Of a stretch of DNA of 64,000 bases, positions 1-64,000 are shown one piece after another; position 1 is the stretch's first letter, and each line of letters begins with the position of its first letter. Below the pieces are notes generated by a model that saw only the letters and a list, made by a program, of their open reading frames with translations, did no database searches and was not told the origin of the DNA. The DNA comes from Apibacter raozihei (GTDB taxonomy: Bacteria > Bacteroidota > Bacteroidia > Flavobacteriales > Weeksellaceae), in contig NZ_CP034930.1 of the NCBI RefSeq assembly GCF_004014855.1, positions 3,019,716 through 3,083,715 on the forward strand, given 5' to 3'. A program made the position numbers and the translations under genes.

Positions 1-721
1 TATTGGTAGTCTGCGACCAACCAATTTTACTACGTTCTCCTGTTATCCATATATACTGGTTATTCCAAACAGTTCCGGGATATTGAGCCCTGCTGTAACC
101 TATCCAAATGTCACTTGTGTTTGTTGTTACCAAGTTTGTTTTCAAGTAATTCCATTCTTCACTTGTTGTAATAACAGGTAAAAAACCTCCGGCTGTTTTT
201 GCAAGGTTAAATGCTTCCTCAAAGTCAATTTCACGATTTATCTTATATCCACAATATGAATGAGAAGCAAATCCTGTATTGGTACTATTTTTTACACATT
301 CCATTTTTGTGGCCTGAATATTGCTATACTCAATAACATCCGGAGATTTGTTTCCATCTCCGTATGGATAATATCCTAGTACGGCTACTCTGATACCGTC
401 AACATAATACTTGGTATATGTTTTTTTTTCTGTCATGGTTCGCCATTGCATTCCATTCCAGAAATAATAACCAGGAGTTAAGTCCGATACAGTTTCAGTG
501 TTATAGATAATCAAGCCTTTTTTAGGGTTATTAATAGGTTCAGACAAGCTCGAATCTACTAATTTTACTTTGGGTCCTAAAAAACCTAAATTTTTCTTTT
601 CCCCACTCGAGACTTCCAACATGGAAGCCGAACTGGGTGAGTCTGTTCCTATTCCAACCTGCGCATAGAGAGAGGGCATAACAAGGCTATTAAACAAGCC
701 TATCGTTATAAGTTGTTTCAT
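1..721 (-). CDS. Secreted C-type-lectin-like protein, C-terminus beyond window edge
   Basis: The reading frame starts at an ATG (719-721) and stays open to the window edge, giving at least 240 residues. It begins with a signal peptide (MKQLITIGLFNSLVMPSLYA) followed by the QVGIGTDSPSSASMLEVSSG head, which is seen on many exported flavobacterial proteins. Residues from about 160 (FEEAFNLAKTAGGFLPVIT, then EEWNYLKTNL and DIWIGYSR) resemble the start of a C-type lectin fold, where a ligand would be bound. The protein is probably exported to the cell surface; a T9SS tail could lie beyond the edge. The ligand is unknown. The gene is read away from a 1.2 kb spacer, and a TAAATTTG box at 871-878 on its strand could be its promoter element. 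Confidence 0.75.
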   Translation of the reverse strand, partial: MKQLITIGLFNSLVMPSLYAQVGIGTDSPSSASMLEVSSGEKKNLGFLGPKVKLVDSSLSEPINNPKKGLIIYNTETVSDLTPGYYFWNGMQWRTMTEKKTYTKYYVDGIRVAVLGYYPYGDGNKSPDVIEYSNIQATKMECVKNSTNTGFASHSYCGYKINREIDFEEAFNLAKTAGGFLPVITTSEEWNYLKTNLVTTNTSDIWIGYSRAQYPGTVWNNQYIWITGERSKIGWSQTTN

Positions 722-1962
722 ATTATATATAATTAATTAATTTATTCTTATCTTATCAGATTACCGCATTGACTTTGATATTCAGATTTGAATATCCATT
801 GTATCTGAAAGTATTTTATTACGAATAATAAGTTGCCAGTTTTTTTATTAAAATATCAAAAATCGAAGTACAAATTTATTATTTTTTTCAAAATAACCAC
901 TTTTAAACCAACTTATTAACAATATTAACAAATATTTAGATTTAAATTCTCATATTATAAATAGTGAAATTTATTTTAATATGTAATTGATATGATTTTA
1001 AACGCTAATGGTTATCATAAATATATTTATATCTTATTTTTAAGATTAAAAATCATAATAAGTGTATTTTATTTTTACATATTAGATAATTAACAATATA
1101 ATTATACATATAAAGACTAAATTGACAGGAATAAGGATTGAAAAAGAACAAATTCAATGAATAGTTTTTTAATTTATTTAACTCTTAGTATAATTTAACT
1201 TTAATAAACTGATTATCTACTTAAAACTTATTTAAAATCAATAGGATCGTTTATATCTTAGTTTATTATATTCTAAAAACTGTTTAATTTTTGTGTGTAA
1301 ATGAAACTCTATGTTTTTGAGTTAATTTAATTTATCCGCTACTTTTAATAAAACTAAATATCAGTGTATGAAATAATTAATTTTAAATACTAACACACAA
1401 AATGTAATTGTATGGTACATTTGATATTTTATATATATTCAAAATAAAATAAATCCAAAAAGCGATAGTTAAATTGAAGGAACTACTGAAAGACTTAATT
1501 TATGCATTGGATATCGTGCATAAAAATAGCTTCAGACTAGCAATGTTAGTATTGTTGGTCATTCTTTTAAAATAATTAAAACAGAATACAACTTTGAACA
1601 TGATATTATTAATATTTCAAGGCCCCAAAACATAAATTTATGCTAAGGCAAAAAACGTTTGATCAAAGATCAAATACATATTACTTACACGATAACCTCT
1701 TTCATCAAGAGGTTATTTATATATACCCATTTTATTGCTTTTTATTTATTTATCCAATAAGTGATTATCTATTTTTTATTAACTCAGGTTTCAGGTATTT
1801 GATTTCTATAAAATTACCTATACTGATAGTTTTATTTCATATTTAATATAGATAAAAGAAAAAAAAGAACAATATTAATTATATACTAATGAAATGATAA
1901 ATATTCAAAATAATAATCTTAATTTTGTAAAGAATATAAAACTATAGCACTAAAAAATTATT
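722..1962. other. Long AT-rich divergent spacer without a convincing gene
   Basis: This 1.24 kb stretch separates two divergent genes and is far longer than neighbouring spacers. The only long open frame (1640-1846) has a composition expected from AT-rich non-coding DNA and no recognisable family. Visible structure: a TAnnTTTG element at 1416-1423 (TACATTTG), a strong hairpin at 1692-1716, and a TAATTTTG element at 1920-1927 that probably serves the downstream response regulator. A frame from about 1474 to 1575 reads KELLKDLIYALDIVHKNS with a hydrophobic end and a stop. It has no ATG and may be a gene remnant or chance. Confidence 0.6.
1692..1716 (+). terminator. Orphan terminator-like hairpin in the divergent spacer
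   Basis: ATAACCTCTT and AAGAGGTTAT form a perfect 10-bp stem around a 5-nt loop (TCATC). The sequence after it is T-rich but not a clean U-tract. No gene ends here on either strand, so it may end an unannotated short RNA starting near the TACATTTG box at 1416-1423. Confidence 0.4.
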
Positions 1963-2610
1963 ATGTACAAAAAAATTATAATCACAGGTGATTTTGGCAG
2001 TTACAATACACCTATTCTCAAAATGATTGAGGAATTAGGTTCTACTACTGCTGAACAAGTTTTCACTCCAAAAGACGCTATTTCAAATATTAGAAATGCT
2101 TTTTTAAAGAATTCCAACTACGAACTACTAATTACTGATTTATCTGCTTCTGAATCATCTGAACATCTTATCTGTGAAAAAAAAGAATTTATCCATCAGG
2201 TCAAAAAAGAATTTCCGGATATAAAAATTATTGTTTTCTCAGTTGAAAGTGACATTTATAAAATTCAGTCATTATTTGAAACTCATGACATTGATGGATT
2301 CGTAACTAAAGGGCCTAAAGATATTGATGATTTAAAAGAGATAATTACCGAAATTTATAAAGGAGGGAAGCATATTTCATATAAAAATACCAATTTTTAT
2401 GAATTTACAAATCAGGACATTGAAATAGCAAGCTTATTGGCTAAGGGAATGACTATTGAAGAAATATCTGCGTATTTAAAAAAAAATGAGATAAACCCCA
2501 ATAGTGAAAGTTATATAAATAAAAGGCTCATGATACTCAGACAGCAGACAGGCGCGAGCAACACTACCCATTTACTTTTTATTCTTGCTAATTGGGGGCT
2601 TATTGAATGA
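1963..2610 (+). CDS. Orphan response regulator, receiver plus LuxR-like HTH
   Basis: This 215-residue protein looks like a NarL/FixJ-type response regulator. The first 125 residues form a receiver domain: a phosphorylatable Asp at 59 (ELLITDLS), Ser93 at the conserved Thr/Ser position and Lys116 (FVTKG). The usual N-terminal acidic pair is reduced to a single Asp10. The C-terminal part (from about 148, FTNQDIEIASLLAKGMTIEE) matches the spacing of a LuxR-type helix-turn-helix (T..E.e...L...G.s..EIA), but the recognition helix is divergent. No histidine kinase gene lies nearby, so the partner is unknown. The gene is monocistronic, and a TAATTTTG box 35 bp upstream is the likely -7 element. The family call is good; the target genes cannot be inferred. 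Confidence 0.7.
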   Translation: MYKKIIITGDFGSYNTPILKMIEELGSTTAEQVFTPKDAISNIRNAFLKNSNYELLITDLSASESSEHLICEKKEFIHQVKKEFPDIKIIVFSVESDIYKIQSLFETHDIDGFVTKGPKDIDDLKEIITEIYKGGKHISYKNTNFYEFTNQDIEIASLLAKGMTIEEISAYLKKNEINPNSESYINKRLMILRQQTGASNTTHLLFILANWGLIE

Positions 2611-2841
2611 TAACTGAATCTGCTTTATTTTAATAAAAAAATGACACTTTTTAAAGTATTTATTTCTATTAAAAAATTAAAAAAATAAAGTACATTACCA
2701 TACCAATGGCTAAAAAAGAATTATTAATAATATAAAATACAAGATTATTTATTTTTAAAAATACCTTAAAAATCAACGATAAATTAAATTATTCGTATTT
2801 TTTTGCTTATTTTTTTAATCATTTATTAATAAATTTGTATT
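2611..2841. promoter_or_regulatory. Spacer before umuDC with a -7 box close to the start
   Basis: This AT-rich spacer holds no gene. A TAAATTTG box at 2830-2837 matches the Bacteroidota -7 element, with a TTTG at 2802-2805, slightly further upstream than usual. If used, transcription would start almost at the GTG codon of umuD, giving a nearly leaderless message. I could not identify a LexA operator by eye. Confidence 0.4.
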
Positions 2842-3309
2842 GTGAAATCAGGCTCAATACATAAAAACAAAACACTTGAAATATTTTCTTTTGAAATCAC
2901 TCATAAAAAACAAATTTCTTTTGTGGATGATGGGGTTAAGGCAGGATTTCCTTCTCCTGCCTCAGATTTCCCTATGCAGAAAATAGATTTAAATGAAGAA
3001 CTTGTACGAGATCCGGAAACTACTTTCTTAGCTCGTGTAAATGGAGACTCTATGAAGGACCTGCGTATATTCGACGGAGATTTGATTATTGTAGATAAGG
3101 CTTTGGAGCCTCAAAACGGCAATATAGCAGTTTGTTTCATTGATGGAGACTTCACATTGAAACGGTTAAAAATAGTAAAAGAAAAAGGGCTTATAAGAGA
3201 AATTATATTGCTTCCGGAAAACAAAGAGTACAAGCCTATTTATGTTACTCCTGAAAATGACTTTATTATCTGGGGAATTTTAACTTATAATATTATCAAG
3301 TTTATATAA
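2842..3309 (+). CDS. umuD: UmuD-like translesion polymerase V subunit (S24 peptidase)
   Basis: This 155-residue S24-family protein is the self-cleaving accessory subunit of DNA polymerase V, which permits mutagenic bypass of lesions after SOS induction. The cleavage site is Ala34-Gly35 (VKAGFPSP). The catalytic serine is Ser70 in NGDSM and the lysine is Lys107 in FTLKRL, so both members of the Ser-Lys dyad are present. It lacks the N-terminal HTH of LexA, and the length suits UmuD. The start is a GTG: no in-frame ATG occurs before residue 45, which lies past the cleavage site. The stop is followed after one base by the polymerase subunit, so the two are co-transcribed. Confidence 0.9.
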   Translation: MKSGSIHKNKTLEIFSFEITHKKQISFVDDGVKAGFPSPASDFPMQKIDLNEELVRDPETTFLARVNGDSMKDLRIFDGDLIIVDKALEPQNGNIAVCFIDGDFTLKRLKIVKEKGLIREIILLPENKEYKPIYVTPENDFIIWGILTYNIIKFI

Positions 3310-3310
3310 A

Positions 3311-4573
3311 ATGTATGCTCTTGTTGACTGTAATAATTTTTACGCCTCATGTGAAAGGGTTTTTAATCCTTCACTCAGAAATGTTCCCATATGTATATTA
3401 AGTAATAATGACGGATGTGTTATTTCCCGATCTGATGAAGCCAAAAAGTTAGGAATCCCCATGGGCGTTCCTGCATTCCAGGTAGATAAACTTTTTAAAA
3501 ACCATCAGGTAAAAATATTTTCTGCCAATTTCATTCTGTATGGAGATTTAAGCCACAGGGTTATGAATATTGTAAAACGCTACAGTTCTCAGGTAGAAAT
3601 TTATTCTATAGATGAGGCATTTCTTAATTTAAAAGGACTGAAAAATATAAATCTGGAAGAACATTGTTTATCCATGCGTAATTATATTTTTAAGGGAGTA
3701 GGTATCCCCGTTTCCATAGGTATTGCTCCTACTCAAACACTAGCAAAGGCAGCCAACTTAATCGCTAAAAAATATTCCGTTCAAACAAAATCTGTTTATC
3801 TTATGGATACTCCCGAGAAAATAGAAAAAGCGCTTAAATGGCTCAACATCGAAGATATCTGGGGAATTGGAAGACGGCTCAATAAACGCTTTTCAACCAT
3901 GGGTATAAGAAAAGCCTGGGACCTAGTTAATATGCCAGATACATTTATCCGGAAAGAAATGGGAATTATAGGAATAAGGATGATTAATGAATTGAAAGGC
4001 ATACCTCAACTAGAACTGAGTCCTCCCTCAAAAAAGAAAACTATTGCAACGACCAGAACTTTTGATATTATGACGGAAGATTTAGCTCCTTTAAAAGAAA
4101 GAGTTACTACTTTTGCAGTAAAGTGTTCGGAACGTTTAAGAAAGCAACAATCCTGCTGTAATTATATTACGGTTTTTCTACATACTAATTTTTTCAGGGG
4201 TGACCATACTCAATACCATCCTTCATATACCATTACTTTACCCAACCCTCACAATAGTGCCATAGAACTTAGCAAGTATGCACAAAAGGCCTTGGATGTT
4301 ATTTATAAAAAAGGATATTTGTATAAAAAAGCAGGAGTTATAGTTTCCGGCTTAATTCCGGAACAAACCAGACAAATCAGTCTTTTTGATGAAGATAACT
4401 ATATGAAACACGCTCCCTTGATGGAGACTATTGATAAAATTAATAAAAAACTCCATTGCGATAAAATAAAATTAGCATCTCAGGATATTAAAAGAACCTG
4501 GAAAATGAAACAGAATTTATTATCTCAGCATTATTCTACCAATATCAACCAAATTATCCGGGTAAAAATATAA
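3311..4573 (+). CDS. umuC: UmuC-like Y-family DNA polymerase V catalytic subunit
   Basis: This 420-residue Y-family polymerase carries the N-terminal metal-binding motif (MYALVDCNNFYASCERVF, Asp6), the conserved NDGCVISRSDEAK segment and the catalytic SIDEAF motif (Asp101, Glu102). A C-terminal UmuC extension follows the little-finger region and contains QISLFDED near residue 363, a plausible sliding-clamp-binding motif. It synthesises DNA across damage together with cleaved UmuD. It starts one base after the umuD stop. Length and motifs are those of a complete, functional protein. Expression is expected to follow the SOS response. Confidence 0.95.
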   Translation: MYALVDCNNFYASCERVFNPSLRNVPICILSNNDGCVISRSDEAKKLGIPMGVPAFQVDKLFKNHQVKIFSANFILYGDLSHRVMNIVKRYSSQVEIYSIDEAFLNLKGLKNINLEEHCLSMRNYIFKGVGIPVSIGIAPTQTLAKAANLIAKKYSVQTKSVYLMDTPEKIEKALKWLNIEDIWGIGRRLNKRFSTMGIRKAWDLVNMPDTFIRKEMGIIGIRMINELKGIPQLELSPPSKKKTIATTRTFDIMTEDLAPLKERVTTFAVKCSERLRKQQSCCNYITVFLHTNFFRGDHTQYHPSYTITLPNPHNSAIELSKYAQKALDVIYKKGYLYKKAGVIVSGLIPEQTRQISLFDEDNYMKHAPLMETIDKINKKLHCDKIKLASQDIKRTWKMKQNLLSQHYSTNINQIIRVKI

Positions 4574-4876
4574 TTTTCATTTTAGACACAGGAAATTTGT
4601 TTTACGATTCATGATTAAATATAAGAATTACTTTTTTTTCCTAAAAAATTATTTCATGCCAATCAACGATTCGACAATTTTATTATTTCTCTCCCTAAAC
4701 AAATATTTATTTGGCGTAAAAAAACATTTCAGAAGGTAATTTTTAATCCATTACCTATCTAATTAATCAATAACCTACTATGTCTTAGCTCATATTAAAT
4801 AATAAATAAAAAATGAATTGTAAGAATAAAAATAAACAAAAATTAATATCTTTGAATTATTATTTTAAATAAATTC
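4574..4876. promoter_or_regulatory. Spacer with promoter element for the TerB/ATPase/helicase operon
   Basis: No gene is visible. TATCTTTG at 4847-4854 fits the -7 consensus 22 bp upstream of the next ATG. A TTG at 4818-4820 is somewhat too far away to be a good -33 element. A weak inverted repeat, AGGTAAT at 4734-4740 with ATTACCT at 4750-4756, could end the umuC transcript but has no U-tract. Confidence 0.4.
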
Positions 4877-6763
4877 ATGATATTCTTAATTATTCTATTC
4901 ATAATAGTTATAATTGTTCTTTTTAAAAATAATGCATCTACAACTAAAAAAGCCTCTTCGGATAAGTTAGTTCGGCGATCAGTAAATTCAGTAGAAAATA
5001 TTTCTAATGAAGGACATTCTATAAACTGGCAAAAAAAAATTTTCACTCATGGGGAAATATTAACCCCTAGAGCTAATGTTCCTATTTGGGGTAATAGATA
5101 CATAAACTCTTATGTTGACTTAGAGAGTGCTACTACAGAACAAAAAGACTTTTATCTGCTATTTAAAGAAGGCTTTCTCTATGGAGATTATTATAATTTA
5201 TATGGAAATTGGAATTATGCTTTCATTTTATTATTTGATTTATTAAATGAGTATAAAATTCATAAAAATATACAGGTTTTAGAAAATCAATTGAATTTGT
5301 TAGGCTTTTATTACGGTAAAACCAAATCTTATTGTGTTTCATTTTTAATCAAAAAGCTTGAAATTATTGGTGATTATGCAAAAATTAATGAACTCATTAA
5401 TGAATATCCTTCCGACAATTATAGTTATGAAAATGAAAATCCGAGCAGTATATACGGCAAAAAACTTAAGTTAAATGCTAAAGAAACTGAACTATTAGAC
5501 CAGCTATGTATTTCTAAAAATACTTTCACTGAAATAGAAATGTGTTTGGAAGAGACTCTCAAACTTTATTTATTATTATTTAAAAATTTAAATGATACCA
5601 GCTTTGAGGGTGGAAAAAATATTGAACAGATATTGGCTGAAATCTCAGATCTTTATATTAAAAAACATTACAAGTATAAAACTGATAGTCATAATTATAA
5701 TTATGCTTTTGAAGATACAATCAAATATTTTCATCAAGCTATATTTAAAATCTGTGAAAATACCGTACGTGAATCTTATGGACATAAAAGAAAATTAAAT
5801 GAGGATTTTTTACTACATGTTCCTGAAGTAAATAGTCTTTACCAGAATAAAATAGCCCCCTTTATTACGGATACGTTGTCCAGGCTAATTCCAACAATTC
5901 TTCCTCCTGATGATGATACAGAAACAATGCTGTACACAATGAATACAACCCGTTGGAAAACAAAGTTTAATGAAATTACTGAAGGTTTTAACGGCAAACC
6001 TGAAGAATTTTCAAAAGCAATCATACGCTTAGGAAAACATAATGAAAATAATCCCTCGGTTGAAAATATTTTTTTTGATTCCTCTAAGTTTATAGCTAAA
6101 TATGATAAAGAAACTGCCTTAACACTATATATCCATTACTTATATTATGATTTAAAATCTTCGACTTTTAATAATAAACCTTTAACAAAAACGATTCAAA
6201 AAAGTTTATTTAAAAACAATGAGCAACTTCATGAATTTGAAATAATTATAGATGACTTTATTAAAACCCGAGATTTAAAAAGCACATTACAAAAAATCCC
6301 ATCCATCTATATATCAAAACGAAAAAGAATTCATCTCAATAAAGAGATTATAAAAGAAGTCCAAGAACAACATTCAGAAACTGTTGAACTACTCAATGAA
6401 TATTTACAGGATGAATATGAAAGTGAAGATTTATCTATAAAATCGCAAGATATAAATAATGAGGAAATCAAAATTGAAATTACATCTAAAAAGCCAGTTG
6501 ATTTTACAAAGTCCAATTATGTAAACGAAATAAATTTAACATCTAACCAGATAGATGTTTTAAACTTTTTTTCGAAAAGTAACCTGTGTATTTCCTTCGA
6601 AGATTTTGAAGCTTATGCAAAAGAAAAAAACTTTTTAAAAAATCATGTAATAGATAGTATCAATGAAATTTATTACGATACTTTAGATGATATTTTAATT
6701 GAAGAAGAAGAAGAATTTTACACAATTTTAGAAAACTACTATCAAAAAATAACACTCTCATGA
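4877..6763 (+). CDS. Membrane-anchored TerB-N/TerB-C-like protein, first gene of three-gene operon
   Basis: This 628-residue protein begins with a hydrophobic segment (MIFLIILFIIVIIVLF) that should anchor it in the inner membrane with the rest in the cytosol. Residues about 55-140 (PIWGNRYINSYVDLES, then YNLYGNWNYAFILLFDLLNE) resemble the TerB-N region. The last 75 residues (NQIDVLNFFSK, FEDFEAYAKE, INEIYYDTLDDILIEEEEEF) match the TerB-C pattern of an acidic end after an INE.a.D..gD.liEE motif. The middle is helical with no motif I know. TerB-N and TerB-C proteins are known to occur beside ATPase and helicase genes; the biochemical role is unknown. The stop overlaps the next start (ATGA), so translation is coupled. 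The domain call is by eye and moderate. Confidence 0.6.
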   Translation: MIFLIILFIIVIIVLFKNNASTTKKASSDKLVRRSVNSVENISNEGHSINWQKKIFTHGEILTPRANVPIWGNRYINSYVDLESATTEQKDFYLLFKEGFLYGDYYNLYGNWNYAFILLFDLLNEYKIHKNIQVLENQLNLLGFYYGKTKSYCVSFLIKKLEIIGDYAKINELINEYPSDNYSYENENPSSIYGKKLKLNAKETELLDQLCISKNTFTEIEMCLEETLKLYLLLFKNLNDTSFEGGKNIEQILAEISDLYIKKHYKYKTDSHNYNYAFEDTIKYFHQAIFKICENTVRESYGHKRKLNEDFLLHVPEVNSLYQNKIAPFITDTLSRLIPTILPPDDDTETMLYTMNTTRWKTKFNEITEGFNGKPEEFSKAIIRLGKHNENNPSVENIFFDSSKFIAKYDKETALTLYIHYLYYDLKSSTFNNKPLTKTIQKSLFKNNEQLHEFEIIIDDFIKTRDLKSTLQKIPSIYISKRKRIHLNKEIIKEVQEQHSETVELLNEYLQDEYESEDLSIKSQDINNEEIKIEITSKKPVDFTKSNYVNEINLTSNQIDVLNFFSKSNLCISFEDFEAYAKEKNFLKNHVIDSINEIYYDTLDDILIEEEEEFYTILENYYQKITLS

Positions 6764-8082
6764 TAAATATTAAGCCTAAAGAAGCCACAGCTATTATTAA
6801 TTCACTAATCAGCGGAGTTGTACCTAAAATAGGAGTGCAACATATAACTGTTGGAAGATCCGAAGAAATTACTGCTTTTGTTTCCGCCTTGGAAGATGTT
6901 AAGAACGGACAAAGCCTGGTTAAATTTTGGATAGGTGATTTTGGTTCGGGAAAATCATTTATGCTACATCTACTAAATACGGTAGCCCTTAAACAAAAAT
7001 TTGTAGTTGCTAATGCGGATTTTACTCCTGAAAACCGTTTATATTCCAATGATGGAAAAGCTGTATCTTTATATAAATCCATCATGGATAATATTGCTAT
7101 ACAAACTAAACCGGAAGGGGGTGCGTTGGCTATTTTAATGGAAAAATGGATTGAACAGATCATTATAAAAACAGCTCAGGAAAACCTCATTCCAACGTTG
7201 GAAATACGAAATGAGAAGTACCTTGATTTAATCAGTACCAATATAATGAAAACCATCAATGAAATCACCGAAACTGGAGGTTTTGATTTTGGAACGGTGA
7301 TCATAAGATATTATGAAGGCTACATTAAAGACGATGAACAGCTTAGAAGAAATGCCCTGAAATGGCTGAAAGGTGAATACAGCACAAAAACAGAAGCCCG
7401 TCAGGATCTTGGCATTCGTGAAATAATTAACGATCAGAATTACTACGATATGCTCAAAAATTTCTGTAAGTTGTTTGTAAGCATGGGATATAGTGGATTT
7501 ATGATTAATCTTGATGAGGCTATAAATCTGTATAAAATATCTACCTCTGCCATGAGGGAAAAGAACTATGAAAAAATATTAGCTATTTATAATGATTGTT
7601 TCCAAGGTAAAATATCTCATCTATTCTTTAATTATGCGGGGACAAAAGACTTTTTAGAAAATGAACGCAGGGGATTATTCAGCTATCATGCTTTAAAATC
7701 AAGATTGGAAACCAATAAGTTTGAGACACTGGAAATAAGAGATTTTGCACAGCCAGTTATTCGGCTTATGCCACTGAACCACAATGAAATTTTTGTTTTA
7801 TTAAAAAAGTTAAAAGAAATTTTTAATTTTAATTACAAGATTGTTGTCGATATTTCAAATGAAGACATACTCGCTTTCATGGAAGAAATATTCAATAAAC
7901 CAGGCGCATCAGAGTTCTTAACACCTAGAGAAGTCATTCGGGATTTCCTAAATATTTTGAATATCATCCGACAAAATCCGATGGTAGATAAAACCCAGTT
8001 ATTTGGAGAAATTGAAATTACTGACGAACGTCCGGATGAAGATAGTTTATTAGACAAACTTGAGGGTATAGAAGAGCTATAA
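6760..8082 (+). CDS. BrxC/BrxD-type (DUF2791) P-loop ATPase
   Basis: This 440-residue P-loop NTPase has Walker A GDFGSGKS (residues 59-66) and Walker B FMINLDEA (Asp252, Glu253). The pattern after Walker A, FMLHLLNTVALKQKFVVANADFTPE, is that of the BrxC/BrxD (DUF2791) family, the ATPases of BREX-type phage defence and of related small cassettes. The length is close to BrxD, much shorter than BrxC. It probably couples ATP hydrolysis to action of the neighbouring helicase on DNA. Its start lies within the stop of the TerB-like gene and its stop overlaps the helicase start (TAATG), so all three are made together. No PglX, PglZ or other BREX core gene is visible nearby, so this is not a standard BREX locus. 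Confidence 0.75.
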   Translation: MINIKPKEATAIINSLISGVVPKIGVQHITVGRSEEITAFVSALEDVKNGQSLVKFWIGDFGSGKSFMLHLLNTVALKQKFVVANADFTPENRLYSNDGKAVSLYKSIMDNIAIQTKPEGGALAILMEKWIEQIIIKTAQENLIPTLEIRNEKYLDLISTNIMKTINEITETGGFDFGTVIIRYYEGYIKDDEQLRRNALKWLKGEYSTKTEARQDLGIREIINDQNYYDMLKNFCKLFVSMGYSGFMINLDEAINLYKISTSAMREKNYEKILAIYNDCFQGKISHLFFNYAGTKDFLENERRGLFSYHALKSRLETNKFETLEIRDFAQPVIRLMPLNHNEIFVLLKKLKEIFNFNYKIVVDISNEDILAFMEEIFNKPGASEFLTPREVIRDFLNILNIIRQNPMVDKTQLFGEIEITDERPDEDSLLDKLEGIEEL

Positions 8083-10220
8083 TGTCTTTTGAATTACTTT
8101 CAGAACCTATCAGAAAATATATCAGAGATAAAAGATGGGAAGAGTTAAGACCTATTCAGGCAGCAGCAATTGCTCGTATATTAACGACTGATAATAATTA
8201 TATACTTGCATCTAAAACTGCCTCCGGCAAAACGGAGGCTGCCTTTCTTCCTATTCTATCTACTGTTAATTTTAATGAATCAGGTGTTCAGGTTTTATAC
8301 ATCTCGCCTTTGATAGCTTTAATCAACGATCAGTTTTTACGTATTGAAGAACTTTGTAAATATTTAGAAGTTCCGGTTGTCAAGTGGCATGGAGAAGCAA
8401 ATAAAAGTCAAAAAAATAAACTCCTTATTGATCCTAAAGGAATAGTTTTGATTACGCCTGAATCATTAGAAGCCATGTTCGTAAATAATTCATATCATGT
8501 CAGGCATTTGTTTTCCAGTTTAAAATTTATGGTCATTGATGAAATTCATTCTTTCATTGGTACTGATCGTGGAATACAACTGATGTCTATTATTTCCCGG
8601 TTAAACGACAATAGCAGTTCTCCCTCTCGCATCATTGGACTTTCTGCAACTATCGGAGATTTTGAGGAAGCTAAAAAATTTACCGGTCGCTATGATGAAA
8701 CAAAAGTTCTTTTAGACAAAACCACTAACAAGGTTCAATGTTATTTTAAATACTTTACGAGTGATAAGTCGGAACTTCCTTTAGATATATTAAAAGATAT
8801 TTATTTGGAAACTCTAAATAATAATGTTTTAATTTTTCCCAACAGTAGAGGAAAGGTGGAAGAAATAGCCGTTAAACTAAAAAAAATTTCAGAACGTGTA
8901 GGTAAATACCAAAATTATTTTTCACATCATTCTTCGATTGACAAAGATGTTCGTGAATACATAGAATTTTTTGCCAAAAATAATAAACGTGAAAATTTTA
9001 CTATTGCATGTACTTCAACTCTGGAACTGGGAATAGACATTGGTTCTGTAGATAAAGTGATTCAAATAGATGCAACACACAGCATAGCCTCATTAATACA
9101 GCGTATAGGAAGAAGCGGAAGAAAGAAAGATGCCTCAAGTAAGCTTATACTTTACTCCACTAATTCGTGGAGTTTATTACAATCAACAGCTACCTGGCTT
9201 TTATACATGGATGGATTTCTGGAACCTCCTTTATCTGTAAAAAAACCGTACGATATATTAATTCATCAGATACTGTCTATAGTTAAAGAAGGTACAGGTA
9301 TAAGTATAAATAACCTGATAAAAAAAATTGAAAAAAATTCTGCTTTCATAAACATATCTGTGGAAGAAATTAAAGAGCTTATATCTTATTCTATAGAGAA
9401 TAAAATAATAGAAAAAATAGGCAGTGAAATCATTATGGGTATAGAGGGTGAAAAAATTGTAAATAACCGTAATTTTTATAGCGTTTTTAAAACTGAAAAT
9501 AATTTTAAAGTCATTAATTCAGGAAACACGATAGGAGAATTACCATTTTCACCACAAATACAAGTTGAGGAGAATATTTTCCTGGCTGCACGTGTATGGA
9601 AAATAAAAACTATTAATTTTAAATCTCACCGAATCGAAGTCTGTCCAGCTACTGATGGTAAAAAGCCAAAATTTTTTGGAACCGGTGGAGAAGTACATTC
9701 CCAAATACGAAAAAAAATGTTGGAAATCCTTACTTCTAATGAGAATTATGAATTTCTAGATATTGCCAGCTATGAAGAATTGGAACTATTAAGGAAAAAG
9801 TTTAAAGTTTTCAACCTGAATCCGAATACTGAAAACAGACCTGTATCCATTAAGGGTATACAACTGACATGGTATACGTTTGCAGGCTCCAGAATTAACA
9901 GGACACTAGAATTATTATTTGAAATAGCGGGCATACCATATTCAATGGACAAACAAGAAAGTACCTTTCAACTTCAAACAACAGATTTAAAATGGAATAA
10001 TTTAACACATATACTCTTTAACTCTATGGAAAATATTGATCAACAACTTCTTTGTTTTTTGGAAAAACATCCTTCTATCATTGAGTTTTCTAAATGGAGT
10101 TTTTTACTTCCTAAAAAGTACCAGATTTACATTTTAAAACAAAAATATTATGATTTTGAAAGTACTGCAAACTATTTAAAATCTATAAAATTAGTGGTAT
10201 CTCACAATCAGCCCTACTAA
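8082..10220 (+). CDS. Lhr/BrxHI-like DExH-box superfamily 2 helicase
   Basis: This 712-residue SF2 helicase shows all core motifs: LRPIQ (Gln26), motif I SKTASGKTE (Lys50), motif II DEIH (153-156), motif III LSAT (187-190), and motif VI QRIGRSGR (340-347) preceded by STLELGIDIG. The DEIH box and motif VI neighbourhood are those of Lhr-type helicases, to which the BREX-associated BrxHI belongs. The 350-residue C-terminal part is unlike full Lhr, which is far longer. It should translocate on or unwind DNA using ATP. It is the third gene of a coupled operon with the TerB-like protein and the BrxD-like ATPase, which suggests a shared complex. A tRNA gene follows on the opposite strand. Confidence 0.8.
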   Translation: MSFELLSEPIRKYIRDKRWEELRPIQAAAIARILTTDNNYILASKTASGKTEAAFLPILSTVNFNESGVQVLYISPLIALINDQFLRIEELCKYLEVPVVKWHGEANKSQKNKLLIDPKGIVLITPESLEAMFVNNSYHVRHLFSSLKFMVIDEIHSFIGTDRGIQLMSIISRLNDNSSSPSRIIGLSATIGDFEEAKKFTGRYDETKVLLDKTTNKVQCYFKYFTSDKSELPLDILKDIYLETLNNNVLIFPNSRGKVEEIAVKLKKISERVGKYQNYFSHHSSIDKDVREYIEFFAKNNKRENFTIACTSTLELGIDIGSVDKVIQIDATHSIASLIQRIGRSGRKKDASSKLILYSTNSWSLLQSTATWLLYMDGFLEPPLSVKKPYDILIHQILSIVKEGTGISINNLIKKIEKNSAFINISVEEIKELISYSIENKIIEKIGSEIIMGIEGEKIVNNRNFYSVFKTENNFKVINSGNTIGELPFSPQIQVEENIFLAARVWKIKTINFKSHRIEVCPATDGKKPKFFGTGGEVHSQIRKKMLEILTSNENYEFLDIASYEELELLRKKFKVFNLNPNTENRPVSIKGIQLTWYTFAGSRINRTLELLFEIAGIPYSMDKQESTFQLQTTDLKWNNLTHILFNSMENIDQQLLCFLEKHPSIIEFSKWSFLLPKKYQIYILKQKYYDFESTANYLKSIKLVVSHNQPY

Positions 10221-10321
10221 TGTTTGATGTTAAAGCTTTGGATTTATATCGAAAAAACAGAAATAAATATTTATACAACGGGTAGAAAAAGTTAGAATAT
10301 CGTTTTAACATTACAATATTG

Positions 10322-10405
10322 TGCTCACGACCGGATTCGAACCGGTACATCCGTACGGACACCACCCCCTCAAGATGGCGTGTCTACCAATTTCACCACG
10401 CGAGC
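10322..10405 (-). tRNA. tRNA-Leu (anticodon GAG)
   Basis: On the minus strand the sequence folds as an 84-nt class II tRNA. The acceptor GCTCGCG pairs with CGTGAGC before the discriminator A. The anticodon stem CCATC/GGTGG encloses the loop TTGAGGG, giving anticodon GAG. A long variable arm and the GGTTCGAATCC T-loop are present. CCA is not encoded. It lies just after the helicase operon, convergent to it. Confidence 0.95.
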
Positions 10406-10549
10406 TTTAATTGCATAAATATTTGTAATATCACTTAAGGTACAAACAAAGTGTTTGTTTATAACGCCAAAGATATATAAAAAATATACTATACACAAAA
10501 AGCAACCATATTTACAAACTAAGTTAGTTACTTAGTTACATTGCAAATT

Positions 10550-11218
10550 CTATAATGTATCAAGTAAACTTCTCATTTTACGAATATTTTCAACCATATC
10601 ACCAGAGAAAATTGCTTTTCCTGCAACAATAATAGTTGCTCCGGCCTGAACTACTTGCTTTATATTATCCATTGTTATATTCCCGTCCACTTCAATATCT
10701 GCCGATTTATCAATTTCATGAAGTTTTTTTTGTATCTCAGATATTTTATTTATTGAATCGGGAATAAAACTCTGCCCTTCCAATCCCGGTTCTACAGTCA
10801 TTAACTGCACAACATCTATAGGCATTAAAAGGTTTTCTGTAAGAACATCTAAAGAGGTTTCCGGTTTTATGGCTAGTCCTACTTTTTTACCCTCTTTTTT
10901 TATGCTATTCAAAGTTCCCGTTAAATCTTTACAAGCTTCAAAATGAACTGTTATGACATCTGATCCTGCTTCAGCCATTTTTTTTATAAAGCGATGCGGC
11001 TCCTGTACCATCATATGAACATCAAATTCTAACTTGGTAGATTGACGTATACTTTGAATCATTTTCATTCCCATAGATAAATTAGGAACGAATGTACCAT
11101 CCATAACATCAATATGTACACTATCTGCCCCTACTGTTTCCATCATTTTCAGCTGTTTATCCAAAAAGCGATAGTCGGCTTCCAATAATGAAGGTGCCAG
11201 TTTAATTCTTTTTTTCAT
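10550..11218 (-). CDS. rpe: Ribulose-phosphate 3-epimerase family protein, pentitol operon
   Basis: This 222-residue TIM-barrel epimerase interconverts D-xylulose 5-phosphate and D-ribulose 5-phosphate. Metal-binding residues are visible: His35 and Asp37 (HIDVMDG), His68 (DVHMM) and Asp178 (IEVDGN). The start APSLLEAD is typical. The phosphate loop reads VEPGLEGQSF instead of the common VNPGFGGQSF, so a dedicated paralogue or a related sugar-phosphate epimerase (allulose-6-phosphate type) is possible. It is the last gene of the xylulokinase operon, 171 bp after the dehydrogenase, with a hairpin in the gap. In this context it feeds xylulose 5-phosphate into the pentose phosphate pathway. Confidence 0.85.
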   Translation of the reverse strand: MKKRIKLAPSLLEADYRFLDKQLKMMETVGADSVHIDVMDGTFVPNLSMGMKMIQSIRQSTKLEFDVHMMVQEPHRFIKKMAEAGSDVITVHFEACKDLTGTLNSIKKEGKKVGLAIKPETSLDVLTENLLMPIDVVQLMTVEPGLEGQSFIPDSINKISEIQKKLHEIDKSADIEVDGNITMDNIKQVVQAGATIIVAGKAIFSGDMVENIRKMRSLLDTL

Positions 11219-11284
11219 GTATTAAATCTTATATTTTATTTTTCAACGCCAACACATATTAACTTTATTATAATCAATTAAATA

Positions 11285-11311
11285 ACCCTCTCTTTGTGTT
11301 AAAGAAAGGGT
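11285..11311 (-). terminator. Hairpin between dehydrogenase and epimerase genes
   Basis: ACCCTTTCTTT and AAAGAGAGGGT on the minus strand form an 11-bp stem with one G-U wobble and a 5-nt loop. The following sequence is only moderately U-rich. It may reduce read-through into the epimerase gene or protect the upstream message. Confidence 0.4.
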
Positions 11312-11389
11312 ATATTCAATATCGATTTCAATAAAATGAATCTTTATTATTTATAATATTCACTTAAAAAACATTAAAATAATTAATCT

Positions 11390-12445
11390 TTAATCAATTT
11401 TGATAATTGCTTTAACCACATTTGATTTATCGTAAATACAAGCTTCAAAAGCATCCTGAATCTGATCCAGCGAATATTCATGAGTTATAATCTTTTCTAA
11501 AGGAATTAGTCCACTTTCCACCGATGCTATTGCTTTAGGAAATGTATTTACAAATCTGAACTGTGATTTTATTCTGGCTTCTTTGGCCATAAACAATCCA
11601 AAATTGTACGTAATTTCTTCTTCAGCAGCCATTCCTACCAAAACGATCAATCCACCCTGACAGACTACATGCGGCGTCTGGGCTATAGTTACAGAATTGC
11701 CTGCTGCTTCAAAAACTACATCGGCTCCTCTATTACCAGTTATACGATTAATTTCGGCTAACAAATCTTTTTCTCTTCCGTTAATCACATAATCAGCTCC
11801 TAATTCTTTAGCCTTATCAAGACGTATACTTTCCAGATCACATACAATAACTTTACTAGCCCCTCTCGCTTTACAACACATCAATATCAATAAACCAATA
11901 CATCCTGCACCAAGAATTACTACAGTGTCTCCTACAGTAACTTCACCCAATTGCGCAGAATACATACAAGTAGACAAAGGTTCTATCAAAGCACCTACCC
12001 GGGTACTAATATTTTTGGGTAATCGATAGCATAGATCGGCCGGAAAGGCCAGGTATCTTTCATAACATCCTTGAACCGGTGGAGTTGCTAAGAATTTGAC
12101 GTCAGGACATAAATTATATCTTCCTGATTTACAAAATTCGCATTTTCCACAGGTAATACCCGGTTCTACACAGACCCTGTCTCCTGTTGCCAAATGTGTA
12201 ACTTCACTTCCAACTGCAATTACGGTTCCTGCACACTCATGTCCCAGCATAAATTCCTTATCTTCAACGACAAAAGTTCCACACCTGCCATCATGAAAGT
12301 AATGAACATCTGAACCGCAAATACCTACATATTCTACTTTGATAAGCACTTGATAGGTAGTTATTTCCGGCACAGGTATCTCTTTGATGATCATGTGATC
12401 TATTCTATCCATAAATGCTCCTTTGTTTTTTACATTCGTTGTCAT
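11390..12445 (-). CDS. Zinc-dependent polyol dehydrogenase (xylitol/sorbitol type)
   Basis: This 351-residue medium-chain dehydrogenase oxidises a polyol to its ketose with NAD. The catalytic zinc site is Cys43, His69 and Glu70 (GICGSDVHYF, GHECAG). The structural zinc site has four cysteines at 99, 102, 105 and 113. The Rossmann motif is GAGCIG (near 174), and an Asp at the end of the second strand (VCDLE) favours NAD over NADP. The sequence is of the sorbitol/xylitol dehydrogenase type. Between a polyol importer and xylulokinase, the likely substrate is xylitol or D-arabitol, giving D-xylulose. An internal Met12 has an AGGAG-like sequence before it, but starting there would remove the first strand, so the longer start is preferred. 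Confidence 0.85.
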   Translation of the reverse strand: MTTNVKNKGAFMDRIDHMIIKEIPVPEITTYQVLIKVEYVGICGSDVHYFHDGRCGTFVVEDKEFMLGHECAGTVIAVGSEVTHLATGDRVCVEPGITCGKCEFCKSGRYNLCPDVKFLATPPVQGCYERYLAFPADLCYRLPKNISTRVGALIEPLSTCMYSAQLGEVTVGDTVVILGAGCIGLLILMCCKARGASKVIVCDLESIRLDKAKELGADYVINGREKDLLAEINRITGNRGADVVFEAAGNSVTIAQTPHVVCQGGLIVLVGMAAEEEITYNFGLFMAKEARIKSQFRFVNTFPKAIASVESGLIPLEKIITHEYSLDQIQDAFEACIYDKSNVVKAIIKID

Positions 12446-12503
12446 AACTATTGGTTTTAAAGTTTTAAGTCATCAGTAAAGGCAAATGAATTTTCATATC
12501 AAG

Positions 12504-14045
12504 TTAAAGTTTCGCTAAAGCTGTAAAATCAGCTCTTAAAGAATCACACATACTATCATAAACTGTATGAAACTTTTTATAAACTACACTGTCTTCCAAA
12601 TCGGGAAGTAGTGAATCTTTTTCTTTAATAAATTGATCACAGGCATCCTGAACAGAAGAATAAATTCCTACTCCGGTACCTGCAAGAATGGCTGCACCAT
12701 ATGCCGGACCTTCTTCATTTTCAAGTGTACAAACTTCACATTCGTAAAGAGCAGCCATCATTTTTCTCCAGACAGGACTTCGGCTTCCTCCACCGCAAGC
12801 ACGTACAGAAACCAGACTTACCCCCTGCTCTTTTAACAGGTTATTGCAATCTGCAAGACAATAGGTTATCCCTTCCATAATCGCCCTGAGCATATGTGCC
12901 TGTGTGTGCACCACATTCAAGCCTAAAAAAGCACCTCGATAAAGAGGATCTATGTGCGGGGTACGTTCTCCCATTAAAAATGGTAAATAGATAAGCTTTT
13001 CACTTCCGATAGGAACTGTCTGTACCATATTCATCATTGCATCGTAAAAAGTTATACCTTCCTGCTCTGCTTTTTCAACTAAATCAAGACAAAATTTATT
13101 TTTAAACCATTCGATAGAAAGAGCTCCGGATTGCGGTCCTCCCATCGTGTGCCAACACCCCGGCACTGCACTACAACAAAGGTGTAAACCTCCACTGGGA
13201 ATTTCAGTATATTCATCTAAATGTGAATATAATACTGCAGATGTTCCTATAGAGGTAAATGCTTGTCCCTGTCTAACCACCCCGGTTCCTATACCGGCGC
13301 AGGCATTATCACTTCCCCCTGCAACTACAGCACAATTAACTGTTAATCCGCATTTATCTGCTATTTCAGGTAAAAGGTATCCGGTTATTTCCTGACTTTC
13401 ATACACATCTGCCAACAGTTTGGGATCTATCTGAAGAACATTGATAATTTCTTCTGACCAGCATCTGTTTTTTACATCCAATAGCTGCATTCCCGAAGCA
13501 TCTGATACATCTGTTGCAAATTTCCCGGTCAATATATATCTGATATAATCTTTAGGTAATAAAATATGTTTGCAACGAGAATAGTTTTCCGGTAAGTTTT
13601 TTCTTACCCATACTATTTTTGCAGCTGTCCAACCTGCCAGCGGAGGATTTGCTGAAATTTCAATCCATTTTTCCATTGGCATTAAGTCCAGCATTTCTTC
13701 TGCTTCCTGACTACTCCTCTGATCACACCAAATGATAGCATCACTAATAAGATTATTTTCCTCATCCAGCATAACTAACCCATGCATTTGTCCGGAAAGT
13801 CCTATCCCTAATATATCCTCTGACTTTACTCCTGATTTTTTAACTACTTCCTGTATTGTAGATAAAACAGCTTCTTTCCATACTTGTGGACTTTGTTCTG
13901 CCCATCCGTTTTTAGGCTGGTTCATGGAGTATAATTGTTTGGCTGTAGCTATAGTTTTACCTTGTTCATTTATAAGAACAGTTTTGGTAGCACTGGAGCC
14001 TAAATCGACACCAATAACATATTTATTTATTTTTTGAAATTCCAT
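12504..14045 (-). CDS. xylB: Xylulokinase
   Basis: This 513-residue FGGY-family carbohydrate kinase phosphorylates D-xylulose to D-xylulose 5-phosphate with ATP. The N-terminal phosphate motif is VIGVDLGSSATKTVL. The xylulokinase signature GLSGQMHGLVMLDE followed by AIIWCDQR is clear, with the second ATP-binding motif ACGGGSRSPVWRKMMA near residue 430. Length is normal for XylB. It follows the MFS importer gene by 21 bp and precedes the dehydrogenase by 58 bp in one operon. No xylose isomerase gene accompanies it, which argues that the cells make xylulose by polyol oxidation here. Confidence 0.95.
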   Translation of the reverse strand: MEFQKINKYVIGVDLGSSATKTVLINEQGKTIATAKQLYSMNQPKNGWAEQSPQVWKEAVLSTIQEVVKKSGVKSEDILGIGLSGQMHGLVMLDEENNLISDAIIWCDQRSSQEAEEMLDLMPMEKWIEISANPPLAGWTAAKIVWVRKNLPENYSRCKHILLPKDYIRYILTGKFATDVSDASGMQLLDVKNRCWSEEIINVLQIDPKLLADVYESQEITGYLLPEIADKCGLTVNCAVVAGGSDNACAGIGTGVVRQGQAFTSIGTSAVLYSHLDEYTEIPSGGLHLCCSAVPGCWHTMGGPQSGALSIEWFKNKFCLDLVEKAEQEGITFYDAMMNMVQTVPIGSEKLIYLPFLMGERTPHIDPLYRGAFLGLNVVHTQAHMLRAIMEGITYCLADCNNLLKEQGVSLVSVRACGGGSRSPVWRKMMAALYECEVCTLENEEGPAYGAAILAGTGVGIYSSVQDACDQFIKEKDSLLPDLEDSVVYKKFHTVYDSMCDSLRADFTALAKL

Positions 14046-14066
14046 ATAATTATTTTTTTATGATTT

Positions 14067-15401
14067 TTATATATTGTTATCTGCAGTTATTGGCTTTTCT
14101 TTAATTTTACTTCCATATACTGCATACCAAAACATAACTAATTCGCAGATAATTATGAGTCCCCAGGTCCATTGCCAGGAACCCCAGAAATCTGCTAAAA
14201 AGCCTTGTAAAACAGGAAACACAGCTCCACCAAAAACCCCCATCATAAAAACTCCGGAAGCTTTAGAAGTGTATTTACCTAAATCTTTAACAGCCAAAGT
14301 AAATATACATCCCCACATAACGGAATGGCATAATCCTACGGAAACCAAAATCCAGAGATTATTTGTAATTATAGCTATTAATGTTAATAGAGCTGCTACC
14401 ACTGTAGCAATCATCAACTGTAAACGTGGAGAAATGTTATTAAATAATCCGGAAATAATCCTACCAATCATCATTCCTCCCCAATAAAAAGTAGCTAATA
14501 AAGCTGGAATACCTAAATCAATATTTCCAACCATTAAATGTGTTTTTCCGAAAAAAGCCAATCCGCTACCTGTACGTTCTAATTCCATTGCGTGCAGATT
14601 TACATTGGTTCCTACTCCCATTTCGGCACCTACATAAAAAAAGATGGCAACTACTCCCCATTTTAGATGGCTAAATGACCATATATTTCTTTGTTTATTA
14701 TCTTCTTTATCTATTCTTGTATTTTTAATATCCGGCAATGCTATTCGACCGACAATTATTCGGGTAGATGCAATACATAGAGCAATAAGCAAGAAAGGAA
14801 CCATTAGCTGACCTGCATTGAAATCATTCATAGCAGCTCCTCCAAAAATGACTGCTGTTACGAAAAAAGGAGCAATTGTAGTTCCAAATGAATTCGCGGC
14901 ACAGGTAATATTAACTCTTTGTAATGTGGATGTATTGGGAATAACATATGCAGATACGTAGGGAATAATTACGGTTTGTACTAATGAAACTGAAGAGCCC
15001 AAAAGAAAAGATCCTAAAATAAAAATAAAAAATCCGTAAGGAACTTTTCCATCTCCTATGTTTATAACATATTGACTATAATTTTCAGCTACCCATGAGG
15101 AAAGGCAGGTTACAAGTAGAGCAATTACCATTAAAACCAGACCTCTTAATAGTGGTGTTTTATAGCCGTGCCGATTTATCCATTTGCTACTAATTAAGGA
15201 ACTGATTGCAAATCCTGAAAAAAAACAAAAGGAAATAAGATTAGTTAAGGTATTTTTAAGCTCTCCTGCTTGATCCAGAAAAAGAATTTTCAAGGGACCC
15301 TGACATTGACCGTTAATAGTGGTCATAAAGCCTAAAATAAAAAAAACGAAGGTTAAGACAAGATAGGGTCCCAATGTATTGGAAACTTTTGTATCATTCA
15401 T
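14067..15401 (-). CDS. FucP-like MFS sugar/polyol importer
   Basis: This 444-residue, roughly 12-helix major facilitator resembles the FHS family (FucP-type sugar:proton symporters): the start PYLVLTFVFFILGFMTTINGQCQGPL and the polar MMIGR motif opening the second half. It is the first gene of the pentitol operon, so its cargo is probably xylitol, D-arabitol or D-xylulose entering by proton symport. It is divergent from the LacI regulator with operator-like boxes in the shared spacer, which suggests induction by the transported substrate. The substrate is inferred from context only. Confidence 0.8.
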   Translation of the reverse strand: MNDTKVSNTLGPYLVLTFVFFILGFMTTINGQCQGPLKILFLDQAGELKNTLTNLISFCFFSGFAISSLISSKWINRHGYKTPLLRGLVLMVIALLVTCLSSWVAENYSQYVINIGDGKVPYGFFIFILGSFLLGSSVSLVQTVIIPYVSAYVIPNTSTLQRVNITCAANSFGTTIAPFFVTAVIFGGAAMNDFNAGQLMVPFLLIALCIASTRIIVGRIALPDIKNTRIDKEDNKQRNIWSFSHLKWGVVAIFFYVGAEMGVGTNVNLHAMELERTGSGLAFFGKTHLMVGNIDLGIPALLATFYWGGMMIGRIISGLFNNISPRLQLMIATVVAALLTLIAIITNNLWILVSVGLCHSVMWGCIFTLAVKDLGKYTSKASGVFMMGVFGGAVFPVLQGFLADFWGSWQWTWGLIIICELVMFWYAVYGSKIKEKPITADNNI

Positions 15402-15479
15402 AGCAAGTAATAATTTGTGGTTATAGACGTAAATTTATAACATGGATAAAAATAAAATCACCGTTTTAAAAAAAATTAG

Positions 15480-15525
15480 TTTGGAAACGTTTGCGGGAAC
15501 GTTTCCAAATACTGCAAACGTTTTC
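15480..15525. promoter_or_regulatory. Three LacI-type operator boxes, two inside a perfect inverted repeat
   Basis: Three boxes with the LacI-family core AACGTTT lie in the divergent spacer: GGAAACGTTTGC (15483-15494), GGGAACGTTTCC (15495-15506) and GCAAACGTTTTC (15514-15525). TTTGGAAACGTT (15480-15491) and AACGTTTCCAAA (15498-15509) also form a perfect 12-bp inverted repeat. Box centres are 12 and 19 bp apart. They are the obvious binding sites for the adjacent regulator. Confidence 0.8.
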
Positions 15526-15539
15526 ATTTATTTCAAATA

Positions 15540-15571
15540 TTTGGTTAAATCTCACGCAAAATGTACTTTTG
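15540..15571 (+). promoter_or_regulatory. Promoter of the LacI regulator gene
   Basis: TTTG at 15540-15543 and TACTTTTG at 15564-15571 are separated by 20 bp, matching the Bacteroidota -33/-7 consensus (TTTG, TAnnTTTG). The ATG follows 19 bp later. The operator boxes lie just upstream of the -33 element. Confidence 0.65.
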
Positions 15572-15590
15572 CTGAATTAAGCCGGAATTT

Positions 15591-16601
15591 ATGAAGCACA
15601 TTACTATAAAAGATATAGCTAAAGAACTTAAAATATCTATTTCTACAGTATCGAGAGCTTTAACCAACGATAAGAATATTCGAAAGGAAACCAAAAAAAG
15701 AGTTTTGGATACAGCAGAAAAACTCGGCTATATGCGCAATCCGGTAGCTATTAATTTAAAAACGGGACGTTCTAATACTGTAGGGGTTATAGTTCCGGAA
15801 ATTGATACTCCTTTTTATGCACAGATTATTGAAGGTATTCAAAATGTGCTCTATAAAAAAGGTCTTAAAGTTATAATTGCCTACTCTGGTGAAAATCCGG
15901 ATAGAGAGAAAGAAAACCTTCTTCTGATGGAAAGTTTTATGGTCGATGGTATCATTATAGGCATTTGTCATAAAGATAAAAATAAAAACGAATTTCAACG
16001 GTTGATAAATAAGGGTATTCCTTTAGTATTTTATGACCGTATTCCTACGGATATTGACGTTACAAAAGTAATTGCTGATGATTATGTTAAATCATTTTTA
16101 TTAACAGAACACTTGATTCGAAAAGGAGCGAAAAAAATAGCTCATATTATGGCTCCTGAATATATGCAAAGTTCGTATGTAAGATGGAAAGGGTATAAAG
16201 ATTCTTTAGAAAAATTCGGAATTCCATATGATTCCGATCTGGTTATCACTTGTACCGGGATGCATTTTAAAGATGGGATTAAAGCAGCCCAATCATTAAT
16301 ATCTAAAAAAATATCTTTTGATGCTGTTTATGTTTATACGGATTTGATAGCCATTGGAGTAATGAAATATTTGCAGAATGAAGGTTTTAATATTCCTAAA
16401 GACGTAGCAATTGCGGGTTTTTCCGGAACCTTACTATCTGAAATGGTGTCTCCTCCCTTAACAACTGTAGAACTTCCTTTATTGCAAATGGGAAAAGTCG
16501 CTGCAGAGTTAATTCTGGAAAAAATAAAAAATCCTGAGAAAGAAAATCAAACCTTGATTCTTGATGCTGAGATAAAACTGAGAGCCTCAACAGAAGGTTA
16601 A
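15591..16601 (+). CDS. LacI-family regulator of the pentitol operon
   Basis: This 336-residue LacI/GalR regulator has an N-terminal helix-turn-helix (ITIKDIAKELKISISTVSRA), the hinge helix segment near residues 45-60 (RNPVAINLKTGRSNTVGVI) and a periplasmic-binding-protein-like effector domain (VPEIDTPFYAQIIEG to the C-terminus, with ELPLLQMGKVAAELIL near the end). It is divergent from the importer/kinase/dehydrogenase operon and probably controls it by binding the AACGTTT boxes between the two starts. The effector is likely a pentitol or pentulose (inferred). The family call is certain. Confidence 0.9.
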   Translation: MKHITIKDIAKELKISISTVSRALTNDKNIRKETKKRVLDTAEKLGYMRNPVAINLKTGRSNTVGVIVPEIDTPFYAQIIEGIQNVLYKKGLKVIIAYSGENPDREKENLLLMESFMVDGIIIGICHKDKNKNEFQRLINKGIPLVFYDRIPTDIDVTKVIADDYVKSFLLTEHLIRKGAKKIAHIMAPEYMQSSYVRWKGYKDSLEKFGIPYDSDLVITCTGMHFKDGIKAAQSLISKKISFDAVYVYTDLIAIGVMKYLQNEGFNIPKDVAIAGFSGTLLSEMVSPPLTTVELPLLQMGKVAAELILEKIKNPEKENQTLILDAEIKLRASTEG

Positions 16602-16613
16602 TTAATGAATGAG

Positions 16614-16686
16614 TGACCCCGGAGAGGCTCGAACTCTCGACCCACTGATTAAGAGTCAGTTGCTCTACCAACTGAGCTACGGAGTC
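16614..16686 (-). tRNA. tRNA-Lys (anticodon CTT)
   Basis: The minus strand folds as a 73-nt tRNA: acceptor GACTCCG with CGGGGTC, D-arm GCTCAGTTGGTAGAGC, anticodon stem ACTGA/TCAGT with loop CTCTTAA, so anticodon CTT. T-loop GTTCGAGCC is present. CCA is not encoded. Confidence 0.95.
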
Positions 16687-16725
16687 TTAAAAACAAAAAG
16701 CCTGAGCAAGTGCTCAAGCATTTAG

Positions 16726-16798
16726 TGACCTGGCTGGGGCTCGAACCCAGGACCCCAACATTAAAAGTGTTGTGCTCTACCAACTGAGCTACCAGGTC
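16726..16798 (-). tRNA. tRNA-Lys (anticodon TTT), copy 1
   Basis: A 73-nt tRNA on the minus strand with acceptor GACCTGG/CCAGGTC and anticodon stem CAACA/TGTTG around loop CTTTTAA, so anticodon TTT. It appears identical to the copy 55 bp away. Confidence 0.95.
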
Positions 16799-16853
16799 AT
16801 TTGTCTTTAATAATTGTACAACCTACCATTTGTATAAAAATACAAATAGTAAG

Positions 16854-16926
16854 TGACCTGGCTGGGGCTCGAACCCAGGACCCCAACATTAAAAGTGTTG
16901 TGCTCTACCAACTGAGCTACCAGGTC
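16854..16926 (-). tRNA. tRNA-Lys (anticodon TTT), copy 2
   Basis: Same 73-nt sequence as the copy at 16726-16798, forming a tandem duplication on the minus strand. It is probably the first of the three lysine tRNAs to be transcribed. Confidence 0.95.
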
Positions 16927-17044
16927 TTAATTTATTTAGTGTTATTGTCGCTATTTCTGTTTAGCGAGTGCAAATATAGTTACTTTTTTTTTGTATCCAA
17001 ATAATATCATAAAAAAATCTCATATTTGTAAAAAAAATTACATT

Positions 17045-17554
17045 ATGATTATTTCCTTAACTGGTTACATGGGGAGCGGTAAATCCACTATTGGAAAGAG
17101 TTTATCTAAAATAACAAATTTAAAATTCATTGATCTGGATGAGTATGTTATTTTTAGAGAAAACATGTCCGTTAAAGATATTTTTTCTAAAAAAGGTGAA
17201 ATTTATTTTAGAAAAGCTGAACATTTATATTTAAAAGAACTTTTATCTCAGGACAATTTTATACTTAGTCTGGGAGGAGGAACTCCTGCTTATCATAATA
17301 ACATGGACTTGATTAATGATAAAAGTATTTCCTTTTATTTAAAAATGACACCTGTAGAATTAGCCGAAAGACTCATTAAGGAAAAAAATCACAGACCCCT
17401 TATTGCCCATCTGAATGAAGAAAATATTAAAGAATTTATAGCCAAACATCTTTTTGAACGCTCTGTATTTTATGAAAAAGCTATCCATAAAATTAATAAT
17501 AACAATAAATCGGTTTCTGAAATTTGTACTGAAATTTTAGATCTTCTATCGTAA
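17045..17554 (+). CDS. aroK: Shikimate kinase
   Basis: This 169-residue kinase phosphorylates shikimate in the aromatic amino acid pathway. Walker A is GYMGSGKST (residues 7-15), followed by the substrate-binding DLDEY and FRKAEH segments and the conserved LSLGGGTP loop. The LID region is near KNHRPLI. A longer frame opens at a TTG at 16991, but the added 18 residues (MYPNNIIKKS...) have no family counterpart and the ATG at 17045 aligns with normal AroK starts, so the shorter form is chosen. It is convergent with the S4-domain gene. Confidence 0.9.
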   Translation: MIISLTGYMGSGKSTIGKSLSKITNLKFIDLDEYVIFRENMSVKDIFSKKGEIYFRKAEHLYLKELLSQDNFILSLGGGTPAYHNNMDLINDKSISFYLKMTPVELAERLIKEKNHRPLIAHLNEENIKEFIAKHLFERSVFYEKAIHKINNNNKSVSEICTEILDLLS

Positions 17555-17579
17555 ACTCTCAATTGTAAAAGAAAAAATT

Positions 17580-17966
17580 TTATTCATCTTCCCATCCGTA
17601 TTCATCAGTGGTATAATCTTCCAAATCTCTCCGATCCTTTTTAGTAGGCCTACCCAGACCTCTCTGTCGATAATAGTTTTGTGCCTGCATTCGGGTTTTC
17701 ATTTCTTCAACCTGTTCCGGATCTGTCAAATCTTTTACGTATAAAGAAACTAATTTTGCTCCCAACCTGCTGGCAGGAATCTGAATTACCTGCATTTTAT
17801 AATCAATCTGATTCTTTCTTATTGTATAAATTTCCCCAATATTCACTTCCTTGGAAGGCTTTAAAACATTTTCACCTAAAGAAACTCTGTTTTTTTTACA
17901 TTCGTCTGTTGCTAGTGCACGGGTTTTGTAAAACCTAACACACCATAAAAATTTATCTATTCTCAT
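17580..17966 (-). CDS. S4-domain RNA-binding protein (Hsp15-like)
   Basis: This 128-residue protein starts with an S4 RNA-binding domain (MRIDKFLWCVRFYKTRALA, then NRVSLGENVLKPSKEVNIG). The basic linker RQRGLGRPTKKDRRDLEDY is typical of the Hsp15/HslR family, which binds stalled 50S subunits carrying peptidyl-tRNA. The tail is acidic (TTDEYGWEDE). It stands alone, convergent to shikimate kinase and divergent from a lipoprotein gene. The family call is firm; the physiological role is by analogy. Confidence 0.85.
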   Translation of the reverse strand: MRIDKFLWCVRFYKTRALATDECKKNRVSLGENVLKPSKEVNIGEIYTIRKNQIDYKMQVIQIPASRLGAKLVSLYVKDLTDPEQVEEMKTRMQAQNYYRQRGLGRPTKKDRRDLEDYTTDEYGWEDE

Positions 17967-18037
17967 ATCATCTAAAAAAATTTATCAATTTTAAATTAAA
18001 TTGTAAATTAGCACCTAATTTAAATATTTTTATTCAC

Positions 18038-18730
18038 ATGATTAAAAAATTTCTTTTATTGGGTGTTATCAGTTTATTTACCGTGCTAACTTCATGCAGC
18101 AGTGATGATGATAAAACGAAGACTCTTACTATTGATGAGCAGAATGCTGCGGATGATGCATCCATTGTAAATTTTTTAGATAATTATTATTTTGATGATT
18201 TGGGAAAAGTTACCAAGTTTACTGAAACCGTAACTTCTAAAGATAAAGATCCTTTACGTAAAAACGCTAAAAAGGATGCTTCCGGTTTCTGGTATGTTCC
18301 TAATCCGGCTGTAACTTCAGCCAGCGGAACTAAACCTAATGGGTCTAACAATATTCTACTTCATTATACTTTGAATTACTATGTAGCTTCTGAAGGAGGT
18401 AACGGATATTCCAGCCAAACAACAGCATCCAGCTCTATTGACGGTTTGGGTATTGCTCAACAAAATCCAAGCTTTTACAAAAAACCTTCGACTGATACTA
18501 CCAATGTTGAGAGTTATTATGTAATTAAAGGAATTGTTGATGGACTCAAGTATTTCTCTCCAACTAATAAAAGTAAAAATGATCCTTACGATGTATTACA
18601 AGGGGTTATTATTGTTCCTTCCCGATTAGCTTACGCACGAAACTCTAATTACATGAGCCTGAGTAATGCTACTTTTGTTTTAAATTTTGAACTTTATAAA
18701 GTGTGCGCTGAAGGCGTAACCTGCGAGTAA
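18038..18730 (+). CDS. FKBP-like surface lipoprotein
   Basis: This 230-residue lipoprotein has a signal peptide ending in the lipobox LTSC (Cys20). The next residues SSDDDK are acidic, like the lipoprotein export signal that sends flavobacterial lipoproteins to the outer face. The C-terminal half (ILLHYTLNYYV, VIKGIVDGL, YDVLQGVIIVPSRLAYAR, NATFVLNFELYKV) follows the pattern of FKBP-type peptidyl-prolyl isomerases, although several active-site aromatic positions look altered, so catalysis is uncertain. A strong terminator follows. It is probably an envelope folding factor. Confidence 0.7.
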   Translation: MIKKFLLLGVISLFTVLTSCSSDDDKTKTLTIDEQNAADDASIVNFLDNYYFDDLGKVTKFTETVTSKDKDPLRKNAKKDASGFWYVPNPAVTSASGTKPNGSNNILLHYTLNYYVASEGGNGYSSQTTASSSIDGLGIAQQNPSFYKKPSTDTTNVESYYVIKGIVDGLKYFSPTNKSKNDPYDVLQGVIIVPSRLAYARNSNYMSLSNATFVLNFELYKVCAEGVTCE

Positions 18731-18746
18731 TTATAAAAGGGATTAT

Positions 18747-18783
18747 TTATTTATATGATATAAATCATATAAATAACTTTTTT
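18747..18783 (+). terminator. Intrinsic terminator after the FKBP-like lipoprotein gene
   Basis: A perfect 13-bp stem (TTATTTATATGAT/ATCATATAAATAA) with an ATAA loop is followed by C and six T. Confidence 0.8.
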
Positions 18784-18793
18784 CCAACAGTAG

Positions 18794-18910
18794 ACAATTG
18801 GTCGTTTCGGATACGGAACATTTAATCCAGACGGAGCAAAACATAATGATGATGATTTTTTTGGATTAAACTTTAACGATATTAACTTAGGGGTTAAGTA
18901 TGTTTTTTAA
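18794..18910 (+). pseudogene. Remnant 3' end of an outer-membrane beta-barrel protein gene
   Basis: An open frame of 38 codons follows an in-frame TAG and reads TIGRFGYGTFNPDGAKHNDD, then DFFGLNFNDINLGVKYVF and a stop. The ending LGVKYVF with terminal Phe is the classic last strand of an outer-membrane porin or OmpA-type barrel. No start codon or upstream part exists, because the preceding bases are the terminator of the lipoprotein gene. The fragment still has its own terminator. I read it as debris of a deleted porin gene. Confidence 0.65.
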
Positions 18911-18932
18911 TATTTACCACTTTAAAATAAAA

Positions 18933-18960
18933 AAAGAGGCTTCTTTTAAGCCTCTTTTTT
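18933..18960. terminator. Bidirectional terminator
   Basis: AAAGAGGCTT (18933-18942) and AAGCCTCTTT (18948-18957) form a 10-bp stem with a CTTTT loop and T-tracts on both sides. It serves the minus-strand acyltransferase gene and the porin remnant. Confidence 0.8.
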
Positions 18961-19532
18961 TATTCTTTTCTAATATAGATTTGCGGGTTATAGTTATCCG
19001 GATATTTTGCCATCTCAGGTTTATAAAAACCTTCAATTTCATTAAAAACTTCTTCTACTGTTTTGTCACCTATATGAATAACTTTAGATATACCTGCAAT
19101 TTTATTTTTGTAATCAGCATAAGCAAGTACTACCGGCACACCTGCTCTTTTAGCTATAAAATAAAACCCTTTTTTCCATTCTTTTGCCCGAGAACGTGTA
19201 CCTTCCGGAGTATTTATCAATGACATGGATTCTGATTTTTTAATTAACGCTGCCGAGTAATCAACTAAATTATTATGCTGACCTCTGTTAACTCCAATAC
19301 ATCCTAATTCTTTGAAAATAAAACCAAACCACGGCTTAGTATAAGCATCTTTAATCATAATTCGGTATGGTATTCCCATAGACCAAAAGCATGCAAGACA
19401 ATAATAAAAATCCCAATTGGTTGTATGTGGGGCACATACTAAGACACTTTTTTTAAAATCGTTTACTGGAATACTGCACTCGAATTTCCAGCCAGCAATC
19501 CATAACATAAACCTTCCTATAATTTTTTTCAT
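18960..19532 (-). CDS. PlsC-like lysophospholipid acyltransferase
   Basis: This 190-residue acyltransferase of the 1-acylglycerol-3-phosphate family transfers an acyl chain to a lipid acceptor at the membrane. Motif I is HTTNWD (His36, Asp41, the HX4D catalytic pair) and motif III is PEGTRS (109-114). The GVNRGQ segment corresponds to motif II. It is shorter than PlsC proper and resembles the short acyltransferases common in Bacteroidota, whose acceptor is unclear (lysophospholipid, ornithine lipid or other). It is monocistronic. Confidence 0.8.
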   Translation of the reverse strand: MKKIIGRFMLWIAGWKFECSIPVNDFKKSVLVCAPHTTNWDFYYCLACFWSMGIPYRIMIKDAYTKPWFGFIFKELGCIGVNRGQHNNLVDYSAALIKKSESMSLINTPEGTRSRAKEWKKGFYFIAKRAGVPVVLAYADYKNKIAGISKVIHIGDKTVEEVFNEIEGFYKPEMAKYPDNYNPQIYIRKE

Positions 19533-19612
19533 TTATAATTTTTAAATTAAAAAAGTTCAGCTATATACGATAACTGAACTTGCAAATTTATATATTTTAT
19601 TTTATTTATTAA

Positions 19613-19678
19613 TCAGCCAAATATAGCCATTATCCAATCCACAACGACTAAAACAATTTTAAATATAACTTGTACCAT
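19613..19678 (-). CDS. Possible small membrane peptide after the PspC gene
   Basis: A 21-codon frame on the minus strand reads MVQVIFKIVLVVVDWIMAIF then Gly and a stop. It begins 20 bp after the stop of the PspC-domain gene and encodes one hydrophobic segment with a buried Lys and Asp. It could be a small stress-related membrane peptide co-transcribed with padR-pspC, or chance. No family is recognised. Confidence 0.3.
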   Translation of the reverse strand: MVQVIFKIVLVVVDWIMAIFG

Positions 19679-19698
19679 AATTATCTGTTTAGGTTTTA

Positions 19699-21384
19699 TT
19701 ATTTTTTTGAACGAATTTTTATACCATCTCTATTAATTGAGATGTTAGTTTCTGATTGTGAATCTGAAATTTCATTTTCAAATTCGGAACAATTAATACA
19801 TTCCAGATTATCATCAGCAAATTTAAAAACTTTATTTGATAAATTATCATTGATTATAAAAATATTATGCTCATCATGCTCATTATAAATAACTTTTTTT
19901 ACATTATGAGTTTTTAAATATTTATTTTTAGGCAGAAATAAAACAAGTTCTATTTGTTGTTCTCTGAACTTAGCATTTTTAGGAAGTAAAAAATATGAAT
20001 CCAGGTTTAATACATTATTATTTGAGTTATAGTTATATGAAATTTCTGAAAGATTTTTCAATGCTTGTGCTTCTGTTTTTCCAGAAGCTGAATTTATAAT
20101 TTGTATGTAGGCATTTGAGTCATTACTTTGTCTGATTTCCAATTTATTAGATAATTTCTTTTTAATATTCTGTGAAGTAAATACAATTCCTTTAATAGAG
20201 TTCACATTAAATCGCCTGTTATGCATATAGGGAGAAGTAAAATCCGTTGAATTCATAGTTACAGTTAGAGTGTCCGATGGTAAATTCAAAACGTATTTGT
20301 TTGCTCGTTCTACATTGCTTGAATAATTACTTACTAAAAATGAGAAGGCAAAAACAGGTGTTATAATCAGCGATGTAAGCCATATAAAAAGTAAAGTTAT
20401 TGATGCAGCCATATTTAACTTTATTATTTTTTTTCTTGTTATCAATCTTAGTCCGAATAATATCAAATAAAAACAAGAGATAACTATAAATAAGCCACAT
20501 AAAATAATCATAGTGTATAACTGCCAAGGTGAATCAAACACAAAATCCATGAGATGATAAGGACTATTACTTTCATAAATATCGGACAAGGTTCCGATGA
20601 TATATGCAAATAATAATAAAAAGCCTATCAGCAAACATATCACCCCCGCAATCATGGAAATTATGTTGACTATCAGTTTAAATAAAGTTTCTAAAAAATG
20701 TCCTATTCCATTGCTTGCTTTTGAAATATTATTTTTAATTTTCCCTGATTGCTCAACTAGTTCTTCTTTATTAACATATTCTTTAATTGAATCAAAGTTA
20801 ATCGGCTTTCCTTTCATTTTCAATTTATCTGAAGTTGTTTTGGCCTTAGGTATTACTATTAAAAGAACAATATATCCTAATATAATAGTTGGCACCAGTC
20901 CTTCAGATAGCCACCCTGAGAAAAATAATAATAAAACCATCGCTAATCGTAACCAAATGGGCTGGATTCCAAAAAAATGGGAGATCCCGCTACAAACTCC
21001 TCCTATAATTTTATCATTAACATCTCTAAATAATTGTCTCTGATAAAATTTACCTTTTTCTGCATGATCTGAATTTTGTTCTTTACTGGAAGTGTTTGAG
21101 TAGTCGGTACCTTCATCTTCTGAATTGTATTGTTCGGGTGTCCCCATAATACTAATCATTTTATCTACATCTATATCATCTATAACTTGTCTATGAATAC
21201 CTAACCATTCAGTAAATAATTCAGCAATACGTGTTTCTACATCTTTCAATATTTCTTCAGTTTCATCCTCTGCCGTATTCAAAGAATTTTTCACTTCAAT
21301 TAAATATTGATGTAGTTTACTATAAGCATCTTCTTCAATAAAAAAAGATCTGCCACCTAAACTTATTGATATTGATTTATTCAT
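19699..21384 (-). CDS. PspC-domain membrane protein
   Basis: This 561-residue protein has an N-terminal cytosolic region (MNKSISISLGGRSFFIEEDAYSKL, a common start in Bacteroidota PspC proteins). A PspC domain follows at about 112-180 (QRQLFRDVNDKIIGGVCSGISHFFG, then a transmembrane stretch). More membrane segments lie at roughly 235-350. The 200-residue C-terminal part (from LPSDTLTVTMNSTDF) resembles the beta-rich head found after such proteins and is probably periplasmic. PspC proteins respond to inner-membrane stress. The start overlaps the PadR gene by 8 bp, so PadR probably controls its own operon. Confidence 0.85.
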   Translation of the reverse strand: MNKSISISLGGRSFFIEEDAYSKLHQYLIEVKNSLNTAEDETEEILKDVETRIAELFTEWLGIHRQVIDDIDVDKMISIMGTPEQYNSEDEGTDYSNTSSKEQNSDHAEKGKFYQRQLFRDVNDKIIGGVCSGISHFFGIQPIWLRLAMVLLLFFSGWLSEGLVPTIILGYIVLLIVIPKAKTTSDKLKMKGKPINFDSIKEYVNKEELVEQSGKIKNNISKASNGIGHFLETLFKLIVNIISMIAGVICLLIGFLLLFAYIIGTLSDIYESNSPYHLMDFVFDSPWQLYTMIILCGLFIVISCFYLILFGLRLITRKKIIKLNMAASITLLFIWLTSLIITPVFAFSFLVSNYSSNVERANKYVLNLPSDTLTVTMNSTDFTSPYMHNRRFNVNSIKGIVFTSQNIKKKLSNKLEIRQSNDSNAYIQIINSASGKTEAQALKNLSEISYNYNSNNNVLNLDSYFLLPKNAKFREQQIELVLFLPKNKYLKTHNVKKVIYNEHDEHNIFIINDNLSNKVFKFADDNLECINCSEFENEISDSQSETNISINRDGIKIRSKK

Positions 21385-21724
21385 GATTTTTTGTATCTGT
21401 ACTTTTAGTTATAATATTTACTGAGTGGGTTAATTCTCCCCAAGTCTGAGCTAATTCTTTTAAAAAATTTTCACCTTTGGGAGTAATTGCATAATACTTT
21501 CTTGGAGGACCTGAAGTGGATTCTTCCCAACGATAAGTTAAAAATTCAGCATTTTTAAGCCTGGTTAAAAGTGGATAGAGTGTACCTTCTACAACGATAA
21601 GCTGCCCTTTTTTAAGCGCATCAATCAAGTCAGATACGTAAGCATCGCCTCTTTTTATAATGCTTAGAATACAATATTCTAAAACACCTTTACGCATCTG
21701 GGCCTTAATATTTTCAGTGTTCAT
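21377..21724 (-). CDS. PadR-family transcriptional regulator
   Basis: This 115-residue PadR winged-helix repressor shows the typical pattern KGVLEYCILSIIKRGDAYVS, then LIVVEGTLYPLLTRLKNAEF and PRKYYAITPKGENFL. It overlaps the PspC gene. The upstream region has a good promoter and an inverted repeat (21770-21783) inside it, fitting autoregulation. The inducing signal is unknown; envelope stress is a guess from the partner gene. Confidence 0.9.
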   Translation of the reverse strand: MNTENIKAQMRKGVLEYCILSIIKRGDAYVSDLIDALKKGQLIVVEGTLYPLLTRLKNAEFLTYRWEESTSGPPRKYYAITPKGENFLKELAQTWGELTHSVNIITKSTDTKNHE

Positions 21725-21750
21725 TTAAAACTTTTAATTAAATAATACAG

Positions 21751-21783
21751 CAAATATAGTTATTATTTAGTATTATGCAATAC
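21751..21783 (-). promoter_or_regulatory. padR-pspC promoter with overlapping operator-like repeat
   Basis: On the minus strand TTGC (21777-21780) and TATATTTG (21751-21758) are separated by 18 bp, matching the -33/-7 consensus. The imperfect palindrome GTATTATGCAATAC (21770-21783) covers the -33 element and is a candidate PadR site. Confidence 0.55.
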
Positions 21784-21826
21784 AAAGTACTATTTTTTTT
21801 TACTATTATTTTAAAATTAATATTCA

Positions 21827-21834
21827 TACTTTTG
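21827..21834 (+). promoter_or_regulatory. -7 element before the glycosyltransferase pair
   Basis: TACTTTTG matches TAnnTTTG 34 bp upstream of the ATG at 21869. No clear -33 element is seen. Confidence 0.4.
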
Positions 21835-21868
21835 TAACAATTATTAAAAAATACTTTATCTATTAATT

Positions 21869-22825
21869 ATGTCTTCTCCTTTAGTCTCTGTTATTATGGC
21901 TGCTTATAATGCAGAAAAATTCATTTCTGAATCTATTGAATCTGTAATGAATCAATCGTACACTGACTGGGAATTAATTATAATAAATGACGGATCTTCC
22001 GATTCTACAAAAAAAATAGCTGAATCTTTTTGTTTAATTGATTCTAGAATCCAACTTATTAATAATGAGCAAAACATGTTTGTTATTAAATCACGCAATC
22101 TTGGTATTGAAAAGGCAAAGGGAAAATATATTGCTATTTTGGATTCCGATGATGTTGCACTTCCGGAAAGACTTGAAAAACAAGTCAATTATATGGAAAC
22201 TCATCAGGACGTTTTTTTATTAGGTGGAACTGTAGTATTTATTAATGAAAAAAATGATTTTTTATTTGATTATCATTATCCTACAGAATGGTTAGATATA
22301 AAAAAAGGAATTTTAAAAAAGAACTTAATGCCTCATTCAGCATCTTTTTTTAAAAATATAGGTTATAGATATCGTGAAAAAATGTTTTATTGCGAAGATT
22401 ATGATTTTGCTTTAAATGCTGCCTCTAAAAATTTTATAATTAACAATCTTAATGATAAACTGATTAAATACAGAACTACACAAGGATCTCTTTCTAGACA
22501 AAATAATCAACTTATTCAGTGGCTTTTTTTAAACAAAACCCGTGAGTTTTATAAAGAAAGATTAAAAAATAAAATAGATTCCTATAATACATTTAATCCT
22601 GAGGAATTTTTAAATATTTATGATTTGGATTATTATATAAATAAACAGGATCTCATAAAATCTTTTAAAATATCTATTTATGCTAAAAATTTAAACGACC
22701 TTACTTTTTTATTAAAAAAATATAAAAAATTTCACTCATCATCTCTTATTTACTTATTTTACTACAATATTTCAAAAAATAAAAATATTTTTAGTTTTTT
22801 AAATTTTTTATATTCTAAAATTTAA
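21869..22825 (+). CDS. Family 2 glycosyltransferase
   Basis: This 318-residue GT-A enzyme begins with the family 2 pattern PLVSVIMAAYNAEKFISESI and IIINDGSSDST. The metal-binding DxD-type motif is ILDSDD near residue 95, and YCEDYDFAL near residue 175 supplies the likely catalytic ED. The C-terminal 100 residues are Lys-, Asn- and Phe-rich. It transfers a sugar from a nucleotide donor to an unknown surface glycan. It is followed after 3 bp by a second glycosyltransferase, so both act together. No O-antigen or capsule cluster is seen around them. Confidence 0.9.
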   Translation: MSSPLVSVIMAAYNAEKFISESIESVMNQSYTDWELIIINDGSSDSTKKIAESFCLIDSRIQLINNEQNMFVIKSRNLGIEKAKGKYIAILDSDDVALPERLEKQVNYMETHQDVFLLGGTVVFINEKNDFLFDYHYPTEWLDIKKGILKKNLMPHSASFFKNIGYRYREKMFYCEDYDFALNAASKNFIINNLNDKLIKYRTTQGSLSRQNNQLIQWLFLNKTREFYKERLKNKIDSYNTFNPEEFLNIYDLDYYINKQDLIKSFKISIYAKNLNDLTFLLKKYKKFHSSSLIYLFYYNISKNKNIFSFLNFLYSKI

Positions 22826-22828
22826 TTT

Positions 22829-23854
22829 ATGGATATTCTTATAAAATCATTTAACAGACCATATTATTTGGATAGATGCTTATTTAGCATTTATAAAAAC
22901 ATCAAAGGTTTTAAAAATATAAAAATTCTAGATGACGGCACTCCTGAAAAATATTTAAAAAAAATATTAATTAAATATCCGGAAGTCATTATAATTAAGT
23001 CAGAAACTTATTTAAAGAAAAATAAAGCTATTGAAGAAAACCTTAAAACAGGGAAGGAAATTAACGGTTTTGAAATTCCTTCTAAGTTATGGATAGATTC
23101 TGTTAAAAATAGTTCCAATTATTTTATTATTACTGAAGATGATGTTTGGTTTACAAAATCAATTAACGTAGATCTTCTTTCAAAAATAATGAAAGATAAA
23201 AATATTTCGCTACTTAAGTTGGGATGGTTAGGAAAGAAAAATAAAAAGAATGAATCCATGACAATAGCTGATGATGTTTTAGCGAATCAAATCGACTTAT
23301 TTACTGCTCCTTACTTTATAATGAATATGTATTTTTTTAATAAATACAAATTTTTTAGCCTGCTTTATAAACTACGATTTGTTAATAATGAAAGTATCGG
23401 AAAATACTGGGAGTTAAACTCTATACTCATGGGAATGTATAAAAAAGAATACTGGCTTAAAATATGGCAAAATAACAATGGGAAAGTAAATGAAATTCGA
23501 CAATTGCTCAACGCTTCTATGTACTATCGAAAGCATAAAAATAATAAAAACTTAATCTGCCAGCTTAAAACTGAGGCTATGCAAACAACATTTGTTTCTT
23601 CTTCAACTAATTCATACCATTCTTACGGTTTTAATTTTGATGTAAATATTTTTAATCATATTATTAATGAAAAGTGGTATTGCGACAATTTTAATCCAAT
23701 TGAAAATTATCCTAATGATTTTTCAGAAACTTATATTACCAGTTTTCTAGATGAAGCACAAAACCCAAAAGCAAAATCAGATGAATGGAAAAAATGGGCT
23801 GAAAAATTTAAAGATCAATATAGGGTACAAGGATGTGAAGTAGACAATAATTAA
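22829..23854 (+). CDS. GT-A glycosyltransferase-like protein
   Basis: This 341-residue protein starts MDILIKSFNRPYYLDRCLFS, followed by ILDDGTPEKYL, a GT-A nucleotide-binding pattern. ITEDDVWF near residue 105 is the likely DxD-type metal motif. The rest does not match a family I can name. It lies 3 bp behind a family 2 glycosyltransferase and is probably co-translated with it. Acceptor and donor are unknown. The gene is very AT-rich but not more so than the neighbouring one. Confidence 0.7.
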   Translation: MDILIKSFNRPYYLDRCLFSIYKNIKGFKNIKILDDGTPEKYLKKILIKYPEVIIIKSETYLKKNKAIEENLKTGKEINGFEIPSKLWIDSVKNSSNYFIITEDDVWFTKSINVDLLSKIMKDKNISLLKLGWLGKKNKKNESMTIADDVLANQIDLFTAPYFIMNMYFFNKYKFFSLLYKLRFVNNESIGKYWELNSILMGMYKKEYWLKIWQNNNGKVNEIRQLLNASMYYRKHKNNKNLICQLKTEAMQTTFVSSSTNSYHSYGFNFDVNIFNHIINEKWYCDNFNPIENYPNDFSETYITSFLDEAQNPKAKSDEWKKWAEKFKDQYRVQGCEVDNN

Positions 23855-23861
23855 TCAGCAT

Positions 23862-24743
23862 TTATTTATTTATCTTTTTTATGTTTTGATTAATATATTC
23901 CCATTCTTCAGGGGTAATTTGGTCAAAAATATTAAATTCTCCAGCACCTTGAAGCCATTCTCCTCCATCGATTGTTACAACTTCACCGTTTATAAATGAA
24001 GAATAATCTGAAATAAGAAAAGCTGCTAAATTGGACAATTCCTGATGTTCGCCTACTCTTTTCAATGGGTTTTTACTAGTTAAATCAAATTTTTCTTTTA
24101 AATGCCCAGGTAATAACCGTTCCCAGGCTCCTTTAGTGGGAAAAGGACCCGGAGCAATCGCATTAAACCTTATCTTGTATTTCCCCCATTCCACAGCCAA
24201 AGAACGTGTCATTGCTAGAACTCCTGCTTTAGCCATTGCTGATGGGACAACATAACCAGAACCTGTCCATGAGTAGGTAGTTACAATACTCAACACGGTA
24301 CCTGGCAAGTTATTCTTAATCCAATATTTACCTATTGCCAACGTACAATTTTTACTACCTTTTAATACAATATCAATTATTATATCAAAAGCCCTGGATG
24401 ATAATCTCTCAGTCGGAGAAATAAAGTTTCCAGCAGCGTTATTTACTAAGATATCAATTTTACCCAAATGATCAATTACAAAGTCAACCATAGTTTCAAC
24501 AGCCTCATATTCTCTAACATCCAAAGCATAAGTAAGAATTTCACCCTGCTCACATTCAGTTCTTAATTGCTGAGCAGTTTCATTTAATTTATCTGAATTT
24601 CTGGAAACAATGACTACTTTAGCTCCCAATGTAAGAAAATATTGTGTCATGGATTTTCCCAAGCCCGTTCCTCCTCCCGTAACTATAACCACTTTACCTT
24701 CAAGTGTTCCGGGCATCATCATTCCTTGATTATAGTTCATCAT
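23862..24743 (-). CDS. 2,4-dienoyl-CoA-reductase-like short-chain dehydrogenase
   Basis: This 293-residue SDR has the cofactor motif TGGGTGLGKSM (22-32) and NNAAGNF. It carries SAMAKAGVLAMTRSLAVEWGKY instead of the usual YxxxK context, as in 2,4-dienoyl-CoA reductases, where the tyrosine is shifted or absent. The end includes INGEVVTIDGGEWL. It would reduce dienoyl-CoA intermediates in unsaturated fatty acid breakdown using NADPH. The first residues (MMNYNQGMMMPGTLEGK) contain several Met codons, so the start is uncertain within about 10 codons. It stands alone apart from the downstream terminator. Confidence 0.8.
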   Translation of the reverse strand: MMNYNQGMMMPGTLEGKVVIVTGGGTGLGKSMTQYFLTLGAKVVIVSRNSDKLNETAQQLRTECEQGEILTYALDVREYEAVETMVDFVIDHLGKIDILVNNAAGNFISPTERLSSRAFDIIIDIVLKGSKNCTLAIGKYWIKNNLPGTVLSIVTTYSWTGSGYVVPSAMAKAGVLAMTRSLAVEWGKYKIRFNAIAPGPFPTKGAWERLLPGHLKEKFDLTSKNPLKRVGEHQELSNLAAFLISDYSSFINGEVVTIDGGEWLQGAGEFNIFDQITPEEWEYINQNIKKINK

Positions 24744-24773
24744 TTATATGTTTTGTTTATAGTAAATATAAAA

Positions 24774-24800
24774 AAAATAAGCAGTGATACTGCTTATTTT
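24774..24800. terminator. Terminator hairpin between the small acidic protein and SDR genes
   Basis: AAAATAAGCAGT (24774-24785) and ACTGCTTATTTT (24789-24800) form a perfect 12-bp stem with a GAT loop. It ends transcription from the MerR/acidic-protein genes before the SDR gene. Confidence 0.7.
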
Positions 24801-24822
24801 TCCATTTTTATTTTATTAAAAA

Positions 24823-25059
24823 TTAATTTTCATCTTCCTCTTCGTACTTATCAATTTCGGCATCGCAAAAATCAAAAGCTTGCTGAAGTAATTCGTTTAC
24901 CTCATTGGTAACATCTTCTTCTTCTCCTTCCAATTGATCGAACCATTCTACTTCTTCTTCCTCTACGTTTAAAATAAAACGAGGATATTCTGTGTGTACT
25001 ACAAACAAGTCATCAGGAAAGTTAGAGTTGTCTGCAATTAAAAATTTTGGTAATTCCAT
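24823..25059 (-). CDS. Small conserved-looking acidic protein
   Basis: This 78-residue protein (MELPKFLIADNSNFPDDLFV, VHTEYPRFILNVEEEEVEWF) is strongly acidic throughout the second half. I have a general impression that such short acidic proteins occur in flavobacteria beside a MerR regulator, but no function is known. It has no membrane segment or signal peptide, so it is cytosolic. It is 19 bp downstream of the MerR gene and probably co-transcribed. Confidence 0.65.
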   Translation of the reverse strand: MELPKFLIADNSNFPDDLFVVHTEYPRFILNVEEEEVEWFDQLEGEEEDVTNEVNELLQQAFDFCDAEIDKYEEEDEN

Positions 25060-25078
25060 TTTCTATTTAAATTTAAAT

Positions 25079-25411
25079 TTAATCGTCTAATAAATCTTTT
25101 AGCTTAATCAGTTCTGCCTTAACCGCTTGTAAACGGGTAATAATTTCTATTTTTTTTGATATATTTGATTGAGTACTCAATACGGTTCTTGCCCCATCTA
25201 AAGTATACCCTTTTTCCTTAACCAAATGATAAATAAGTCTCAGATTTTTTATATCTTCCGGTGTAAAAAATCTATCTCCTTTTTTATTTTTTTTTGGAGC
25301 AATTATATCAAACTCCTTCTCCCAGAATCTTATAAGAGAAGTATTTACCTGAAAAGCCTGTGCGACTTCTCCAATTGAGTAATACAATTTTTCAGGAAGT
25401 TGGATATTCAT
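25079..25411 (-). CDS. MerR-family transcriptional regulator
   Basis: This 110-residue protein has the MerR winged-helix pattern (YYSIGEVAQAFQVNTSLIRFWEKEF, then GDRFFTPEDIKNLRLIYHLV and GYTLDGA). A short dimerisation helix follows and no effector domain, so it may not sense a small ligand itself. Cysteines for metal binding are absent. It precedes the small acidic protein gene and is divergent from the B12 locus, with no sign that it controls it. Confidence 0.85.
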   Translation of the reverse strand: MNIQLPEKLYYSIGEVAQAFQVNTSLIRFWEKEFDIIAPKKNKKGDRFFTPEDIKNLRLIYHLVKEKGYTLDGARTVLSTQSNISKKIEIITRLQAVKAELIKLKDLLDD

Positions 25412-25452
25412 GATTCAAATCTATGATATTTTATTTACTTAATAAAAAATAA

Positions 25453-25482
25453 TTGGCGAAGTAATTTAAATCTTTATATTTG
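25453..25482 (+). promoter_or_regulatory. Promoter of the B12 uptake operon
   Basis: TTGG at 25453-25456 and TATATTTG at 25475-25482 are separated by 18 bp, an excellent -33/-7 pair. Transcription should begin just before the riboswitch. Confidence 0.7.
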
Positions 25483-25486
25483 TAAG

Positions 25487-25662
25487 TGATTGGTGTTTAT
25501 CTGTTTTTATTTTCAAACAATATAAACTTAAAGGGAAATCCGGTGTAAATCCGGAACAGGCCCGCTACTGTAATCTCGCTATGTAATTTCAGAGATGTAT
25601 TGAATCCATATTCATATACAATTCTTTTAAATGGGGAAAGTCAGAAAACCTGCCAAATCTAT
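25487..25662 (+). ncRNA. Cobalamin riboswitch
   Basis: The leader contains the conserved cobalamin aptamer segments in order: TTGGTG at the 5' side, AAAGGGAAATCCGGTG, AAATCCGGAACAGGCCCGCT with ACTGTAA, and the B12 box AGTCAGAAAACCTGCC (25639-25654). It lies between a good promoter and a BtuB-like receptor gene. Adenosylcobalamin binding should lower expression of the downstream uptake genes. The expression platform in the next 130 bases is not resolved by eye; an AGCTTT/AAAGCT pair at about 25680-25699 may belong to it. Confidence 0.9.
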
Positions 25663-25796
25663 CGAAATATAGTTTTATAAGCTTTCGAGGAACAAAGCTG
25701 TAAACAATTTAAGTAATATTAAAATGTATTGCTTTTGCTGTTTATTCACTTATTCCAAGCTGCAAATTTATATTTCATAAATATAGCTAATTACGA

Positions 25797-27809
25797 ATGA
25801 ACAGGAATAACAACATATTATTTTCCATAACCTTAATTTTTATTTCCACTTTTCTTTTTTCCCAGAATATTACTGATTCTGAAGAAAAAGACATTTCTGA
25901 GATTATTATTGAAGGAAAGAAACAAAATGATAATATAATTCCATATCAAAAGTTGTCCGGTAAAGAATTGGAAAAACTTAACAGCGTTACTGTTGCTGAT
26001 GCTATCCGATTTTTTTCAGGTGTACAGTTAAAGGATTACGGAGGTATTGGCGGCATGAAAACGGTTAATATAAGAGGAATGGGTAGCCAGCACGTAGGTG
26101 TGTTTTATGACGGAATTCAGTTAGGTAATGCCCAGAACGGAACTGTTGATTTAGGAAAATTTTCATTAGACAATCTGGAATCCATTTCGTTGTACAATGG
26201 TCAGAAAAGTCAAATTCTTCAGACAGCTAAAGACTATAGTACTGCAGGAAGTATTTACTTAAAAAGTAAAAAGCCTGATTTTAAAATAAATAAAAAAACT
26301 AATTTAATAGTTAGCTATCGATCAGGTTCATTTTCACTTGTAAATCCTTCATTTATATGGGAGCAAAAAATTTCACCTTTTATTAGTACCTCTCTAAGTA
26401 TTGACTTTCTCAATTCAAGCGGAAAATATAAATTTCGTCAGACTATGAGGACCTCAGGAGGTGCTATCGCTTGGGATACCACTGCAATCCGAAAAAATGG
26501 AAACATAAATGCGATAAGAGCAGAGGCAGGTATATTTGGAAATATTTACCGCGGAAAATGGAATTTTAAAAGCTATTATTATGACTCTGAAAGAGGCATT
26601 CCTACGGCTATTGTTAAAAACGTATATGAAAAAAAACAAAAACAGTGGGATACAAATTTTTTCATTCAGGGTTCTTTTGAAAAAGAAATAACTGATAAAT
26701 ACAAACTACTCCTAAACAGCAAATTTGCATATGACTATACTCATTATCTTAGCAATGATGAGTCTACTAAATACATAAATAATATTTATAAGCAAAAAGA
26801 ATTTTATTTTTCACTAGCTCAAAAATATTCTTTATTACCATTTTGGGATTTAGGATTATCCGCAGACTATCAATATAACTCTCTGGATGCTAATCTTTAC
26901 CAATTTGCTTACCCGGAAAGAAACACAGAACTTGTAGCACTGGCTAGTAATATTCAATTAAAACGCCTGAAATTTCAGGCCAGTGTTTTAGGAACATTTA
27001 TTCAGGAAAAAATAAATAATAAATTATCTACACAGGCTTCACCTGATAAAAATGAATTTACTCCTACTCTTTTTCTTAGTTATAAGCCTTTTATCAAGAG
27101 TGATTTTACACTTCATGGCTTTTATAAGAGAATATTCAGGGCACCTACTTTTAATGATCTATACTATACAGAAATCGGTACTTCTAATTTAAAACCAGAA
27201 TATACAACACAGTATGATTTCGGAATTAATTACAGTCAGGACTTTTCTTCCTCTGTAGTCAAAAATTGGGGATTTTCTGCCGATATCTATTATAATGAAG
27301 TCAGAGATAAAATTATTGCATTGGCTATACAGCCTTTCAGGTGGTCTATGATCAATTTAGGTGAAACTCGTATTAAAGGTATAGAAATATCTACCCAGGC
27401 ATCGGTATTATTTCAGAAAGAGATGTTGATTAATCTGAAAGCAGTTTATACTTATGAAGATGCACAGGATGTTACATCACCTAAAGATAGTTATTATAAA
27501 AATCAAATTCCATATATACCATGGAACAGTGGCAGCTTATTGGCTGGGCTGATATTTAAAAAATGGGATTTAAATTACAGTTTTATATACACCGGTGAAA
27601 GATACAATATGTCTGCTAATATTCCAGATAATTACGAAAAAGAATGGTATACCCATGATTTATCTCTATCTCATACCATTCAAGCCAGTCATTTTAAGTT
27701 TAAAATAGCGGCTGAAGTTAATAATATTTTCGATAGACAGTATTATGTTATAAGAAATTATCCTATGCCTGGAAGAAATTACAGGCTTTCATTACGTATA
27801 AATTTATAA
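25797..27809 (+). CDS. btuB: BtuB-like TonB-dependent cobalamin receptor
   Basis: This 670-residue outer-membrane receptor has a signal peptide (MNRNNNILFSITLIFISTFLFSQ) and a TonB box region (EKDISEIIIEGKK). The plug domain has NIRGMGSQHVGVFYDGIQ. The 22-strand barrel ends GRNYRLSLRINL. It imports cobalamin across the outer membrane with energy from TonB/ExbBD. The riboswitch directly upstream makes a corrinoid substrate nearly certain. It is the first gene of a locus with three DUF5074 propellers, two of them lipoproteins that would sit on it like BtuG on Bacteroides BtuB. The last gene, 31302-32900, ends at a terminator. Confidence 0.92.
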   Translation: MNRNNNILFSITLIFISTFLFSQNITDSEEKDISEIIIEGKKQNDNIIPYQKLSGKELEKLNSVTVADAIRFFSGVQLKDYGGIGGMKTVNIRGMGSQHVGVFYDGIQLGNAQNGTVDLGKFSLDNLESISLYNGQKSQILQTAKDYSTAGSIYLKSKKPDFKINKKTNLIVSYRSGSFSLVNPSFIWEQKISPFISTSLSIDFLNSSGKYKFRQTMRTSGGAIAWDTTAIRKNGNINAIRAEAGIFGNIYRGKWNFKSYYYDSERGIPTAIVKNVYEKKQKQWDTNFFIQGSFEKEITDKYKLLLNSKFAYDYTHYLSNDESTKYINNIYKQKEFYFSLAQKYSLLPFWDLGLSADYQYNSLDANLYQFAYPERNTELVALASNIQLKRLKFQASVLGTFIQEKINNKLSTQASPDKNEFTPTLFLSYKPFIKSDFTLHGFYKRIFRAPTFNDLYYTEIGTSNLKPEYTTQYDFGINYSQDFSSSVVKNWGFSADIYYNEVRDKIIALAIQPFRWSMINLGETRIKGIEISTQASVLFQKEMLINLKAVYTYEDAQDVTSPKDSYYKNQIPYIPWNSGSLLAGLIFKKWDLNYSFIYTGERYNMSANIPDNYEKEWYTHDLSLSHTIQASHFKFKIAAEVNNIFDRQYYVIRNYPMPGRNYRLSLRINL

Positions 27810-27818
27810 ATTAAAAAT

Positions 27819-28913
27819 ATGAACTTTAAAAAATTACTTTTTCTTTTATTTGCAGTATTCAGTCTTATTTCCTGTAATAACGATGATATTTGGAGTGAGG
27901 CTTCCGACACAGTCACTTTAGGCAACGGATTATTTGTTCTAAATGAAGGTGCCATGGGTAATAATAACGCCTCACTGGATTTTTTAAATCTGGATACCGG
28001 AGAATATACATTAAGTGTTTATACAAAGGTAAATCCTGATATAGTAAATAAGCTGGGTGATATTGGTAATGATCTTCGAATATATAATGGAAAACTCTAT
28101 GCGGTAATCAACGGTTCTAATTATATTGAAGTTATGGACGCCCAGACCGCCAAACATCTGGGACAAATAAAAATCAACAATTGCAGAAGCATTGTCTTTA
28201 ATAATGGGTATGCCTATGTTACTTCATTTAACGGTCCTATTGTTTCCGGTCAAAAACGAACAGGTATTGTTTATAAAATAAATACTGCCGACTTATCTAT
28301 AGTTAATGAAGTTGCCGTGGGTTATCAGCCGGAAGAAATGGCTATTGCTAATAATAAATTATATGTAGCTAACTCAGGAGGATATACACAGGATGATTTA
28401 GATAATACTGTATCCATTATTGATTTAAATACCTTTACGGAAACTCAGCGTAAAGTGGTTGCTCCTAATTTGTGGAGAGTGAGAACCGATAAAAATAATA
28501 AGGTATGGATTTCATCTAGAGGCAATGCACCCGGTTTGTCTGTTTTATCTCCGGAAAATGATGAAATAATAAAAACTTTTAATATTACGGTAAGTGATAT
28601 GGCTTTTTATCAGGATAAACTTTATTACTATGGTACCGAATGGGTGGGAAGTACATCAACTAATCAATATGGGGTGATTGATATTACTACTCAAATAAAA
28701 ATTGCTGATCGCTTTTTGGATGAATCCACACAATCTGAAATTAAAACTCCTTATGGTATAACTATCAACCCTAAAAATGGTGATATATTTATTGCAGATG
28801 CAACCAATTATTATTCACCAGGTAAATTGTACCGATTCAATTCAAGCGGAACTTTATTATCTGAAAATCAGACAGGAGTTATACCGGGACATTTCGCTTT
28901 CTTAACTAAATAG
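27819..28913 (+). CDS. BtuG-like DUF5074 beta-propeller lipoprotein, copy 1
   Basis: This 364-residue lipoprotein has the lipobox LISC (Cys19) followed by acidic NNDD, suggesting surface exposure. The body is a YncE-like seven-bladed propeller of the DUF5074 type, with repeats such as LFVLNEGAMGNNNASLDFL, YAVINGSNYIEVMDAQ and VGYQPEEMAIANNKLYVANS. In Bacteroides the BtuG protein of this type binds cobalamin with very high affinity and hands it to BtuB. It lies 9 bp after the receptor gene in a riboswitch-controlled operon. It is similar along its length to the next gene, so the pair arose by tandem duplication. Confidence 0.85.
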   Translation: MNFKKLLFLLFAVFSLISCNNDDIWSEASDTVTLGNGLFVLNEGAMGNNNASLDFLNLDTGEYTLSVYTKVNPDIVNKLGDIGNDLRIYNGKLYAVINGSNYIEVMDAQTAKHLGQIKINNCRSIVFNNGYAYVTSFNGPIVSGQKRTGIVYKINTADLSIVNEVAVGYQPEEMAIANNKLYVANSGGYTQDDLDNTVSIIDLNTFTETQRKVVAPNLWRVRTDKNNKVWISSRGNAPGLSVLSPENDEIIKTFNITVSDMAFYQDKLYYYGTEWVGSTSTNQYGVIDITTQIKIADRFLDESTQSEIKTPYGITINPKNGDIFIADATNYYSPGKLYRFNSSGTLLSENQTGVIPGHFAFLTK

Positions 28914-28918
28914 TTTCC

Positions 28919-30070
28919 ATGAAAACTAATTATATAAAAAACGTAGGGATACTTTGTTTATCCCTTTTCATTTTCTATTCATGTCACAATGATGAAATTT
29001 CGGCATTGGATCCTGAAAACGACCGTATCACTACTCCTGAAGATATTGATACGGATGGATTATATATTCTTAATGAAGGAAATATGGGCTATAATAAAGC
29101 ATCTATAGATTATTTCGATTATACTAAAGGAACTTACTCAAAAAATATTTATGGAAAAGCTAATCCTTCAGTAGTTGGAAATTTAGGAGATGTAGGCAAT
29201 GATATTCAAATATATGGTTCTAAACTATATGCAGTTATCAACGTATCTAATTACGTTGAAGTAATGAATGCAAAAAATGCAACACATATCGCAGAAATTA
29301 AAATTCCTAATTGCCGTTATATAATATTTGATAAAGGGTATGCATACATCTCATCGTATGCAGGGCCTGTAGGAATGGATCCTAACGCCCAGTTGGGGTA
29401 TATAGCCAAAGTAGACACTGCTACTTTTGAGATAATTTCAAAAGAAACAGTGGGTTACCAACCAGAAGAGATGACTATAGCTAATAATAAATTATACGTA
29501 GCCAATTCCGGAGGTTATCGTGCTCCTGACTATGATCACACTGTTTCTGTCATCGATCTTTCTACTTTTAAAGAAATAAAAAAAATAGAAGTGGATATTA
29601 ATCTATGGAAAATAAAAAAAGATAAAAATAATAAACTTTGGGTTACTTCTCGCGGAAACTATAACGATATTCCTTCTAAGACTTTTATTATTGATCCCGA
29701 AACGGACAACGTTGAAAAAAAATTAGATATTCCAATTTCTGATATGGCTTTTATAGACGATAAAATTTATTTTTTTAGTTACCAATGGAGTACAAAAGAT
29801 AAAATTAAAACTTATGGTATCATTGATATAAATACTCAAAAAATCATTTCTGACCAATTTATCAAAAATAATGTAGAAAGCCAGATAACTGTCCCTTATG
29901 GCATAACGATAAATTCCGATAATGGAGATATCTTTATAACTGATGCTAAAAATTATGTAAGTCCCGGAACAATTTATTGCTTTGATAAATTTGGTTATTT
30001 AAAATGGAAAGCCGTTACGGGAGATATTCCCGGACATTTTGCCTTTTTACCTAAAAACTTAAAAAAATAG
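28919..30070 (+). CDS. BtuG-like DUF5074 beta-propeller lipoprotein, copy 2
   Basis: This 383-residue lipoprotein has the lipobox FYSC (Cys22) and then HNDE. It has the same DUF5074 propeller as its upstream neighbour: LYILNEGNMGYNKASIDYF, YAVINVSNYVEVMNAK and VGYQPEEMTIANNKLYVANS. The two copies differ most near the N-terminus and in inserts between blades, which may tune corrinoid preference. Spacing from the first copy is 5 bp and to the next gene 3 bp, so all are co-translated. Cobalamin capture on the cell surface is inferred from BtuG. Confidence 0.85.
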   Translation: MKTNYIKNVGILCLSLFIFYSCHNDEISALDPENDRITTPEDIDTDGLYILNEGNMGYNKASIDYFDYTKGTYSKNIYGKANPSVVGNLGDVGNDIQIYGSKLYAVINVSNYVEVMNAKNATHIAEIKIPNCRYIIFDKGYAYISSYAGPVGMDPNAQLGYIAKVDTATFEIISKETVGYQPEEMTIANNKLYVANSGGYRAPDYDHTVSVIDLSTFKEIKKIEVDINLWKIKKDKNNKLWVTSRGNYNDIPSKTFIIDPETDNVEKKLDIPISDMAFIDDKIYFFSYQWSTKDKIKTYGIIDINTQKIISDQFIKNNVESQITVPYGITINSDNGDIFITDAKNYVSPGTIYCFDKFGYLKWKAVTGDIPGHFAFLPKNLKK

Positions 30071-30073
30071 CCT

Positions 30074-31273
30074 ATGAAAAAAATTATTTATATTTTTAAT
30101 TTTACTTTACTTTTAGCTTCTACTATTAGTTGCTCTGGTGATGATTCTTCGGATACGGAACAAACAGAAAACATTGGAATTAATGACAGCTACAGTGTTA
30201 ATAGATTAAAATTGTTGACTCTATCCCCACAATCAACGGCCGAATCCCCTACCACATTTGAATGGATTATTCAAAGCAAAACTACCCTAAAGGACTCTGT
30301 TAATATTAAAAATCAACAGTTGGAATTTCTTGCTTTGTATACAGGAGCATATCCTGTAATTTTAAAAATTACTCGGGGAAATGATGTCTTTACTAAACAA
30401 ATATACATTTATGTAACTTTAGAAACGCCGTCTTACAGTCGTTATATTTCAAAAGTATATGATTTTTTTCCTGCTGTTGGCCAATTTACTAATACTTTAC
30501 CTGAATGGATAGCTGGTGATTCAAGGGAAACTATGATAAAAAAAGCAGACCAGACATTAACAGGTCCCAATCCCGGAATGATTAGTTTAGGTGGATTTGG
30601 CGGTTATGTTATTTTTGGTTTTGACCATACTATAATTAATATAAAAGGAAAAAAAGATTTTAAAGTTTTAGGTAATGCCTTCTGGAGTAATGCTCTACCG
30701 AATGAAAGAGGTGGAAGTAGTGAGCCCGGTATTATAATGGTTTCTTATGATAAAAATAAGAATGGTATTCCGGATGATGATTGGTTTGAAATGGCTGGTA
30801 GTGAATATTATAAACAAGAAACTATTAAGAACTATTCACTGACATATTATCAGCCACAAAAGCCTGAAACGGCTGAGGTAAATCCAACTTACATAAAATG
30901 GATGGATAATCAGGGAAATACGGGTTTTAAAACAAAAAATCAATTTCATTCACAAAGCTATTACCCTGAATGGGTTAATTCGTCATCTTTAACATATACA
31001 GGAACCAAGCTACAGGATAATTATTACGATCTTAGCGGAAATGGTACTAACTGGATAGGAAAATCTTATGAATTTGGATATGCTGATAATGTACCCAACG
31101 ACGATGATGCTTCGAATATTGATATTGACTGGGCGGTAGATAAATACGGAAATAAAGTGAGTTTACCTGGTATTGATTTTATAAAGGTTTATACAGGCGT
31201 CAATCAGGAAGCCGGAAATTTAGGAGAGGTTTCAACGGAAGTTACCGGAGCTTACGATCTTCATATAAAATAA
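30074..31273 (+). CDS. Surface lipoprotein typical of Bacteroidota B12 loci
   Basis: This 399-residue lipoprotein has lipobox TISC (Cys20) followed by SGDDSSD, an acidic surface-export-like stretch. Residues 40-120 look like a PKD/Ig-like fold (SPTTFEWIIQSKTTL, AYPVILKITRG). The C-terminal 250 residues carry a conserved pattern (ISLGGFGGYVIFGFDHTI, GGSSEPGIIMVSYDKNKNG, IDWAVDKYGNKVSLPGIDF) that I associate with cell-surface proteins beside BtuB/BtuG genes. DKNKNGIPDDDW looks like a calcium-binding loop. It may be a further corrinoid-capturing component (BtuH-like), but this is inference. Confidence 0.7.
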   Translation: MKKIIYIFNFTLLLASTISCSGDDSSDTEQTENIGINDSYSVNRLKLLTLSPQSTAESPTTFEWIIQSKTTLKDSVNIKNQQLEFLALYTGAYPVILKITRGNDVFTKQIYIYVTLETPSYSRYISKVYDFFPAVGQFTNTLPEWIAGDSRETMIKKADQTLTGPNPGMISLGGFGGYVIFGFDHTIINIKGKKDFKVLGNAFWSNALPNERGGSSEPGIIMVSYDKNKNGIPDDDWFEMAGSEYYKQETIKNYSLTYYQPQKPETAEVNPTYIKWMDNQGNTGFKTKNQFHSQSYYPEWVNSSSLTYTGTKLQDNYYDLSGNGTNWIGKSYEFGYADNVPNDDDASNIDIDWAVDKYGNKVSLPGIDFIKVYTGVNQEAGNLGEVSTEVTGAYDLHIK

Positions 31274-31301
31274 CAACAATAATAATAACTAATATAATTT
31301 A

Positions 31302-32900
31302 ATGAAAAAACATTTATCCTTTTTTGCTTTCATCTTCTTTTTGGTAATAAGTTACTCTCAGGATTATTCAAAAGGAATATTTATAATTAATGAAGGCTGG
31401 TTCGGGCATGATAACGGCTCTGTAAATTTTTTAAACGATCAGGGCCAGTTTACTTATAATGCCTATAAATCAGCAAATGAAAATCTCTATACACTAGGAA
31501 CCACCACCCAGTTTGCTACTATATATGGAGATCAGTTTTATTTTGTTTCCAAACAAGAGGGTAAAGGGGATTATTCCGGTAAAAAAATAGTGATTTCAGA
31601 TTCAAAAAACCTTTTGAAAAAAGCGGAACTAACCCTCCCAGCTGATGGGAGATCTTTTGTAGGAGTTGATGAATCTAAAGGTTATATTGCGACTTCTAAT
31701 GGTATCTATATTTTAAACCTACAAGAAATGTCTTTAGGAGATCTTATTGAAGGAAGTAATGGTTCACAGGTAGGGAATATGATACGAACTTCTCAATACG
31801 TATTTGCAGTAAAACAAAATACGGGAATCATAATTATTGATCCATCAAACAATTCTGTTATAAAAACTCTTTCGGGAAGCTATACTACAATTGTTCAATC
31901 TAAAAACGGAGATGTGTGGGCAGGTGCAGGCAGCAAACTTGTAAAGATAAACCCGGTAACATTTACCACTGAAGAAATTACTTTATCCGGTACATCTATC
32001 AGCGGTTCCTGGGGAGCCTGGAATGCCGGCAGTTTGTGTTCAAGCATTCAAAACAATGTTTTATACTGGACGAACAGCGGAACTTTCGGAGGTGGCTCTA
32101 CCATTAGTAAATATGATATAGATGCTAAGGTATTGAATACTTCTTTTTTCACTTTGCCGGGACAAGAAGGAACTTATAAGCAGATTTTCTATGGTTCTGC
32201 ACTACGTATTGACCCTGTAAGTAACCGTCTGATTATTACTGCCACTGAGTCCGGTTGGGGTGCACATTACCAAAAAAATTGGGTACACATGGTTTCTGAC
32301 CAAGGTGACTTAGTACATACGTTTTCACTTACAGATTATTACTGGTTTCCGGCTATTACTGTTTTTCCCGATAATTATTCACCACTTATAAACAGCCAGT
32401 TATCACAAACCATTAACGAACTTAAAAATACGATTCATATTAATTTAAAGAATATGGCAACTGATTCAGACAATTTAGATGCAGCAATTGTTAAGTCTGT
32501 TAATTATATTACCAATGAGCAGATTCTGGAAGCTTCAGTAAATAAAGAAGATGAATTGGTTCTTACTCCACTTAAACCTGGTAATGCTGAGATTGAAATT
32601 GTATTTAATTCAAATGGCAAGATAGCCCGACATGCTATGATTATAAATGTTCCCACCACTTTATCTAGTGAAGAAATTCAAATAAAAAAGGAACTTACTA
32701 TTTATCCTAATCCATGTACTGATTATTTCTTTATTGATGTGTCCAAAAATGAAAATCTGAAGATTTTTTCAGTTAATGGACAACAAGTCTATGAACAATA
32801 CCTTACCACTGGAAAAAACATGATTAATATTTCCCATTTAGCTCAAGGTATTTATTGGGTTAAAACAAGTAACGACAGTTATAAAATTATTAAAAAATAG
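31302..32900 (+). CDS. DUF5074 propeller protein with type IX secretion sorting domain
   Basis: This 532-residue protein has a signal peptide (MKKHLSFFAFIFFLVISYSQ), then a DUF5074 propeller (GIFIINEGWFGHDNGSVNFL through ITATESGWGAHYQKNWVHM). A linker follows, and a T9SS type A sorting domain closes it (LTIYPNPCTDYFFIDVS, GIYWVKTSNDSYKIIKK). It is therefore sent through the type IX system and fixed to or released from the surface, unlike the two lipoprotein paralogues. It is the last gene of the B12 locus, 28 bp after the previous one. A corrinoid-binding role is inferred from family and operon. Confidence 0.8.
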   Translation: MKKHLSFFAFIFFLVISYSQDYSKGIFIINEGWFGHDNGSVNFLNDQGQFTYNAYKSANENLYTLGTTTQFATIYGDQFYFVSKQEGKGDYSGKKIVISDSKNLLKKAELTLPADGRSFVGVDESKGYIATSNGIYILNLQEMSLGDLIEGSNGSQVGNMIRTSQYVFAVKQNTGIIIIDPSNNSVIKTLSGSYTTIVQSKNGDVWAGAGSKLVKINPVTFTTEEITLSGTSISGSWGAWNAGSLCSSIQNNVLYWTNSGTFGGGSTISKYDIDAKVLNTSFFTLPGQEGTYKQIFYGSALRIDPVSNRLIITATESGWGAHYQKNWVHMVSDQGDLVHTFSLTDYYWFPAITVFPDNYSPLINSQLSQTINELKNTIHINLKNMATDSDNLDAAIVKSVNYITNEQILEASVNKEDELVLTPLKPGNAEIEIVFNSNGKIARHAMIINVPTTLSSEEIQIKKELTIYPNPCTDYFFIDVSKNENLKIFSVNGQQVYEQYLTTGKNMINISHLAQGIYWVKTSNDSYKIIKK

Positions 32901-32926
32901 ATTTTATAACGTCTTTTATTTCAAAA

Positions 32927-32955
32927 AAACAGTTTGTTGTGCAAACTGTTTTTTT
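32927..32955 (+). terminator. Terminator of the B12 uptake operon
   Basis: AAACAGTTTG and CAAACTGTTT form a perfect 10-bp stem around TTGTG, followed by a T-tract. Confidence 0.85.
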
Positions 32956-32989
32956 GTTTTTTTAATTTCTTAATTTAACTTAAATATAG

Positions 32990-32997
32990 TAACTTTG
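32990..32997 (+). promoter_or_regulatory. -7 element of the stand-alone nuoN gene
   Basis: TAACTTTG matches TAnnTTTG 35 bp before the ATG of nuoN and lies after the upstream terminator. No good -33 partner is seen. Confidence 0.4.
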
Positions 32998-33032
32998 GCG
33001 CCGAACTAAATAAAATAAAATTCTAATTTAGG

Positions 33033-34427
33033 ATGAGTATTATTATCATTATTTTTGTTACGGCTATCCTTAGTCTTTACTCTGGAGTTTTTGGTTCCGG
33101 TAAATATTCGCAACCTATTGCTGTTATCGGATTATTAGTTGCCTTTGCAGCTACTTTTTACGGAGAAGTTCCTTTCTTCTTAAAATATTCCTCCATGTTT
33201 GTATTTGACGGAACATCCAAAATTTTTACTCAAATAGTAATTATTGCGACATTATTAATTTTCTTATTGGGACGCTATGCATTCCGGTTAATTGATCATC
33301 ATCAATCTGAAGTTTATTCTTTAATGTTATTTTCTTTAAGCGGTGGAATAGTACTTTTTTGCTATCAAAATCTTGTAACACTGTTTCTGGGTATAGAAAT
33401 ATTATCTATTCCCCTTTATGTACTGGCAGGGAGTAACAAAAGCGATTTAAGATCGAATGAGGCTTCAATGAAATATTTTCTCTTAGGGGCTTTTGCTACC
33501 GGTTTCTTATTATTTGGTATAGCTTTAATCTACGGCACATCAGGTTCATTTGATATTGCTGCTATAAGACACTACAGCCTTGAAACAAAAAATGTTCCTA
33601 CTATTTATATTACTGGGATAATTTTAATGTTAGTAGGACTATTATTTAAAATTTCCATAGTTCCATTTCATTTCTGGGCACCGGATGTATACGAAGGAAC
33701 TCCTTCTTTGATCACAGCATTTATGGCTTCTGTCGTAAAAATTAGTGGATTTGTTGCTTTGTATAAATTAGTTGAAACTGTATTTGTAGGTCAGCTAAAC
33801 GAATGGCAATATGTAATTTTTTATACAGCTATCCTAACTTTACTGGTTGCAAATATTATTGGAATTTTACAAAAAAATGCAAAAAGAATGCTGGCATATT
33901 CTAGTATATCCCATGCAGGTTATCTTTTATTAATTTATTTTAATACTGATTCAAATTCTGTTTATATATTAGCATTTTACCTGTTAGCTTATTCTTTAGC
34001 TACGGTAGGAGCTTTCGCCAGTCTTATTTATGTTGAGAGAGTATCACATGGTTCTTCTACTTTTGAAGTCTTTAATGGTTTAGCAAAAAAACAACCGCTT
34101 CTGGCTTTCACAACCTCTATCTCGTTGCTTTCAATGGCCGGAATTCCTTTAACCTCAGGGTTTATTGCCAAATTATCATTATTTACACAAACTATGGGTA
34201 CACAACCTGTGTTGGTAATTATTGCTGTCATAGGATCTGCTATCAGCATAGCTTATTATCTTAAACTTATTATAGCTATGTATTTTAAACCGGGTTATCA
34301 GGAACTTCAGAATGCTCAAAAAGCTCCGATTATATATAACTTGGTTGCTTTAATCGTAGTAGTCTTGATTATTGCTTTAGGAGTTTATCCTGCACCTATT
34401 TTCAATTGTTTATCAATAAGCTGGTAA
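33033..34427 (+). CDS. nuoN: NADH-quinone oxidoreductase subunit N
   Basis: This 464-residue membrane protein is the antiporter-like subunit N of respiratory complex I, which pumps protons. The conserved core is present: GIEILSIPLYVLAG with the Glu of helix 5, a Lys in KISIVPFHFWAPDVYEGTP, and the discontinuous helix region LQKNAKRMLAYSSISHAGY. About 14 helices are predicted by eye. In most relatives it is the last gene of a nuo operon, but here it stands alone between two terminators with its own promoter-like element. Translocation or breakage of the nuo operon is one explanation. Confidence 0.92.
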   Translation: MSIIIIIFVTAILSLYSGVFGSGKYSQPIAVIGLLVAFAATFYGEVPFFLKYSSMFVFDGTSKIFTQIVIIATLLIFLLGRYAFRLIDHHQSEVYSLMLFSLSGGIVLFCYQNLVTLFLGIEILSIPLYVLAGSNKSDLRSNEASMKYFLLGAFATGFLLFGIALIYGTSGSFDIAAIRHYSLETKNVPTIYITGIILMLVGLLFKISIVPFHFWAPDVYEGTPSLITAFMASVVKISGFVALYKLVETVFVGQLNEWQYVIFYTAILTLLVANIIGILQKNAKRMLAYSSISHAGYLLLIYFNTDSNSVYILAFYLLAYSLATVGAFASLIYVERVSHGSSTFEVFNGLAKKQPLLAFTTSISLLSMAGIPLTSGFIAKLSLFTQTMGTQPVLVIIAVIGSAISIAYYLKLIIAMYFKPGYQELQNAQKAPIIYNLVALIVVVLIIALGVYPAPIFNCLSISW

Positions 34428-34460
34428 ATTAAATCTAAAAATAATACGACCTTATATAAA

Positions 34461-34494
34461 AAAATCCTCTCAATATGAGAGGATTTTTTTTATA
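34461..34494. terminator. Bidirectional terminator between nuoN and acyl-CoA dehydrogenase
   Basis: AAAATCCTCTC (34461-34471) and GAGAGGATTTT (34477-34487) form a perfect 11-bp stem with an AATAT loop and T-tracts on both strands, serving convergent genes. Confidence 0.85.
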
Positions 34495-34502
34495 GAAAAA
34501 AT

Positions 34503-35651
34503 TTAATTTTGTTGCTGTAATCCTCTAGATATAACTATTTTTTGAATTTCGGAAGTTCCTTCGTATATCTGAGTTATTTTGGCGTCTCTCATCAATCTTT
34601 CAACGTGATATTCTTTCACATATCCATACCCACCAAATATCTGAACTGCTTCAATGGTAGTTTCCATCGCTATTCTGGATGCATATAATTTAGCCATTGC
34701 GCCGGATTGATCATAGTTTTTGCGGGTATCTTTATCCCATGCTGCTTTTAAGCATAAAAACCTTGCTGCCTGAATCTGTGTTGCCATATCTGCAAGTTTA
34801 AATGCTATCGCCTGATGATTAAAAATTTCTTTACCAAAAGTTTTTCTTTCCTGAGAATAATTTAAAGCCAATTCGTAAGCTCCGGAGGCTATTCCAAATG
34901 CTTGTGAAGCAATACCTATTCTTCCCCCTGCCAACGTTTTCATTGCAAATTTAAATCCGAATCCGTCCTCTCCTATCCTATTTTCTTTGGGAACTTTAAC
35001 ATCAGTGAACATTAGTGAATGAGTATCAGACCCCCTGATTCCTAATTTATTCTCTTTAGGCCCTATTTCAAAACCCTGCATATCTCTATCAACAATGAAA
35101 ACGTTTATTCCTTTATGTCCTTTATCCTGATGTGTCTGAGCAACTACCAGATAAACCGAAGCTGAATTTCCGTTAGTTATCCAGTTTTTTGTTCCATTTA
35201 ACAGATAAAAATCTCCCATATCTACTGCTGTTGTATGCTGACGGGTCGCATCTGAACCTGCCTCTGGTTCTGATAAAGCAAATGCTCCTAAAATTTCACC
35301 CTTCGATAATCGGGGTAAATATTTTTGTTTCTGTTCTTCGGTTCCATATTCTTCTATTCCCCAACAAACCAATGAATTATTTACAGACATAATCACAGCT
35401 GAGGAAGCATCTATTTTTGAAATTTCTTCCATAGCAAGCACATAGGAAACTGTGTCCATTCCACTCCCACCGTAATTTGGATCAACCATCATTCCTAAAA
35501 AACCCAGTCCTCCCATTTTTTTTATCTGATCAGTAGGGAATTTTTGTAATTCATCTCTTTCTATAACTCCAGGTAATAATTCACTTTGAGCAAAATCTCT
35601 CGCAGCTTGTTTTATCATTTCCTGCTCTTCAGTTAATTGAAAATCTATCAT
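34503..35651 (-). CDS. Acyl-CoA dehydrogenase
   Basis: This 382-residue FAD enzyme introduces the alpha-beta double bond in acyl-CoA during fatty acid or branched-chain amino acid breakdown. Seen motifs: FALSEPEAGSDATRQ, WITNGNSAS, RIGIASQAFGIASGAYE, QIFGGYGYVKEYHVERLMRD and the catalytic Glu in IYEGTSEIQK. The frame can extend 30 codons upstream to an ATG at 35741, but that extension (MINIISIKIIIFSTSNN...) is low-complexity. The start MIDFQLTEEQEMIKQAARDF at 35651 is the family start. Its closest type is short-chain or butyryl-CoA dehydrogenase. It is monocistronic. Confidence 0.93.
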   Translation of the reverse strand: MIDFQLTEEQEMIKQAARDFAQSELLPGVIERDELQKFPTDQIKKMGGLGFLGMMVDPNYGGSGMDTVSYVLAMEEISKIDASSAVIMSVNNSLVCWGIEEYGTEEQKQKYLPRLSKGEILGAFALSEPEAGSDATRQHTTAVDMGDFYLLNGTKNWITNGNSASVYLVVAQTHQDKGHKGINVFIVDRDMQGFEIGPKENKLGIRGSDTHSLMFTDVKVPKENRIGEDGFGFKFAMKTLAGGRIGIASQAFGIASGAYELALNYSQERKTFGKEIFNHQAIAFKLADMATQIQAARFLCLKAAWDKDTRKNYDQSGAMAKLYASRIAMETTIEAVQIFGGYGYVKEYHVERLMRDAKITQIYEGTSEIQKIVISRGLQQQN

Positions 35652-35750
35652 AAGCTGTAATTTTAAATTTATAGCAATTAATAACCCCTTATTATTACTT
35701 GTACTAAATATAATAATTTTTATTGAGATTATATTTATCAAATCAATAAA

Positions 35751-35787
35751 AAATGCCGGATTTATTTATGAAATAAATCCGGCATTT
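35751..35787. terminator. Long perfect hairpin, terminator of the AhpD-like region
   Basis: A 17-bp perfect stem (AAATGCCGGATTTATTT with its complement) around an ATG loop lies between 35651 and 35819. It is positioned to end the AhpD-like transcript and insulate the acyl-CoA dehydrogenase gene. Confidence 0.75.
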
Positions 35788-35818
35788 AAAAATTTTAGTT
35801 AAAATTCAGTTTATTTTG

Positions 35819-36262
35819 CTATACACTTTCAGGAAACATTTTTGTTGATATTGCTATACGATTCCAAGAGTTGATAATGGTTATGGCCATCAATATTTGG
35901 GCTAAATATTTTTCTCCTAACAATTGAAGCGCTTCTTCATAGGTTTCATCGCTCACCCCTTTCTTATTAATCAAAGTAACCTCTTCAGTCAGTTGTAATA
36001 TAATTCTTTCTTCTTTTGTAAAAAAAGGTACTTCTCTCCACACTCCTACTAAATTAATACGTTTTTGCGTTTCACCTGTTTTAAGAGCCTCTCTTGTATG
36101 TAAATCTAAACAGAAGGCACACCCATTTATTTGTGAAGCTCTTATTTTTAATAATTCTCTATGAGTCATAGTTATTTCAGAATTATCTAAATATTTTTCG
36201 AAACTATACATAATTTTATAAGCTTCAGGCTCTAATTTACTCATGTTTAACCTTGTATCCAT
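35819..36262 (-). CDS. AhpD-like carboxymuconolactone decarboxylase family protein
   Basis: This 147-residue protein belongs to the CMD/AhpD fold. The active-site motif is GCAFCLDLHTREAL with Cys48, Cys51 and His55, as in AhpD alkylhydroperoxidases. It therefore probably acts as a thiol peroxidase in oxidative stress defence rather than as a decarboxylase. It forms trimers or hexamers in known relatives. It stands next to the Crp-type regulator gene but on its own transcript, judged by the 66-bp gap. Confidence 0.85.
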   Translation of the reverse strand: MDTRLNMSKLEPEAYKIMYSFEKYLDNSEITMTHRELLKIRASQINGCAFCLDLHTREALKTGETQKRINLVGVWREVPFFTKEERIILQLTEEVTLINKKGVSDETYEEALQLLGEKYLAQILMAITIINSWNRIAISTKMFPESV

Positions 36263-36328
36263 AATGAAATATTTTAAATTATTGACTACAAAGTTTGCAA
36301 TTCATTCCCGAAAAAAAATTAAGCCTGT

Positions 36329-36904
36329 TTAAGAAATGCTCCCTTTTCTAATTTCGCTTACATATTCTGGTGTAAGCCCTAAAAATGTTGATAAAATTTT
36401 CTGCGATACTCTTTGAACAAATTGAGGATAACTTTGTACAAAAGTTAAAAAAAGCTCTTTTTTGGGGGTTGTTAAAATAAGATATATTCTATGCATAGCT
36501 GCTGCAAAGGCGCGTTCTAACAACATTCTGAAATATTTTTCCAGTTTAGGAATTTCTTCCAGCAATTCATCCAGTTTTTTTCTGTTAATTTTCAGTACTT
36601 CTGCATTTTCAAGTGCCTGGATATAATACACAGAAGACTTATCCTTACCAAAGCTGTCGTAATCGGTAATCCACCAATTTTCGATAGCAAATTGTATGGT
36701 TTGTTCTTTTCCTTCTTCAGTAAAGGTATACATTCTACATACTCCTGAAATTATAAAATAATTATACTGACATTTATCTCCTTGTTTTAGTAAATACTCT
36801 TTCTTGTTTATTTTCTGGTAAGTAAAGTAGTTGGTTAATTTGTTTTTGTCTTCGTTAGTCAGGAGCACGTAATTTTCTATGTGCTGAATTAGTTCTAAAT
36901 ACAC
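36329..36904 (-). CDS. Crp/Fnr-family regulator
   Basis: This 191-residue protein has an N-terminal cyclic-nucleotide-binding fold (YLLKQGDKCQYNYFIISGVCRMY) with no clear cyclic AMP phosphate-binding RxS signature. A C-terminal helix-turn-helix follows (RVSQKILSTFLGLTPEYVSEIRK). There are no Fnr-type iron-sulfur cysteines. Length and style match the small Crp/Fnr proteins common in Bacteroidota, many of which control oxidative stress or unknown targets. The start is a GTG that overlaps the TAG stop of the GNAT gene by one base (TAGTG), so the two are coupled. Confidence 0.85.
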   Translation of the reverse strand: MYLELIQHIENYVLLTNEDKNKLTNYFTYQKINKKEYLLKQGDKCQYNYFIISGVCRMYTFTEEGKEQTIQFAIENWWITDYDSFGKDKSSVYYIQALENAEVLKINRKKLDELLEEIPKLEKYFRMLLERAFAAAMHRIYLILTTPKKELFLTFVQSYPQFVQRVSQKILSTFLGLTPEYVSEIRKGSIS

Positions 36905-37326
36905 TATAATTTTTTTATTAAATATTTGGGGTCTTCTTTATATCCTTGCCTTGTATAAAATTTTTGAGCTAATAGCCTACGACTTTGAGTGTGAAGTTCT
37001 ATTCTATCACATTTTTTTTCTTTAGCTAGTTGAGTGCAATATTCTTCAATTTCTCTACCAATTCCATTACTTCTTATTTTTTGTTCTACCGCAAAATAAG
37101 ATATTCTTAGATAGTCTCCTTCTCTGGCTAATTGAGGGATAAAGTGCAAAGAGATAAAAGCAACAACACTACTTTCTTTTTCATATACTAATAATTCGGC
37201 ATCCTCATTATTAATGAGAATTTTAATTTTATCGGATAAAAATCCTTTTGAAACCGGATAATCCAATTGTTTCAAGAGTTCCCTTATGGCTGGTTCATCA
37301 TTGACTGTTGCTTTTCTTATACTCAT
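36904..37326 (-). CDS. GNAT-family N-acetyltransferase
   Basis: This 140-residue acetyltransferase starts MSIRKATVNDEPAIRELLKQL and has the acetyl-CoA-binding region VEQKIRSNGIGREIEEYCTQL with the Q/RxxGxG/A pattern. The substrate is unknown. It lies 12 bp after the agmatine deiminase gene and is coupled to the Crp-like gene. A role in modifying a polyamine-pathway metabolite is possible but only inferred from position. Confidence 0.85.
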   Translation of the reverse strand: MSIRKATVNDEPAIRELLKQLDYPVSKGFLSDKIKILINNEDAELLVYEKESSVVAFISLHFIPQLAREGDYLRISYFAVEQKIRSNGIGREIEEYCTQLAKEKKCDRIELHTQSRRLLAQKFYTRQGYKEDPKYLIKKL

Positions 37327-37338
37327 TTTGTATTCTAT

Positions 37339-38427
37339 TTAGATAGCAGGCTCCTGCTGGCTAAGGCAATGAAAACTTCCTAACCCCCATACAATATCTG
37401 TAGAATCAATACCTATCACTTTTCTATCAGGAAAACACCGTGCAATAATATCTAATGCCACTTTGTCTTTTTCACAATTAAATATGGGTACAATAACGGA
37501 TTTATTAGCAATATAAAAATTTGCATAGGATGCCGGTAAGCGATATCCTTCATAAACCACAGGATCAGGCATGGGTAGTTCAATAACATTCAATGGATCT
37601 CCATTCAATAATTTCATTTCTTTCAACTGCTTAAGATTTTCTTGAAGAATTTCAAAATTATCATCTTGCGGGTTATCTTCTACCACTGTTAATACCGTAT
37701 TTTCATTAACAAACCGAACGGTATCATCTATGTGTCCGTCGGTATCATCCCCCACAATACCATCGCCTACCCAAAGCACTTGTTTAACTCCATAAAAATC
37801 CATCAGATACTTTTCTATTTCTGACTGATTTAAATGTGGATTGCGATTCTTATTTAAAAGACAGGAACGTGAAGTTATTACTGTTCCATTTCCATTAAAT
37901 TCAACGGAACCACCTTCCATAATAATTCCAGGGATAAAAACAGGCAGTTTTTCTTCTTTTGCTATGTGAAGTGGAATTTCATTATCTAAATGAAACGGAG
38001 GATATTTATCACCCCAGGCATTAAAATTCCATTTAACCAACACTTTTTTGTGCTCAAGGGAATTCGGATTGATAAGAAAGGCAGGACCATGATCTCTACA
38101 CCAGGCATCATTCGTTGGATGAATATAAAAATTTATTTTATCTAAGTCGGCCTCTGTGTTCTGTAATATTTGTAAAGCAAATTCTTTCATTTTTACGTCT
38201 ACAACATTAATATTTACCACTTCACCTTGTGAAACCTCTGCTATAAACTCTGCATATGGTTTAAATATTTTATCTATTTTACCCGGCCAGGAAGATTCTT
38301 TATGAGGCCAGGACAACCAGGTTGCTTTGTGAGGTGCAAATTCTGCAGGAAAGTAGTATCCAAGCTCTGCTGGAGTTTTTCCTTGAAATTCGGCTGGTGT
38401 ATATACATTTAAATCTTTAAAAGTCAT
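37339..38427 (-). CDS. aguA: Agmatine deiminase (peptidylarginine-deiminase family)
   Basis: This 362-residue guanidino-group hydrolase converts agmatine to N-carbamoylputrescine and ammonia on the way to putrescine. Family motifs are ATWLSWPHKESSWPG, DAWCRDHGPAF, IMEGGSVEFNGNGTV, DGHIDDTVRFV and the nucleophile Cys354 in GSFHCLSQQEPA. Length and ending match agmatine deiminases rather than secreted peptidylarginine deiminases; no signal peptide is present. It is the first gene of a cluster with a GNAT enzyme and a Crp-like regulator. Confidence 0.88.
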   Translation of the reverse strand: MTFKDLNVYTPAEFQGKTPAELGYYFPAEFAPHKATWLSWPHKESSWPGKIDKIFKPYAEFIAEVSQGEVVNINVVDVKMKEFALQILQNTEADLDKINFYIHPTNDAWCRDHGPAFLINPNSLEHKKVLVKWNFNAWGDKYPPFHLDNEIPLHIAKEEKLPVFIPGIIMEGGSVEFNGNGTVITSRSCLLNKNRNPHLNQSEIEKYLMDFYGVKQVLWVGDGIVGDDTDGHIDDTVRFVNENTVLTVVEDNPQDDNFEILQENLKQLKEMKLLNGDPLNVIELPMPDPVVYEGYRLPASYANFYIANKSVIVPIFNCEKDKVALDIIARCFPDRKVIGIDSTDIVWGLGSFHCLSQQEPAI

Positions 38428-38548
38428 ATTCTTATGATTATATTTAATCCTGAATTAATAAATTAACTTGAACAAAATTACTGAAATAAAAAAAAATAAA
38501 CTATTTTTGCATGGTTTTATTTGTTCTACTAATTTGACACATGATAAA

Positions 38549-39007
38549 GTGATTGCTTCTTTAAAAAGACATAAACGACAACTTATACTGTTCTTCATAG
38601 CCGGGGTTCTTAGTGCTATCATTGAAATTTCTTTAATGAAAATCTTAAGTTTACCTCAAATGTTGCCCAGCATTTTTTCTTTTGAAAATAAATCGTATTC
38701 TTATCCTATTTCTAATTTGCTTTCAACAGGAGGTGGAATTTTAAGTAATTATTTTTTTAGTATACGATACGTTTTTGAAAGAGGAAAACACTCCAAGAAA
38801 AAAGAATTTTATCTTTTTATTACTCTTTCTATAATTACCATGTTTATGAGCTGGGGTATTTTCGCTTTATTTCATTCGTTTATAAATAAACCTGTCAACT
38901 TGTTGGTTTATACTGTTGGCGATATCGTTTTCTGTAAAGCTGCCGCAATTTTTCTGGTTTCCCTGGTAAATTATGTTGCTAAAAAGAAAATTGTTTTTTC
39001 TAACTAG
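38549..39007 (+). CDS. GtrA-family membrane protein, copy 1
   Basis: This protein has about four transmembrane helices and the GtrA/DPMS pattern (QLILFFIAGVLSAIIEI, GGGILSNYFFSIRYVFERGK, VNYVAKKKIVFS). GtrA proteins move or anchor lipid-linked sugars in the membrane. I place the start at the GTG at 38549, not the TTG at 38468. This gives 152 residues, exactly the length of the paralogue downstream, and aligns MIASLKRHKRQ with its MILAIKKHKRQ. A TATTTTTG promoter element at 38502-38509 would also fall inside the longer frame. The two copies are separated by 87 bp. Confidence 0.75.
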   Translation: MIASLKRHKRQLILFFIAGVLSAIIEISLMKILSLPQMLPSIFSFENKSYSYPISNLLSTGGGILSNYFFSIRYVFERGKHSKKKEFYLFITLSIITMFMSWGIFALFHSFINKPVNLLVYTVGDIVFCKAAAIFLVSLVNYVAKKKIVFSN

Positions 39008-39094
39008 CAAAGATTAAATAATTCTTACTTACCTGTATAGTAGCTTTACAAAGAATTATTTTGTCTAATCATCTATTTAACTAAAATATTTTAT

Positions 39095-39553
39095 ATGATC
39101 TTAGCCATTAAAAAGCATAAAAGACAAGTATTCTTATTTTTAATTGCTGGTGCAGTCAGTGCCTGTATTGAAATTTTTTCACTTCTAATTTTTGAAAAAT
39201 TTCTACCTGTATATTTTTCTTTTGAAAACTTAAAAAACGGATATCCTTTATCCAGTATACTTGCTACCGGGGCTGGAATTTTAAGTAATTATATATTAAG
39301 CATTCGATATGTTTTTAAACGTGGAAAACATTCTAAAAGGAAAGAATTCTCTCTTTTTCTAATTTTATCTATAGGAACTGTGATAATGACCTGGGCATTA
39401 TTTACCTTTTTTCTATCAATATCCACACATCTTTTTAGTGATATAGTATTTAAACATTCAAAATTGAATATTATTTTTAGCAGAGCTGCTGCTATTTCCA
39501 TAGTATCAGTTTTGAACTATTGGTTAAAAAAGAAACTTGTGTTTACGAGTTAA
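39095..39553 (+). CDS. GtrA-family membrane protein, copy 2
   Basis: This 152-residue paralogue of the preceding gene has the same four-helix GtrA layout (QVFLFLIAGAVSACIEIF, GAGILSNYILSIRYVFKRGK, LNYWLKKKLVFTS). The pair is a tandem duplication that has diverged clearly in sequence. The physiological cargo is unknown; a role with polyprenyl-phosphate sugars and surface glycans is the usual suggestion. It is convergent with the LD-carboxypeptidase gene, 4 bp away. Confidence 0.8.
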   Translation: MILAIKKHKRQVFLFLIAGAVSACIEIFSLLIFEKFLPVYFSFENLKNGYPLSSILATGAGILSNYILSIRYVFKRGKHSKRKEFSLFLILSIGTVIMTWALFTFFLSISTHLFSDIVFKHSKLNIIFSRAAAISIVSVLNYWLKKKLVFTS

Positions 39554-39557
39554 TATA

Positions 39558-40478
39558 TTAAAGATTATTAGTAATAACTACCTTGTCTTTGGTGACAATC
39601 AGTTTAGTACCTGCTCCCATAATCAATGCCCTAGTATCGTAGATATGTCCTGTAGGAAATCCAAAAACTTTAGGTATATGATAATTTTTAAATCTTTCCG
39701 AAATCACTTCGTATGCCAGACTATCAAACGGTTCGTCATATTGACTATTTTCTTCCTTTGAATCCATTTTAGTAAAGCCACCGACTATTAATCCTGTAAT
39801 ACCTTTCAGAGCTCCTGCTCTCTCCAAACCTATAAGCATGCGGTCAATATGATAATAATTTTCATACCAATCTTCAATAAAAAGAATTTTATCTTTAAAA
39901 TGGTCTAATGTGTTACTACCTAATAAACTATATAATATTGATAAGTTTCCTCCAGTTAGAAGTCCTTGCGCCTCGCCTTGTTGATTAAATGAATCGGGGG
40001 AAATTGTATAATTTAAACTTTGCTGTTGAAGTGCTTGAGTTAAAGTTGAGTAAGTATCCTGAGATTGTCCTTGTGGAAGCGGTTTACATACTGTAGCATG
40101 AAGACTGGGAAATCCTCTTCGGTTAAAGTGTTGATGAAATACTGTATTATCTGAATAACCTATCAGCCATTTGGGATTTTTTTTAAATTTATTAAGATTT
40201 AAACGATCTACAATTTGTACTCCTCCATATCCTCCTCTTGCAAACCATATTGCTTTGGCATAGGGATGATCTAAGGCCCACTGCAAATCACTTAACCGTT
40301 CTGGTGGCGTTCCTGAATACTTGTATGCAAAATTATATTGGTTAAAAGTATTCTGAGCTATTTCATAATTCCAATCATTAGCTTTTATTACATTTAACGC
40401 TGGCTGTATTTGATCCTCCGTAACCATTCCTGCAGGAGCTGTAATTAAAACTGTATCCCCTTTTTTTAATCTTTCCAT
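39558..40478 (-). CDS. LD-carboxypeptidase (S66 family)
   Basis: This 306-residue serine peptidase of the LdcA/MccF family cleaves the terminal D-Ala from the L-Lys/mDap tetrapeptide in peptidoglycan recycling. The catalytic Ser109 is in LIGYSDNT. The family segments WFARGGYGG, LTGGNLSILYSLLGS, LFIEDWYENYYHIDRML and VFGFPTGH (catalytic His) are all present. No signal peptide is seen, so it acts in the cytosol. It follows the haem-binding protein gene by 6 bp in an operon. Confidence 0.9.
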   Translation of the reverse strand: MERLKKGDTVLITAPAGMVTEDQIQPALNVIKANDWNYEIAQNTFNQYNFAYKYSGTPPERLSDLQWALDHPYAKAIWFARGGYGGVQIVDRLNLNKFKKNPKWLIGYSDNTVFHQHFNRRGFPSLHATVCKPLPQGQSQDTYSTLTQALQQQSLNYTISPDSFNQQGEAQGLLTGGNLSILYSLLGSNTLDHFKDKILFIEDWYENYYHIDRMLIGLERAGALKGITGLIVGGFTKMDSKEENSQYDEPFDSLAYEVISERFKNYHIPKVFGFPTGHIYDTRALIMGAGTKLIVTKDKVVITNNL

Positions 40479-40484
40479 ACCCTT

Positions 40485-40934
40485 TTATTTGTCACTTTTT
40501 TTATCGAAAATTTCAAACCAATTTAGTAAAATTGTTTTTTCTTGTGATGTAAGTTCTGCTTCCTTATGCATCCACACATAAGAGCTTAATGGCATTGTTT
40601 CTCTTTTTATAGCACTAACCAGTCCTGAATTTATGTGTTCTTTCTGATACATATTATAATTTCCGAATTCGGAGAAGTTTAAGTATTCTTTTCCTTCATT
40701 TATATGCCCTTTGATATACCAGGAAATGGGGGCTAAATTTGTATACCAGGGATACTTTACTTCATTCGAATGACAATCGTAACATGCCTTTTTAATAATT
40801 TCAGCTATCTGCGCTGGTGCATGTGTTATTTTAATATAATCTTTATTCGGATCTACCGGTGGATTATTTTTATCTATTCTTATAAGCTGTATAAGTAAAA
40901 TAACTATTACAATTATTCCTATTTTCTTTTTCAT
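40485..40934 (-). CDS. Haem-binding domain protein with CxxCH motif
   Basis: This 149-residue protein starts with a transmembrane helix (KKKIGIIVIVILLIQLIRI) and has the c-type haem motif CYDCH (Cys51, Cys54, His55). The following EVKYPWYTNLAPISWYIKGH, with an axial-ligand candidate His, is typical of the Bacteroidota haem-binding domain family. It should sit in the periplasm attached to the inner membrane. An electron carrier or sensor role is possible; the partner is unknown. It lies between an Ig-like lipoprotein gene and the LD-carboxypeptidase gene. Confidence 0.8.
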   Translation of the reverse strand: MKKKIGIIVIVILLIQLIRIDKNNPPVDPNKDYIKITHAPAQIAEIIKKACYDCHSNEVKYPWYTNLAPISWYIKGHINEGKEYLNFSEFGNYNMYQKEHINSGLVSAIKRETMPLSSYVWMHKEAELTSQEKTILLNWFEIFDKKSDK

Positions 40935-40971
40935 TTCCAGCTTTTGTGAATGTCTTTATACTTCATTTTTT

Positions 40972-42585
40972 CTATAAAACCCATACTTCATTAAGATTCC
41001 AAAAAGCTCTGACATCTATCGGAACAGGATATATATAAGTTTTTTCAGCCGGAATAAAGTGCTCTATATCTGCTGCATCCCAAATACCATTGTTATTTTC
41101 ATCTACCAGAATCCTGATAATATATTTACCCGGTTTTAAATTTTTAAATTCAAAGAAATCCTTTTCTCCATATATTTCCTGAATAGTCTCATATTTTTCT
41201 GTTAATAATTGAAAAAAGAATTTAGAATCGGGCTTATTTTGTATTCTCAGGCTTAAATTACCGTAATCGCTTTGTTTTTTGGTCTGAATAGAATAGCTAA
41301 GTGTATCTTTATTTTTCTGTCCTAAAAAGTCCTGAACTGCTTCAGAATTAATTTTGATTTCATACATTGTATCAAAAGTAATCGGAAACTTTATATTCAG
41401 CTTTCTGGCATCTCCTTCATCAATTTCTGCATCAAAATCCATAGGCTCTTTTCCCTTTAACAACTCAATCTTTTCTTTATTTACTTGATCTATATAATTA
41501 TTAGATTTTAATGTAAAAATAGTAGATGGAGTAATTTCTTTTTCTTCTGCTGACAAGGTTAGTTCTGATTCTGATTTTGGATCGTATAAAACATTCAGTG
41601 TATCTTTTTTTTCTTTGTATTGAGTCAGGAATTTTATCCTTCCTTTCTTATCTAATCCTTTTAACTCTTTACTGTTGAAATAAATATATAAACTATCTGC
41701 AAATGGTTTATGATTTTGTTTTATTTCCGGAAAATCTTTTTCTAAAGGTTTTATCTTAATATTTTCAGGATTACCCTTAAATTTAAATTTAATTACACCC
41801 AACGACTCCTGCTCTGCTCCTACTGCTTTATAAGCCTGTTTTAAAGGGGAAAGTATTAGATCGTAAGTTTCTCCTTTTTGTGGATCTACACTTTGTGTAT
41901 AAAATCCTGCATTTTCTTTGGCGGGATCTAATAGTAAGTTTGAATTTAAATCATTGAATACTATCAGCTTATAATTTCCCTGATGTAAATGTGTTAGCTT
42001 ATAAGCTCCTGTGGAATCTGTTCTTGATATATAATACGGTTTATTTTTCAAATTAATGGAATCTTTGCCTAAAGAATCCTGATAGATTTTATATAGTGAT
42101 ACTAAAACTGATTTTGGCGGATCTTTTTCAAGACTTTGTCTTACTCTTCCACTTAAACTTAAACTATCTATTCGGTTACCCGTAGAAAAGGTATACGAGA
42201 AGTTTGTTAATTTGTTTCCTTCATTATTATCCTGAATTGCTGAACCAAAATTAATCGTATAGGTAGTATTATTTTCCAACGGTTCAAAAAATTTTATTGA
42301 AATATATTTTCTGGCAGTTGATGATGGCTCAATTGAGGGTGTGATTTTAGGTGGCGGTGAAATAACAACTTGCTTGGAAATATCTTTAACAATTACATAT
42401 TCATCAAAATTGAGTGTAATTTCTTTAATTTTAGTGTCTACTTTTACAGCTAATGTATCGGGTTTAGAGCCTAAAAATTTGGGTGGTGTTATATCTTTGG
42501 GTCCTCCGCTTGGAGTTCCTACTCGTGCACAAGAAATTACCAGACAGCTAAGGATAAACAAATTAAGTGCTTTTTGCATATACAA
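40972..42585 (-). CDS. Ig-like domain lipoprotein
   Basis: This 537-residue protein has a lipobox LVISC (Cys19) and then ARVGTPSGGPKDITPPKF, an opening I associate with Bacteroidota Ig-like-domain lipoproteins. The first 130 residues form a Big_5/SbsA-type Ig domain (ITLNFDEYVIVKD, NTTYTINFGSAIQD). Later parts resemble carboxypeptidase-regulatory-like folds (GAYKLTHLHQGNYKLIVFND, KYIIRILVDENNNGIWDA). It is likely an envelope or surface protein that helps in assembly or adhesion; no enzymatic motif is seen. It is the first gene of the operon with the haem-binding and LD-carboxypeptidase genes. Confidence 0.8.
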   Translation of the reverse strand: MYMQKALNLFILSCLVISCARVGTPSGGPKDITPPKFLGSKPDTLAVKVDTKIKEITLNFDEYVIVKDISKQVVISPPPKITPSIEPSSTARKYISIKFFEPLENNTTYTINFGSAIQDNNEGNKLTNFSYTFSTGNRIDSLSLSGRVRQSLEKDPPKSVLVSLYKIYQDSLGKDSINLKNKPYYISRTDSTGAYKLTHLHQGNYKLIVFNDLNSNLLLDPAKENAGFYTQSVDPQKGETYDLILSPLKQAYKAVGAEQESLGVIKFKFKGNPENIKIKPLEKDFPEIKQNHKPFADSLYIYFNSKELKGLDKKGRIKFLTQYKEKKDTLNVLYDPKSESELTLSAEEKEITPSTIFTLKSNNYIDQVNKEKIELLKGKEPMDFDAEIDEGDARKLNIKFPITFDTMYEIKINSEAVQDFLGQKNKDTLSYSIQTKKQSDYGNLSLRIQNKPDSKFFFQLLTEKYETIQEIYGEKDFFEFKNLKPGKYIIRILVDENNNGIWDAADIEHFIPAEKTYIYPVPIDVRAFWNLNEVWVL

Positions 42586-42650
42586 AAATATATTTTTATA
42601 AATGCAAAGATACTTATTGTAATCTATTAATTTACAAACTTAGTTTTTAT

Positions 42651-45113
42651 CTATTTAAGGTCGGTTTCTTCACTTTTAGACTCATCTTCGTTTTTAATCA
42701 AAATTTTTAATTTTTGATATAAAAATGACGTGCAAAGTAAAATGATTCCTAAAAGTATAAAAGATATAATTTTACCTGTCTGGCTCATTTGCCATATATC
42801 ATATAAATACAATTTCAAAATTATTAAACCAAACAAAGCCAGTGATATTTTTCTGAGAATAACTTTATTTTTTTTCATGCCCAGTATAATTAATATCAGA
42901 CCGGATATCCCCCAAATTATTGGATATACAATTGTATGTATATCAAACAGCACAGTATGCGAATATTTTAACAATACAGTATTATCAATTTCGACACTAA
43001 GAGCAATTAATGATGAAACGGCTACAATCCAATAAGGAATTTCGTTGTTCTGATTTGTATTTTTATTACAAAACAATTTAACTAAATAGATAAAAAGTGG
43101 GATGGTTAAATAATGTATTAAATGGAGCGTTAACCTGAATTTAGGAGAATAAAATATCATATCTGTCGAGTTGGAAACTACTTTTAATAGATAAATAACT
43201 GAATATAAAATAACTAGTCCTCCCAATACAATATAGGATAATTTTGATATTTTTTTACGATTTATAAAATAGTAAATGGCTGCATAAGTGTATATATAAA
43301 CCCCTTGCAATAATGCAATCTGAGGAAAAGCGTAGTATCTTTCATATAATTGAGAGGTAAGCTCAGATAAGGGAAAGATAAAACCTAAGAACCAAATACT
43401 GTTTATAATCCATTCCTTTATATTGGATATGCCGAATATTTTTAATGTTTGAGAATTTAATTCTACTGATTCACAATTTTTAATCATATATTTAATAATC
43501 AATAAACATAAGATTATAAACAATGCGGTAATAAATATAGGACTTATAGTTATGGTTTTATACTCTATGCTAAAATGATCCAGATTTACAATCCCGTTTA
43601 AAAATATATCCGAAATATAACCATTTACATAGTCTTTTAAGAGTGATAGCATGGATAGGGCTATTAATAAATAAAAACTTTTTTTGAAAATGTTTATTCC
43701 TGTATTTTTATACAACCAAAAAACAATGACTGATTCTACTCCCCAGAACATTGTTATTACTGTTCCTTTTAACTGAATAGGTATGGCCAGAGTTATAAAT
43801 GCTAATACGATTCCTAAAAGTAATTGAAAAAAAAGGCTTTGTTTCTGCTTGGTAATTAATAATATGAAAACGGGTATTACATTAATTACTGCCATTAACA
43901 TAGTTATCAAACCTTTAACATCTCTTGGATATAAATCGTATATATAAATTAAAGATAAGTAAAGTATGAAATTGTTACTTAATACAATAACTATCTGATA
44001 TGGAGAAAATTTTATATTTTTATAAAATTCTATTAATGCTAAAGTATAAAATTGAACGAAAAATAACACACTAAAGACTGTTGCTCCTTCTCTATTTTCT
44101 GAACGAAAGGAGGTAATTAGCCAGAAACTATAGAAAACAAATGTTAATACATAACTGAGGATGCTTACTATCTTCCATTTTTTCTTATATGCCAATATGA
44201 GCATTCCTGAATTAAGTATAAATATATAAGAAAATAAGGTAATATAATTTCCACTTCCTGTACTAACTAAAAGCGGAGAGGCAAACCCTCCGAGCAATGA
44301 AAATATTGCTAGTATTCTCTCATTGTAGAATAATGATAATCCTACAGAAATAAGCGTTACTACTATGAGTAAACAAAAGGCTGTAGGTTGTGTAAATAGC
44401 ATATATTCCCTATAGGCTATGGTTAGAGTAATATAAAATACAGATATTCCTCCCCCAGCGAGTAAAGCTGAAAAAGCTAAATATTTTTTTCTTAGTTTAT
44501 GTGCGATTCCTATAATTCCTATACCTACAATCATACCAATTGCAACACGTCCTGATACTCCAATCCAGTTCTGATCAATAGCATACTTTACAAAATAAGC
44601 AATTCCGAGCACTAAGGTTGTTATTCCTACCTTACTCAAAATATTCTCACCAAATAATTTTTCAAATTTGAAAGTTTTCTTTGAAGTCTCTTCTTTACTA
44701 TTATCAACTACATCTTTATTTATATCATAAAATACAGAACCTTCCAATTCAGAGTTGGAATGTTGGATTTCTTGCTCTATTGTCTGATTTATAATTTCAG
44801 GCATTTTATCATCTGCAAGATCAGTGTTTAAAATTTCAGATTTTTCCGGTTCAAAAGATTCTATCTCAGAAGCAGTATCAAAATGAAAATCAGATTTCAA
44901 CCCATCCATTGATTCTTGGTTGTTATCGTTGTTCTTTATTTCAATATCTTCAACCGGTGTATTACTAAGGATTTTATTTAAATTATCTTCTAACTTTTCA
45001 AATTTGTCAGTTAATGATTCAAATTTATTCATAACCTGAGTATTGCTAAAACTCAGTTTAAGTAATATGATTATTAATAAAATAATTATTAAAATTAATA
45101 AGATTTCCAGCAT
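42651..45113 (-). CDS. DUF2339 multi-spanning membrane protein
   Basis: This 820-residue protein has an N-terminal transmembrane helix, an acidic cytosolic or periplasmic stretch of about 140 residues with coiled-coil potential, and then roughly 20 hydrophobic helices. The segment GENILSKVGITTLVLGIAYF followed by DQNWIGVSGRVAIGMIVG is the hallmark of DUF2339. The function is unknown. The size is normal for this family. The gene is isolated by spacers on both sides, without a clear operon partner. Its many membrane segments suggest a transporter or structural role, but nothing more can be said. Confidence 0.85.
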   Translation of the reverse strand: MLEILLILIIILLIIILLKLSFSNTQVMNKFESLTDKFEKLEDNLNKILSNTPVEDIEIKNNDNNQESMDGLKSDFHFDTASEIESFEPEKSEILNTDLADDKMPEIINQTIEQEIQHSNSELEGSVFYDINKDVVDNSKEETSKKTFKFEKLFGENILSKVGITTLVLGIAYFVKYAIDQNWIGVSGRVAIGMIVGIGIIGIAHKLRKKYLAFSALLAGGGISVFYITLTIAYREYMLFTQPTAFCLLIVVTLISVGLSLFYNERILAIFSLLGGFASPLLVSTGSGNYITLFSYIFILNSGMLILAYKKKWKIVSILSYVLTFVFYSFWLITSFRSENREGATVFSVLFFVQFYTLALIEFYKNIKFSPYQIVIVLSNNFILYLSLIYIYDLYPRDVKGLITMLMAVINVIPVFILLITKQKQSLFFQLLLGIVLAFITLAIPIQLKGTVITMFWGVESVIVFWLYKNTGINIFKKSFYLLIALSMLSLLKDYVNGYISDIFLNGIVNLDHFSIEYKTITISPIFITALFIILCLLIIKYMIKNCESVELNSQTLKIFGISNIKEWIINSIWFLGFIFPLSELTSQLYERYYAFPQIALLQGVYIYTYAAIYYFINRKKISKLSYIVLGGLVILYSVIYLLKVVSNSTDMIFYSPKFRLTLHLIHYLTIPLFIYLVKLFCNKNTNQNNEIPYWIVAVSSLIALSVEIDNTVLLKYSHTVLFDIHTIVYPIIWGISGLILIILGMKKNKVILRKISLALFGLIILKLYLYDIWQMSQTGKIISFILLGIILLCTSFLYQKLKILIKNEDESKSEETDLK

Positions 45114-45311
45114 AATTGCATCAATTTTTAGTTGTTTAAATTATTTTAATAAAATATTCAGATAGTATTATTTTGTCTGTAATATATTACTAAACTATAA
45201 TTTATTTTTATAAATATAACTTCGGTACTTAAACAGTATTTTGGCTTAAAGATCTTATCTCTGATTGTATTTGTACTATATTATCGGTTTATGTGTAATA
45301 TTAATATGTTT

Positions 45312-46424
45312 TCATTGAGTATTATCTACTGGCAGCTGGGATTTTTTAGCTTCTGCAAACAATGATGGGTAGCTATACTTATAAAAGTTTATAATCATTT
45401 TCACCACTCGGCTGTACTCTGAAACTCCTTCCTGATTATTTGATTTTAAATATGTATCATTCATATATAAGAATATATCAGATCCCAGGTTAGAACTTTG
45501 TGAATAAAACTTAACTTCTCTTTCTCTGTCCTTTTTCATTCCTTTAGAAAAATTATCCAAAATACGTTTGGAAAACATGGAATCTTTAGTATACAATTCT
45601 CTTAAAATGAACATTAAAGCTTTATATTTTACACTATACTGAAATTCTTTATCAGAAGAATTTTCACCCATATAAAAAGAATAGAAATTAGCCTCTCTTT
45701 CTCCTGCTATTCCTGCCTGATGACCCATTTCATGAGCTATAGTAAATGGTATTGAGGTATCCGGATATCCTTCAACAAATTGTGCTTCACCTGTAAAAGG
45801 ATTATAATAACCGGCCACACCTACTTTTCGCATTATAGAACTATACATAGACACTTTTACATTTGGCTTTTGTTGTGGTGTTTCAAAAAATAAACTTTGT
45901 TCTTTATAAAGAACTGAAATCATTTCTTTAGTATCAATGGCAAATTCTCCTTTTTTATTAGTAGAAATATTTTCTCGCAATTCACGGCAATTATTTAATA
46001 GATAATTAGCAACTACTTTTAAGTCATTTTCATTTACTTTATCTTGAGTTTTATCAAACTCGACAAATTGCTTAACACCATATAATAATCCAAAAGACAG
46101 CATAAATATACAATAAAATATATTAATTATTAGTAATAATGATATAAAATATTTAGAAGATTTTTGTTTATTTTTTTTAACTAATAAAAAAATTCCTTTA
46201 GATAAACAAAACATTAAAAAGATTCCAAATAGTAAATACAAACAATCACCAACAGAAAAAGGAATCAGACCGAAAACACTATTGAATAAACTTTTAATTT
46301 TAAGCAGGAATCGAATATACATATTTTCTCCTGTTCCCATACTCATTTTAATGATCTGGTATAAAAAAAACTGAAGAATCAAGAGAGATATTAGCCCTTC
46401 GATATTTACTTTTATTTTTTTCAT
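45312..46424 (-). CDS. DUF3810 membrane protein with HExxH motif
   Basis: This 370-residue protein has three N-terminal helices (to about residue 118) and an extracytoplasmic domain carrying the zinc-metallopeptidase motif HEMGH (231-235) within TIAHEMGHQAGIAGEREAN. A more distal Glu completes a possible gluzincin-like site. This is the DUF3810 family common in Bacteroidota, whose substrates are unknown. It begins 7 bp after the FtsX-like permease stop, so it is in one operon. Regulated proteolysis in the envelope is a reasonable inference. Confidence 0.85.
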   Translation of the reverse strand: MKKIKVNIEGLISLLILQFFLYQIIKMSMGTGENMYIRFLLKIKSLFNSVFGLIPFSVGDCLYLLFGIFLMFCLSKGIFLLVKKNKQKSSKYFISLLLIINIFYCIFMLSFGLLYGVKQFVEFDKTQDKVNENDLKVVANYLLNNCRELRENISTNKKGEFAIDTKEMISVLYKEQSLFFETPQQKPNVKVSMYSSIMRKVGVAGYYNPFTGEAQFVEGYPDTSIPFTIAHEMGHQAGIAGEREANFYSFYMGENSSDKEFQYSVKYKALMFILRELYTKDSMFSKRILDNFSKGMKKDREREVKFYSQSSNLGSDIFLYMNDTYLKSNNQEGVSEYSRVVKMIINFYKYSYPSLFAEAKKSQLPVDNTQ

Positions 46425-46431
46425 TTTAAAC

Positions 46432-47682
46432 TTACTGAAATTTAATAGCTTTTATAGGTGAAATTTTAGATATCAAGTAGGAAGGCAACAAAAGCACTAA
46501 TCCACTAATGATAATTGCTGAAATTGAAATGATAATTATATGAATAAAGTTAATATAAACAGGTACCGTACTCACGTAATAGTTTTCAGGATTTAACTTT
46601 ATAATTTCAAAATATTTTTGAATATATAGCAATGATATTGCTATGATGTTACCTATGATCAATCCAGGCATCATAATGAAAAGTGTATAGTTTACAAATA
46701 TTTTTCGTATCTGCTTATTAGAAGCTCCAAGTGTTTTTAACATTCCAATAGAATTTATTCTTTCTATAATTAAAATAAGAAGAACCATAATAATATTTAT
46801 AACAACAACAACCATCATAATTGCCAGTATAATGAATATATTGGTATCAAATATTTGTATCCAGTCATTAATTTGTGAAAAAGTAGTAGTAGCTTTCTCT
46901 GCAAAATTGTTATAACCGGCAAATTCTTCAATTTGTGGAAATATTTCATCCAGATTCTCAATATCTTTGATAAATATATCGTAACCACCTATATCTTCGG
47001 ACTCCCAATGGTTCAATTTCTGAATATGTTGTATATCACCTATTACAAAAACATCATCAATTTGTTTGATATCTGTACGAAATATACCTTTTACGGTAAA
47101 ACGTCTGTAAATAGGATTTTGGTTTTCTCTGACAAAGAACATAACGAATGAGGAATTAACATCCAGTTTCATTTCTTTGGATATTTTTTCCGAGAGAATT
47201 ACATCATTGCTAAGCTTATCTTTAGTAAATTCCGGAATACTTCCCTTTACTATAAATTCTTTGAAACGTTCTTTATCAAAATCATCAGTAACACCTTTAA
47301 GGATAACTCCTGCGAAACTAACTTCTGTACGTATTACTCCGCTTTTGGTAGCATACTCCTGAACGTTTGATACTTCGGGATTACCTGTAATTTTATCTAT
47401 AAGAACATTCTTTTTATTTAACCTTGAACTGTTAAAAGAATTATTGCTATCATAACTTCTAATGGTTATATGACCATTAAAGTCAGCCATTTTTTGTTTG
47501 ATAGCTTTTTTAGATCCTAATCCGATTGCAAGAGTTATTACAGAAACTATGATTCCTATGGCTACTGCAGTCTGCCCTATTCGAATTATAATTTGTGATA
47601 GATTATTTTTATTACTTTTGGAAAAAGCAATTTTCTTAGATATGAACCAGGTGAAACTCAACTCCAAAAATTTTTTTTTCAA
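46432..47682 (-). CDS. FtsX/LolC-E-type ABC transporter permease
   Basis: This 416-residue permease has the MacB-PCD/FtsX topology: one N-terminal helix (AVAIGIIVSVITLAIGLG), a periplasmic domain of about 200 residues, and three C-terminal helices (IFVNYTLFIMMPGLIIGNII and others). It belongs to the lipoprotein-releasing LolC/E group or a close relative. The start is unresolved: the frame opens at a TTG (47682), but a TATATTTG box at 47680-47687 on the same strand would place transcription after it. TTG codons at 47667 and 47661 are alternatives. All of them overlap the divergent muramidase gene. No ATPase partner is beside it. Confidence 0.85.
   Translation of the reverse strand: MKKKFLELSFTWFISKKIAFSKSNKNNLSQIIIRIGQTAVAIGIIVSVITLAIGLGSKKAIKQKMADFNGHITIRSYDSNNSFNSSRLNKKNVLIDKITGNPEVSNVQEYATKSGVIRTEVSFAGVILKGVTDDFDKERFKEFIVKGSIPEFTKDKLSNDVILSEKISKEMKLDVNSSFVMFFVRENQNPIYRRFTVKGIFRTDIKQIDDVFVIGDIQHIQKLNHWESEDIGGYDIFIKDIENLDEIFPQIEEFAGYNNFAEKATTTFSQINDWIQIFDTNIFIILAIMMVVVVINIIMVLLILIIERINSIGMLKTLGASNKQIRKIFVNYTLFIMMPGLIIGNIIAISLLYIQKYFEIIKLNPENYYVSTVPVYINFIHIIIISISAIIISGLVLLLPSYLISKISPIKAIKFQ
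47592..47620 (+). promoter_or_regulatory. Promoter of the NamZ-type gene, inside the permease coding sequence
   Basis: TTTG (47592-47595) and TACTTTTG (47613-47620) are 17 bp apart and match the -33/-7 consensus. They lie 21 bp before the ATG at 47642 and inside the first codons of the divergent permease gene. Confidence 0.6.
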
Positions 47683-48943
47683 ATATACTCAATTGTTTAG
47701 TATTTTCTTTTGTTTTTGTTTGATTTCCTTATCCGCTCAGAATACAAAATCTACCAAGAACACAAATGAAACAATAATAACTGGGGCCCAACAGTATGAA
47801 AAATATATTCCTTTTCTCTCTGATAAAAAAGTTGGAATTGTAACGAATCAAACAGGAATTTTATATGTACAAAATATTTACAACAATTCGGATCATCCTG
47901 ATATGAGTGAAAAATCTATAAAAATAGATACTATATCTATTGTAGACTTTCTTCTTTTAAAAAACATAAAAATTGAAAAAATATTTTCTCCAGAACATGG
48001 TTTTAGAGGAAAAGCTGATGCTGGAGAGCAGGTAAAGGATGAAAAAGATTCTAAAACCAATATCCACGTGATCTCATTATATGGAAAAAATAAAAAACCG
48101 ACAACAGAACAACTTAAGGGGGTTGAAATAATTTTATTTGATCTGCAAGATGTAGGTGTACGCTTTTACACCTATATTTCTACTCTTCATTATGTAATGG
48201 AAGCTGCTGCTGAAAACAACATTCCTGTAATTGTTCTGGATAGACCTAATCCTAATGCTCACTATATTGACGGACCTGTCTTAAAACAAGGGTTTGAATC
48301 TTTTGTCGGGATGCATAAAGTACCCGTAGTTTATGGAATGACCATCGGAGAATATGCTTTAATGATTAATGGAGAAAAATGGCTGAAAAATAAAGTTTCT
48401 TGTGATTTAACCGTTATTAAACTACAAAATTATAATCATAAATTGAAATATTCATTACCTGTAAATCCTTCTCCTAATTTAAGAACAGATCATGCTATTA
48501 ATTTATACCCCAGCTTATGTTTTTTCGAAGGAACTAATGTTAGTGTAGGACGAGGTACTGATTTTCCGTTTGAAATGTATGGTTCTCCTTTTAACACTGC
48601 TTTTACGGATGAGTTTATTCCTCAACCTAACAAGGGTGATAAAAATCCGAAATATAAGGGGCAAATTTGCTATGGTGAAGATTTAAGAGACGAGCCATTT
48701 CTTTCTGAAATAAATCTTGAATGGCTACTCACTATATATTATAATAGCACAAATAGCACCAATTTACCTGTCGGATATTCTTTTTTCAATAAAAATCTGT
48801 TTTTTGATAAACTTGCAGGTACAGACCTACTGAGAAAACAAATACTGGCAAGAAAATCTGAACAAGAAATTAAATTATCCTGGAAAAAAGATTTAGAAGA
48901 TTTTAAAATTGTACGTTCTAAATATTTATTATATCCAGATTGA
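47642..48943 (+). CDS. namZ: NamZ-like exo-beta-N-acetylmuramidase (DUF1343)
   Basis: This 433-residue secreted protein of the DUF1343 family has, in characterised members, exo-N-acetylmuramidase activity on peptidoglycan fragments. The signal peptide runs MNQVKLNSKNFFFKYTQLFS to LSAQ. Family motifs: KVGIVTNQTGI, IEKIFSPEHGFRGKADAGE, LFDLQDVGVRFYTYISTLHY, VLDRPNPN and GTNVSVGRGTDFPFEMYG. The frame extends upstream to 47498, but that portion is antisense to the permease gene and lacks signal-peptide features, so the ATG at 47642 is preferred. This start also has a good promoter in front. It overlaps the permease gene head to head. Confidence 0.85.
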   Translation: MNQVKLNSKNFFFKYTQLFSIFFCFCLISLSAQNTKSTKNTNETIITGAQQYEKYIPFLSDKKVGIVTNQTGILYVQNIYNNSDHPDMSEKSIKIDTISIVDFLLLKNIKIEKIFSPEHGFRGKADAGEQVKDEKDSKTNIHVISLYGKNKKPTTEQLKGVEIILFDLQDVGVRFYTYISTLHYVMEAAAENNIPVIVLDRPNPNAHYIDGPVLKQGFESFVGMHKVPVVYGMTIGEYALMINGEKWLKNKVSCDLTVIKLQNYNHKLKYSLPVNPSPNLRTDHAINLYPSLCFFEGTNVSVGRGTDFPFEMYGSPFNTAFTDEFIPQPNKGDKNPKYKGQICYGEDLRDEPFLSEINLEWLLTIYYNSTNSTNLPVGYSFFNKNLFFDKLAGTDLLRKQILARKSEQEIKLSWKKDLEDFKIVRSKYLLYPD

Positions 48944-48988
48944 TCAATAATAAATATGGTAAAAATTGACAATACATCTTAGATTAAA

Positions 48989-49612
48989 TCAATTTTTTAA
49001 AAGCTTATTTTTTCGTATGTTAAGCATTATAGGTAGGGTATCATTCACACTTCTGTATAACAATAACTTATCATCAGACTTACCGTCACCGTCATTATCA
49101 GTTTTAAAGAGTGCAAATACATAATAATCTTTCGATCTACTAAATAAAAAATTCTGGTAAAGAAACAATGTATCATTTCGGAGGATGTAACTTCCTTTCA
49201 TTACATCTACACCAAAGCATATATCTCTTTCCACAAAACTCTGATCATTTTTAAATTTTACCCGAATCATACAGTTTGCAATTCCCTCAGCTTCTGCAAT
49301 TAACAAATTCTCATCTTCCCATTCATCATAATTCATTATGCCCATTGGCTTATTATATATAAATATAAGAATACCAGCAATTAATAAATTAATAATTAAT
49401 CTGCTTTTATTTTTGAAGTTTTCTTCAACAGAAAAATAAATTTGATATAAGAGAGCAACAACAAGAGATAAATAACCGATGAATAAAATCAGGTAAACTG
49501 CTAGCGCATAATCACCAATCCAAACTTCCCAATAGTATTGAGTGTTAACTGCCAGTAAAAATAAAATTACAATTAATAAAAGTAATTTATAACTTGTCAA
49601 AACTTTCTTCAA
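48989..49612 (-). CDS. Unknown membrane protein with extracytoplasmic C-terminal domain
   Basis: I do not recognise this 207-residue protein. It has three hydrophobic helices (KLLLLIVILFLLAVNT, ALAVYLILFIGYLSLVVALL, LIINLLIAGILIFIY) and then a 105-residue domain that should face the periplasm. That domain contains a DNDGDGKSDDK stretch, which resembles a calcium-binding or dockerin-like loop and lies just before the C-terminus. It follows the DapB-like gene by 65 bp and may be co-transcribed. No enzymatic motif is seen. Confidence 0.55.
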   Translation of the reverse strand: MKKVLTSYKLLLLIVILFLLAVNTQYYWEVWIGDYALAVYLILFIGYLSLVVALLYQIYFSVEENFKNKSRLIINLLIAGILIFIYNKPMGIMNYDEWEDENLLIAEAEGIANCMIRVKFKNDQSFVERDICFGVDVMKGSYILRNDTLFLYQNFLFSRSKDYYVFALFKTDNDGDGKSDDKLLLYRSVNDTLPIMLNIRKNKLLKN

Positions 49613-49677
49613 AGCATATTATTTTAGTAAGATTTGCTTAAATAAAAGCCTCAAATATAATAAAAATCATTTATTAA

Positions 49678-50484
49678 TCAGAAATCCATAACAGTATCCA
49701 ATCCTCTTCTGAGACCTGTGAAAGAATTTACTCTACGAACAGCTAGTAAGGCCCCTGCTACATAAGGTTTTGCACTACTTCCTGCTTCATGTCTTAAAAT
49801 AAGCTTTTCATCTTCCATACCAAAAATAGTTTCCAGCGATATTACATAACCGGGTAATCTTACGGAATGTACCTGAGTACCTCCCATATCAGCTCCTCTT
49901 GTTTCTTTTATTCCTTGAGTATTATTAATTTGTACAGTTTTTTTAGATTTCCCATGCTTGGAAAGTCTATAAGCTAATTCCAATGCACTACCACTGGGCG
50001 AATCAATTTTTTTATCGCTTGCATAATCAATGATTTCCCAATAATTCATATAATTAGCAGCTAATTCAGCAAATTTGTTTAATAATACGACACTGATAGC
50101 AAAATTTCCTACTGCTAATACAGATTTATTATTATCTTCTGCAGCTTTTTGTATATTTTCATAATCATTATCTGAAAGACCAGAAGTTCCTATTACTACA
50201 TTAACACCTTTATTTAATGCTGCCAAAACATTATGCTTTACAATTTCAGGTGAAGTATAATCAATAAGAACATTGCAAGAAATATTCAGAGCCTCTTCAA
50301 TTGTTGAAAAAATCGGTATATTAACTCCTGTATTTAAGTTTAAAATGCTGTCTAAATTACCTGAAGCATTTTTTCTGGAAATTGCTGAAACGATTTCCAT
50401 GTCAGGTGTTTTTACCATTTGTTTACATAATTCAGAAGCTGCCCAACCAGTTGCTCCTGCTACACATATTTTTAATTTTCTCAT
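49678..50484 (-). CDS. Atypical DapB-like dihydrodipicolinate reductase family protein
   Basis: This 268-residue protein has the DapB Rossmann start (ICVAGATGWAASELCKQM), GTSGLSDNDY, and the substrate loop DSPSGSALELA (161-171). The catalytic pair normally found as HHRxK before DAPSG is replaced here: the residues are YASDKK (154-159), so only the Lys is kept. C-terminal GMEDEKLILRHEAGSSAKPYVAGALLA is as in DapB. It may be a divergent reductase on another substrate, or a DapB form I recall seeing in some alphaproteobacteria. It sits 5 bp after a VIT-type metal transporter gene. Confidence 0.65.
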   Translation of the reverse strand: MRKLKICVAGATGWAASELCKQMVKTPDMEIVSAISRKNASGNLDSILNLNTGVNIPIFSTIEEALNISCNVLIDYTSPEIVKHNVLAALNKGVNVVIGTSGLSDNDYENIQKAAEDNNKSVLAVGNFAISVVLLNKFAELAANYMNYWEIIDYASDKKIDSPSGSALELAYRLSKHGKSKKTVQINNTQGIKETRGADMGGTQVHSVRLPGYVISLETIFGMEDEKLILRHEAGSSAKPYVAGALLAVRRVNSFTGLRRGLDTVMDF

Positions 50485-50489
50485 ATATT

Positions 50490-51200
50490 TTAACCTTTTA
50501 TATTAAAAAAAGAGCCTATTAATGCTGTTATCCCCATAGCTAATGTTCCCCAGATACATATTCTTACTAAACTTCTAATAATATCTGCACCACCGGTTTT
50601 AGCCGCAATAATCCCTAATAATATCAAAAATACGAGAGCAAAAATATATTGATAAGTTACCATTTGTGAAACAGGGGCTAAAAACGAAACCAATAATGGC
50701 AAAATTCCTCCAATGATAAAAGAAATTAAAGAAGCTAAAGCCGCTTGCAATGGTTTTGCCTTACTAACGTCATTGATTCCTAACTCCTCTCTAGCATGAG
50801 CTTCTAAAGCATTATATTCAGTTAACTGACGTGCTACTTTTGCGGCTAGCTCTTCATCCAATCCTCTTTTGATATATATATTTTCCAATTCTTTTAGCTC
50901 AAGATCCGGAATTGTATCCAGTTCTTTTTGTTCTCTCCTTAAATCTGATACTTCAACATCTTCCTGAGAACTTACTGAAACATACTCGCCAGCTGCCATA
51001 GACATAGCCCCCGCTACCAGACCAGCTACAGCTGACACAATAATTGCCCCTCTATCCGCATTGGCAGATGCTACACCTATTACTAAACTAGTTGTTGATA
51101 TTATTCCGTCATTTGCACCTAATACTGCTGCGCGTAACCATCCTACCCTATTCACATAATGTCTTACGTGAACTCCAACAGATTTTTCTTTCTGCTTCAT
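50490..51200 (-). CDS. VIT1/CCC1-family iron or manganese transporter
   Basis: This 236-residue membrane protein matches the VIT1/CCC1 family: GWLRAAVLGANDGIISTTSL with the conserved Asp-Gly, GAMSMAAGEYVSVSSQEDVE, and three more helices after a cytosolic loop of about 70 residues carrying Glu-rich metal-binding candidates (EEELAAKV-like DEELAAKVARQL). It exports Fe(II) or Mn(II) from the cytosol. It is the first gene of the operon with the DapB-like gene. Metal specificity cannot be read from sequence. Confidence 0.88.
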   Translation of the reverse strand: MKQKEKSVGVHVRHYVNRVGWLRAAVLGANDGIISTTSLVIGVASANADRGAIIVSAVAGLVAGAMSMAAGEYVSVSSQEDVEVSDLRREQKELDTIPDLELKELENIYIKRGLDEELAAKVARQLTEYNALEAHAREELGINDVSKAKPLQAALASLISFIIGGILPLLVSFLAPVSQMVTYQYIFALVFLILLGIIAAKTGGADIIRSLVRICIWGTLAMGITALIGSFFNIKG

Positions 51201-51406
51201 TTTTAAATTTATATTAATATTCTTAACGTAATATGTAATGCTATTTTATGAAAGATGTGAAATAATTTGAAAATTTATCAAAAAAACGGATAGCTCAGAT
51301 TAATTTTATAGTACAGCAAATTTAGATACGAAATTCTACACTAATAAAATTTGTTTACTAAAAATATACTGTTTCAATATTCAAATCATCAATTTTAAAA
51401 TTTAAT

Positions 51407-52060
51407 TTAATCAAGAATTAAATTATTTATGTAATCATTGAAAGGTTGCATATTTGTGTAGACAGATACAGCCAACGTAACAAAATGAGTATCCAGTACC
51501 TGTTGATCTGTAATAGATTTAGTTACATAGAAATTTTTAAATTTGAGATACTCGGAGGAGGGATGTTCTTTATCGAAACCATTGGGAACTCTTTTAAGAA
51601 TAGTTTCATCTTTAGTTATACCTCCAAATTCTTTGATAAAATTTTTATTTTCCACTATTTCCCTAAAAGATTCAAAATCATCATATATTCCTTTTCTTAT
51701 TTTTTTTATCTGCTCTGGTGGCAACATATAGTGACCGCATGTAAGAAAACTTTTACCGGGTTCAATATGTAAATAATATCCTGAGTTTTTAATTTCACTA
51801 AATACAGCACTCATATAATTTTTATAAGGTGTTTTATCTGGTGAAAAACGGATATCTCTATATATACGAAATATACATTTTTTAGGATTTAAATATTTTA
51901 TTGTGATATCTAGTTCAGATAGTCCGATTTGTAAATCTTTAACTAAATTTTCAAAATCTAAGCGAGACGTTTCGTACCAATCTTTATTTTCTGAAAACCA
52001 CTCGCGATTATTATTTTTTTTTAAAGATTTTAAAAACTCTAACGTTTTTTTATGTAACAT
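51407..52060 (-). CDS. DUF2461-family protein
   Basis: This 217-residue protein is a DUF2461 member: FLKSLKKNNNREWFSENKDW, CIFRIYRDIRFSPDKTPYKN, SGYYLHIEPGKSFLTCGHYM. No biochemical role is established. No signal peptide is seen, so it is cytosolic. It is the third gene of an operon with an ATP-grasp enzyme and an alpha/beta hydrolase, spaced by 28 bp from the hydrolase gene. Confidence 0.85.
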   Translation of the reverse strand: MLHKKTLEFLKSLKKNNNREWFSENKDWYETSRLDFENLVKDLQIGLSELDITIKYLNPKKCIFRIYRDIRFSPDKTPYKNYMSAVFSEIKNSGYYLHIEPGKSFLTCGHYMLPPEQIKKIRKGIYDDFESFREIVENKNFIKEFGGITKDETILKRVPNGFDKEHPSSEYLKFKNFYVTKSITDQQVLDTHFVTLAVSVYTNMQPFNDYINNLILD

Positions 52061-52088
52061 ATCTTGCTTTATTTATATTTTATGCTTA

Positions 52089-52934
52089 TTAATTTTTTTC
52101 AACCCTTGAAATCCAATCCTTAAAATAAACCTTCAGTAGTTCAGGATGTTCAATTTGTAAATTATGCCCTGTATTATCTAATACTGAAAAGGTTAAATGT
52201 TCAAAATTAGGAGTGAGCTTAAAAGCGTCTTCAAATCCTACACAAGCATCCTGACTTCCTGTAAGAATTGTTGAAGGTTTTCTGAATTTTAAATTTTTCA
52301 ATTCATTATGATAAGTATATTCGTAACCCGTTGCCTGTAATTGGTTTATAAACTCTAAATCTGCAATTTTCATTCCGGGTATAATATCTTCCTGATATTT
52401 TTTCCAAGTTTGTTCATTTCTGACTTCTGTGAAATTCAGATAATCAACAAACGTTTCTTCTTTTTTATACTTATTTATAAATGGATTACTCCAATCTAAC
52501 TCCTTTTTAACGGGGAGAATACGTTTTGATCTATCCGGAACTGTACAAGGACATATCAAAAAAACACCATTTATACTATTTACATTTTTAAGCAATAAGC
52601 CTAAAGACAAATAGGCTCCATAGGATTGACCTACGAGTAAAAATTTAGCATCACCTATAACATCTGTTATAAATTCATTTAAAATTTCCACCATGTCATC
52701 CGAGCTATAAACTCTATTAATTTTTCCGGACTGTCCCATGCCCGGCAAATCCAAATATATTCGCTTATAGCCATTAATATTTTTTAAAGAATCTTCCATT
52801 GGATTTTTTAATGCTCTTCTGTCTAATGGAATCCCATGCAAAAAAACAATAGGTACTCCTTCTCCTATTTGTTCATAGCTTATTGATTTCCAACTTAGTG
52901 TTGTTGTCATTGTTTCTAATGATTGAATTGACAT
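52089..52934 (-). CDS. Alpha/beta-fold hydrolase
   Basis: This 281-residue hydrolase has the oxyanion region FLHGIP (31-36), the nucleophile elbow GQSYGA with Ser104, an Asp in TGSQDACVG and a His in NTGHNLQIEHPE near residue 262. The substrate is unknown. It is 28 bp after the ATP-grasp gene and 28 bp before the DUF2461 gene. The evenly spaced trio suggests a shared pathway, perhaps making and processing a peptide-like or amino-acid-derived compound, but this is inference. Confidence 0.85.
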   Translation of the reverse strand: MSIQSLETMTTTLSWKSISYEQIGEGVPIVFLHGIPLDRRALKNPMEDSLKNINGYKRIYLDLPGMGQSGKINRVYSSDDMVEILNEFITDVIGDAKFLLVGQSYGAYLSLGLLLKNVNSINGVFLICPCTVPDRSKRILPVKKELDWSNPFINKYKKEETFVDYLNFTEVRNEQTWKKYQEDIIPGMKIADLEFINQLQATGYEYTYHNELKNLKFRKPSTILTGSQDACVGFEDAFKLTPNFEHLTFSVLDNTGHNLQIEHPELLKVYFKDWISRVEKN

Positions 52935-52962
52935 GAATATTAATTTTAGTTTTTTGTATTGA

Positions 52963-54003
52963 TTACCAGCATTGGTTAAGCATATTTATTAATAAATCCG
53001 GGTACGTCCAGCCAATCCCTTTGGCTGCCAACATAGTTAAGCTGTCCTGCTCTTCTCTGTTAGGCCTACCGGCACCTGTCATGTTTGGTTTTAAATTAAC
53101 ATCAAACAAAAAATAATTACCATTTTTATTGGCTCTACAATCTACTCTTATGGGAGCTCTTGCTTCAATAAGTTCCGCAGCTTTTTCACATTGCTTACAT
53201 AACATCTGTATTTTTGGCTCCTGAATTTCTCCTTTTGTCAAAATTTTACTGTTTGACATTACTGCAACAACTCCATTATATGGAGCGACTCCTTTTTCAT
53301 GATTAAATCTTTTTACCGGTGGCAAACTCCAATAATTTGGTAGGTCTAATTTTTGATTTTCAATAATATAACTTCCAGGAGGCATAACAGTTATTGTTAA
53401 TTCTTCTCCTGATAAAAATTCTTCCAGATACATATAATCACCATATATTCCACTTTTAAAAAGAGAGCTTGCTGTTTCCCATAATTCTTCCTTGTTATCA
53501 ATCTTTGTAACCCCCTGACTGCCCCTGCCTCTAACAGGCTTTAGTATTACAGGATAATTCAGTTCAGATGGAATATTTTCTTTGTTAAAATTTCTGTTTA
53601 ATAAATGGGAATAAGGAATCGGTAAATCGTATTTTTTCAGCCAATGATTAGTTAAGTATTTATCATCATATTTATCAACAATTTCAGGTAATTGTCCAAC
53701 TACTTTTACACTTTTTAAAAAGTCTTCTATTGGATGACCTTGATACAATACCGTATTTAACCATAAAACTTCAGCACCTAAGTCAATTGCTTCTGCGATA
53801 CCAGAAAATGTATCCGGAAAAACCCAGTCTAAATCTATTCTAGGATTAGCAAAATTAACGGGAGTTATGACCGGAATTTTATTTATTTTTAATGCGTAAG
53901 CTATATCTGCTCCACTATCTGCATAACCTCCTTTCTTTAGCGGCTTAATAATTCCATTTTTTTCGGGCGGAGAAGAAAACTGATAAAGTACTGCTGTTTT
54001 CAA
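52963..54003 (-). CDS. ATP-grasp family ligase
   Basis: This 346-residue protein carries ATP-grasp features in order: PVILKPVRGRGSQGVTKI (ATP-binding Lys), LEEFLSGEELTITVMPPG, and RVDCRANKNGNYFLFDVNL with the metal-binding NxN-like pattern in DVNLKPNMTG. It resembles D-Ala-D-Ala-ligase-like enzymes that join a carboxylate to an amine, but the N-terminal domain is unlike Ddl. The substrates are unknown. It is the first gene of a three-gene operon with a hydrolase and DUF2461. Confidence 0.8.
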   Translation of the reverse strand: MKTAVLYQFSSPPEKNGIIKPLKKGGYADSGADIAYALKINKIPVITPVNFANPRIDLDWVFPDTFSGIAEAIDLGAEVLWLNTVLYQGHPIEDFLKSVKVVGQLPEIVDKYDDKYLTNHWLKKYDLPIPYSHLLNRNFNKENIPSELNYPVILKPVRGRGSQGVTKIDNKEELWETASSLFKSGIYGDYMYLEEFLSGEELTITVMPPGSYIIENQKLDLPNYWSLPPVKRFNHEKGVAPYNGVVAVMSNSKILTKGEIQEPKIQMLCKQCEKAAELIEARAPIRVDCRANKNGNYFLFDVNLKPNMTGAGRPNREEQDSLTMLAAKGIGWTYPDLLINMLNQCW

Positions 54004-54183
54004 ATTTTCACACTTTATGTAAAGCTACTAATTTATTACTAATACAGAAGAATGAATTTTTTTATTAAAGTTTTATCATCACAATACTCCTGTTTTAATA
54101 GGAATTTATAAAAAACAGTTAATGCTTTTTATTATTATTAATAAATTTTAGTAGTGAGTAACTATCATAAGTACTAACCAAAT

Positions 54184-55053
54184 TCAGGAATAAATCTTAT
54201 TTACTATTTTTTTATCCTCTTTTATTTCTACTTTTGACGTATATTGAATTTCATTATTTATAAATTCAGATAAAACAACTTCTGAAGTAATAATTCTTCC
54301 TGATTTCTTATCAAACTTATAATCAGCTAAAATTTCAAATTTATACTTATAATCAGGTAGTGAATCAATTTCATTAATTATAGACCCTACATCTGATAAA
54401 TTGGCAATAATAGATTTTAATTTAACATGAATTATATTACCATAATCTTTAATAAAGACAGGATATAACTTATACTTAAGAACCAGTTCATTTATTAAAT
54501 GAGAATTAAATATGTATTGACTTGTATAATTGGTTGATTGAAGATTATTTGATTTAAAAGAATAACATTCCGGAAATAATGCGATATATTGAATTTCTTT
54601 TTTAAAATTCCCTTCAAGATATATAAGGCTGGATTCTAAGTCCTCAATAAAGTTTTCCTGCTCTATTAGTTTTCTCATATATTCTGTTAAATTTTTTTCC
54701 TTCCAAAGATTCCATGATTTTTTGATTTCATCCGGATTCAACAACTTCTCAATTTTACCGTTCAAATTTCTTTTAATTGACATTTTTGTCATTATATCTG
54801 ATAAAATCAATATTTTCTCAAGAGCACTCCTGTTTTCTTCATTTTTAGTTCCTCCATTAGCTGAAAGTAACACAGTTGTATTATACAAACTATTGTTTTG
54901 TATTCTTTGAACAAAATGAATATGTGAAACTGTATTTAAAGATAAATTAGGTGTTTGTGGACCAGCTACTGAATTGTAGCTTATCTGAATTCTATAGAAA
55001 GTCTCAAAACTTTGGGGCGATACAATATTACTTTTGACAGACAAATTAAACAT
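54184..55053 (-). CDS. Unknown cytosolic protein
   Basis: I do not recognise this 289-residue protein. It has no signal peptide or membrane segment, is rich in Asn, Ile, Lys and Ser, and looks mixed alpha/beta with a beta-rich start (LSVKSNIVSPQSFETFYRIQ) and helices near 85-140. The sequence VLLSANGGTKNEENRSALEK has no known motif. It is flanked by spacers of 180 and 418 bp with no operon partner, and base use is as AT-rich as the spacers. The frame is long enough that it is likely real. Confidence 0.5.
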   Translation of the reverse strand: MFNLSVKSNIVSPQSFETFYRIQISYNSVAGPQTPNLSLNTVSHIHFVQRIQNNSLYNTTVLLSANGGTKNEENRSALEKILILSDIMTKMSIKRNLNGKIEKLLNPDEIKKSWNLWKEKNLTEYMRKLIEQENFIEDLESSLIYLEGNFKKEIQYIALFPECYSFKSNNLQSTNYTSQYIFNSHLINELVLKYKLYPVFIKDYGNIIHVKLKSIIANLSDVGSIINEIDSLPDYKYKFEILADYKFDKKSGRIITSEVVLSEFINNEIQYTSKVEIKEDKKIVNKIYS

Positions 55054-55471
55054 ATTCTTTTCTTAAATAATTATTTATTAAAGTTTTTTTGATTACTTAT
55101 TAAATTTTATAATTCATAGTTTTTGTTATAAAATTTAAACGTCAATCGCTCAACAGGCCTAAAGTAAGTATCTATAGCTTTTATATATTTACATTATTCA
55201 TTAATTATAGTTTATAAACAATCATTTTATCTTAAAATTTTAAAATGAACTTAGATTGTTTTTATAAAACATAAATATAGTCATAATTTATAATAAATAA
55301 ATATAGTTTTACGTATTTTTTAGTATCAAAAGAAATAAATATTAAAACGAAGTATCTAACAATTTAAATATCAGCATTTTATATTTATTATTTTTTATTT
55401 TTATTTTTTCTTTTATCAATAAAAAAAGCCTGATTAAAAATTAATCAGGCTTTTTTTTATATAATAATACT
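55054..55471. other. AT-rich spacer, no gene seen
   Basis: Apart from the terminator hairpin at its right end I see no coding frame, RNA gene or repeat here. The left part should hold the promoter of the unknown protein gene at 54184-55053; no consensus element stands out. Confidence 0.5.
55422..55458. terminator. Terminator of the guaA operon
   Basis: AAAAAAGCCTGATTAA (55422-55437) and TTAATCAGGCTTTTTT (55441-55456) form a perfect 16-bp stem with an AAA loop and T-tracts on both strands, directly after the minus-strand guaA stop. Confidence 0.85.
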
Positions 55472-57004
55472 TTATTCCCATTCAATAGTTGCCGGTGGTT
55501 TTGATGAAATATCATAGGCAACTCTGTTAATTCCTTTAACTTCATTAATGATACGATTAGATATCAATTCTAAAAATTCATAGGACAATTTTGACCAGGT
55601 AGCTGTCATAAAATCAATAGTATTTGCAGATCTAACAACAGCAGTATATTCATACGTACGTTCATCTCCCATTACCCCGACCGATTTAACCGGAAGTAGT
55701 ACTACAAATGCCTGACTTACTTTATCATATAAATCATTTTTATACAGTTCTTCTATAAATATATCGTCTGCCTCTTGTAAAATTTTTACTTTCTCTTCAT
55801 CTACAGCTCCCAAAACCCTAATACCCAATCCTGGACCCGGAAAAGGGTGTCTGTAAACCAATTCTTCAGGAATACCTAATTCTACCCCTACTTTTCTTAC
55901 CTCATCTTTAAATAATTCTCGTAAAGGTTCTAATAACTCCAGTTTCATTTCATCAGGTAATCCTCCTACATTGTGATGCGATTTAATCACTGCAGATGGA
56001 CCTTTTACTGATTGAGACTCAATAACATCCGGATAAATAGTACCCTGTGCTAAAAAATCTACATTTTCAATTTTGTGAGCTTCTTCATCAAAAACCTGAA
56101 TAAATTCGTTTCCGATAATTTTTCGCTTGCGTTCTGGATCATCAACACCTTTTAGTTTGAAAAAGAAACGTTCTTCAGCATTTACCCGCTTAATGTTCAT
56201 ATGAAAATGCTCTCCGTAAACCTGCATTACTTTATCTCCTTCATTTTTACGCAATAATCCTGTATCAACAAAAATACAAGTTAATTGATTACCTATCGCT
56301 TTATGGATAAGAACAGCAGCAACTGAAGAATCTACCCCTCCGGATAGTCCTAAAATAACTTTTTTATTTCCGACCTTTTCTTTAATTCTCTTGATTTCAG
56401 CCTGAATAAAATCTGTTAATTCCCAATTTTTTTCACAATTACAAATATCAAAAACAAAGTGTTTGATAATTTCACTACCGTATTCAGTATGGGATACTTC
56501 CGGATGAAACTGTACTGCATATATTTTTCTATCATCATTTGCCATGCAAGCGATAGAGTTGGTTGAAGTTCCAATTAATTCAAATCCTTCCGGTAACTGG
56601 CTAACTTCATCGAAGTGACTCATCCAAACCGTTGAATTTTCTGGAACCCCTTCTAATAGTTTATTTTGTTTTGATATTTTAAATTCAGATTTTCCATATT
56701 CACCCTTTATTCCTTCACTTACTACTCCTCCTAAAAGTTTAGCAGTAACCTGCATACCATAACAAATTCCTAAGACAGGAATTCCCTTCTCGTACAGTTC
56801 TTTCTCTACCAGATTTGCATCCGGAGCATTCACTGAAGAGGGTCCTCCGGAAAGAATTATACCTTTAGGATTATGGCTTAAAATTTCATCCAAAGGAGTG
56901 TAAAATGGTAATATTTCAGCATAAACTCCAAATTCTCTTATACGGCGTCCAATCAATTGATTGTACTGAGAGCCGAAGTCTAATATAATAATTCCGTTTT
57001 TCAT
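55472..57004 (-). CDS. guaA: GMP synthase (glutamine-hydrolysing)
   Basis: This 510-residue enzyme converts XMP to GMP using glutamine and ATP. The N-terminal class I amidotransferase domain has Cys81 (GICYGMQ) and the His/Glu pair in AVQFHPEVSHTEYG. The synthetase domain has the P-loop VILGLSGGVDSSVAA near 221, and the C-terminal dimerisation domain ends YDISSKPPATIEWE. Length is normal. It follows a sigma-54-type regulator gene by 35 bp and is probably co-transcribed with it. Confidence 0.97.
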   Translation of the reverse strand: MKNGIIILDFGSQYNQLIGRRIREFGVYAEILPFYTPLDEILSHNPKGIILSGGPSSVNAPDANLVEKELYEKGIPVLGICYGMQVTAKLLGGVVSEGIKGEYGKSEFKISKQNKLLEGVPENSTVWMSHFDEVSQLPEGFELIGTSTNSIACMANDDRKIYAVQFHPEVSHTEYGSEIIKHFVFDICNCEKNWELTDFIQAEIKRIKEKVGNKKVILGLSGGVDSSVAAVLIHKAIGNQLTCIFVDTGLLRKNEGDKVMQVYGEHFHMNIKRVNAEERFFFKLKGVDDPERKRKIIGNEFIQVFDEEAHKIENVDFLAQGTIYPDVIESQSVKGPSAVIKSHHNVGGLPDEMKLELLEPLRELFKDEVRKVGVELGIPEELVYRHPFPGPGLGIRVLGAVDEEKVKILQEADDIFIEELYKNDLYDKVSQAFVVLLPVKSVGVMGDERTYEYTAVVRSANTIDFMTATWSKLSYEFLELISNRIINEVKGINRVAYDISSKPPATIEWE

Positions 57005-57039
57005 TAATATTAATTATTGGTTTATTAGTATGTTTTTTT

Positions 57040-58218
57040 TTAACAAAAGCTTTTAACATCATCCGGAGTAACCGGATCTCCTCCTAAAATGATTAACCGT
57101 TCCACTACGTTTCGCAATTCTCTGATATTCCCTGTCCAATCAAAAGATTGTAATAAATTTATAGCCTCTAAAGAAAATCGTTTTACTTTTGCTCCCTGCT
57201 CTTCTGCGATTACCTCTGAAAAATATTCAATTAATAAAGGTACGTCTTCTTTACGTTCTTTTAGTGATGGAACTTTTAATTCAATTACGGATAAACGATG
57301 AAATAAGTCTTCTCTGAATCTTCCATTTTTTATCTCTTCTTTTAAGTCTTTATTCGTAGCTGCTAAAACCCTCACATCAACAGATATTTCGCTATCACTT
57401 CCTACTCTGCTGACTTTGCCTTCCTGTAATGCTCTTAACACTTTAGCTTGAGCCGGTAAACTCATATCTCCGATTTCGTCTAAGAAAATTGTCCCTTTAT
57501 TAGCCAATTCAAACTTACCTTGTTTATCTTTTACAGCGCCGGTGAAAGACCCCTTCATGTGTCCGAATAATTCACTTTCAATTAGTTCGGAAGGAATTGC
57601 TGCACAGTTGACTTCTATTATAGGCATTATGGAACGTTCACTTTTTTCGTGAATGGAATGTGCTACTAATTCTTTTCCTGTTCCGTTAGGACCGGTAATT
57701 AAGACTCTGGCATCAGTTGGAGCTACTTTATCTATAATTGTTTTTATTTCCTCTAGTTTTTTAGAGTTTCCAATCATTTCGTATTTTTTACTGACTTTCT
57801 TTTTCAGTAATTTATTTTGATTGGATAGCTTTTGGTTTTCATGTAACAGATTCTTTTTATCTAAGGCATTTCTAACCGCACTCAATAATCTTCCTAAATC
57901 CGGTGGTTTAGATATATAATCAAAAGCACCTTTTTTAATACAGTTTACTGCTATTTCAATGGTACCGTGTCCAGATATCATGATAAAAGGCAAAGTAGGT
58001 TTATCAGACATCACTAAATCCAATAATTCTTCACCATCCATTTTAGGCATTTTAATATCACAAAGAACCAAATCGAAATCTTCTTTATCTATTAATAATT
58101 TGGCCTCTGCTCCATCAGGAGCTTCACTTATTTCAAATTCTTTATTTTCATCCAAAAGAATATTTTTCAATACCCTTCGTATAGTTTCTTCATCTTCTAC
58201 AATCAAGATTTTGGCCAT
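57040..58218 (-). CDS. NtrC-type sigma-54 response regulator lacking the DNA-binding domain
   Basis: This 392-residue protein has a receiver domain (Asp54 in VLCDIKMP, Lys in YISKPPDL) and an AAA+ central domain (GPNGTGKE, sigma-54 contact loop GSFTGA, EVNCAAIPSELIESELFGHM, EIGDMSLPAQAKVLRALQEG). The chain ends soon after NIRELRNVVERLIILGG, at PDDVKSFC, so the usual Fis-type helix-turn-helix is absent. It may act from solution on sigma-54 promoters. The frame extends 19 codons upstream to 58275, but MAKILIVEDEE at 58218 is the family start. No histidine kinase lies nearby. Confidence 0.88.
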   Translation of the reverse strand: MAKILIVEDEETIRRVLKNILLDENKEFEISEAPDGAEAKLLIDKEDFDLVLCDIKMPKMDGEELLDLVMSDKPTLPFIMISGHGTIEIAVNCIKKGAFDYISKPPDLGRLLSAVRNALDKKNLLHENQKLSNQNKLLKKKVSKKYEMIGNSKKLEEIKTIIDKVAPTDARVLITGPNGTGKELVAHSIHEKSERSIMPIIEVNCAAIPSELIESELFGHMKGSFTGAVKDKQGKFELANKGTIFLDEIGDMSLPAQAKVLRALQEGKVSRVGSDSEISVDVRVLAATNKDLKEEIKNGRFREDLFHRLSVIELKVPSLKERKEDVPLLIEYFSEVIAEEQGAKVKRFSLEAINLLQSFDWTGNIRELRNVVERLIILGGDPVTPDDVKSFC

Positions 58219-58358
58219 AATATTAATAAATTTTAATTTGCAAAGATACTTGTTTTTTTTTGCTAAAAAAATCAACTCTATAGGTTTGAATTTTAAAAAT
58301 ATAATTCAAATATCAATAAAAGATATTATAGACCTATTTACTGTGAACATATTTATAC

Positions 58359-58366
58359 TAAATTTG
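58359..58366 (+). promoter_or_regulatory. -7 element of ribA
   Basis: TAAATTTG matches TAnnTTTG 15 bp before the ATG at 58382. No FMN riboswitch is visible in the short leader. Confidence 0.45.
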
Positions 58367-58381
58367 TTGTAATCATAAATA

Positions 58382-58975
58382 ATGAAGATGAAACGACAAG
58401 CAGAAGCCATACTACCTACAGATTGGGGAGAATTCGAAATGATTGCCTACTCAGATGATAATTCTAACTGGATGCCTCATCTTGCCCTTATAAGCAAAAA
58501 AACTGATTTAAGTAAAACAGTGAATATCAGAATTCATTCTGAATGTATTACTGGTGATCTATTTCATTCTAAAAGATGTGACTGTGGTAAACAGCTGGAT
58601 GCTGCTATGAAATATATTCACGAGAATGGTGGAGTTCTTCTTTATTTAAGACAAGAAGGCCGAAATATTGGTATAATTAACAAATTAAAGGCTTATAATC
58701 TTCAAGATCAAGGACTCAATACCGCAGAAGCAAATATTAAGCTTGGTTTTCCAGCTGATGCACGCGATTTTAAAATAGCAATTGATATTTTGAACGACCT
58801 AGGTATTGAATCAGTTAATTTGCTGACAAATAATCCTGAAAAAGTTCATTTTATTGAGGATAGCACAATTACATTAGAAAAAAGAATTCCTCTGGAAATT
58901 CATCCTGAAAAGGAAAATCTGGAATATTTAAAAACAAAAAAAGATTATTTCGGTCATTTTTTAGACCTGAAATAA
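58382..58975 (+). CDS. ribA: GTP cyclohydrolase II
   Basis: This 197-residue enzyme opens GTP at the start of riboflavin synthesis. The zinc-binding cysteines are Cys55, Cys66 and Cys68 (CITGDLFHSKRCDCG), followed by GVLLYLRQEGRNIGIINKLKAYNLQD with the catalytic Arg. It is the stand-alone RibA type, without the RibB domain of bifunctional forms. There are no other rib genes in the window. It is convergent with the AspT/YidE transporter gene. Confidence 0.93.
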   Translation: MKMKRQAEAILPTDWGEFEMIAYSDDNSNWMPHLALISKKTDLSKTVNIRIHSECITGDLFHSKRCDCGKQLDAAMKYIHENGGVLLYLRQEGRNIGIINKLKAYNLQDQGLNTAEANIKLGFPADARDFKIAIDILNDLGIESVNLLTNNPEKVHFIEDSTITLEKRIPLEIHPEKENLEYLKTKKDYFGHFLDLK

Positions 58976-58997
58976 TCTTTTCTAAACCATTTTTTTA

Positions 58998-60680
58998 TTA
59001 AAAAAACAACAACAAAATAAGTTGTGCCCCCATTATACGCATAAAGGTAGTCAAAGGGTAAACTGTGGCATAAGTAATTGCAGGTGCATCTGAACCCGCT
59101 GACTGGTTTGCGAAAGCTAATGCAGGAGGATCTGTGGATGCTCCCGCCATGAGTCCACATATTTCAAGAAAATTTAATCTAAAGAAAAACCTACCAACTA
59201 AAGCTCCGACAATTAAAGGTATTAATGTTATAAATACTCCATAAAGCATCCAATATAATCCTTCTCCTTCAGTTAGTGCTTTCCAGAATGTATCTCCAGC
59301 ACCTAGCCCTACACTGGCCAAAAATAAAACAATTCCGATTTCTCTTACCATCAGGTTAGCGCTGCTTGATACATAATGAGTAACAGATATTCTACCTCCA
59401 TAACGACTAATTAAAATAGCAATAATAAGAGGTCCTCCGGCTAACCCCAGTTTTACTGGGACCGGAATTCCTGGGAACTGAAAAGGTATGCTACCTACTA
59501 AAACTCCAATTAGTATGCCTAGAAATAATTCTGCAATGTGAGGAATTCCTAACTGTTTTTTTGAGTTTCCAAAATCTTTGGCAAGCGCTATAATATTTGC
59601 GTCTTCTCCAATTACTACCAGTGTATCTCCAAACTGAAGTTTGGTATTTCTGTCGGGTATAAATTCTACTCCTGCCCGAACAACCCTGGAAATTGTAACT
59701 CCATATTTATCTCTGATTCCTAATTCACCTAATCGTTTGGAATAGGCATAGGATTTAGTTACATTTATTTTTTTCGAAATGATGTTTTGTTTCTTTCCTT
59801 CGGAAGATAAGTCTATTTTAATTCTTTTTCCAATAACGCTCTCCAAAGCTTCCATGTCTTCAGCCGAACTGACAATTAATAATTTATCTCCTTCATTTAA
59901 TACATATTTTTTATCCGGTGTAAAAATACCTTCATCATGTTTTACTCTGGAAACTACAAAGTTAAATTTCATTATTTTCCATAAAACCCTAAGTTCTTTT
60001 CCAACAAGAGCGGGATTAGTTACTTCCACAACAATTTTTTGCAGTGTGCTACCGGTTTTGTGTTTTAGCTGATTTAACCTAGTCTCTGCTATTATATCTA
60101 CATGGAAAAGCTTTTTCATTAATAACATGGTAAAAATAATTCCTATAACTCCAAACGGATAAGCTATAGCATAACCTGTTGATAGTGTCTGCATAATACT
60201 ACTGTTTTCAGAATGATCAACAACTAAATCTTTTATTGTTTGCTGTGCAGCTCCTAAACCGGGAGTATTGGTAACAGCCCCGGACATAATTCCTACCATG
60301 GTGGAAATGGATGTTCCGCTTATGTAGTGAATGGCAACTGTGACAATTCCTCCTGTCACTACTATAATAATAGCTAATAAATTGAGAGTCAGCCCTTCTT
60401 TCTTAAACGATGAAAAAAAACCCGGTCCTACCTGCAATCCTATGGTATAAACGAAAAGAATTAACCCAAATTCTTTAATAAAATGTAGAATATGTTCATT
60501 GATTACATAACCGAAATGAGAAACAAAAATTCCCATAAACAAAACAAAAGTTATCCCGAAAGAAATACCAAAAAATTTAATTCTTCCTAAGGCCACACCT
60601 ACACTTATAACGAAACTGTATATTAATACAGTGTATGCAACCGATTCATGATTGCTTAACAAATCCCATAACCAATTCAT
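58998..60680 (-). CDS. AspT/YidE-type transporter with two RCK_C domains
   Basis: This 560-residue protein has two blocks of five to six transmembrane helices (residues 15-180 and 385-560) around a central cytosolic region with two TrkA-C/RCK_C domains (VEVTNPALVGKELRVLWKIM and ITVSRVVRAGVEFIPD-like segment). Repeated GAVTNTPGLGAAQQT and GASTDPPALAFANQ are the signature of the AspT/AAEX family. Members exchange aspartate or other anions. Substrate is not known here. It is monocistronic. Confidence 0.88.
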   Translation of the reverse strand: MNWLWDLLSNHESVAYTVLIYSFVISVGVALGRIKFFGISFGITFVLFMGIFVSHFGYVINEHILHFIKEFGLILFVYTIGLQVGPGFFSSFKKEGLTLNLLAIIIVVTGGIVTVAIHYISGTSISTMVGIMSGAVTNTPGLGAAQQTIKDLVVDHSENSSIMQTLSTGYAIAYPFGVIGIIFTMLLMKKLFHVDIIAETRLNQLKHKTGSTLQKIVVEVTNPALVGKELRVLWKIMKFNFVVSRVKHDEGIFTPDKKYVLNEGDKLLIVSSAEDMEALESVIGKRIKIDLSSEGKKQNIISKKINVTKSYAYSKRLGELGIRDKYGVTISRVVRAGVEFIPDRNTKLQFGDTLVVIGEDANIIALAKDFGNSKKQLGIPHIAELFLGILIGVLVGSIPFQFPGIPVPVKLGLAGGPLIIAILISRYGGRISVTHYVSSSANLMVREIGIVLFLASVGLGAGDTFWKALTEGEGLYWMLYGVFITLIPLIVGALVGRFFFRLNFLEICGLMAGASTDPPALAFANQSAGSDAPAITYATVYPLTTFMRIMGAQLILLLFF

Positions 60681-60770
60681 TTCAGATATATTTTTATAAG
60701 AAACAAAATTAGATAAAAAACAGGACGCTAAGAATGATTCTAATCAGTAAAAAACCTGTTATTTGTAAGG

Positions 60771-61649
60771 TTATTTGAAAAGTAAAGGTAAATATTTTGA
60801 GTTAAACAGTTCATCTATGCTTTTAAATGTTTCTACTGGCTTGTCTAAATTTTTAGATGAATAAACATTTATATTCATTCCATTAGAATTACCGACCGAT
60901 TCATCTTGTGTATCTGAAGTACTCTTATCCATATACAGTTCAAAATACTGGCCATCTATATTACCCATTGTAAGAAGTATTTCCGATTTTAAAAAGGTAA
61001 TATTATAAAGGAATAATAATGATTTTTCAGTATTACTAAAATCTCCAGATTCTTTATTACTATCAATTTTACCTATAAGTTTTTCCTTATTCGAAGATAA
61101 AGAGTATGCATAAATAATTCCTTTTAAATCTCTCCTGAATTGTATTGTTTTTTCAGAGGTTCTGTAAGTAGCTATAACTATTTTTCTTGAATCAGAATTA
61201 TTGAAATAAGTTTCATTTTTTACTTTAGTAAATTCAATAGGAATCATAAAATAGGAAACCACTTTTTTACCATTTAACTGAGCCGGAATTATGTTTATTT
61301 TACCTGATTGTATAGAATCTTTTAACTTGCTCATTGCTAATAAAGTAGACTTTTTTAGCTTTGAATCATTATTACTGTTTTCTGTAATTGAAACAAGTAA
61401 ATCTTTATCCTCTGTCAAAACATACTCTATCCAGATTTTTCCTTCCGCTTGACTATTTTTCGCATCTGCAAAATGTGTAATGTTATATGTTATAAACTTT
61501 TTCAGTTCATATTCATTACAAATATCTTTATCCACAGGTAATGAATTTTTGCACTCTGGAAATTCTATATATCCTTTCAGATCTTTTTCCTGTGAAAAAA
61601 ACACTACCGGATATAATATTAAAATTGTTATGTATTTTGCTATATTCAA
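60771..61649 (-). CDS. TonB-C-like exported protein
   Basis: This 292-residue protein has a signal peptide (MNIAKYITILILYPVVFFSQ). Its region about 25-140 (IEFPECKNSL, CNEYELKKFITYNITHFADA, EGKIWIEYVLTEDKDLLVSI, VVSYFMIPIEFTKV) follows the pattern of the TonB C-terminal domain as found in free-standing Bacteroidota versions. The rest, including YNITFLKSEILLTMGNIDGQ, is not recognised. There is no N-terminal membrane anchor beyond the signal peptide, so it is probably periplasmic or envelope-associated rather than a true energy transducer. Confidence 0.55.
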   Translation of the reverse strand: MNIAKYITILILYPVVFFSQEKDLKGYIEFPECKNSLPVDKDICNEYELKKFITYNITHFADAKNSQAEGKIWIEYVLTEDKDLLVSITENSNNDSKLKKSTLLAMSKLKDSIQSGKINIIPAQLNGKKVVSYFMIPIEFTKVKNETYFNNSDSRKIVIATYRTSEKTIQFRRDLKGIIYAYSLSSNKEKLIGKIDSNKESGDFSNTEKSLLFLYNITFLKSEILLTMGNIDGQYFELYMDKSTSDTQDESVGNSNGMNINVYSSKNLDKPVETFKSIDELFNSKYLPLLFK

Positions 61650-61821
61650 TCTTTTTTACTCAAATATACTATAATATTTTCAGGTCTATATTTAATTAAT
61701 GCCTATTGTAAAAATATTTTATATATCATTTAATTTTAATCTTATCAATTTCAAATATTACTAAATTTTTCTTTTAATTTTTATTATTGTTTTGATTAAT
61801 TTTGATAAAAAATAGTTTGAT

Positions 61822-63069
61822 ATGTATTTAACTTCTTCAGCCGAATGGCAAGATAAACTTTTACAGCGATTTTTAACTTATGTACGAATATATTCTACCA
61901 GTCAACCCGGAGAAGATATTACTCCCAGTACTTTAAGGCAATGGGACATAGCCAAGCACTTGTTTAATGAGTTAAAATCTTTGGGGCTTGAAGATGTAAG
62001 TATTGACGACCATGGTTATGTAATGGGATATGTACCTTCTACACATGAAAAAGATTTACCCACGGTAGGATTTATTTCACATTATGATACATCTCCTGAC
62101 TTCAGTGGGGAAAATGTCAATCCGATAATTTGGAAAAATTATGATGGTAAAGACTTATTGCTAAATGAAAAAACTGGTTTTACCTTAAAAGTCCTTGATT
62201 TCCCTGAATTAAAGGAACACATTGGCGAAAGTATTATAACTACTGACGGGACCACTCTTCTGGGAGCTGATGATAAGGCAGGTGTAGCTGAAATTGTAAC
62301 AGCTGCAGAATATTTATTAGCTCATCCAGAAATAAAGCATGGTCGTATTGCTATTGGTTTTACACCGGATGAAGAAATTGGTAAGGGTGCAGATTTATTT
62401 GATGTTAAAAAATTTGGTGCCGAGTGGGCCTACACAATGGATGGTGGTGAAGTGGGTGAACTGGAATATGAAAACTTTAATGCCGGAGGTGCAGTAATTT
62501 CAATTGTTGGTAAAAGCGTACACCCAGGATCCGCTAAAAACAAAATGGTTAACGCAGCTTTACTTGCAGTAGAGTTTTCAAATCTAATGCCAGCAAATGA
62601 AACTCCTGCAACTACTGAAGGATATGAGGGATTTTTTCATCTGACCCATATTACAGGAAATGTGGAAAAAGCCAAATTGCACTATATTATCAGGGATCAT
62701 GATCGTAAGTTATACGAAGAAAGAAAATTGTTTATGATTGAAACTGTTAGTAATCTCAATTCCAAATATGGTGATAAAACTTTCAAAATTGATATTGAAG
62801 ATCAATATTTTAATATGAAAGAAAAAATTGCTGATAAAATGTTTATTATTGACATTGCTGAAAAAGCAATGGATAAAGTTGGAATTAAAGCCAATATAAA
62901 AGCTATTAGAGGCGGTACTGACGGTTCTAAACTTTCTTATATGGGATTGCCTTGTCCTAATATTTTTGCCGGAGGTTTAAACTTTCATGGTCCTTATGAA
63001 TTTGTACCGTTAGAATCTATGATAAAAGCTACTAATGTGATTATAGCTATTGCTGAAAGTATTGATTAA
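61822..63069 (+). CDS. pepT: Peptidase T (tripeptidase)
   Basis: This 415-residue M20-family dinuclear zinc peptidase removes the N-terminal residue from tripeptides in the cytosol. Metal and catalytic motifs: SHYDTSPDFSG, LGADDKAGVAEI, TPDEEIGKGADLF and the C-terminal NFHGPYEFVP His. GRIAIGFTPDEEIG and KSVHPGSAKNKMVNAA are typical for PepT. It is monocistronic, with a -7-like TAATTTTG at 61797-61804 and a terminator following. Confidence 0.95.
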   Translation: MYLTSSAEWQDKLLQRFLTYVRIYSTSQPGEDITPSTLRQWDIAKHLFNELKSLGLEDVSIDDHGYVMGYVPSTHEKDLPTVGFISHYDTSPDFSGENVNPIIWKNYDGKDLLLNEKTGFTLKVLDFPELKEHIGESIITTDGTTLLGADDKAGVAEIVTAAEYLLAHPEIKHGRIAIGFTPDEEIGKGADLFDVKKFGAEWAYTMDGGEVGELEYENFNAGGAVISIVGKSVHPGSAKNKMVNAALLAVEFSNLMPANETPATTEGYEGFFHLTHITGNVEKAKLHYIIRDHDRKLYEERKLFMIETVSNLNSKYGDKTFKIDIEDQYFNMKEKIADKMFIIDIAEKAMDKVGIKANIKAIRGGTDGSKLSYMGLPCPNIFAGGLNFHGPYEFVPLESMIKATNVIIAIAESID

Positions 63070-63100
63070 AAAATTATTAATAATTTATTCATTAAAGTAT

Positions 63101-63130
63101 AACAAGGAGAGTATTAAATTCTCCTTGTTT
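63101..63130. terminator. Terminator between pepT and the Gcr-like gene
   Basis: AACAAGGAGA (63101-63110) and TCTCCTTGTT (63120-63129) form a perfect 10-bp stem with a 9-nt loop between convergent genes. Confidence 0.75.
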
Positions 63131-64000
63131 TATTTTATAGGCAGGAAAAAACGAACCGGGTTTTTAAGGAAAAGCTTAAATGCTGAATACAAAATCTTAC
63201 CCATTTCCCTGGTTGGAACATTAACAGATTTCATCGCTACCCAAAGCGATAAAGAAAAGCTTATTAAAAAATTGAATATACCAATTCCAAAAATACCTGC
63301 AATTCCTAAAAGAAAGTCTTTCCATGATATATCGAAATGAAAATAACATAAAGCTATTGCATAATTTCCTCCAGAGAAAGTTATATGCCGTATATCAAAA
63401 GGAATTCCTAAAAAATTTCCAACTAAAAATGCACAGCCTAGGCATAAACCTAAAAAAGCATTACCTGCTATACCCCCTATCTTATTTTCGTACCAGTTTA
63501 CCCATTTCCTTCTTCTTTTTTCCTTTATAAATCTTTTTAAAACCGGGTGATGAAACAATCTTTCCGGTATATTATGATAACGGGTATAATTTTCTGTAAT
63601 TCCTGATACTAAACCAGACATGAAAAGAAATATACCTGCTATAGCTCCAAACCAAAAAATTTTCCAATCCCACTTAACCACTTCATCTCTAAAAGCATGT
63701 GCTTTAGCCTGACTTATCAGTTCTACATCCATAAAATAGGTTATAGAGTAATAAATTAATGTTGCTGTTATAAACACTGCTACTACATTACCTATAAAGG
63801 CTATGAATTGGCTTCTGAACAACCGTGTAAAAAATAATCCGAACTCGGTGTAATCACTCGCCGACTTTTCATCTTGATTTAATGTATGAGCCAATGCCGC
63901 AGCTGTCATTGCCGGCTGTTTAGTTGCTAGCGTCCAGTGAAGTAAATAAATAGCTATAAACCCCCATGCATAATTAAAACTATATAGAACAGCCTGTATA
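63130..64000 (-). CDS. Gcr-family membrane protein (often named site-specific recombinase), N-terminus beyond edge
   Basis: The frame is open from the stop at 63130 to the window end and continues upstream of the internal Met at 63909, so the gene's N-terminus is outside. The visible 290 residues have at least six hydrophobic helices and segments such as YSFNYAWGFIAIYLLHWTLA, MTAAALAHTLNQDE, FMSGLVSGITENYTRYHNIP and IGGIAGNAFLGLCLGCAFLV. These match the Gcr (PF10136) family. The common label site-specific recombinase has no catalytic support in this part, since it is a multi-spanning membrane protein. The function is unknown. Confidence 0.8.
   Translation of the reverse strand, partial: IQAVLYSFNYAWGFIAIYLLHWTLATKQPAMTAAALAHTLNQDEKSASDYTEFGLFFTRLFRSQFIAFIGNVVAVFITATLIYYSITYFMDVELISQAKAHAFRDEVVKWDWKIFWFGAIAGIFLFMSGLVSGITENYTRYHNIPERLFHHPVLKRFIKEKRRRKWVNWYENKIGGIAGNAFLGLCLGCAFLVGNFLGIPFDIRHITFSGGNYAIALCYFHFDISWKDFLLGIAGIFGIGIFNFLISFSLSLWVAMKSVNVPTREMGKILYSAFKLFLKNPVRFFLPIK

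What the first reader, a model, noticed from the sequence alone, without database searches (positions are those of the whole stretch)
4877..10220. Compact three-gene TerB-like / BrxD-type ATPase / Lhr-like helicase system
Seen: the three genes overlap (ATGA, TAATG) and so form one translationally coupled unit, with a -7 box just before it and a tRNA gene just after it. The ATPase (Walker A at 59-66, Walker B at 252-253) and the helicase (DEIH, QRIGRSGR) resemble BrxD and BrxHI of BREX, but no methylase, PglZ or BrxC is present. The first protein appears TerB-N/TerB-C-like and carries an N-terminal membrane helix. Known: BrxD/BrxHI-type pairs and TerB-domain proteins are linked to phage or stress defence. 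Inference: a membrane-tethered DNA translocase or surveillance machine. A tRNA neighbour and umuDC upstream fit an accessory island.
Basis: partly seen in the sequence, partly recalled or inferred. Interest (0 to 1): 0.7.

Follow-up and report, generated by a model that had tools for sequence, protein, structure and literature searches.

The report
Membrane-anchored Shango anti-phage system variant
The three genes are a bacterial anti-virus system already known as Shango, here in a divergent form whose first protein keeps a membrane anchor but shows no recognisable TerB metal-binding core; this gives a testable hint that the system works at the cell membrane.

Summary
The trio at 4877-10220 is real: three intact, overlapping genes. 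PADLOC profiles name all three as Shango (SngA 6e-38, SngB 4e-163, SngC 1e-207), an anti-phage system with published plaque-assay activity (PMC10250203, passages). It is not a BREX fragment. The host genus is probably Apibacter. The trio is accessory: SngB is in 2 of 9 genus genomes, own included; in 3 of 7 relatives' tRNA-Leu loci fetched, the landmarks that flank it here lie about 160-355 bp apart instead of 12.5 kb. Beyond known Shango: SngB+SngC place it in a clade separated by a long branch from the enterobacterial/archaeal type. In that clade 44 of 44 SngAs scanned (window included) match TerB_C and none TerB_N or TerB, while 6 of 7 other-type SngAs from the same phylum have all three. 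SngA usually carries an N-terminal membrane anchor (40 of 61 in this clade; 11 of 12 other-type plasmid SngAs), and its form varies (bare helix, SH3b plus helix, TM2, zinc ribbon, none): anchored/unanchored needs at least 10 changes on the tree. Favoured mechanism, inferred: a membrane-tethered ATPase-helicase that stalls phage DNA.

The parts
4877..6763 (+). sngA: N-terminal membrane helix (residues 1-19), low-confidence linker, helical domains, C-terminal TerB_C domain (residues 481-625)
   Evidence: PADLOC SngA 6.2e-38; Pfam TerB_C 1.8e-19; AlphaFold model mean pLDDT 80.3, pTM 0.51
6760..8082 (+). sngB: P-loop ATPase of the BrxC/BrxD family
   Evidence: PADLOC SngB 4.1e-163, BrxD 1.9e-42; Pfam BrxC_BrxD 9.2e-144
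8082..10220 (+). sngC: superfamily 2 DEAD/DEAH (BrxHI-like) helicase
   Evidence: PADLOC SngC 1e-207, BrxHI 2.7e-129; Pfam DEAD 2.3e-35, Helicase_C 2.1e-16
10321..10405 (-). tRNA-Leu(GAG), boundary of the accessory stretch; no second copy of its 3' end in the window
   Evidence: ARAGORN; 1 match only, with up to 3 mismatches allowed
1..10320 (.). Window part of the 12.5 kb stretch between the left landmark gene (L109:17198-17539) and tRNA-Leu; in G001, G002 and G004 the two landmarks are about 160-355 bp apart
2842..4573 (+). umuDC-like pair; neighbour in the same accessory stretch, not part of Shango
4847..4854 (+). possible Bacteroidetes -7 box TATCTTTG (consensus recalled); weak
   Evidence: matches in the window not above shuffles

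Best explanation
The trio is a Shango-type anti-phage system of a divergent clade. SngA is probably held in the inner membrane by its N-terminal helix with the rest in the cytoplasm (inferred from the helix and the K/R residues after it). SngA recruits the SngB ATPase and the SngC helicase through its helical and TerB_C parts (inferred). SngB, an ATPase related to BrxD, would load or regulate SngC, and SngC would translocate on or unwind invading or replicating phage DNA and stop its replication (inferred). Pfam shows no nuclease domain in the three proteins, so a block rather than degradation is the likelier outcome (inferred). Shown here: homology, intact catalytic motifs, operon conservation, the anchor pattern and accessory distribution. 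Not shown: any activity, complex, topology or DNA substrate. The confidence given is for the identity as a Shango-type defence system; for the membrane-tethered mechanism I would give about 0.4.
For: All three PADLOC Shango profiles hit in operon order. Of the 61 loci found by SngB, 60 have an SngA match and 58 an SngC match; L070 and L083 end at contig edges, L085 and L086 were not examined further (in L086 the SngB frame is cut short). Catalytic motifs are conserved. Pseudomonas PA14 Shango gave modest (10-100-fold) plaque reduction on many but not all phages tested and protected liquid cultures; an E. coli Shango gave about 10-fold on two phages, as cited there (PMC10250203, passages read). 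SngC, BrxHI, DruE and DpdJ were reported as a potentially distinct defence-helicase clade (PMC12278908, passages read). SngA anchor: 40 of 61 same-clade proteins and 11 of 12 other-type plasmid SngAs. Presence of SngB is patchy: 2 of 9 genus, 45 of 296 family and 22 of 395 phylum genomes, own genome included in each.
Against: 18 of 61 same-clade SngAs have no anchor and 3 carry zinc ribbons instead, so membrane attachment is not universal. The TerB core that is listed for Shango is not detected. No PDB relative of SngA at E<=1, and for SngB only designed proteins near E 0.1. Of 10 neighbouring proteins of the window genome scanned against PADLOC (3, 7), 9 had no match and one a weak VakA match (1.9e-6), so there is no sign of a larger defence island. 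Direct evidence of defence is from other members of the family only.
Confidence: 0.85

Rival explanations
1. A degraded or minimal BREX relic: BrxD and BrxHI left over after loss of BrxC, PglX and PglZ.
For: SngB and SngC match BrxD (1.9e-42) and BrxHI (2.7e-129).
Against: The Shango profiles score far higher (541 against 144 bits; 690 against 430 bits). The BrxD equivalog cut-off of 350 bits is not reached (146.5). The same three-gene unit recurs across the 61 loci. The only PglZ match in the genome is a 514 aa response-regulator-PglZ protein about 630 kb away, the architecture of PorX (recalled). PglX and BrxC were not sought in the whole genome.
Confidence: 0.03
2. A DNA-repair or stress operon (with the upstream umuDC) rather than phage defence.
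For: umuDC lies directly upstream; an E. coli plasmid Shango also has a Y-family polymerase gene upstream (L115); Ter domains were long linked to stress responses (recalled).
Against: umuDC stands without an adjacent trio in 4 of 4 fetched relatives, and the 19 kb fetched around the second Apibacter trio holds no umuDC match. Patchy distribution and SngB-like genes on 690 of 72,556 plasmid records, 541 of them typed conjugative (the weakest hits include annotated BrxD), fit defence better.
Confidence: 0.08
3. The trio defends mainly against plasmids or other mobile DNA rather than phages.
For: SngB-like genes are common on conjugative plasmids, where competition between plasmids is a known role of some defence systems (recalled).
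Against: Published assays show anti-phage activity of family members; plasmid exclusion was not tested here.
Confidence: 0.1

Closest known systems
Shango (SngABC) of Pseudomonas aeruginosa PA14 and E. coli
   Same: Three-gene order TerB-family protein, BrxD-like ATPase, DEAD/DEAH helicase; all three PADLOC profiles match; the E. coli plasmid copy L115 also has an N-terminal membrane helix. The PA14 sequence itself was not fetched.
   Different: Separate clade on the SngB+SngC tree; about 37% SngB identity to enterobacterial plasmid copies; SngA without detectable TerB_N and TerB domains.
BREX (BrxD and BrxHI)
   Same: Related ATPase and helicase.
   Different: A TerB_C protein takes the first position, no PglZ beside it, and the Shango profiles score higher.
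Hachiman, Druantia and Dpd helicase systems
   Same: SF2 helicases as core; SngC grouped with BrxHI, DruE and DpdJ in PMC12278908 (passages).
   Different: Hachiman pairs its helicase with the nuclease HamA (abstract); Pfam shows no nuclease domain in this trio.
Ter (tellurite/stress) systems
   Same: TerB_C domain.
   Different: No TerB core detected; no other Ter-family match among the neighbours scanned with Pfam.

Membership tests
Shango | SngA-family protein | tested here: met
   PADLOC SngA 6.2e-38; 44 of 44 same-clade proteins scanned, window included
Shango | SngB-family ATPase with Walker motifs | tested here: met
   PADLOC SngB 4.1e-163; motifs
Shango | SngC-family DEAD/DEAH helicase | tested here: met
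   PADLOC SngC 1e-207
Shango | A-B-C order in one operon | tested here: met
   overlapping genes
Shango | TerB domain (PF05099) in SngA, as listed for Shango in PMC10952713 (passage) | tested here: not met
   Not found at E<=1 in the window protein nor at E<=0.001 in any of 44 same-clade proteins; profile comparison of the segment at that position gives probability 0.3%. Fold comparison lists no TerB structure but is inconclusive. TerB_C is met. Hence filed as a variant, not as a canonical member.
Shango | Anti-phage activity | not testable with these tools
   shown for PA14 Shango in PMC10250203 (passages)
BREX | BrxD above the equivalog cut-off | tested here: not met
   146.5 bits against cut-off 350
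BREX | PglZ (PF08665) partner | tested here: not met
   The only PglZ match in the genome is in a response-regulator protein at 2,389,854, about 630 kb from the trio
BREX | PglX methylase and BrxC in the genome | not tested
   the whole genome was not searched for them
Accessory island at a tRNA gene | Empty site in relatives | tested here: met
   3 of 7 fetched relatives' tRNA-Leu loci have the left landmark about 160-355 bp from the tRNA, 12.5 kb here; the other 4 show no landmark on that side
Accessory island at a tRNA gene | Direct repeat of the tRNA 3' end | tested here: not met
   no second copy within the window; the 2.2 kb of the stretch that lie left of the window were not searched for it
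Accessory island at a tRNA gene | Integrase gene in the stretch | tested here: inconclusive
   none recognised among its reading frames, but the frame at window 2-721 was not scanned with profiles

The most novel reading that the evidence does not exclude
Shango is a membrane-bound defence machine whose SngA N-terminus is an exchangeable localisation or sensing module (bare helix, periplasmic SH3b domain plus helix, TM2, cytoplasmic zinc ribbon, or none), and whose TerB metal-binding core is dispensable and was lost or replaced by a helical-repeat-like domain in one large clade. In this reading the complex waits at the membrane or envelope where phage DNA enters and uses SngB-SngC to stop it there.
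Probability: 0.35. Interest if true: 0.6.

Novelty: new variant of a known kind. Interest (0 to 1): 0.4.

Why it matters
A 2026 review lists the mechanism of Shango as unknown (PMC12926258, passage read). A natural clade without a detectable TerB core, and repeated change of the SngA membrane module, turn two open questions into simple experiments: is the membrane anchor needed for protection, and is the TerB core needed at all.

Tried and rejected

Limits. The anchor classes rest on a hydropathy threshold plus motifs, with four rows corrected by hand before counting (L063, L069, L118, L123, recount) and three same-clade loci without a readable N-terminus left out (L068, L074, L083), as was L116 of the other type. 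Start codons were taken as the first ATG of the frame. Among the 18 unanchored rows, the first 140 residues of the stop-to-stop frame stay below the threshold of 1.7, but L049 (1.63) and L078 (1.52) are borderline. Three of the 12 other-type plasmid SngAs are near-identical enterobacterial copies. The tree is a quick one; its own output warns of long branches meeting, among them the join between the two types, and of odd letter make-up; 5 rows were dropped for short or missing SngB or SngC (L033, L070, L083, L085, L086). The 61 loci were found by SngB patterns taken from the window, so they are biased to its own clade; 43 of them plus the window, chosen for completeness, were used for the domain counts. 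The 7 other-type SngAs are those fetched out of 15 other-type SngB genomes (14, 1). That the anchor pattern and the TerB-less clade are not in print rests only on paper searches (40 of 2,920 listed), 17, 29, 60, 105 and 106 in an open-licence library; the 2022 report of Shango (Millman et al., recalled) was not seen.

Mended on checking: the count of scanned relatives (43 plus the window), the PglZ distance, the neighbour count, the region of the profile comparison, and the reading of the plasmid hits.
Full report
WHAT IS THERE. The three genes are at 4877-6763, 6760-8082 and 8082-10220 on the + strand and overlap as ATGA and TAATG. Gene 2 has Walker A at 59-66 and D252/E253; gene 3 has DEIH at 153-156 and QRIGRSGR at 340-347. 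Gene 1 begins with a 19-residue hydrophobic stretch (mean hydropathy 2.67) that the structure model draws as a helix, followed by a low-confidence linker at residues 20-64. tRNA-Leu(GAG) follows at 10321-10405 on the other strand.

WHAT IT IS. PADLOC profiles name the three proteins SngA (6.2e-38), SngB (4.1e-163) and SngC (1e-207), the Shango anti-phage system. Pfam gives TerB_C for the first, BrxC_BrxD for the second, DEAD and Helicase_C for the third. The BREX profiles score lower, and the NCBIfam BrxD cut-off is not reached. The only PglZ match of the genome is in a response-regulator protein about 630 kb away. Shango was tested in Pseudomonas PA14: modest, 10-100-fold plaque reduction for many, not all, phages and protection in liquid culture (PMC10250203; passages read).

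HOST AND DISTRIBUTION. The second-best trio lies on G008 contig C4 of 155,469 bases, the same length as contig CALYQD010000004.1, labelled uncultured Apibacter, which gave L026, so the window genus is probably Apibacter. SngB matches were found in 2 of 9 genus genomes, 45 of 296 family genomes and 22 of 395 phylum genomes, own genome included each time. Of those 22, 6 are of the window's type (78-100% identity), 14 of the other type (40-43%) and 2 are weak (25%). In plasmid records 690 of 72,556 have an SngB match, the weakest of them annotated as BrxD; in phage records none of 50,697.

ACCESSORY POSITION. The trio of G008 (L026) is 90% identical in SngB but 64% in SngA and 69% in SngC, lies about 1.8 kb from a tRNA-Asn, and none of the window's other reading frames matches the 19 kb fetched around it, apart from one overlapping sngB on the opposite strand. 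I fetched the tRNA-Leu loci of 7 of the 8 relatives. In 3 of them (G001, G002, G004) a conserved gene lies about 321, 355 and 161 bp from the tRNA; its orthologue in the window genome (L109:17198-17539) is 12.5 kb away, and the trio lies in between with umuDC, a regulator and three secreted reading frames, at least one lectin-like. The other 4 loci show no such landmark on that side. No integrase was recognised and no repeated tRNA end was found in the window. On the other side of the tRNA, G003 has the orthologue of window gene 16991 at about 411 bp, against 6.6 kb here. So this tRNA appears to be flanked by accessory DNA on both sides. The regulator-umuDC cassette is found elsewhere, with no trio next to it, in 4 of 4 relatives fetched for it, so it is a neighbour and not a component.

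A SEPARATE CLADE WITHOUT A DETECTABLE TerB CORE. A tree of SngB plus SngC (72 rows, quick method) splits the window's type (59 rows) from 13 plasmid-derived sequences of E. coli, Klebsiella, alphaproteobacteria, archaea and others across a branch of 1.58. In 44 SngAs of the window's type (43 relatives and the window), TerB_C is found in 44, and TerB_N or TerB in none at E<=0.001. In the other type, 4 of 4 plasmid SngAs scanned have TerB_N, TerB and TerB_C (in L111 the TerB match, 21.1 bits, is below Pfam's cut-off of 24.4), and of 7 from the same phylum as the window 6 have all three and one (L132) lacks TerB. In this sample the architecture follows the clade, not the phylum. The segment of the window type that lies where TerB would be is a well conserved helical domain (mean column identity 67%), modelled at pLDDT 87. 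It does not match the canonical profile (probability 0.3%) and no solved structure matches it significantly; a degenerate TerB fold is not excluded.

THE MEMBRANE MODULE. I classed the SngA N-termini by hydropathy and motifs, with four rows corrected by hand; the recount is. Of 61 readable same-clade proteins: single N-terminal helix 31, SH3b plus helix 7, SH3b plus TM2 1, TM2 1, zinc ribbons 3, none 18. That is 40 of 61 with a membrane anchor. Of 12 plasmid SngAs of the other type: helix 9, TM2 2, none 1; three of these are near-identical. Pfam supports SH3_3 in 7, TM2 in 2 and double zinc ribbon in 2 of the 44 scanned. In the 18 unanchored rows the first 140 residues of the stop-to-stop frame hold no stretch above the threshold, two being borderline. 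On the tree, anchored versus unanchored needs at least 10 changes and the full set of classes 18. So the anchor is a frequent and exchangeable part of SngA, present also in the E. coli plasmid copy. I did not find this described in the papers I could search; the 2022 report was not seen.

HOW IT PROBABLY WORKS. The K/R residues after the helix suggest that the bulk of SngA is cytoplasmic (inference). The SH3b form would put a small domain in the periplasm (inference). SngB, by kinship to BrxD, is expected to be a DNA-linked ATPase; SngC, by kinship to Lhr-type helicases and BrxHI, a DNA helicase or translocase (family knowledge, recalled; no assay here). Pfam shows no nuclease domain in the three proteins. 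The reading I favour is a membrane-tethered machine that engages phage DNA and stops its replication without cutting it.

VERDICT. An ordinary identification (Shango) with an informative twist: a sister clade that lacks the recognisable TerB core, and a swappable membrane module. Novel as a variant, moderate interest.

Noticed in passing
L109:17639-19558 and window 2-721: Three neighbouring secreted-looking reading frames inside the same 12.5 kb stretch; the first matches Pfam Lectin_C (6e-10), the second gave no Pfam match, the third was not scanned but looks alike by eye.
   Followed up: partly
window 10550-16601: Sugar operon with a second ribulose-phosphate epimerase (at most 43% identical to any match in relatives, 36-38% over full length) between tRNA-Leu and gene 16991; G003 has only about 411 bp there.
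   Followed up: partly
SngA relatives such as L028, L034, L041: A short motif DDSIIDV follows the anchor or starts the protein in many SngAs, also in forms lacking the next domain; it is degenerate in the window protein.
   Followed up: no
L034, L040, L045, L049, L056, L064, L079, L080: SngAs whose match to the window protein begins only at about residue 160-193, as if the N-terminal helical domain were missing.
   Followed up: no
L046:7557-9590: About 2 kb between the SngB and SngC matches, where most other loci have a few bases; possible insertion.
   Followed up: no
L085:2944-5008 and L086:8001-8516: Odd SngB frames without an SngC match: an over-long frame in L085 and a cut-short one in L086.
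   Followed up: no
L115:1-1130: A Y-family DNA polymerase gene lies upstream of Shango on an E. coli plasmid too, as in the window; two cases only.
   Followed up: no
L111 and L117 (haloarchaeal plasmids): Shango followed by metallophosphoesterase and SMC-type genes in both archaeal plasmids fetched.
   Followed up: no
L104:13654-14961: Homing-endonuclease-like gene near the Shango of the second Apibacter genome.
   Followed up: no
L112 and L121: PD-(D/E)XK nuclease gene directly after or close after SngC on two alphaproteobacterial plasmids.
   Followed up: no
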